34,496 nt of DNA from Boseongicola sp. (GCA_029287375.1 JARFRG010000177.1:1-34496); one strand, 5' to 3'; positions 1 to 34,496 are shown, numbered from the stretch's first letter. The notes: generated by a model not told the origin, from the letters alone. Program-made: numbers and translations.

Positions 1-1771
1 CTCGTTCCAGCTCGTTCAGAACGTGTTGATGGGCGGCCTTGTATTCGTCGAATTGCGCGACAAACGGGAACATAATCGTTAATGGGCGACCATTCGCGGC
101 CCGGATCAATGCCTGGATCTGCATACGCATCACACCAGGCTAATCCAGACCAACGCGGATCGCCCTCCACCCATGAGCGGGGTTCGGTTCGTCCGGGCGC
201 TTCATATAGGGCAGGACTTTGTCCGATCCGATATCCAGCGTGCGAAAGACCACTCGTTTACCTTTTGCCGCGTCCAGCACGCGAGAATAGATCGCCGCAA
301 GCTCGCCTCTGCGCGGCACTTTCGAGCGGATCAAGAACTGCAACTCGGTGCGGAAAAGGCCCACACCTTCGGCCCCTGAACTGTCAAGTGACGGCAGGTC
401 CGCGATTAGTCCGGCATTCATATGAAGACCCACAACCGCGCCGCATTTTGCCTGTGCGGGCAGGGACTTAATGCCCGAATATCGTTCTTGCGCCTTAGCC
501 TGCATGGCGATTTTGTCACGAAACGCGTTTACGACAGTGTCGTCCGGCCTCAGATGTACCAACCCTTGGTCCCCGTCGACCATGACGTGGTCGCCGTTCA
601 GGGCTTCTGTGGTGACTTTGGTTGCGTTAATGATGAGAGGAATTGCCCATGCGCGCGCAACAATTGTCGCATGGCTGCCGACCGAACCTTGCTCAAGAAT
701 GATGCCCTTCAACCGCCCGCGTCCGTAATCCAGCAGTTCGGCTGGCCCGATATTGCGTGCCACAAGGATCATGGTTTCGGGCTTTTCAGCGCCGGTATCT
801 TTTCCCTGCCCAGTGAGGGTTCGCAAAAGTCGGTTCGACAAATCGTCAAGGTCGTGAAGGCGCTCGCGCAGATAGGCATCCGGAACCTGGGACATCCTTG
901 AACGTGCAGAAGATTGTTCTTTCTCGACAGCGGCTTCCGCTGAAAGGCCCGCGGCTATGTCTTCTTCCATCCGTCGCAACCAGCTGCGCGAATTGGCAAA
1001 CATCCGATAGGCTTCCATAACCTCACGGTGATCGGTGTCTGCGGTTTCATCGCTGACGGAACTCAGCATATCATCGACCGACATCCGCAGATGGTCCACG
1101 GCCTCTCGAAGGCGCTTGGTCTCGGCAACGGGGTCGTCTGCAATCGGATTTGCGACCACCACACGCGGTTCGTGAAGCCAGACATAGCCCTCTGCGACGC
1201 CTTCCTGGCCAACGCTGCCGCGGAACATCGTCGGCAGCGTGTGCCGCGCGCGCAGGGCTTCGCCTTCGCCGACAAATGCCCCAAGTTCCGTCATTTCGGC
1301 CAGCACCATCGCCACGACTTCCAGAGCGTAGACCTCATCCTCGGAAAATGCGCGTGCCTTTTTGGATTGAACGACGAGGACGCCCAGACGTTCGCCAAGC
1401 CGTTGAATTGGAACGCCGCAAAAGGACGAAAAGACCTCTTCTCCGGTCTCGGGCATAAAGCGAAAACCGCGTGTCGAGGGGGCGTCGGCGGTATTTACGA
1501 CCTTGCCTGTGCGTGCGACGCGACCCACCAATCCCTCTCCCAGCCGCATGCGTGTCTGGTGAACAGCGTCTGGATTGAGGCCCTCGGTAGAGCAAAGCTC
1601 GAGAGTTTCTTCGTCTCGGAATAGATAGATCGAGCACACTTCCGTTCGCATCGAGGACGCGATCAAATGCGTGATCCGGTCTAAGCGCGCCTGACCTGCG
1701 CTGTCGTCTGCAAGGGCTTCGCGCAGCCTGCCGAGCAGTTTACGGCTTTCGCTTTCGGTCGGATCGGGCAT
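1..1771 (-). pseudogene. ptsP: Phosphoenolpyruvate-protein phosphotransferase PtsP (GAF domain + EI), interrupted by an in-frame TAG at 140-142; C-terminal part runs off the left edge
   Basis: ORF 140..1771 has GAF region, PEP-utiliser His region (GSVGSHATIVARAWAIPLI) and TIM-barrel motifs (GVGLFRTELQFLIRS, FRTLDIGSDKVLPY). Same frame continues past the TAG: GLD*PGVMRMQIQALIRAANGRPLTIMFPFVAQFDEYKAAHQHVLNELER, open to position 1. Whether it is a true pseudogene, an error or readthrough is unresolved. Confidence 0.8.
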
Positions 1772-1849
1772 TCATTCCGCTCGTAATAACTGCGCGGTTT
1801 CTCCGCGCTGGCGTCAGACTACACCATACCTGACGCCAAAGCGAAACGT

Positions 1850-2881
1850 CTATTCCCCGCTATCTTCGCCGAGAATGCGCCGCAAAACCGAACTCTTCGA
1901 AACTTGTCCAATGGATGCTTTTTCGTCGACCACCACCACCGGAGAACCACCGGCGAGAACGGACTTAATCACATCGGCGATTTCTCCGTCCGCGTGAATT
2001 GAACCGTCCGCCTGCGCCGTGATCGGCTCCATCACATCACGTGCGCACAAGACACCCAGAGGGTTCATGTGGGCGACGAAGTTTGCGACGTAATCATTTG
2101 ATGGATTTGTATAAATGTCGCGCGGCGTTCCCCATTGAACGATGCGGCCGCCTTCCATAATGGCGATGCGATCACCCAGCTTAAAGGCTTCGTCCAGATC
2201 GTGGCTGACAAAGACAATCGTGCGATTGAGGCGCGCCTGAAGCTCGAGAAGCTCATCCTGAAGGCGTGTTCGGATCAAGGGATCAAGCGCCGAAAACGGC
2301 TCGTCCATCAAGAGTATGGGGGCATCCGTTACAAAGGCGCGCGCCAAACCGACCCGCTGCTGCATGCCGCCAGACAGATCACCGACTTTGCGTTCTGCCC
2401 AGTCCGCCAAGCCAACAAGGTCAAGTTGATGATCCACCTTTTCGCGCCGTGCCTTGGGGGACATCCCGCCAAGCTCTAGCCCAAGGCCGACGTTGTCTCG
2501 AACGCTGCGCCAAGGCAAAAGCCCGAACTGCTGAAACACCATTGCGATCCGGCTAAGCCGCATATGACGCAAGGTCGCAGCGTCGGCATTGGTAACGTCA
2601 ACTTGCGAGTCTCCATCGGCGACGATCACGCGACCGCGACAGACCGGGTTTAGCCCGTTGACAGCGCGCAGCAGTGTGCTTTTGCCTGACCCGGATAATC
2701 CCATCAGGACCAGGATTTCGCCAGGCTCGACCTGAAGCGAACAATCATGCACACCCAGCACTTGAGATGTGCGGGTCTGGATTTCTGCGCGCTCAAGTCC
2801 TTCGTCCATCAGGGGAAGGGCGGCGTCCGGATTGCCGCCGAAGACGATTGAGACGTTCTCGAATGTGACAGCGGCGCTCAT
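1850..2881 (-). CDS. choV: Choline/glycine betaine ABC transporter ATP-binding protein (ChoV/ProV-like, C-terminal CBS-like region)
   Basis: Walker A GLSGSGKST, signature LSGGMQQRVGLARA, Walker B ILLMDEPFSALD; next to ChoW-like permease with 4-nt overlap. Confidence 0.9.
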   Translation of the reverse strand: MSAAVTFENVSIVFGGNPDAALPLMDEGLERAEIQTRTSQVLGVHDCSLQVEPGEILVLMGLSGSGKSTLLRAVNGLNPVCRGRVIVADGDSQVDVTNADAATLRHMRLSRIAMVFQQFGLLPWRSVRDNVGLGLELGGMSPKARREKVDHQLDLVGLADWAERKVGDLSGGMQQRVGLARAFVTDAPILLMDEPFSALDPLIRTRLQDELLELQARLNRTIVFVSHDLDEAFKLGDRIAIMEGGRIVQWGTPRDIYTNPSNDYVANFVAHMNPLGVLCARDVMEPITAQADGSIHADGEIADVIKSVLAGGSPVVVVDEKASIGQVSKSSVLRRILGEDSGE

Positions 2882-3711
2882 GATTTTTCCACTCGCAGCA
2901 TGCGATCCAGCACGATTGCCACGACCACAATGATAAACCCGCTTTCAAATCCAAGCGACGTATTGACCTGATTCAAGGCGCGCACGACAGGCACGCCCAG
3001 CCCGTCGGCCCCAACAAGGGCTGCGATCACAACCATAGACAAAGACAGCATAATTGTCTGGTTCAACCCGGCCATGATCTGCGGAAACGCATAGGGTAAT
3101 TCGACTTTCCAAAGCGTTTGTCGCGGCGTCGCGCCAAAGGCTTGTGCCGCTTCCAGCAAAGGGTCGGGGGTCGAGGATACGCCAAGATGCGTCAGTCGGA
3201 TCGGAGCTGGCAAGACGAAAATCACTGTGGCGATAAGACCTGGCACCATGCCGATGCCAAAGAACACAATAGCCGGGATCAAGTATACGAATGTCGGGAG
3301 TGTCTGCATTAGGTCAAGCACAGGGCGCGCCCATGAATACAGTCGCGGTCGGTGCGCCATTGCGATGCCAATCGGCACGCCAACGCCCATACAGACCACA
3401 CAGGCCGACAAAACGAGGGTCAGGCTTTCGGTTGTTTCTTCCCAATAACCTTGGTTCAGAATGAACATAAAGCCGAGCAGGGTCAAAAGAGCGGGTTTCC
3501 AGCTTCGCTGCAACGCATAAGTCAAAGCCACAAAGGCAAAAATGATGACAAACGGGTTCGGGGTTTGAAGGACCCAAAGGATCGCGTCGATCATTGCCTC
3601 AAGGCCGTCTGAAAGCGCATCAAAGAAGAAAGCTCCGTTGACTTGCAACCAGTCAAAGACCGACGCGGCGGCCTTTCCCACCGGTATTTTGTTTTCTGTT
3701 AGCCATTCCAT
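2878..3711 (-). CDS. choW: Choline/glycine betaine ABC transporter permease
   Basis: Multi-TM OpuAB/ProW-like protein with EAA-type loop (EAAQAFGATPRQTLWKVELPYAFPQIMAGLNQTIMLSLSMVVIAALVGADGLG). Confidence 0.9.
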   Translation of the reverse strand: MEWLTENKIPVGKAAASVFDWLQVNGAFFFDALSDGLEAMIDAILWVLQTPNPFVIIFAFVALTYALQRSWKPALLTLLGFMFILNQGYWEETTESLTLVLSACVVCMGVGVPIGIAMAHRPRLYSWARPVLDLMQTLPTFVYLIPAIVFFGIGMVPGLIATVIFVLPAPIRLTHLGVSSTPDPLLEAAQAFGATPRQTLWKVELPYAFPQIMAGLNQTIMLSLSMVVIAALVGADGLGVPVVRALNQVNTSLGFESGFIIVVVAIVLDRMLRVEKS

Positions 3712-3786
3712 TGGACTTGGTCCCCCTTGCGGCTACCTTGGCGCGAGCGTTCGGAATTGAAAAGAGATGATAGGCAGGCTTCTAAA

Positions 3787-4425
3787 ATGATTGAGCTTTA
3801 TACATGGACCACGCCAAACGGTCGGAAGGTTTCGATTTTGCTGGAGGAGCTGGGACTGGCATACGACGTCCATCCGGTGAACCTCTCTAAAGGCGAGCAG
3901 AAATCGCCCGAATTCCGCATGATTTCGCCAAGCGGCAAGATACCTGCGATCCGGGATTCGGAATCAGGCCAGACCGTGATGGAATCCGGGGCGATCATGC
4001 TTTGGCTGGCCGAGCGCGAAAGGCGTTTTCTGGGTGAGGCGCACGACAGGGCAAATGTTTTGGAATGGCTTATGTGGCAGATGTCAGCGCAGGGTCCGAC
4101 ACTTGGGCGCATTCACCAATTTGCCCGGTATGGCAATGCGTTAGGGGACGTCGCCGAAACGCTGCTTCGCGGACAGGGTGCTCAGATTTATACGGTGTTG
4201 AACGAACGGCTTAGGGGGCGTGACTACGTCGCGGGTGACGGTGCCGGGGTCTACACGATTGCCGATATGGCGATTTGGCCTTGGGTGTCGCGTTTTGAGT
4301 GGCATGAGACAGATCTGCATGACTATCCGGAAGTCCTCAAATGGTACCGCCGGCTCGCTGAGCGGCCGGCGGTCCAACGCGGGTATCAGATCCCGCATGC
4401 CGTAGAAGCCATTCCCGTCCCTTAA
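3787..4425 (+). CDS. Glutathione S-transferase family protein
   Basis: N-terminal thioredoxin fold MIELYTWTTPNGRKVSILLEELGLAYDVHPVNL...SPSGKIPAI and GST C-domain; start refined from 3727 to ATG 3787. Confidence 0.87.
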   Translation: MIELYTWTTPNGRKVSILLEELGLAYDVHPVNLSKGEQKSPEFRMISPSGKIPAIRDSESGQTVMESGAIMLWLAERERRFLGEAHDRANVLEWLMWQMSAQGPTLGRIHQFARYGNALGDVAETLLRGQGAQIYTVLNERLRGRDYVAGDGAGVYTIADMAIWPWVSRFEWHETDLHDYPEVLKWYRRLAERPAVQRGYQIPHAVEAIPVP

Positions 4426-5345
4426 AGGCCGAGAGCACCCTTTACGGCGGACATTGCATCGCCGCCGTCTTTGGCCGTTACGCCATCAAGCCAGCCGCCC
4501 AAGACGTCTGCATTGGCAGAAATCCAAGCCGTCGCGGCGCCAGCCGGATCCTGTCCGTCATCAAGGATCGCGCCCATGATCTCGTTTTCCATGGCCAATG
4601 TGAACGTGAGGTTCTGAAGCAAAGCGCCGACGTTCGGGCAGGCATCGACGAAACCGGCGGATGTATTGGTATACACCGTGGCACCACCAAGGTTGGGTCC
4701 AAACCAGTCGTCGCCGCCTTCCAGATAGGTCAGCTCGAAGTTCGCGTTCATCGGATGTGGCTCCCAACCAAGGAAGACAACCGGCTCGCCGCGCCGGTCT
4801 GCGCGCGCAACTTGCGCCAGCATGCCCTGCTCGGAGCTTTCGACAACTTCGAAGCCATCAAGGCCAAAGGCGTTCTGTTCGATCATCTCAATGATCAGAC
4901 GGTTGCCATCATTGCCAGCCTCAATACCGTAAATCTGCCCTTCAAGCGCGTCTTTTTGGGCAGCGATCGCCGCAAATGTCGTGATACCCAGGTCAGCTGC
5001 GACTTTGTTAACCGCAAGCGTGTATTTCGCGCCTTCAAGGTTCGCGCGGACCGTGTCGACTGTGCCAGCTTCACGGTAAGGCGCGATGTCGGCTTCCATT
5101 GTTGGCATCCAATTGCCCAGAAAGACGTCGATATCGCCCTGTGCGAGTGATGTGTAGGTCACCGGAACGGACAGGATCTTGATATCCGTTTCGTAGCCCA
5201 AAGCGTCAAGAACGACGGTTGTTGCTGCGGTCGTCGCTGTGATGTCGGTCCAGCCAACATCCGAGAAAACGATGTTTTCACAATCAGCCAGCGCAGGCGA
5301 TGCTGCGAGGACGGCGAGAGCGGATAGAGTTGATTTCAGATGCAT
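4422..5345 (-). CDS. choX: Choline-binding periplasmic protein (ChoX-like)
   Basis: Signal peptide MHLKSTLSALAVLAASPALA; FLGNWMPTM and FLGWEPHPMN motifs typical of choline/betaine binding proteins; genomic context. Confidence 0.85.
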   Translation of the reverse strand: MHLKSTLSALAVLAASPALADCENIVFSDVGWTDITATTAATTVVLDALGYETDIKILSVPVTYTSLAQGDIDVFLGNWMPTMEADIAPYREAGTVDTVRANLEGAKYTLAVNKVAADLGITTFAAIAAQKDALEGQIYGIEAGNDGNRLIIEMIEQNAFGLDGFEVVESSEQGMLAQVARADRRGEPVVFLGWEPHPMNANFELTYLEGGDDWFGPNLGGATVYTNTSAGFVDACPNVGALLQNLTFTLAMENEIMGAILDDGQDPAGAATAWISANADVLGGWLDGVTAKDGGDAMSAVKGALGL

Positions 5346-5369
5346 AAGCATTCCCCCTGTTTATTGTTG

Positions 5370-5383
5370 ATTGACGAGTCAAT
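5370..5383. promoter_or_regulatory. Candidate BetI operator in the choX-betI divergent region
   Basis: Perfect inverted repeat ATTGAC-GA-GTCAAT between divergent choX and betI; resembles the dyad of known bet operators. Confidence 0.55.
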
Positions 5384-5429
5384 AAAAAGTCAGATACCCC
5401 GAATTCGAAGTGTCATCAAAGAGAAAACC

Positions 5430-6005
5430 ATGCCCAAGCTCGGAATGGAACCTATAAGACGTGCAGCCTTGATCGACGCAACCATTGCGGAAATCGGTGC
5501 CGCGGGGACATTGGACATCACAGTTGGGCAGATTGCGCGCCGCGCAGGTGTGTCGTCCGGGCTGGCTCATCACTATTTTGGCGGCAAGGATGACATGTTG
5601 ATGGCCGCGATGCGCCATGTGATGCGGGAGTATGCGCGTGAGGTCCGTCTTGGCCTTGCGGTCGCTCAGACCCCTCGCGCGCGCCTAGAGGCTATTGTTC
5701 GTGGGAGTTTTGCGGCGTCGAATTTTACGCCGGATACAATCGGATCGTGGCTCAATTTCTATGTTCTGGCTTTGTCGTCTGGACCTGCCCGCCGATTGCA
5801 TCGGATATATGCCAAGCGGCTTCGCTCGAACCTTTGCCATGCCCTTCGCCCACTGGTCGGGACGCGCGCAGATAATCTCGGGGCGCAAACGGCGGCTTTG
5901 ATTGATGGTTTGTATCTTCATCAGGGCCTGTCGCCGACGGTGCCGGATGGAGACACCGCCATACGTCAAGTCATGTCTCATCTCGACCGCGAATTGAAAG
6001 GCTGA
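5430..6005 (+). CDS. betI: TetR-family transcriptional repressor BetI
   Basis: HTH (DITVGQIARRAGVSSGLAHHYFGGKDDMLMAAMRHVMREY); directly upstream of betA; start refined to ATG 5430. Confidence 0.88.
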   Translation: MPKLGMEPIRRAALIDATIAEIGAAGTLDITVGQIARRAGVSSGLAHHYFGGKDDMLMAAMRHVMREYAREVRLGLAVAQTPRARLEAIVRGSFAASNFTPDTIGSWLNFYVLALSSGPARRLHRIYAKRLRSNLCHALRPLVGTRADNLGAQTAALIDGLYLHQGLSPTVPDGDTAIRQVMSHLDRELKG

Positions 6006-6008
6006 GCC

Positions 6009-7661
6009 ATGGAAGCCGACTATGTAATCGTTGGAGCCGGTTCCGCCGGCTGTGCAATGGCTTATCGACTGTCCGAAGCTGGGCATTCGGTCCTGATCAT
6101 CGAGTATGGAGGCTCGGATATTGGGCCGTTCATTCAAATGCCGGCTGCGCTGAGTTTCCCGATGAACATGAAGCGGTACGACTGGGGCTTTAAAAGTGCG
6201 CCCGAACCGCATCTTGACGGGCGTCGCCTTGTGGTGCCGCGCGGGAAAGTCATTGGCGGGTCTTCCTCGATCAACGGAATGGTTTATGTGCGCGGACATG
6301 CCCGTGATTTTGACACGTGGGAGCAGATGGGCGCAGTGGGTTGGAGTTATGCCGACGTTCTTCCCTATTATCTGCGTATGGAGAATTGGCATTCAGCCTC
6401 GGGTGGCGACCCGGAGTGGCGCGGCAGCGATGGACCGCTGCATGTCTCGCGCGGTCCCAGAAAGAACCCATTATATCATGCCTTCGTCGAGGCGGGCCGT
6501 CAGGCAGGATACGAAACCACCGACGACTACAACGGCGAACAGCAAGAAGGGTTTGGACCTTTTGAGCAGACGGTTTGGAAAGGGCGACGCTGGTCAACCG
6601 CCAACGCCTATCTGCGCCCGGCGTTGAAACGCAAGAATTGCGATATTGTCTATGGGTTTGTGCGGCGTGTCGTGATCGAGAAAGGTCGCGCCACGGGCGT
6701 GGAAATCGATCGCAAGGGGACGACAGAGATCATCCATGCACGGCACGAGGTAATTCTTGCCGCTTCGGCGATAAATTCGCCAAAACTTTTGATGCTTTCC
6801 GGAATTGGTCCGGCGGAACATCTGGCCGAGCATGGGATCGAGGTTGTCGCTGATCGTCCGGGAGTGGGGCAGAATCTTCAGGATCACCTTGAGGTCTATT
6901 TTCAGATGGCGGCAAGTCAGCCGATCACTTTGTTTCGGTATTGGACGCTGTTTTGGAAGGGTGTGTTGGGCGCTCAGTGGTTATTCAGCAAGACTGGACT
7001 TGGGGCGTCAAACAACTTTGAAAGCTGTGGATTTATCCGGTCGCGTGCTGGGGTCGAATACCCGGATATCCAATTCCATTTTCTGCCAATGGCTGTGCGG
7101 TATGACGGACAGGCGGCGGCCGAGGGGCATGGTTTTCAGGCGCACGTTGGCCCGATGCGAAGCCCGTCCCGCGGCGCGGTGACTTTGACGTCGTCGGATC
7201 CAACAGTCGATCCCGATATTCTGTTCAACTACATGTCGAGCGAACAGGACTGGCTGGATTTCCGACGCGCAATCCGGCTGACCCGCGAGATTTTTGCGCA
7301 AGAGGCGTTCAAACCCTTCGTCAAGCATGAGATTTTGCCTGGCAATGATGCGGTAAGCGATGGCGATCTTGATGCCTTTATCCGAGAGCACGCAGAGAGT
7401 GCTTATCACCCGTGCGGGACATGTCGCATGGGGGATGCAAATGATCGTTGGGCCGTGGTTGATCCACAGTGCCGCGTCATTGGTGTCGAGGGCTTGAGAG
7501 TGGCGGACAGTTCAATTTTCCCGCAAATCACCAATGGCAACCTCAATGGACCGTCTATCATGGTCGGAGAAAAAGCGAGCGACCACATCCTGGGGCGCGC
7601 TTTGCCACGAGACGAACGCGCGCCCTGGCTGCACCCGGACTGGCAAACCGAACAGCGCTAA
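6009..7661 (+). CDS. betA: Choline dehydrogenase (GMC oxidoreductase)
   Basis: FAD-binding [18 protein letters not shown] signatures ([43 protein letters not shown]), C-terminal HPCGTCRMG...[19 protein letters not shown]. Confidence 0.93.
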
Positions 7662-7672
7662 CTTTTTGAGAG

Positions 7673-8911
7673 CTAAGCGGTTTTGTGCAGTTCAAAGGTG
7701 TCATGCAGCGCCTGCACGGCAAGCTCCATGTACTTGCGATCAATCAAAACCGAGATTTTGATCTCGGACGTGGTGATGACTTTGATGTTGATGCCCTCGT
7801 CTCGGAGCGCTTTGAACATCTGACTTGCCACGCCCGCATGACTTCGCATTCCGATGCCGACAACCGAGATTTTCGCAACGTCTGCATCTGTAACAAGCTG
7901 CGAAAAGTTAATCTCTCCGGAAGCTTTGGCGTCATCCATGGCTTTTTCGGCGCGCGCGATCTGATTGACCGGCAAGGAAAAGGTCATGTCTGTGCGTCCA
8001 TCTTCCGAGATGTTCTGCACAATCATATCGACATTGACCGAAGCATCGGCAAGCGGACCAAAGATCGCCGCCGCGATGCCGGGGCGGTCTGCAACGCTGA
8101 GAAGCGTCATCTTCGCTTCGTCGCGACTAAAGGCGACGCCCGCAACCACATTGCTTTCCATGATGTCCTCCTCGGCACACACCAATGTGCCCGCGTTGTC
8201 GTCGTTATCTTCGAAACTTGAAAGCACGCGCAACCGCACCTTGAAACGCATTGCAAGCTCGACAGACCGCGTTTGCAGCACCTTCGCGCCGAGCGATGCG
8301 AGTTCCAGCATCTCCTCGAAAGCGATCTTGTCCAACTTTCGGGCTTTGGATGTGATCCGCGGATCTGTGGTGTAGACACCGTCGACGTCCGTGTAGATGT
8401 CACATCGGATAGCGTCAAAGGCGGCAGCAAAGGCGACAGCCGTTGTGTCGGACCCACCGCGGCCAAGGGTTGTGATGCGACCTTCAGGGCTGATGCCTTG
8501 GAAACCAGCGACCACAGCAACTTTCATGCCTTCGGCAAACTTCGCATTGATGTTTTCAGTCGGTATTTCTTCGATGCGCGCGGCGGCATGAGCAGAATTG
8601 GTTTTGAGTGGAACCTGCCATCCCGCCCATGAGCGTGCCGGGACGTCCATTTCCTGCAGAGTGAGCGCCATCAGGCCCGCTGTAACTTGTTCGCCTGAAC
8701 TGACAACGGCGTCGTATTCTCGGGCGTCAAACATTGGGGAGGTCTCTTCGACCCAACCGACAAGCTCGTTGGTTTTGCCGGACATTGCCGACACGATCAC
8801 GATCACGTCGTGACCATTGGCCACCTCACGGCCGACGCGCTTGGCTGCGCGGCGTATCCGATCAAGCGTGGCGACTGAGGTGCCGCCGAATTTCATTACC
8901 AATGTGGGCAT
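7673..8911 (-). CDS. lysC: Aspartate kinase
   Basis: MPTLVMKFGGTSVATLDRIRRAA, GRGGSDTTAVAFAAAF, TDVDGVYTTDPRI, two C-terminal ACT-like regions. Confidence 0.95.
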   Translation of the reverse strand: MPTLVMKFGGTSVATLDRIRRAAKRVGREVANGHDVIVIVSAMSGKTNELVGWVEETSPMFDAREYDAVVSSGEQVTAGLMALTLQEMDVPARSWAGWQVPLKTNSAHAAARIEEIPTENINAKFAEGMKVAVVAGFQGISPEGRITTLGRGGSDTTAVAFAAAFDAIRCDIYTDVDGVYTTDPRITSKARKLDKIAFEEMLELASLGAKVLQTRSVELAMRFKVRLRVLSSFEDNDDNAGTLVCAEEDIMESNVVAGVAFSRDEAKMTLLSVADRPGIAAAIFGPLADASVNVDMIVQNISEDGRTDMTFSLPVNQIARAEKAMDDAKASGEINFSQLVTDADVAKISVVGIGMRSHAGVASQMFKALRDEGINIKVITTSEIKISVLIDRKYMELAVQALHDTFELHKTA

Positions 8912-8992
8912 TTGAGGCGCCGATATCCTGTCTCTTCGTCGCGCCTGTTACGGGATACTCGGGATCAGGACAAGAGTAGGCGACCTTTCAGA

Positions 8993-9448
8993 TCAGTTGG
9001 TCTTCGATTTGGGAACGAATGGGAGCGGAACCGCCGGAATCCCGTCTTCGATCAGCTTTTTGGCGTCCTCAGGAGCGACTTCGCCATAAATTGAACGCAC
9101 GGGCATATCGCCCAGATGCATTGCCGTGGCATCTTTCACGAAGTTTCGCCCTACATAGTCCGAATTTGCCTCAACGTGGTCGCGCAGCGCACGCAGGGCC
9201 TCCGCCATTTTTGGATCAGGTGCGGATATTACAGGATGTTGGGCTTGGGTCGTTGCGGGAACTGTCGGGTTCGCCTTCTTGCGAGACGTGGACACACCGG
9301 GCGACATGAGTGATTTCTCGACTTTTGGAGAACCACACATCGGGCATTCAACAAAGCCGGTTGCGGCAAGGCTTTGGTAGGCACCTGCCGACTGAAACCA
9401 GCTTTCAAACTGGTGGCCCTTTTCGCATTTCAAGCTGTATCGGATCAT
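8993..9448 (-). CDS. DUF1178 family zinc-ribbon protein
   Basis: MIRYSLKCEKGHQFESWFQSAGAYQSL...CPMCGSPKVEKSLM pattern. Confidence 0.8.
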   Translation of the reverse strand: MIRYSLKCEKGHQFESWFQSAGAYQSLAATGFVECPMCGSPKVEKSLMSPGVSTSRKKANPTVPATTQAQHPVISAPDPKMAEALRALRDHVEANSDYVGRNFVKDATAMHLGDMPVRSIYGEVAPEDAKKLIEDGIPAVPLPFVPKSKTN

Positions 9449-9542
9449 TCCGGCGAAGCACCTTACATGAATTGCCTGATTATTATTTAGGTCATGGTCG
9501 TAAGGAATTCAATTGCTACGACGCTGCTGAGCAGATCAGTCG

Positions 9543-11648
9543 CTATGCTCTTTCGGGCAGCGGGGCCGAATGCCCGTTTCGCAGACTAAAGGCCAAGAGA
9601 GCCACAATGCAGACCACTCCGGCAATATTCACGACTATCAGGCCCGGCCATAGGCATGCTATTCCCCCTGCCGCTGAAATCGCGCGCATAGGCCAATTGA
9701 TACGTCGTTCGAGACAGCCCTGCAGCGCACCAGCCAAACCATAGATGCCAAAGACCGCGAACCCGAAAATGACAAGTGCCACCCCCCAATCCCCTGACAA
9801 GAAAGGAGTATACGCCATGAGAAGTGGAACGATATAAAGTCCTTTTGCCAGCTTCCAGCTTTCGATGCCCGTTTGCATTGCGGGGGCTTTTGCAATGGCC
9901 GCTGCGGTAAACGAGGCAAGGGCCACTGGCGGCGTCACATTGCTGTCCTGACTGAGCCAGAAAATGATCATATGCGCGGACAGGACCGCAGCAATCGCCG
10001 CTTCTGCGGGCACCACAAGATCACGGAGGGGTGCCGCCACCTCAAGAGGTAGGGCGCGGATGATTTCCGTGGCCTGTTCCAAGGGTATCGGGCCGCCTAA
10101 CAGCGCAATTGTTTCGGGCGCCCCCAACATCAAAACGGCCTTGGCACCATCGTTGAGTGTGCCTGCGACGAGGACGTCGATCACGACCCGGTCGGAAATC
10201 ATGCCCGCAATGGCTGGGGCCGACAAAGTCGCGATCACAATGTAGGCCGCGGTCACTGGCAAACCCATCCCAAGCACAAGACTAGCGATGGCTATGAGGA
10301 CAAGCGCGATCAAAAGATTACCGCCAGCCCATCCGGCGATCATCAGGCTGAAAGTATTTCCGATCCCGGCGGTTGAGATCACATTCACAATCAATCCGAC
10401 GGAACAGAGCAGGACCGCCGTCATGATCATGCCTTTCGTGCCCATCACCAACGCCTCCAGCACAGCGCGCGGACCCATCGGATTTTGCGTCAGCCAACTT
10501 GAGGCAATCACGGCCAGTATTCCAAACACGGCGGCATATGCGGGCGTAAAGCCCATAACGAGCATCGTAATCAGGCTTGCGATTGGGATGACGAAGCTTG
10601 CACCACCTTTTCTAAACGCCGATCCAAGTGTCTCGCCGTCGCTTTCCATGGGTTTTAGTTCAAGGCGTTTGGCTTCAATGCGCACAAAGAAAGCGACAGA
10701 TAGAAAATAGAGGAGCGCAGGCAAGGCGGCGACTGCGACGATCTTCTCGTAGGAAATTTGCGTAAAGCTTGCCATCACAAAGGCGCCGGCCCCCATGATA
10801 GGCGGCATGAGTTGCCCGCCCGTTGACGACGCGGCCTCTACGCCTCCGGCAAAAGCCGGGCGGAAGCCTGCGCGCTTCATCAGCGGGATGGTGATCACGC
10901 CTGTTGAGGCGGTATTTGCAACCGCGGAACCGGATATAGTTCCTGTCAGTCCGCTGGCGATAACCGCCACGATGCCCGGACCTCCGGCCATCCGCCCGGC
11001 AATGGCCTGGGCGATGTTTATGACAAACTCGCCTGCACCAGAACGTAGCAGGAAAGCTCCGAAGATGATGAAGAGAAAGACAAATGTCGACGAGATGCGG
11101 GCAATTGTGCCGAACATAGCGTCGTCGCCAAAGAGCGAACGAAAGGCGATGGTTTCCCACGACAGGCCTGGAAAACTGAACATGCCCCCGATGTATTGGC
11201 CCCAGAATCCAATGTAAGTAAGCGCCGTTATGATCAAAATTGGAATAACCCAACCGGTCAGGCGTCGGGTCAGTTCGATGCCACCGAGAACGCACAGTCC
11301 GATCGCAACCCAGTCCAACAAAATGAGATCCACACCACGATCATAAATTGGTGTTTCGGCGTAAGGGATATAAATCGCGGCCGCGGCGACAAGTGCGCCG
11401 AAGGTCACATCAATCACCAGCAGACGGCGGTTGTGTGTTTGTCCCCGCACCATCGGATTGTAGACGGCCGCCAGAAAAGCAAACCCCGCAAAATGATACG
11501 CGTTGCGTTGAAATTCAGAAATGAAGGGGTCGAACGCCACATATATGTGGCCAACAGCGATAAAGAGACAAAGGCCATGGAGCAGCCAAAGTACCCAACC
11601 TTGGAATTCACGTAGGCTTGGCGGCTCGACTTCGATCTCTTCGCTCAT
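9543..11648 (-). CDS. TRAP transporter fused permease (TAXI type)
   Basis: Long multi-TM protein with TRAP large-subunit motifs (GGQLMPPIMGAGAFVMA, LGMGLPVTAAYIVIATLSAPA, PPVALASFTAAAIA). Confidence 0.92.
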   Translation of the reverse strand: MSEEIEVEPPSLREFQGWVLWLLHGLCLFIAVGHIYVAFDPFISEFQRNAYHFAGFAFLAAVYNPMVRGQTHNRRLLVIDVTFGALVAAAAIYIPYAETPIYDRGVDLILLDWVAIGLCVLGGIELTRRLTGWVIPILIITALTYIGFWGQYIGGMFSFPGLSWETIAFRSLFGDDAMFGTIARISSTFVFLFIIFGAFLLRSGAGEFVINIAQAIAGRMAGGPGIVAVIASGLTGTISGSAVANTASTGVITIPLMKRAGFRPAFAGGVEAASSTGGQLMPPIMGAGAFVMASFTQISYEKIVAVAALPALLYFLSVAFFVRIEAKRLELKPMESDGETLGSAFRKGGASFVIPIASLITMLVMGFTPAYAAVFGILAVIASSWLTQNPMGPRAVLEALVMGTKGMIMTAVLLCSVGLIVNVISTAGIGNTFSLMIAGWAGGNLLIALVLIAIASLVLGMGLPVTAAYIVIATLSAPAIAGMISDRVVIDVLVAGTLNDGAKAVLMLGAPETIALLGGPIPLEQATEIIRALPLEVAAPLRDLVVPAEAAIAAVLSAHMIIFWLSQDSNVTPPVALASFTAAAIAKAPAMQTGIESWKLAKGLYIVPLLMAYTPFLSGDWGVALVIFGFAVFGIYGLAGALQGCLERRINWPMRAISAAGGIACLWPGLIVVNIAGVVCIVALLAFSLRNGHSAPLPERA

Positions 11649-11688
11649 GATGTTCCCCCACTTTCAATTGCAAACTACTCTAGGGGGA

Positions 11689-11707
11689 GGGGGGCGCAAA
11701 GCCCCCC
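11689..11707 (-). promoter_or_regulatory. GC hairpin between TAXI binding protein and permease genes
   Basis: GGGGGGC-gcaaa-GCCCCCC, perfect 7-bp stem, 5-nt loop; no T-tract. Confidence 0.5.
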
Positions 11708-11712
11708 CAATG

Positions 11713-11737
11713 GATCGCCGACCAGTAGCCGGCGATC
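11713..11737 (-). promoter_or_regulatory. Second hairpin just after the TAXI binding-protein stop codon
   Basis: GATCGCCG-accagtagc-CGGCGATC, perfect 8-bp stem. Confidence 0.5.
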
Positions 11738-11743
11738 ACTATT

Positions 11744-12751
11744 TTACTTCGCCATCAGGCGGTCAGGGATGTCGATGCCCTGCTCAGAGTAAAACCGTGC
11801 CGCACCAGGGTGCAGAGGCACTGGCAGTCCAGCAATAGCCTTTTCGATCGCCATTGCTTTTGTCGCAGGGTGAATGGCCTGAAGGAACGCCAGGTTTTCG
11901 TAGATCGTCTTGGTGATCAAATAGACGTTTTCTTCGGGCAGATCGGCATTGGTTGCCAGAAAGTTTGGCTGCGCAATGGTATTCCAGTCAGCGCCCTGGT
12001 TCGGGTAGGTGCCAGCTGGGATGACAAAGCGCGTCCAAAGGTTACGGCCGTCATCCATTGCTGCGAGTTGCTCGTCAGTTACGGTCAATGGTGTGAGGCT
12101 GTCGCCGACCGATGCCATTAGCTGTGAAATCGCGCCAGTTGGGACACCTGCGGGTGTGTTGATGCCCTTGACCTGACCGTTCTGCAAAGCTTCTGCCGAC
12201 GGGCCATAGCCGCCGAAAACAAGATCATAGTCCGTGTCGATTGCAACGCCGAGACCCGACAAAAGCGCGCGGTTCGAACCGATCGTTCCTGAATTCTGGC
12301 TACCAAGAGCCATTGCTTCGCCTTTGAGTCCTGGAAGGACGCCCACCGTCCCGTCGCCAGCAACGTCGCTTGAGACGACGAATTGTTCAACATTCTGCCA
12401 CAACATGGTGATTGAACGTAGATTTTCCTGAGGACCAGATTCAGCAATCGGTCCTGTGCCAGTCGCAGCGTAGCTGCCGAACAGGCCCTGCATAATGGCA
12501 AACTGTGCTTCGCCTTCGCGCAGTAGGCGCACGTTTTCGCCAGACCCTGCCGAGCTGATTGCTGACATTCCGATTTTTTGACGGGGCTCTAGCTTAACTT
12601 TGACAAGCGTCGAGAGAGCGACGCCGACCGGGTAGTAGGTTCCGCCTGTCGATGCGGTTGCAAGAACGTAGCTGGCTTCTTCAGCCTGTGCGGACGCGCC
12701 AAACGAGACAGCAAGTGCTGCGATTAAAGCGGATTTTTTGAAGTGGAACAT
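11744..12751 (-). CDS. TAXI family TRAP transporter solute-binding subunit
   Basis: Signal peptide; YVLATASTGGTYYPVGVALSTLV start typical of TAXI proteins; upstream of fused permease. Confidence 0.92.
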   Translation of the reverse strand: MFHFKKSALIAALAVSFGASAQAEEASYVLATASTGGTYYPVGVALSTLVKVKLEPRQKIGMSAISSAGSGENVRLLREGEAQFAIMQGLFGSYAATGTGPIAESGPQENLRSITMLWQNVEQFVVSSDVAGDGTVGVLPGLKGEAMALGSQNSGTIGSNRALLSGLGVAIDTDYDLVFGGYGPSAEALQNGQVKGINTPAGVPTGAISQLMASVGDSLTPLTVTDEQLAAMDDGRNLWTRFVIPAGTYPNQGADWNTIAQPNFLATNADLPEENVYLITKTIYENLAFLQAIHPATKAMAIEKAIAGLPVPLHPGAARFYSEQGIDIPDRLMAK

Positions 12752-12893
12752 TATGACCTCCCATAAGATCTATTTGTACCGCCCAAGACTTAAGGCATTT
12801 GCGGGAAATGACCAGCGTAGTTCGTGGAAACACCTGTTTTGGGCTAGGCCGCCAGGCAGCGAAAGGCAGAAATCTCGTCAGAAATCGCAGGAT

Positions 12894-13370
12894 TCATGCG
12901 TCTTTCGGGTCGAACGACATAATTATTCCGGCCAATTCGCGTTCTTGCACCATGGCTGCCGCTTTTCTGGGCGATACCCACTTGCGCTTTCTTTGTGACT
13001 TTTCTGGCCAGATGCCGGCAAGCGATGTCACCTTGAGCGGAAATACGGCCACAACACAGGGCAGGCTGGCGTCGCCGGGAAGCATTTTGAGATAGCTGAA
13101 TATCCCAAGGCAGACCGGGCGAGTTTTGCCTTTTACACCAGCTTCTTCCCAGGCTTCTGTGCTTGCAGCTTCAGCAGGCGTCGCGCCATCTTGTGGCCAA
13201 CCTTTTGGAATGATCCAGCGCCGAGATCTTTTTGAGGTCACAAGCAATATCTGAAGCTTGCCATTGCGCCGACGCCAACACAGCGCGCCGAACTGGGTCC
13301 GCACGTCGCGTTTATCATAGTTCTCTAGATCAAGTGCCTGTTGCTTTATCTTGGTCATGCTCATTTTCAT
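12894..13370 (-). CDS. NUDIX hydrolase (DIPP/NUDT-like)
   Basis: Nudix box GWPQDGATPAEAASTEAWEEAGVKG preceded by RRWIIPK; start may be internal ATG (MTKIKQQ). Confidence 0.88.
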   Translation of the reverse strand: MKMSMTKIKQQALDLENYDKRDVRTQFGALCWRRRNGKLQILLVTSKRSRRWIIPKGWPQDGATPAEAASTEAWEEAGVKGKTRPVCLGIFSYLKMLPGDASLPCVVAVFPLKVTSLAGIWPEKSQRKRKWVSPRKAAAMVQERELAGIIMSFDPKDA

Positions 13371-13480
13371 CGACCGATTTGCTTGCCTTAGTTGTACCGG
13401 TGCTATTTTTTAAAATGCTAACATTCTCGCAAGAGATAGCAATATCTAGCACTCTGTGGATCGCACATAAGACTTAACTG

Positions 13481-14617
13481 TTGTTTTATTCAGCCCCTTC
13501 GACGCCAAAATTGATTTCTTCGGAAATCTATCGCCACTCCACGTATGGGGCATGGCATCCGTTGGCTATCCCAAGAGTTTCGACCGTTATGGACCTTGCG
13601 ACCGCCTTGGGATGGCTCGCGCCCAGAGGCTGGATTCGCAGCCCGAGAGCGCGCCCGAACGCTCTCGCGGCATGGCATCGCCCCGATTATATAGCGGCCG
13701 TTGTGCAGGCTGAAAAAGATGGTTTTGTCTCTGATGAGGTCCGCGCACGGTATCATCTTGGAACGCATGCCAATCCCGTGTTTCCCGAGATGTATCGACG
13801 TCCTGCAACGGCAGCTGGTGCTGCTATTTGGGCAGGCGAAGCGTTGCAGGCCGAGGGCGTGCTTTATTCGCCGGCCGGCGGCACGCATCATGGGCTTCCT
13901 GACCGGGCGAATGGGTTTTGCTATTTCAACGATCCGGTCCTCGCGATCTTGTCGTTGCGTGAACACGGCGTTCGACGGATTGCCTATGTCGATATTGATG
14001 CGCACCATCCGGACGGTGTTGAACATGCGTTCAGGACCGACCCGGATGTGTTGATGCTCTCGGTTCATGAGGAACGGCGTTGGCCATTCACAGGGGCTGT
14101 CGACGATGTTGGGGTGGGGAATGTTTTTAATCTTCCCGTTCCACGCGGTTTTCACGACACCGACATGGAGGCCGTAAGAGAGCGATTGATCCTGCCTCTG
14201 ATCCAGTCATTTCGCCCCGACGCCATAGTGCTTCAATGCGGCGCGGATGCTGTGACTGAGGATCCGCTTTCACGGTTGGCTCTTTCGAACAATGCGCATT
14301 GGGCGATTGTTGGTGCTCTGCAGTGCATGTGCCGACGCTACCTTGTGTTAGGCGGCGGCGGTTATAACCCTTGGAGCGTTGGGCGTCTGTGGACCGGGGT
14401 TTGGGGGACACTTTTGGGGGCAGAATTCCCCGAGCGTCTTGTGCCCGAAGCAGAGAATGTCTTGCGGGAATTGGCATGGCCGGGGCGAGTAGCCGGAAAA
14501 AACCCACCAGAGCATTGGTTTACAACAATCAGGGATGTGCCACGCCCGGGGACAATCAGCAGTGAGGTGGCTGCGCGGCTTGAGGTCTTGTGCGCACGAC
14601 TGAGGAGATGGCTGTGA
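13481..14617 (+). CDS. Histone deacetylase/AcuC/AphA family protein
   Basis: GGTHHGLPDRANGFCYFNDPVLAI, DIDAHHPDGVEHAF, LQCGADAVTEDPLSRL, GGGGYNP; TTG start probable. Confidence 0.9.
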   Translation: MFYSAPSTPKLISSEIYRHSTYGAWHPLAIPRVSTVMDLATALGWLAPRGWIRSPRARPNALAAWHRPDYIAAVVQAEKDGFVSDEVRARYHLGTHANPVFPEMYRRPATAAGAAIWAGEALQAEGVLYSPAGGTHHGLPDRANGFCYFNDPVLAILSLREHGVRRIAYVDIDAHHPDGVEHAFRTDPDVLMLSVHEERRWPFTGAVDDVGVGNVFNLPVPRGFHDTDMEAVRERLILPLIQSFRPDAIVLQCGADAVTEDPLSRLALSNNAHWAIVGALQCMCRRYLVLGGGGYNPWSVGRLWTGVWGTLLGAEFPERLVPEAENVLRELAWPGRVAGKNPPEHWFTTIRDVPRPGTISSEVAARLEVLCARLRRWL

Positions 14618-15168
14618 TGCGTTTGTTTTTGGGGCTTGGACTTCCTGATTTGCATCGAGATGCGCTTGCATCATTGCAAAGAAAATTGCCCTTGGGGCGC
14701 GCAGTACCATGGGGCAATTTTCATTTAACGCTGGCGTTTCTTGGCGAGGGGACCACTGAAATGGCCGAGGAATTGGACCTGAAACTTGGGAGCATGAAGA
14801 TCACGCTTCCTCCGATTCTGCTGAAGGATCTGGGGCAATTCGGAGGGGCGGCCCCTCGCGCGATCTGGGTCGGTGTGGAGCCGATGTCGGGCTTAGATGA
14901 GTTGAATGCGCGGCTTGAAAACGCGGCGCGCCGCGTTGGGTTCACAGTTCCGCGCCGCCGATTTGTGCCACACGTCACGTTGCAGAGGTTCGCCCGTGAT
15001 GCAGTTGAGCCAACCGCAATTGCGGCTGTTCTGGAACGGATGGGTGGATTTGCGCTCCCGTCTTTTCAGCCGTGGGCCGTCACCTTGTTCCAGTCACATC
15101 TGCGCGCAGAGGGGCCTGTATATGAGGCTTTGGCCGACTATCCGATCACGCCAGATCAGACCACTTGA
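14617..15168 (+). CDS. thpR: RNA 2',3'-cyclic phosphodiesterase (2H family)
   Basis: Two 2H motifs: FHLTLAFLG and FVPHVTLQRF; start ATG 14617 overlaps the upstream stop (TGATG). Confidence 0.88.
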   Translation: MRLFLGLGLPDLHRDALASLQRKLPLGRAVPWGNFHLTLAFLGEGTTEMAEELDLKLGSMKITLPPILLKDLGQFGGAAPRAIWVGVEPMSGLDELNARLENAARRVGFTVPRRRFVPHVTLQRFARDAVEPTAIAAVLERMGGFALPSFQPWAVTLFQSHLRAEGPVYEALADYPITPDQTT

Positions 15169-16177
15169 GTTGAGTGTTTTTGGGAATGGCGCGTGTTAGA
15201 CGTTTCCCGATCACCTTATCAAACTCGTATCCTGCGATCTCGCCTGAACCGGGCCTGCGGCCCCATATATCTGCTTCTTCAATAAGGTGCCCTTCCGCGA
15301 GGTCCCGATCGGCCACGACGCTTGTGCGCGCAAAGCGATAAACGGGTTCTTCTGCGGATGTACGGCGTTTCTCATTGTGAAGGGCGATGTGGATTTCACG
15401 GGAGCGATCAATGAGATGGCGCAGTTCGGAGGGGTCCATGGAATTGATGATGTCTGGACCTTCCCGGTAGCGCGTATCGGTAAAATGTCGTTCAAGAATG
15501 CAGGCACCCAATGCCACCGAAGCGAGTGCCATTTCTGGCCCGATGGAGTGGTCGGAAAACCCTACGACAGCGTTCGGGAATGCGGCGCGAAGGTCGGTGA
15601 CACCCCTCAGGGACACAATCTCTGGCGGTGACGGATAGAGATTTGTGCATTCAAGCAATGCATAGTCAACGCCAGACTCGTCCAGAATTTGAACGGACGC
15701 GCGGATCGTTTCGATCGACTGCATGCCGGTCGACATAATGATCGGTTTGCCTTTAGCCGCGATGTGCCGGACCAGGGGGAGGTGGTCAGCTTCGCCTGAT
15801 CCAATCTTGAAAGCCGGAACACCAATGTCGTCCAGAAAGTCAGCGGCCGAGCGCGAGAATGGCGTGGAAATATAGATTAGGCCAAGGCTCTCTGCATGGG
15901 CCTTTAGGGCGATCTCGTCATCCGCGGACAGCGCGTTTTCTTCCATGACTTGCCAAATGGACTTGCCGCCGGCGTTGGGCGGCAGGACATTCTTTGCCTC
16001 TTCGGTCATCTCGTCTTCGACGAAATGCGTCTGGTGCTTGACGATCTCGCATCCCGATTGCCCGGCGAGCGTCACCATGTGCTTGGCAACAGCAAGACTG
16101 CCCCCGTGGTTGATGCCGATCTCGGCGATGACCAGCGGCGGTTCGGAGGGGCCTATTTTGCGATGAGCGATTTGCAT
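15146..16177 (-). CDS. neuB: NeuB-family N-acetylneuraminate/nonulosonate synthase with C-terminal SAF domain
   Basis: VIAEIGINHGGSLAVAKHMV, IVKHQTHFVEDEMT, STPFSRSAADFLDDIGVPAFKIGSGE, GFSDHSIGPEMALASVALGACILERHFT; SAF-like C terminus; start refined from 16204. Confidence 0.9.
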   Translation of the reverse strand: MQIAHRKIGPSEPPLVIAEIGINHGGSLAVAKHMVTLAGQSGCEIVKHQTHFVEDEMTEEAKNVLPPNAGGKSIWQVMEENALSADDEIALKAHAESLGLIYISTPFSRSAADFLDDIGVPAFKIGSGEADHLPLVRHIAAKGKPIIMSTGMQSIETIRASVQILDESGVDYALLECTNLYPSPPEIVSLRGVTDLRAAFPNAVVGFSDHSIGPEMALASVALGACILERHFTDTRYREGPDIINSMDPSELRHLIDRSREIHIALHNEKRRTSAEEPVYRFARTSVVADRDLAEGHLIEEADIWGRRPGSGEIAGYEFDKVIGKRLTRAIPKNTQLKWSDLA

Positions 16178-16279
16178 GAGCGCGTGTTTCCTTATGTCTT
16201 TCAATTCGGTCTAGCGGGAAGTGCGGTGACTTCACAAGCACCCCTTGCGCCCAAACCGAAAGAGGGGTTGGTTCTGGCA

Positions 16280-17602
16280 ATGACCCGTACACCGAATGCT
16301 CAGTCCCGTGCGCCTTTGCGATATCGCGCTGCGATAGCGATATATCAAGCAGTGCTATGGGCTGCCATGCCTCTGGTTTGGAGGTATTTTCGCCGTCGTG
16401 CAGAACGCGACCCCGCCTACGGCCTGCACCTGGATGAGCGGCGGGGCGTTTTCGGCGGCAATCCTGTCGATGTTTGGATCCACGCGGTTTCTCTGGGAGA
16501 GTTTCGTTCGGCCGAGCCAGTTATTCGGGGGCTTCTTTCAGCGGGGAAGTCGATCATCTTGACGCATGCCACCCCTGCTGGTCGCGCTGCCTCGGAAGCG
16601 GCGCTGGCAACTGAAATTGGCACGGGCCGTGTGCAAGTTAGCTATGCGCCAGTCGATCGTATCTCGGCATGGTCGCGTTTTTTCCGCGTTGCGCAGCCGC
16701 GTGCGGGTCTAATTTTTGAGATGGAATTTTGGCCGGGGATGACCGAGGCGGCGGTGTCGTTTGGAGTGAACCTTTGGTTCGTCAATTCGCAGATCCCAGA
16801 GAAGAGCTTTCCGCGCGTCCTAAAGGCGGCCCGACTGCTTGGTTCGCATCCCGCGACGCGGGCTCAAGGCGTAATGGCAAAGTCGACGCGCATGGCAAGC
16901 CGGTTCAAAGCGCTCGGTGCTGCGAACGTAGAAGTGGTGGGCGAGACCCGGTTCGATATCGAACCGCCCTCCCTGCAAGTCGCGGCGGGGCAGACGTTAA
17001 AGGCACAAATTGGAGCGCGACCGCTCTATGTCTTTGCAAGCGTCGTCGAGGGCGAAGAGCATGTCTACATGGCGGCTTGCCAAGACTTGGGGCGGGCGAA
17101 GCCAAAGCCGCTGGTAATCTGGGTTCCGCGTGCTCCTGAAGTGTTCCAAAGCACTTATGAAATGTTGCGAAATGCGGGTTTGCACGTTGGGCGTCGCTCT
17201 ACTGAAATCACTGAAAGGCTTGAACTGATTGGGTCGCCCAATGACTTTGACATTCTGCTGGGAGATTCATTTGGAGAGATGTTCTTCTATCTTTCCGGGG
17301 CCGATGTTGTGAGTGTTGGCGGTGGCTTTGTTGAAAAGGGCGCGCATAATGTGATTGAACCTCTGGCGCTGGGCAAACCGATTGTGACCGGCCCGCATAT
17401 CTGGACAATCGAATTTCCGGGACGTGAGGCGCGTGATGCGGGCGTGTTGACAATTTGCAAAGATCCGGATGGGTTGGCGGATGCTTTGACACTTGCACGC
17501 AACAATTCGGTGGACGCTGCATGCGATTTTCACCGCGCAAATATCGGGGCATCGGGCCGTATTGTTGAGGCCGTGATTGGGTGGATGGAGCAAGTGCAAT
17601 GA
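16280..17602 (+). CDS. WaaA/KdtA-like 3-deoxy-D-manno-octulosonic acid transferase family glycosyltransferase
   Basis: DVWIHAVSLGEFRSAEPVI, ILTHATPAGRAA, YAPVDRISAWSRFFRVAQPRAGLIFEMEFWPGM, GGGFVEKGAHNVIEPLALGKPIVTGPH; start refined from 15950 to ATG 16280. Confidence 0.88.
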   Translation: MTRTPNAQSRAPLRYRAAIAIYQAVLWAAMPLVWRYFRRRAERDPAYGLHLDERRGVFGGNPVDVWIHAVSLGEFRSAEPVIRGLLSAGKSIILTHATPAGRAASEAALATEIGTGRVQVSYAPVDRISAWSRFFRVAQPRAGLIFEMEFWPGMTEAAVSFGVNLWFVNSQIPEKSFPRVLKAARLLGSHPATRAQGVMAKSTRMASRFKALGAANVEVVGETRFDIEPPSLQVAAGQTLKAQIGARPLYVFASVVEGEEHVYMAACQDLGRAKPKPLVIWVPRAPEVFQSTYEMLRNAGLHVGRRSTEITERLELIGSPNDFDILLGDSFGEMFFYLSGADVVSVGGGFVEKGAHNVIEPLALGKPIVTGPHIWTIEFPGREARDAGVLTICKDPDGLADALTLARNNSVDAACDFHRANIGASGRIVEAVIGWMEQVQ

Positions 17603-18276
17603 AAGAATTTGTCGCCGTTGTTCCTGCGCGTGCAGGCTCGAAAGGGGCTCCGGGCAAGAACATGCGAGATTTCGCAGGCATCCCGCTTTGGCGGCGGGCA
17701 GCCGAACAGGGATTGTCCGCCGGTGCTGGGCGCGTCCTTGTCACAACTGATATCGAAGCCGTTCTGAGCGCACACCATCCCGACGGAATCGAGGCTGTTG
17801 CACGTCCGGCCAAACTTGCAAGTGACAGCGCCCCGATGGCCCCTGTGCTGCTTGATCTCTTGGCCGATCCGACTCTTGAGGGGGCGACCATTGTCTTGTT
17901 GCAGCCAACGTCGCCCTTGAGAACCGATCACGATATTCGATCCTGCTTGGAACTGTACGCGGGTGGAGAATTTGAGCTTGTTTTGAGCGCGACAGAAACA
18001 GATCGAGGCATTCTCAAATATGGGACGCGTGAGGGCAGTCGCTTTGCACCGCTTCAAAGTGCAGAGCATTGCTTTTCGAACCGCCAGGCATTGCCCGCTG
18101 TTTGGAGGCCGAATGGCGCGGTGTATGTGTTTGAAAGAAATTGGTTCTTACAGAACGAAGGCTTTGTGAGTGACCGCATTGGTATGGTCGAAATGCCGCC
18201 GGAACGCTCTTACGATATCGATACCAAGGCCGATTTTGACCGGACTGAAAGTTACTTCAAGACGCGGAGCGCCTAG
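17599..18276 (+). CDS. neuA: Acylneuraminate cytidylyltransferase-like protein
   Basis: VAVVPARAGSKGAPGKNMRDFAGIPLW, ILLQPTSPLRTDHDI, FNR..PNGAVYVFER; ATGA overlap with the upstream gene. Confidence 0.88.
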   Translation: MKEFVAVVPARAGSKGAPGKNMRDFAGIPLWRRAAEQGLSAGAGRVLVTTDIEAVLSAHHPDGIEAVARPAKLASDSAPMAPVLLDLLADPTLEGATIVLLQPTSPLRTDHDIRSCLELYAGGEFELVLSATETDRGILKYGTREGSRFAPLQSAEHCFSNRQALPAVWRPNGAVYVFERNWFLQNEGFVSDRIGMVEMPPERSYDIDTKADFDRTESYFKTRSA

Positions 18277-18956
18277 TCTGCCAGACCTTCAAGGTCACGG
18301 CTGGTAGGGTCAACCAAAAGGGCGGCGATCCATCCCGCGACAAACCCGCCGAGATGCGCTTCCCATGCCAGCAATTTGTCCATGGCAAAGTACAGCACGA
18401 CATTCAGAACTATCAAGAAGGCAACGGCACGCAAGACGGGCCACATTCTGGCTTTGTATATAAAGCGGTCGATATATTCCCAGGCAAGTATTGCGCCAAC
18501 CAATCCGAAAAGAGCGCCCGATGCTCCTACCATTGGCCGGAAGGACTCGCTGAGAAGTGCAAAGCCCGCAGCCCCACCGAGGATCGCAAAGGCGTAGATA
18601 AACGCTGTCTTCCAAAGGCCAACACGGTCAAGCACGACAGGCGCGAGACTGGCCAGAGTGATCATATTCACCACCAGATGGACCCAGCCGCTGTGCAGGA
18701 AGCCATAGGTAATAAACATCAACCAAGGCTGCGTTCGATAGTTCGGTTCCCAGTCTGCAAGGATACCAGGCCAGAAGCCGGCGTATTCATAGACTGTTGA
18801 ACGAAATCGGGGAATATCTGCGACCCCCATTTCTCCGGCAAAAAGGGCTGCTTCGATAAGAACGTAGAACCCTATCAATATGAACACGGATGGATAAAAG
18901 CGTGGAGACGAGGCGGTCACCTCGCCCTTATGCTTTTCTGGCGGCTGCTGTGTCAC
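18273..18956 (-). CDS. Rhomboid family intramembrane serine protease
   Basis: HSGWVHLVVNMITL, GASGALFGLVGA (GxSG Ser), AHLGGFVAGWIAALL (catalytic His). Confidence 0.92.
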   Translation of the reverse strand: MTQQPPEKHKGEVTASSPRFYPSVFILIGFYVLIEAALFAGEMGVADIPRFRSTVYEYAGFWPGILADWEPNYRTQPWLMFITYGFLHSGWVHLVVNMITLASLAPVVLDRVGLWKTAFIYAFAILGGAAGFALLSESFRPMVGASGALFGLVGAILAWEYIDRFIYKARMWPVLRAVAFLIVLNVVLYFAMDKLLAWEAHLGGFVAGWIAALLVDPTSRDLEGLAD

Positions 18957-18977
18957 AGAAAGCTTCGTCGACGCAGA

Positions 18978-20354
18978 TCAAAACCCAAATGAGAAGTCGC
19001 GGCCAACATTTACGAACAGGGTGCTGGACGCTCGACTATCAGCGCCTTCTTCCGAAATACGAGTGTGACGCAATCCTGCATTAAGGCCCCAATCTTCACT
19101 CAAGTCTCGCGAATACCGGATTGCTGCGGACGTTCGGGAATCTCCACCCGGTGCACCAAGCTCTTCGGCAGAGCCATATGAAAAATTGGCACTCCATGAC
19201 GAGATCGAATTTATGGGCGCCGAGAACCCGACACCAAGCGATGTATTCAAAAACGCTAGCCCGTTATCCGTCGTCGGGCTTTGGACCAGATTTGCAGTCA
19301 GAGTGCCTCCGGCCGCTTCCCGGGTATAGCCAACGCTCGTTGTCAGTTCGAGATCCTGATCTTCCTGATCGACGACACCCAGTGACAACGACAGGGCGCC
19401 GGCCGGCAAGTCATAGTCGCGGCTGACACGTGCCGTTGTGCGACGGCCGCTTTCGTCAATCCGGCTTGAGAGGAGCAAGGCGATCCCCCCATCAGGCCGG
19501 TCCTTAGAAATACCAAGTGAAAGGCCAACGCCATCGTCGTCGCTTGCAACAACGGCACCATTCAGTGTCTCGGTCGAATCCAGCGTAATGTCGGCAGACA
19601 CTTCCAGCCCATCGTTGGTCGCGGTGGTCAGGCCCGCACCAATGGATTGGTTCCGGCGCGATGTCTCAAGAAAATCATCTTCGTCAGAGCGCGCATAAGT
19701 GCTGGTTAGACGTGCCGTCATCGCTGGGCTGATGCTGAAGCGCGCCGTGGCGCTGACTCTGGTTGTGTCGCTGTCGACAAGATCGGCTGTGTCCACGAAA
19801 TTGTTGGTTGTCGTGCTGAACGAGAGATCGACCCCAAACGGGGCATCCAAGCCTGTTGAAAAGTCTGCGGAGAGTCTTTTGCGTTTGCGTGTACCGCCTT
19901 CCAGGATCAGTGCATCCGGGTCGAAAACGCCATCAACGAAAAAGCCAAAGACTTCTGAATCAAGCTCGGCTTCGTCGTAGCGGCCTGAAAGTGCCAGCCG
20001 CGAGTTGATGCCTTCGCGTGTGTATGCCAGCGACGCGCTAGAACTTTGCAGGTCCAATGCGTCCGCAGATGTCGTCGAGCCCCCGTCTTCGCCTTGGATC
20101 GACGCACCAAGTGTAAAGCGAAACTGGTCAACCCGTGTCTCGCTACTTAGCGAAAAGCCAAGGTCAGTCACGCTGGTCAGCGTATTCCCATCGGCAGGGG
20201 AAGAAAGCGACGGGTTGTCGCTTACTTCTAAGCCGGTGGAGAAAGAAAGGTTGCCGCGTAACCCTGTCCCGTCTTGAGCCAAGACGGGTGCTGCTGCACA
20301 TGTGGCAAGCGAGAGGGCGGCAGTTGTTAGTCGTCCCGGTCGCATTTTTTTCAT
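18978..20354 (-). CDS. Outer-membrane beta-barrel protein of exopolysaccharide locus
   Basis: Signal peptide to AQDG; repeated amphipathic strands; ends in aromatic FSFGF; directly downstream of Wza-like gene. Confidence 0.75.
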   Translation of the reverse strand: MKKMRPGRLTTAALSLATCAAAPVLAQDGTGLRGNLSFSTGLEVSDNPSLSSPADGNTLTSVTDLGFSLSSETRVDQFRFTLGASIQGEDGGSTTSADALDLQSSSASLAYTREGINSRLALSGRYDEAELDSEVFGFFVDGVFDPDALILEGGTRKRKRLSADFSTGLDAPFGVDLSFSTTTNNFVDTADLVDSDTTRVSATARFSISPAMTARLTSTYARSDEDDFLETSRRNQSIGAGLTTATNDGLEVSADITLDSTETLNGAVVASDDDGVGLSLGISKDRPDGGIALLLSSRIDESGRRTTARVSRDYDLPAGALSLSLGVVDQEDQDLELTTSVGYTREAAGGTLTANLVQSPTTDNGLAFLNTSLGVGFSAPINSISSWSANFSYGSAEELGAPGGDSRTSAAIRYSRDLSEDWGLNAGLRHTRISEEGADSRASSTLFVNVGRDFSFGF

Positions 20355-20359
20355 TTTTT

Positions 20360-20965
20360 CTACTCGAAGAGGCGTCTCTCAGGAACAATGATAACATCCC
20401 CGTCAGCAAGAACAATGTCTGATCCGAGTGAAGCCCCGCTTGCGATGGCCTTATAGTTGATCCGTGACACTGTTTGCTCGCCTGTCGATGGGTTTGAACG
20501 GCGCAGCAAGATGCGCTTGGTTGCAGCAAACCGCGTAAATCCACCCGACGTCGCCAGCGCTTGCAAAACCGTCGTTCCGCGCTCTAGGCGTTTCAATCCG
20601 GGCGTGCCGATTTCACCAAGCATATATACGTCTACTGTGGGCCCGACTTGCTGTGTTTGGGCTTCCACGCGAGGGCGCAGCGATTGCACCGTCACAAAGA
20701 CCGTTGGTGACGTGGCGAAATTCGACGAAATACTGGAAGCAATCGAAGCTGCTACTGCATCCGGCGAGCGTCCTCCTGCCTGGAGACTTCCGGCGAATGG
20801 GAAAGTGATTGTTCCGTTCGGCAAGACAAGAAGCGTCCTGTTCAAAGACGGATCTTCTAAAACTTCAACGGCCAGCGTGTCGCCGCTTCGGATTTGGTAT
20901 TCGCTTTGTGCAAAAGCGATCGTTGCCGCCATCATTGCGACTATCGTAAAAAACAGAGTTTTCAT
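20360..20965 (-). CDS. Polysaccharide export protein (Wza-like, Poly_export + SLBB)
   Basis: Signal peptide; SEYQIRSGDTLAVEVLEDPSLNRTLLVLPNGTITFPFAGSLQAGG; VDVYMLGEIGTPGLKRLERGTTVLQALATSGGFTRFA. Confidence 0.88.
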   Translation of the reverse strand: MKTLFFTIVAMMAATIAFAQSEYQIRSGDTLAVEVLEDPSLNRTLLVLPNGTITFPFAGSLQAGGRSPDAVAASIASSISSNFATSPTVFVTVQSLRPRVEAQTQQVGPTVDVYMLGEIGTPGLKRLERGTTVLQALATSGGFTRFAATKRILLRRSNPSTGEQTVSRINYKAIASGASLGSDIVLADGDVIIVPERRLFE

Positions 20966-21088
20966 CGTATTCACCCCCAAAAAAACTGCGTCCCGAAAAC
21001 TATGGGACTGATCGTGCTACAAACAAAGCGCCAAATAACGACCGGCAGAGATCGCATAACGCATTGTGTTCAAAGGGCGACATGCCCT

Positions 21089-23533
21089 TTATTCCGTTGT
21101 TGACGTCGCAGCGAGTCTTTCGACGGCTGCGCGCGCCAAGGATATTTGTGGGCGTTCGTCACTTTCACCCGAGATTTCGATAACGCGTCTGTAGGTTGCA
21201 AGAGCTTCTTCGGTTCGGCCGACGGCCTCGTAAGCACTTGCGAGATGGAACTGAACAACCAGGTCGCTGGCAAGGGCTCTGGCGGCCGGCTCCAGATAGC
21301 TGATGGCCTCCTCGGACTGCCCGCGGCGGTGAAGAATCCAGCCGTATGTGTCCTGGAACGGCGGAACTTCGGTGCCGCGCAAACGCCTGGCGATCGCGAA
21401 AGCACGCTCGAGGCTTGCGTCGTCTGTCTTGTATGTGGCCAAAAGGCTGGCAAGGTTATTGGCAACCACCAACAATCCTGAATTCTGGGAATAGAGGTTT
21501 TCATAAATGTCGATCGCGCCATCAATGTCGTTCGCTTGCTCAAGAAAAGTAGCTTGTGCCCAGAGTAGATTCGGCGCGTCGGGATTGGCGACCAAAGCCG
21601 TTTCCAGGGTTGCCCGGGCATCATCAAGACGCCCTTGCGAGCTTTGAGATCGCATTGTTTGGATCCACGCGCGCTCGAAGCGAGGGAAAGCCTCTGTGAT
21701 GGCGATGAACGTCGCCTCGGCGTCCTGATAATTCTGAAGCGCGAGGTGCGTTCCACCCAAAACCATTGCAATCCGCGGATCGTCTGGTGCTTTGGCGACA
21801 AGCTGATTGGCAATTAAAAGGGCCTCGTCGCTTTCCCCTGCGCGCAGGCGTTCACGAAGGAGCGTGATCTGCGCGGTGACACTGGCATCGGCACCTTCGA
21901 CCATACTCTCCAACTCGGCAATGGCTTGTTCGCGGCCATCGCGTCGCGAAAGAACCTGAAGGCGGAGGCTATTGGCAAACTCAACGGCTTGTGGGCTGCC
22001 TTCCCGGCGCAGCGTGGATTCCACCTGAAGGGCGCGCGGCCAGTCCTCGGACTGCAGGTATACGTCCCCCAAAAGCCGCAAAAGGCCTACGTCTCCCGGG
22101 CTTTGGCGAAGACCGCGCACAAGGGCATCTTCAGCGGGCCGAAATCTTTCAAGCGCCACCAGCGTGCGGGCAAACCGAATGGTTTCTTCCGGGGCATATC
22201 CCGAGGCTTCGGCTGCCAAGGATAACATGTCCTGCGCCAACTCGGCCTCGCCGGCTCTCTGGTGCGCCTGCGCCATAAGAGTAAGGGTGTCGCTGTCCTG
22301 TGGGGCCTGATCGAGGGCGCGTCGCAAAGCACCGATTGCTTCGTCGACCTGATCGTTTTCAATCAACCAGTTTGCACTTAATTTCAACGCCTCGATCTGA
22401 GATGGATCATCAGCAAGGACCTCTTCAACAAGTTGCCGCGCACCGACATCATTCCCGTTTGCGATAAGCATACGCGCAAGAGTGACTTTGAAGCCGCTGG
22501 TTTGATCGTCATCAGGACCAGCTCTGTCTATGATGCCCTGCATTTCGGCAATACCGGCTTCGCGGTCACCACCATCGAAAAGAAGGCCAGATCTGAGTGC
22601 CAGAAGCATATTCGGGTTTTCATATCGCCCTACAGCCTCGTCAATTTCGGCAAGAGCGGCGTCTTCCCCGCGTGTTTGCCGCAGGAAGCCAACCAAAGCG
22701 ATTTGCAAATCCAAGCTGTCTTCGCGTTGTGCGATTTGCGCACGCAAGAATTCTTCGGCGCGTTCGGGTTCGCCGAGGGCTGTCAACAGGCGGATGAGGA
22801 CGCTCTTTGTGCTGCTGTCGTCGGGAAACGCCTGAACTGTTCTCCGGAGGTGCTCCTCGAGATCAACGTAGCTCTCGGCTTGGGCGAGCAATGACGCCTT
22901 CATTGAATAAAAGAAGCTGGAGTCAGGGTCTGCGGCGATTGCGAGGTCGACATATTCCAAGGCGTCCTCAACACGTGACTGACGCACCAGCCCATCGATG
23001 ATGACGCGCAAAAGAGTGATGTCTTTTGGGTAGGTTTCGACAAGCGCGATGGCGTCTTGCGTCAGTGCGCGGACAGCGGACTCGTCTTCGTCGAGCGCGG
23101 CCTGGCGAAATCGCAGTACAAGCTCGACAACATCAACCCCTTCGAGTTCGGCATTTGCCTGAATGAGCAGTTCTGAATGCCGTGCGGCCTCATCCCAATT
23201 GAGCGCTTCGATTGCCATCTCTGACAGTGCAAGCCTTGCCTCAAGATCATTTGGATTGTCTTCGGCCAAGCGCAGGAAATTCGAGTACGCAGCAGAGAAA
23301 TCTCCACGATCCCGCACGGTCTCAGCAAAGACACGGCGCGCATCAATATGAAACTCATCGAGAGAAAGTACATTGCGGAATTCAACGAGAGCACGCTCAA
23401 CATCGCCAGATTGGAGAAGTGCCAGCCCATTTTGATAGTGGCCTTCCGCACGCTCTTCTGCACTATCGCAGGCCGCGAGAAGACCCATGGCAACTGACAA
23501 AACAAAGCCACGAACGATAGGTGAAGAAAGCAT
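21089..23533 (-). CDS. TPR-repeat lipoprotein, PrsT-like (exopolysaccharide/exosortase-context family)
   Basis: Lipobox-like VAMGLLAACDS; many TPRs (GHYQNGLALLQSGDVERALVEFRNVL...); start refined from 23587 to ATG 23533. Confidence 0.8.
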   Translation of the reverse strand: MLSSPIVRGFVLSVAMGLLAACDSAEERAEGHYQNGLALLQSGDVERALVEFRNVLSLDEFHIDARRVFAETVRDRGDFSAAYSNFLRLAEDNPNDLEARLALSEMAIEALNWDEAARHSELLIQANAELEGVDVVELVLRFRQAALDEDESAVRALTQDAIALVETYPKDITLLRVIIDGLVRQSRVEDALEYVDLAIAADPDSSFFYSMKASLLAQAESYVDLEEHLRRTVQAFPDDSSTKSVLIRLLTALGEPERAEEFLRAQIAQREDSLDLQIALVGFLRQTRGEDAALAEIDEAVGRYENPNMLLALRSGLLFDGGDREAGIAEMQGIIDRAGPDDDQTSGFKVTLARMLIANGNDVGARQLVEEVLADDPSQIEALKLSANWLIENDQVDEAIGALRRALDQAPQDSDTLTLMAQAHQRAGEAELAQDMLSLAAEASGYAPEETIRFARTLVALERFRPAEDALVRGLRQSPGDVGLLRLLGDVYLQSEDWPRALQVESTLRREGSPQAVEFANSLRLQVLSRRDGREQAIAELESMVEGADASVTAQITLLRERLRAGESDEALLIANQLVAKAPDDPRIAMVLGGTHLALQNYQDAEATFIAITEAFPRFERAWIQTMRSQSSQGRLDDARATLETALVANPDAPNLLWAQATFLEQANDIDGAIDIYENLYSQNSGLLVVANNLASLLATYKTDDASLERAFAIARRLRGTEVPPFQDTYGWILHRRGQSEEAISYLEPAARALASDLVVQFHLASAYEAVGRTEEALATYRRVIEISGESDERPQISLARAAVERLAATSTTE

Positions 23534-23632
23534 GACAAGACTCCCGAATACTATTGGAGCGATACTAACAAATACGCGGTCGCACAACCAGACCGACAGG
23601 TCTCACGGCTTTGCGATCAAAAAGAAAACGCC

Positions 23633-24322
23633 CTAGAAACCAGTTCCGCGGAAAACGACAGAAACCGTCTTGAACAAGATTTTCAGGTCCTGCCAAGCAG
23701 ACAAAGTCATGTCGTAACTGTCGTCGTAAAATGCGCGTTCGGCAAAAGCGGATTGGTTCCGTTTCGAAACCTGCCATAAGCCAGTCATTCCCGGGCGAAG
23801 ATTATAGTAGCTGCGTCCCGGATACAGAGCTTGCTGCAGGGGCAGCATCGGACGTGGCCCGATCAAGGACATGTCGCCAGCCAAGACATTGATGATTTGG
23901 GGCAACTCATCAAGAGATGTGCGGCGAAGTGCACGACCAATCCGCGTGCATCGCGGATCAATCGCGAGCTTCTGCTTTGCATTCCACTCGCGCCGTGCGT
24001 CCGTGTTTTCTGAAAGGTGGCTCTCTAAAAGAGCTTCGGCTTGCGGCACCATCGTGCGGAATTTCCACATCGTGAAACGGCGACCATCCCGGCCCACACG
24101 TTCCTGCCGGAAAATCGGAGAATGGCCGTCGGACGCTATTGCGAGCGCAATAAGCGCCAGAAACGGAGCCACAAATGGAAGGGCGCAAAGCACCAAGGCC
24201 AAATCAATGATGCGCTTAATTCCAGATCGGTAGAGACTGTTTGACTTGATCGGTCCGCTAATTGGCAGAGAATCCACGTTCGCAGCAGAACGGCTAGCAA
24301 CATTCGTCACATGTACAGTCAT
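23633..24322 (-). CDS. Exopolysaccharide sugar (undecaprenyl-phosphate glycosyl-1-phosphate) transferase
   Basis: KRIIDLALVLCALP, FRQERVGRDGRRFTMWKFRTM, RRTSLDELPQIINVLAGDMSLIGPRPM, LRPGMTGLWQVSKRN. Confidence 0.93.
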   Translation of the reverse strand: MTVHVTNVASRSAANVDSLPISGPIKSNSLYRSGIKRIIDLALVLCALPFVAPFLALIALAIASDGHSPIFRQERVGRDGRRFTMWKFRTMVPQAEALLESHLSENTDARREWNAKQKLAIDPRCTRIGRALRRTSLDELPQIINVLAGDMSLIGPRPMLPLQQALYPGRSYYNLRPGMTGLWQVSKRNQSAFAERAFYDDSYDMTLSAWQDLKILFKTVSVVFRGTGF

Positions 24323-24638
24323 ACTTTTTACCGAAGCACCTTCGGCCCCCTAAAACTCACCGGACCCAAACACCATCCATTCGGAAGCAACTACCGAAGA
24401 CGGGTCCCGCAATCTTGTTAACATTTGAAGGCTGAGAAGGGAAGATTTGCATGGTATCGCGCGGCTTTTCCTTTCCATCTCCAACGGCCATGATCGAAAA
24501 CTGTCCGTGTAATGCCTGAAAATGCGCAAAAATCCGCCCAAATCGTGCCACAAAGTAGCCTCAATCGAATCTTGTGTTGCGTTCCTTGAACCACAAGTTT
24601 GGTAAACGATTGCTTAAAAACTGCACGGACTGTCCACA

Positions 24639-24652
24639 AATCGTCGACGATT
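24639..24652. promoter_or_regulatory. Perfect 14-bp palindrome in the divergent EPS intergenic region
   Basis: AATCGTCGACGATT reads identically on both strands. Confidence 0.4.
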
Positions 24653-24794
24653 GATTAACCGTGAGAATGCGATGTTACGTTGTGATTCGGCCTCGGCCTT
24701 GTTTTCGGAGTAGAATCTGCACAAAAGCCGTGTCGACGTCACTATATGGCCTTTAAGTTTAGGTAACTAACAGCGTCACGCGAGCTGGAGCGTG

Positions 24795-25670
24795 ATGCAG
24801 AGCGATAGCGAGAACATGACGAGTAACGATCTTTACGTCGAGTATTTCGGGTTTACCGAGCGACCGTTTACGCTGTTGCCCGACCCGGACTTTTTGTTTT
24901 GGTCGCGGGCGCACCGACGCGCTTTTTCAGTACTCGAGTTTGGTGTCATTACGCGCGCGCCGATTACGGTCGTAACTGGCGAGGTCGGTGCGGGGAAGAC
25001 CACACTCATACAGAAACTGCTTCAGTCATTGGATGATGACATAACTTTGGGGCTAATCTCGAACGCTCAAGGCGGACGCGGAGAGTTGCTTCAATGGGTG
25101 CTTAATTCGTTGTCAATTCAGGCGGATTTGACCGGCGCATATGTGTCGATGTTTCAGCAGTTGCAGGACTATGTGATTGAGGAATACGCGAGTGGACGTC
25201 GGGTCGTCTTGTTGATTGATGAGGCGCAAAACCTCAGTATCGAAGGGCTTGAAGAGCTTCGGATGCTGACAAATATTAACTCCAATAAAGATGAGCTGTT
25301 GCAGTTGATTTTGGTTGGACAGCCTGAGCTCAGGCAAATGATAATGCGCCCGGAACTTCGCCAATTCGCTCAACGCGTTACCGCGACCTATCACATCGGA
25401 GCGCTGGATCGCGCGGCTGTTGCCGGTTATGTGCAGCATCGGCTAAATCATGTCGGCGGGTCAGGCAATGAGTTTACCGCCGATGCGATTGAGCTTATTC
25501 ACGAACACTCACGTGGGATTCCGAGATTGGTTAATAAGTTGTGTGATTTTGCGATGGTGTATGCCGCTACTGAAGAGCGCCGTGTCGTCGACGGGGCGAT
25601 CATTGAAGAAGTCCTCGAAGACGGAATCTTCCTACCTGCGATGCACCTTTCAGGAGATGCTGCAGAATGA
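24795..25670 (+). CDS. ExeA/GspA-like AAA ATPase, XrtA/PEP-CTERM-associated ATPase type
   Basis: YVEYFGFTERPFTLLPDPDFLFWSRAHRRAFSVLEFGV, Walker A GEVGAGKT, Walker B VVLLIDEAQNLS; start could be 24816. Confidence 0.88.
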   Translation: MQSDSENMTSNDLYVEYFGFTERPFTLLPDPDFLFWSRAHRRAFSVLEFGVITRAPITVVTGEVGAGKTTLIQKLLQSLDDDITLGLISNAQGGRGELLQWVLNSLSIQADLTGAYVSMFQQLQDYVIEEYASGRRVVLLIDEAQNLSIEGLEELRMLTNINSNKDELLQLILVGQPELRQMIMRPELRQFAQRVTATYHIGALDRAAVAGYVQHRLNHVGGSGNEFTADAIELIHEHSRGIPRLVNKLCDFAMVYAATEERRVVDGAIIEEVLEDGIFLPAMHLSGDAAE

Positions 25671-27184
25671 ATTCAGACATCAGATTCTATTGGAGCCTGT
25701 TCCTTAAGCGGCTGCCTTTGATGGCCGTTGTTTTCGTCATGTGTTCGGCTTTGGGGGTTGGCCTGGCGATGACGTTGCCATCTCGCTACACGGCAACCGC
25801 GCGGCTTCTTTTGGAAAGTCCACAAATTCCCGATGAGCTGGCGGCATCTACGGTGCGCACTTCGGCAACCGAACGCCTTCAAATCATTGAGCAACGGCTG
25901 CTCACCCGCGCGAACCTGATTGATATTGCAAATGAATTTTCCGTTTTCAGCGGAAGTGGCCGCATGACGCCGGACGAAGTTGTGACCGCGATGCGCGATT
26001 TGACGGCAATTCGCACAACCAGCAGCCGTGGCGGCGCGACGTTTATGAACATCTCTTTTCGGGCGACAACTTCGCAATTGTCCGCGGAAGTTGCCAACGA
26101 GTTTGTTACACTTGTCTTGAGCGCGGATTCCACGCGACGTCAGGGTTTGGCGGAACAAACCCTAGATTTCTTCGAAGAGGACGTGCGGCGGTTGGACGAA
26201 CAGCTTTCACTGGAAAGCGCAGCCATCGCTGGATTCAAGGAAGCAAATCAGGACGCTCTTCCCGAGAATTTGGCATTTCGGATTGACCGCTTGTCGCGCC
26301 TGCAGGACTTGGTGGTGGCGGCCACGCGGGATCGGGCCTCGCTAAGCGAGCAGCGAACGCGGATGATGATTATCGGAGCGACCGCGCGCGGGCCACAACT
26401 GTCGCCTGAACGGCAGGAACTGCGGGATGTAAAAGAAGAACTGGAGCGTGCGCTTACCATCTATTCCGAAACCAATCCTCGGGTGAAAGTTCTTCAGGCC
26501 CGCATCGCGCAACTGACGGCGTCGGTTTCGTCCGAAGACCCAAGCGCGCAAGAGGAAGTGACCGATCCGACACAGGCACTGTTTGCGCTTGATCTCGCGG
26601 ATATTGATCGCAGGCTGGAGTTTTTGGATGCGCGCGTTCTTAGCGCCGAGGCCGAAATCAAAGAGCTTCGGGAAGCCATCGATAAGACACCTGAAAATGC
26701 CATTAGGCTCGAGTCTCTTGAGCGGGACTACCAGAATACGCTGAGTCAGTATAATGGCGCCGTTTCCAATCTTGCGCGGGCGCAAACTGGCGAGAGAATT
26801 GAGGTTCTCTCAAAAGGCGAACGCATATCAGTGATTGAGCAAGCGACAGCGCCGACAGCCCCCAATAGTCCGAACAGACCGCTAATCGCTGGTGGCGGCG
26901 TTGGACTTGGGCTTTTGCTTGCGACGGCGCTCTTCGTTTTGCTTGAGTTAACCAACCGCGCAATACGCCGGCCCGAAGATTTGGTTAAGGGCCTTTCAAT
27001 TCAACCGCTTGCAACCATTCCTTATCTTGAGACCGCCGGCGGTCAGGCGAGGCGCCGCGCCCTAATGGTGATTCTTGTGGTCGCTCTAGCGGTTGGAATA
27101 CCGGTACTTTTGTGGGCGGTGCATACATTCTATCTTCCGTTGGATTTGGTGATTGATCGGCTCCTTGGCAAACTAGGCCTTTAA
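25667..27184 (+). CDS. Wzc-like polysaccharide chain-length determinant (GNVR-type, no kinase domain)
   Basis: Two terminal TM segments, coiled-coil middle, APTAPNSPNRPLIAGGGVGLGLLL motif; 4-nt overlap with upstream ATPase gene. Confidence 0.87.
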   Translation: MNSDIRFYWSLFLKRLPLMAVVFVMCSALGVGLAMTLPSRYTATARLLLESPQIPDELAASTVRTSATERLQIIEQRLLTRANLIDIANEFSVFSGSGRMTPDEVVTAMRDLTAIRTTSSRGGATFMNISFRATTSQLSAEVANEFVTLVLSADSTRRQGLAEQTLDFFEEDVRRLDEQLSLESAAIAGFKEANQDALPENLAFRIDRLSRLQDLVVAATRDRASLSEQRTRMMIIGATARGPQLSPERQELRDVKEELERALTIYSETNPRVKVLQARIAQLTASVSSEDPSAQEEVTDPTQALFALDLADIDRRLEFLDARVLSAEAEIKELREAIDKTPENAIRLESLERDYQNTLSQYNGAVSNLARAQTGERIEVLSKGERISVIEQATAPTAPNSPNRPLIAGGGVGLGLLLATALFVLLELTNRAIRRPEDLVKGLSIQPLATIPYLETAGGQARRRALMVILVVALAVGIPVLLWAVHTFYLPLDLVIDRLLGKLGL

Positions 27185-27207
27185 CACGTGTAAATCGGGT
27201 ACAAGAC

Positions 27208-28041
27208 ATGGAAAAACTTCAGGCCGCATTGGCAAAGGCGCGCGCGCAGAGGGAAGGGGAGCCAACCCCGCGGGGCGCGCGACCTGAACTTTCTGCCAAG
27301 GCTAAGTCCAGGCAGGCTGCCGAGAGCAGTGCATTGGATGCAGCTTGGGAAGCTGTTCCGTATTTTGAACCTACGCAGCGGAAACTCAAACAGTCGAGAA
27401 TATTTGCAGCCGATGTATCTACCGAAGGAGCTCCGTTTGATATTCTTCGCACGAAACTGCTTCTCGAAATGCGTCGAAATAATTGGACAAGAATAGCTAT
27501 CACGTCGGCGTCTGCCGGGTCTGGAAAGACGACAACGGCGTGCAATCTCATTGCAGGATTTGGGCGTCAACCCGAAGTGCGTAGCATGCTTTTCGACGTT
27601 GACATGCGTCGTCCCTCGGTCGCGAAGTTTTTCGGTGCAACACCTGAGGCGAGCCTGGTCGATGTGTTGGAAAACAAGGTCGCTTTCGAAGAACAGGCCG
27701 TGCGGCTGCACAAAAACACCATCATCTCGATGACAAACCGCCCGCTTCGTGATCCTTCCGAAGTGCTCTCAAAGCAAAGAACGGCAGAAATGCTGGATGA
27801 GATTCAAGAGATTTACCAACCACAGATAATGCTCTTTGATTTGCCACCAGTTCTGATCAGCGATGAGACACGCGGTTTTTTGAAGCTGGTGGATGCCACC
27901 TTGATTGTCGCATCGAGCGAGGCGACGACGATTGCTCAGGTCGACGAAGTCGAGCGTGAAGTGTCGGAATACAGCAATGTCGCCGGCGTCATTCTGAATA
28001 AGTGCCGCTTCATGGATGAAGGCTACGGTTACTCATACTGA
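27208..28041 (+). CDS. CpsD/CapB-family tyrosine autokinase
   Basis: ITSASAGSGKTTTACNLIAGFGR (Walker A), LFDVDMRRPSVAKFFG (Walker A'), ILFDLPP-type Walker B (MLFDLPPVL), Tyr-rich tail EGYGYSY. Confidence 0.9.
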   Translation: MEKLQAALAKARAQREGEPTPRGARPELSAKAKSRQAAESSALDAAWEAVPYFEPTQRKLKQSRIFAADVSTEGAPFDILRTKLLLEMRRNNWTRIAITSASAGSGKTTTACNLIAGFGRQPEVRSMLFDVDMRRPSVAKFFGATPEASLVDVLENKVAFEEQAVRLHKNTIISMTNRPLRDPSEVLSKQRTAEMLDEIQEIYQPQIMLFDLPPVLISDETRGFLKLVDATLIVASSEATTIAQVDEVEREVSEYSNVAGVILNKCRFMDEGYGYSY

Positions 28042-28043
28042 AA

Positions 28044-29375
28044 TCACAAAGAACCTTCGCGTCGGTAGGAGGGGCGACCGACAGAGGAATAGGCCTCAAA
28101 CCCGGCCGTCTCTGCATCTTGGCGTGAATAGACGTTGCGCAGGTCTGCCATCCGAGCCGTCCGCATAGATCTTGCAACTCTTGACAGGTCAATCGCCCTG
28201 AATTCATTCCACTCTGTCAAGACGACAATCAGATCAGCACCAACTGCGGCACCGTAAAGGTCGTCGGCCCACTTGACGGCAGGGAGCAACGCCTCGCCTT
28301 CGCGTCGCCCTTGAGGGTCGACAACTGTGACGTTTCCGCCGCTTCCGATTATCTGTGGAATGATCGAAAGCGACGGGGCATCGCGCATGTCATCGGTGTT
28401 TGGCTTGAAGGTGACGCCGAGAACCAGAATGTTCTTTTGATTAAACGAGCCGTCGCACAGGTCGCGCATTTTCTCAACCATGCGCTGCTTTACCCGTTCA
28501 TTCACTTCCATTACTGCCTCGGTAATGGTCATCGGGCTTGCAAAGTCCTGCCCCATGCGCGCGAAGGCTTTGGTGTCTTTGGGAAAACAGGAGCCACCGT
28601 AACCCGGCCCGGCATGGAGAAATTTATTCCCAATGCGTCCATCAAGTCCAATGCCCTTCGCCACTTCTTTCACGTCGGCACCGACTTTTTCACAAAGAGC
28701 AGCCACCTCATTGATGAATGTAATTTTGGTGGCAAGGAAGGCGTTCCCTGCGTATTTGATCATTTCTGCACTTTCCAAATCCGTCGTGATGATTGGGAAA
28801 TCTCTTAGGAAGAGCGGACGATAGATTTCTGACATGACTTGAGTTGCTCGCTCGCTCTCTACTCCGACAACGACACGGTCTGGCCGCATGAAATCATCGA
28901 TCGCAGCGCCTTCACGCAGGAATTCCGGGTTCGAGGCAACGTCAAATTCCAGGCCAGGGTTTGCTTCGCCGACGATTCGACCAACTTCGCGGTTGGTGCC
29001 AACCGGTACCGTCGATTTCGTGATGATGACCAAATAATCAGCCGCAATCTCTGCAATCTCTTTCGCGGCAGCGTAAACAAAGCTGAGGTCGGCGTGACCG
29101 TCGCCTCGTCGCGTTGGCGTTCCCACGGCAATAAAGACCGCTTCGGCGCCCTCAAGAGCAAGGGCAAGATCACCCGTGAAACGCAACCGTCCGGCCGCCA
29201 CGTTTTTGGCAAGGAGAACATCAAGCCCAGGCTCGTAAATCGGAAGTTCGCCGGCGTTCAAGCGCTCGATCTTAGAGATATCCTTGTCCACGCAAATAAC
29301 ATCGTGGCCAAAATCTGAGAAACAGACACCAGACACCAATCCAACGTAGCCAGTACCGATCATAGCAATCTTCAC
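28044..29375 (-). CDS. ugd: UDP-glucose 6-dehydrogenase
   Basis: MKIAMIGTGYVGLVSGVCFSDFGHDVICVDKD; FLHAGPGYGGSCFPKDTKA; GVTFKPNTDDMRDAPSL. Confidence 0.95.
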   Translation of the reverse strand: MKIAMIGTGYVGLVSGVCFSDFGHDVICVDKDISKIERLNAGELPIYEPGLDVLLAKNVAAGRLRFTGDLALALEGAEAVFIAVGTPTRRGDGHADLSFVYAAAKEIAEIAADYLVIITKSTVPVGTNREVGRIVGEANPGLEFDVASNPEFLREGAAIDDFMRPDRVVVGVESERATQVMSEIYRPLFLRDFPIITTDLESAEMIKYAGNAFLATKITFINEVAALCEKVGADVKEVAKGIGLDGRIGNKFLHAGPGYGGSCFPKDTKAFARMGQDFASPMTITEAVMEVNERVKQRMVEKMRDLCDGSFNQKNILVLGVTFKPNTDDMRDAPSLSIIPQIIGSGGNVTVVDPQGRREGEALLPAVKWADDLYGAAVGADLIVVLTEWNEFRAIDLSRVARSMRTARMADLRNVYSRQDAETAGFEAYSSVGRPSYRREGSL

Positions 29376-29450
29376 AGAAACATTCCTTTTCGCTTTGGGG
29401 CGACTTAAACTCTCAAATCATGATGCATCAAAGGTCAAATAGTGGACCAA

Positions 29451-30335
29451 TCAAGGCGTATTGCGTTCGCCTGCAATCATACGGAGATATTTTCCGTATG
29501 CGTTTTTCCCCAAGGGCTTGGCGACGGCCAGAAGGTCATCACGTGTGATCCAGCCGTTCTCAAACGCGATTTCCTCGGGTGAGCCGGTTTGAAGGCCCTG
29601 ACGCTCCTGCAATGTTCGCACAAAATTCCCGGCATCGAGCAATGAAGCGTGGGTGCCTGTGTCAAGCCATGCATATCCGCGCCCCATCCTTTCGACCGCA
29701 AGAAGGTCGTCGGCAAGATAGGATTCCAGCAAAGAGGTTATTTCAAGCTCTCCGCGCTTCGAAGGGGTAACCTTTGATGCCCGCTCTGGCGCGCTTCCAT
29801 CAAGAAAATATAGCCCTGTCACGGCGTAGTTTGAGGGTGGTTTGGAGGGTTTCTCGATAATTCCGCGCACGCGGGAACCTTCGAAATCCAAAACGCCGTA
29901 GCGTTCAGGATCCGCGACGCGGTATCCGAAAACGGTGGCACCTGTCGTTTGTTCATCCGCCCGCTTTAGGATGTCTGGCAAAGCGTGGCCAAAGAAGATG
30001 TTGTCACCCAGAACCATCGCCGACGGCGCACCATCAAGAAAGTCCTCGGCAAGTAAATAGGCCTGTGCAAGGCCGTCGGGAGAGGGTTGCGTGATCCACG
30101 TGAGCTTCAGCCCCCAACGCGCACCGTCCCCCATCAAGCGCTGGAATTGTTCCTGATCCTCCGGCGTTGTAATGACAGCAATCTCTCGTATTCCAGAGAG
30201 CATCAGGACGCTCATGGGATAGTAGATCATTGGCTTGTCGTAGATGGGGAGCAGTTGCTTGGAGACGCCAAGGGTGATCGGGTAGAGGCGCGTTCCTGAT
30301 CCTCCTGCGAGGATTATTCCCTTGCGTTTGGTCAT
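29451..30335 (-). CDS. rmlA: Glucose-1-phosphate thymidylyltransferase
   Basis: KGIILAGGSGTRLYPITLGVSKQLLPIYDKPMIYYPMSVLM. Confidence 0.96.
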   Translation of the reverse strand: MTKRKGIILAGGSGTRLYPITLGVSKQLLPIYDKPMIYYPMSVLMLSGIREIAVITTPEDQEQFQRLMGDGARWGLKLTWITQPSPDGLAQAYLLAEDFLDGAPSAMVLGDNIFFGHALPDILKRADEQTTGATVFGYRVADPERYGVLDFEGSRVRGIIEKPSKPPSNYAVTGLYFLDGSAPERASKVTPSKRGELEITSLLESYLADDLLAVERMGRGYAWLDTGTHASLLDAGNFVRTLQERQGLQTGSPEEIAFENGWITRDDLLAVAKPLGKNAYGKYLRMIAGERNTP

Positions 30336-31189
30336 GTTGCACCAAGCTCCTTCAATACATCTGCAAGTGCCACACGCCAGTCAGGGCGACTGACGCCGAA
30401 ATCCCGGGCCAGGCTTTCGCAGTCAAGGCATGAGTTCAAAGGCCGGCGGGCCGAGGTGGGATAATCGGCAGTAGCGATATCTGTGACATCGACGCGCGCC
30501 CCCGACTGCCGAAAGATTTCTCGTGCAAATTCGGACCAACTTGCATCGGGCGAGCCGGTAAAGTGGTAAGTCCCACCAGACTGACCGTTCGATAACGCGC
30601 GGGCAATATCGATTGTTGCGGCCGCAATCGCGCTTGCCGGTGTTGGGCCGCCAATCTGATCCGCGACAATGCGTAAGCTGCCATGGGTCTTGGCGAGCCG
30701 AAGCATCGTTTTCAAAAAGTTTGATCCATGGGCGCTAAAAACCCATGAAGTGCGCAAAATGACATAGGTGCCAGCACAATCACGAACTGCTTGTTCACCC
30801 GCCAGCTTTGTTGCGCCGTACACACCAAGGGGGGATGCTGGGGCTTCAGGTGGGCGCGGTTGAGTGCCTGAACCATCAAAGATGTAGTCCGTCGAAATAT
30901 GCACCAGTGGGATTTTCCGATCCGCGGCAGTCGCGGCAAGAGCCCTTACAGATAAATGGTTCACCAAATCCGCAGTTGCCTTGTCTACTTCGGCCTTTTC
31001 GACAGCTGTATAGGCCACCGCGTTTATGATCGCGTCCGCATCGAGAGAGCGTGCGAGGCGCGATATAGCGTCGGGGTCTCGAAAATCGGCTTGCTCCCGG
31101 TCAAAGGTTTGCACCTCAACGTCGCCAGAAGCGCGCCGTTGAACTTCAGTTGCGACTTGCCCGGTCTTACCAAAGAGAGCGATTTTCAT
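30332..31189 (-). CDS. rmlD: dTDP-4-dehydrorhamnose reductase
   Basis: [42 protein letters not shown]. Confidence 0.95.
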
Positions 31190-32226
31190 TCGGCTGTCCC
31201 CAACCGATTTCCGACGCCTTGTCGGTCAAGCAGGGGGCGCCACCATGCTTCGTTAGCAAGATACCAGTCGACGGTTATCTGAAGGCCCTTTTCCAAAGTT
31301 ACTGAAGGACGCCACCCAAGTTCGTCGCGGATACGGCTTGGGTCAATCGCATAGCGGCGGTCATGCCCGGGACGATCATCAACGAATGCGACGAGGTCTT
31401 CATGGCGGGCTTTGGTGGGTCGGCGCGCATCGAGAATGGCACAGATCATTTTTACAAGCTCGAGGTTCGTCGCTTCCGCTTCGCCCCCGATATTGTAGCT
31501 GCGTCCGATTTCGCCTCTGCGAACGACGGTGAGCAACGCATCGGCGTGGTCTTCGACGAACAGCCAGTCGCGAATATTCTGGCCGTCGCCGTAAATTGGG
31601 ATCGGTTTGCCGTGCAGTGCATTGAGGATGACGACCGGGACAAGCTTCTCTGGAAAGTGAAACGGACCGTAGTTATTCGAGCAATTCGAAAGGACAACCG
31701 GCAGACCATAGGTTTCATGCCAAGCACGGACAAGATGATCAGAGGCGGCCTTAGAAGCTGAGTATGGGCTGCGCGGATCATAGGGAGTGGTTTCGGTGAA
31801 TTGTCCATCGTTCCCAAGCGATCCAAAAACTTCGTCAGTTGAAATGTGATGGAACCGGAACCCGGGCGGCCGTCCAGCGCCAGACCAATAGGTGCGCGCG
31901 GCCTCGAGCAGGACATAGGTGCCTGTGATGTTTGTCTCCACGAAAGCCGCGGGTCCATCGATTGAGCGGTCAACGTGACTTTCTGCAGCAAGGTGCATTA
32001 CGGCGTCGGGCCTATGGGTTGCAAAAACGCGATCTACCGCCTCGCGATCACAAATATCACAATGCTCAAACGCATAACCGGGGGCATTGCTGACCGAGTT
32101 TACGTTGTCCAGGTTTGCCGCATAAGTAAGTTTGTCGACATTCACGACGTCGTGGCCGTCTCGGATGGCTTGCCGCACGACAGCCGAGCCAATGAAGCCG
32201 GCGCCCCCGGTCACAAGAAGCTTCAT
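31186..32226 (-). CDS. rmlB: dTDP-glucose 4,6-dehydratase
   Basis: [57 protein letters not shown]; start refined from 32238. Confidence 0.96.
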
Positions 32227-32798
32227 GATGCATTCCATTGGAAAGGCGACTGAAAATCCGCAAGTGCCGGGGCGTTTTTGTCTTTTTCAGAAAGAATCGG
32301 GGTATCCCTGAGGTTCCAATCTATGCCGCAGCTATCCCAATATACCGCTCCATCTGCGCTTGCGTTGTAATAGTCACTGCACTTGTAGACGATCTCGGTC
32401 ATCGGTTCGCGTGTGACAAAACCATGGAGGAACCCATCTGGAACAAGAAGCTGTCGACCGTTCTCAAAGCTAAGCTCTTCGGCAACCCATTGTCCGTAGG
32501 TTGGGGAGCCCTTACGAATATCCATGGCGACATCCACAAGACTTCCACGGCCGCAACGAACAAGCTTGGCCTGTGCGTGTGGTGGAGCTTGGAAGTGCAG
32601 GCCTCGCAAGGTTCCGGTCTCTTCAGATAGCGAGTGGTTGTCTTGAACGAAATCAATGTGGAGCCCGGCATCCGCAAGTCGTTTCCGGTTCCAGCTTTCA
32701 GAGAAGAATCCTCGTGAATCACCGTGCCGCGCGGGCTCCAGTATCAGCACTCCGGGAAGAATGGTTTCATGAACAATCATTGTCACTATCAAGCTCAA
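32223..32798 (-). CDS. rmlC: dTDP-4-dehydrorhamnose 3,5-epimerase
   Basis: [51 protein letters not shown]; start may be 32780. Confidence 0.95.
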
Positions 32799-32885
32799 CA
32801 GGGTTTAAAGGGAATTAACAGGGGCAGACAGAAAGGTCACCTGTTGGGCTTTCCTGATTTTTGGGCCGTGTTCCAAGTGAAACAC

Positions 32886-33691
32886 TCATTTCTGACGATC
32901 GCGGAGCAACGGGGCAACACTTAGCGAGGCCACAAAGAGGCAAAACGCAATGGTTACTATGCTAGGGCCGGCAGGTGTATCCGCCCACAAGGACATTTGT
33001 AGTCCGCCAACTGCAGCGACAACCCCAATGATCGCCGCCATCGCCGCCATTGTCTCGGGTGTTTTTGCAAGGGGCCGTGCTGCTGCGGCAGGAATTATGA
33101 GCATAGCAGCGATCAGGAGCGCTCCGACCACTTTCAAGGCCACGGCGACTACGATCGCCAGAGTTAAAGACAAAACGAGCTGCTCGCGGTGAGGGTTGAG
33201 ACCTGACGCGTATGATAGTTCGGGACTTATTGTCGATGTTAGAAGTGCACTCCAACGCCATGCAATTAATGCAATAACCGCAACGCCTCCGCCCCAGATG
33301 ACACTTAGATCTGACGTATTCACGGCCAGAATATCCCCAAACAGGAAGGCCATCAGATCGACACGCGCACCACTGAGAAAAGAAACTGCGACAAGACCAA
33401 TCGCCAATGAGGCATGCGCCATAACCCCCAAGAGCGTGTCCATGGCAAATCCACGCCCACTAAGCCTGCTTACAAGCGTCGCCATTATGGTTGTGACGAC
33501 GAGAACCCCGACAAAGATCGAAAGATTGAATGCAAGCGCCAATGCGACTCCAAGGATCGCCGCGTGCGCCGTCGCATCGCCGAAATAGGCCATCCGTCGC
33601 CAGACCACAAAGCAGCCCAAAGGCGCCGCAGCAATCGCAACGCCAATGCCGGCTAGTGTCGCTCGGACCAAGAAATCATCAAAGAAAGCGT

Positions 33692-33695
<4 letters not shown>
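32886..33695 (-). CDS. znuB: Zinc ABC transporter permease ZnuB
   Basis: ABC-3 family multi-TM protein (APLGCFVVWRRMAYFGDATAHAAILGVALA); GTG start overlaps znuC stop (GTGA). Confidence 0.9.
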
Positions 33696-34480
<785 letters not shown>

Positions 34481-34496
34481 TCGGGGCAGAGACCCT

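Follow-up and report, generated by a model that had tools for sequence, protein, structure and literature searches.

The window, by which we mean the whole stretch of 34,496 nucleotides analysed here, belongs to a Boseongicola-like MAG that is 87% complete and holds a module of three genes. On the minus strand, neuB (15146..16177, ATG at 16177 and stop at 15146) encodes an N-acetylneuraminate-synthase-type protein of 343 aa. A divergent intergenic region of 102 bp (16178..16279, with the start codons read from the sequence) separates it from a GT30/WaaA-family paralogue on the plus strand (16280..17602, ATG at 16280, 440 aa), a predicted nonulosonate (NulO) transferase to which we give, for convenience, the working name WaaN. 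The third gene, neuA (17599..18276, plus strand, ATG at 17599, 225 aa), encodes a CMP-nonulosonate synthetase of the CMP-Neu5Ac type, and its start overlaps the stop of WaaN in an ATGA (17599..17602, plus strand), so that the two are likely translationally coupled. A preliminary description of this DNA had reported these three genes, the ATGA overlap and a NeuB-like synthase about 100 bp away on the other strand, all of which are confirmed by profile matches, by the start and stop codons and by the measured gap.

The flanking genes encode a Nudix hydrolase (12894..13370, minus strand, PF00293), which is conserved and lies outside the proposed pathway, a conserved histone-deacetylase (HDAC)-like hydrolase (13481..14617, plus strand, PF00850, 226 bits) and the RNA 2',3'-cyclic phosphodiesterase LigT/ThpR (14590..15168, plus strand, TIGR02258, 118.7 bits, above the cut-off), the 3' end of the latter gene sharing 23 bp with the end of neuB. 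We also noticed that a Nudix gene of the window type flanks a pseudaminic-acid (Pse)/GT30 cassette in loci L153 and L152, and that the HDAC-like gene borders the Pse cassette of L153 as well as the Neu cassette of L201. A comparison of gene order across the family found the layout of the window in four further genomes, namely Boseongicola aestuarii (L035/L094), another Boseongicola MAG (L031/L095), Kangsaoukella pontilimi (L032) and G238 (L170); therefore, the arrangement is not due to chance. NeuA was also found directly 3' of WaaN in L031, L032, L033, L034 and L035. The module of the window adjoins an XrtA-type exopolysaccharide (EPS) locus and no waaA, and the layouts of this type (window, L094, L032 and L170) all adjoin the same XrtA/PEP-CTERM EPS locus.

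By profile search, NeuB contains PF03102 (225 bits) and a SAF domain, and it scores 342 bits against SiaC of N. meningitidis versus 132 bits against the pseudaminic acid synthase PseI. Arg314 of SiaC, a residue with a role in ManNAc binding, is kept in the aligned position as R308. Under TIGR03569 the protein scores 338 where the model's own cut-off is 400, and it is 69-91% identical to NeuB from other WaaN clusters. NeuA (PF02348, 55 bits) has CMP-Neu5Ac synthetases as its best solved relatives (104 and 97 bits), with KdsB reaching at most 37 bits. Both proteins are thus of the sialic-acid type, as had been proposed, and among the window proteins scanned no PseB/PseC or LegB/LegC was found next to the synthase.

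The preliminary description had also stated that NeuC was missing from the window and the precursor therefore unknown. No NeuC lies in the window indeed, but at the level of the genome this statement is ruled out, as a NeuC is encoded on contig C252 (G000:C252:6073-7188), where it scores 358 bits and the cut-off is 235.9. All three enzymes of the Neu5Ac route are therefore encoded, NeuB and NeuA in the window and NeuC on C252, which largely resolves the question of the precursor, even though this NeuC is a divergent one. It shares only about 30% identity with its counterparts in the standard clusters, and its gene adjoins a CBS/nucleotidyltransferase gene, so that in this genus NeuC may serve a different pathway or the synthesis of a modified sugar; Neu5Ac, as opposed to a different NulO, is nonetheless a fairly likely product in the window species. 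The genome of B. aestuarii (G004, 99% complete) has the same genes, again with neuC on another large contig, and therefore the pattern is no accident of assembly.

WaaN itself matches the Kdo-transferase domain PF04413 with 128 bits, and its AlphaFold2 model (pLDDT 91.6) has as top PDB match WaaA of Aquifex aeolicus (2XCI, E=2.5e-20), a GT-B fold; by sequence and modelled fold it is a member of GT30. Against the curated NCBIfam KdtA cut-off of 524, WaaN scores 305 bits, and as the canonical WaaA encoded in this genome likewise falls below the cut-offs, we dropped them as a test of Kdo function.

We also looked for the canonical Kdo pathway, and kdsA, kdsB, lpxK and a second waaA, for which the preliminary description had proposed a search, were all found in the genome. 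An intact canonical waaA (C148:10802) lies beside kdsA (C148:12494) and kdsB (C148:13420), and lpxK is on contig C145. WaaN is therefore not the only waaA of the genome, and the canonical gene beside kdsA and kdsB, together with lpxK, argues that WaaN would not be the lipid A Kdo transferase. Three GT30 genes are present in total: the third (G000:C145), directly 5' of lpxK, has lost its catalytic residues, a loss shared by the nine clade members that we examined, and it was discarded as a competitor. The genome thus encodes two active-looking GT30 enzymes, canonical WaaA and WaaN.

To see how WaaN is distributed, we surveyed 249 genomes of the family, one per genus, calling WaaN with a profile built from ten orthologues (E<=1e-90) and the NeuB clade of the window at 59% identity or more. 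WaaN was found in 38 genomes, NeuC in 41 and the window-type NeuB clade in 34. Results showed that WaaN occurs in 31 of the 34 genomes with this NeuB clade versus 7 of the remaining 215 (p=2e-29) and is associated with NeuC as well (p=3e-24), while in genomes of the same survey with only other NeuB types the association is absent (p=0.5); these are Fisher tests that ignore shared ancestry, and the values express the strength of association only. WaaN and NeuB or PseI lie within 7.5 kb of each other in 28 of 36 pairs. Three genomes carry the NeuB clade and lack WaaN (G021, G041 and G258), which is explained in part by the completeness of G041 (79%) and by the position of neuB-neuC-neuA of G258 in what appears to be another polysaccharide cluster; conversely, no NeuB was detected in two WaaN genomes (G176 and G216). 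In wider samples of about 310-320 genomes each from the class and from the phylum, a clear WaaN beyond the family was seen in G287 only, a proteobacterium that does not belong to the class; ordinary WaaA gave a background of 356 bits or less. The plasmid search returned no WaaN orthologue, its matches being 34% identical or less. In Sinorhizobium, the NeuB clade of the window serves a capsule-like locus that encodes a member of the alpha-2,8-polysialyltransferase family.

In the tree, a single clade (100/100) unites the Neu-linked and Pse-linked GT30 genes and excludes the alpha, beta and gamma WaaA; within it, the two sugar types separate cleanly (100/98 and 100/100). This NulO branch sits next to the beta/gamma WaaA and far from the alpha WaaA, so that WaaN clusters within neither group of Kdo transferases and a recent duplication of the resident waaA is ruled out. 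The sister clade consists of five WaaN-like genes with lower scores (350-405 bits), three of which (L152, L153 and L154) lie among PseB, PseC, PseF and PseI genes; in L154 the order is pseB-pseC-pseF-pseI-GT30 on a single strand. The contigs of the other two members (G201 and G216) are too short for such a linkage to be judged. A PseH-like gene is also present in L153. In this locus the Nudix and HDAC-like genes known from the window, where they stand before neuB, are followed by the Pse cassette, which looks like an exchange of cassettes at one site. Taken together, the second waaA, the tree, the tracking of NeuB and NeuC and the Pse sister clade support the earlier proposal, from sequence, that this WaaA paralogue transfers a nonulosonic or Kdo-like sugar to lipid A or another acceptor.

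We then compared residues, using the roles assigned in Aquifex WaaA, where K162 is a proposed contact of the Kdo carboxylate (PMC6286764). The alignment of the NulO branch has 46 rows (41 Neu and 5 Pse, a few of them repeating one genome). Equivalents of the Aquifex catalytic residues G30/E31 and E98 and of the CMP ligands P211, R212, N273 and E276 are kept in 46/46 rows, and WaaN E74, R284, N357 and E360 (Aquifex Glu31, R212, N273 and E276) are invariant. Conversely, four positions (window numbering) that show little or no variation among 35 Kdo enzymes are changed: R171 is Q in 40/41 Neu rows and N in 5/5 Pse rows, Q201 is K in all 46 Neu and Pse rows, K224 (Aquifex K162) is R in 41/41 Neu rows and stays K in Pse, and F377 is I or V in the branch. 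WaaN of the window has Q, K, R and I at these positions. Such a pattern is as expected if these enzymes keep the chemistry and the CMP moiety and change the sugar. WaaN, whose closest sequences are the beta/gamma enzymes, shares with WaaA/KdtA (CAZy GT30) the fold, the catalytic Glu, the CMP-binding residues and the N-terminal helices, but differs by its separate clade, the substituted Kdo-invariant positions, the NulO gene context and the presence of a canonical waaA in addition.

Considering the acceptor, WaaN lies directly beside the canonical waaA in 22 of 33 Neu-type genomes, commonly as neuC-waaA-waaN with neuB and neuA near, which points to Kdo-lipid A. With CMP-beta-Kdo as donor, GT30 enzymes form alpha-Kdo by inversion, and the chlamydial multifunctional WaaA makes alpha-Kdo-(2->8)-Kdo; therefore, an alpha-Neu-(2->8)-Kdo made by a GT30 enzyme would be chemically plausible. 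The chlamydial enzyme is a precedent for a 2->8 bond made on Kdo by GT30, its donor being CMP-Kdo versus the predicted CMP-NulO of WaaN. The lipooligosaccharide core of Loktanella (Yoonia) rosea, of the same bacterial family, is alpha-Neu-(2->8)[alpha-Kdo-(2->4)]-alpha-Kdo (PMC3210612), the kind of product expected from the module; this core is known as a structure only, and we found no enzyme assigned to it. In a mechanistic study, seven families, GT29, 38, 42, 52, 80, 97 and 100, are listed as inverting sialyltransferases and GT30 as the inverting Kdo transferase family (PMC9587256); the former share with WaaN its predicted donor type, CMP-sialic acid, whereas WaaN belongs to GT30. Our literature search found no GT30 sialyl- or pseudaminyl-transferase, and nothing on a NulO-linked WaaA, a second waaA or Rhodobacterales NeuB. 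A PF07388 sialyltransferase was absent above the cut-off from the 41 nearest genomes, in a search whose controls matched.

Could WaaN be a second Kdo transferase (Kdo II or III), linked to NeuA and NeuB by chance while another, unrecognised transferase uses the CMP-NulO? The family name, the GT30 fold and the position next to canonical waaA that is seen in many genomes would agree with this, and separate late Kdo transferases do exist: KdoT of Acinetobacter, like the proposed WaaN, is an ulosonate transferase that acts on the inner core after WaaA, but it is not WaaA-like and uses CMP-Kdo (PMC12856342). Nevertheless, KdsA was found in 39 of 41 genomes, yet WaaN tracks NeuB and NeuC, its sister clade tracks Pse genes, and the substitutions at positions invariant among the 35 Kdo enzymes differ with the donor, so that we regard this explanation as improbable. 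It is still less credible, and indeed very improbable, that WaaN is decaying or has no function and is retained by linkage. Its fast evolution (orthologues are 37-64% identical to one another versus 69-91% for the partner NeuB) and the third GT30 group of the same family, devoid of catalytic residues, might suggest decay, but all catalytic and CMP-binding residues are kept in the 46 rows, the frames are open throughout and the cassette is present in the distant genome G287.

The main rival on the acceptor question concerns a non-LPS acceptor, for instance the priming residue of the adjacent XrtA-type EPS or another glycolipid, because the module of the window adjoins that EPS locus. The same neighbourhood in L094, L032 and L170 and the capsule-like locus served by the Sinorhizobium NeuB are in favour of it. 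However, in most genomes the gene adjoins waaA and not the EPS locus, a relative carries Neu directly on Kdo (PMC3210612), and the GT30 enzymes known so far act on lipid A or Kdo (PMC6286764); we therefore judge an acceptor of this kind unlikely.

The reading that we prefer is that this branch of GT30 probably transfers nonulosonic acids, sialic-type here, from a CMP-sugar to inner-core Kdo. NeuC, encoded elsewhere in the genome, would supply the mannosamine derivative (ManNAc), which NeuB would condense with phosphoenolpyruvate, and NeuA would activate the product to the CMP sugar; WaaN would then move the nonulosonate, with inversion, onto the Kdo of lipid A-linked Kdo made by the separate canonical WaaA, giving a product of the type of the L. 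rosea lipooligosaccharide, alpha-Neu-(2->8)-Kdo. The parts of this proposal differ in strength. That the donor is a CMP-NulO is very probable, considering the association, the tree and the residues; inner-core Kdo is a reasonably likely acceptor from gene adjacency and by analogy with the L. rosea structure; and a 2->8 linkage is a tentative assignment that may well be wrong.

In G287 the whole cassette neuC-neuB-neuA/waaN-waaA, five genes in about 7 kb, is present, and its accompanying waaA groups with alphaproteobacterial waaA in the tree, as if the cassette had been transferred. In a broader view, towards which we lean with some caution, GT30 would hold an undescribed branch of NulO transferases acting on inner-core Kdo, with sialic and pseudaminic subgroups; cassette and matching transferase would be exchanged as a unit, Neu and Pse cassettes would share one site, and marine relatives would in this way switch the acidic sugar near lipid A.

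If true, a WaaN-type enzyme would fill the missing step for the unusual Neu-on-Kdo core of L. rosea, and the database label "Kdo transferase" would be wrong for WaaN-type genes. The branch would also provide a natural series of enzymes (Kdo, Neu and Pse) for the study of donor selection. Moreover, it would suggest that sialic-type sugars occur next to lipid A in about one eighth of the sampled genera of the family.

We found Pse and Neu cassettes, carrying pseudaminic-acid and sialic-type genes respectively and each with a GT30 gene, at a common site beside Nudix (and HDAC-like) genes, the Pse cassettes at L153:857-10059 and L152:3747-10567 and the Neu cassette with its flanks at 12894-18276 of the window. 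This shared site suggests that the cassettes were exchanged there together with their GT30 genes. A complete neuC-neuB-neuA/waaN-waaA cassette, waaN being our working name for the predicted nonulosonate transferase gene, was also present in a proteobacterium outside Alphaproteobacteria (L200, G287), apparently through horizontal transfer.

The neuB/waaN/neuA module of the window is followed (18273-32798) by genes for a rhombosortase-like rhomboid protease, a protein of 458 aa that matched no family, the synthesis and export of an exopolysaccharide of the XrtA/PEP-CTERM type, UDP-glucose dehydrogenase and dTDP-rhamnose; the rhomboid and exopolysaccharide export genes are likewise kept alongside the module in three other loci (L032, L094 and L170). 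In genus Boseongicola (L164:6067-8332; L165:6099-8364), NeuC adjoins a CBS-domain nucleotidyltransferase, a major-facilitator transporter and, in L165, also a family-2 glycosyltransferase.

A third GT30/WaaA gene of the window's genome (L092:7173-8558, G000:C145) adjoins lpxK (L092:8555-9547). Catalytic and CMP-binding residues are gone from the nine examined members of its clade in the Rhodobacteraceae, a candidate conserved pseudoenzyme. The kdsA-linked waaA is interrupted by stops in Boseongicola aestuarii (G004:C39:114426-114611) and one relative (G001:C372:1298-1707); in the former, its role seems to have passed to a second canonical waaA, which lies on C42.

Finally, pSymA of Sinorhizobium meliloti Ak57 (L172, CP090105.1) carries a neuA-neuB-neuC locus of the same clade as the window module, with 76% identity for NeuB. 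Genes for capsule export and for proteins of the alpha-2,8-polysialyltransferase family accompany it, and this symbiosis plasmid may possibly encode a polysialic-type capsule.
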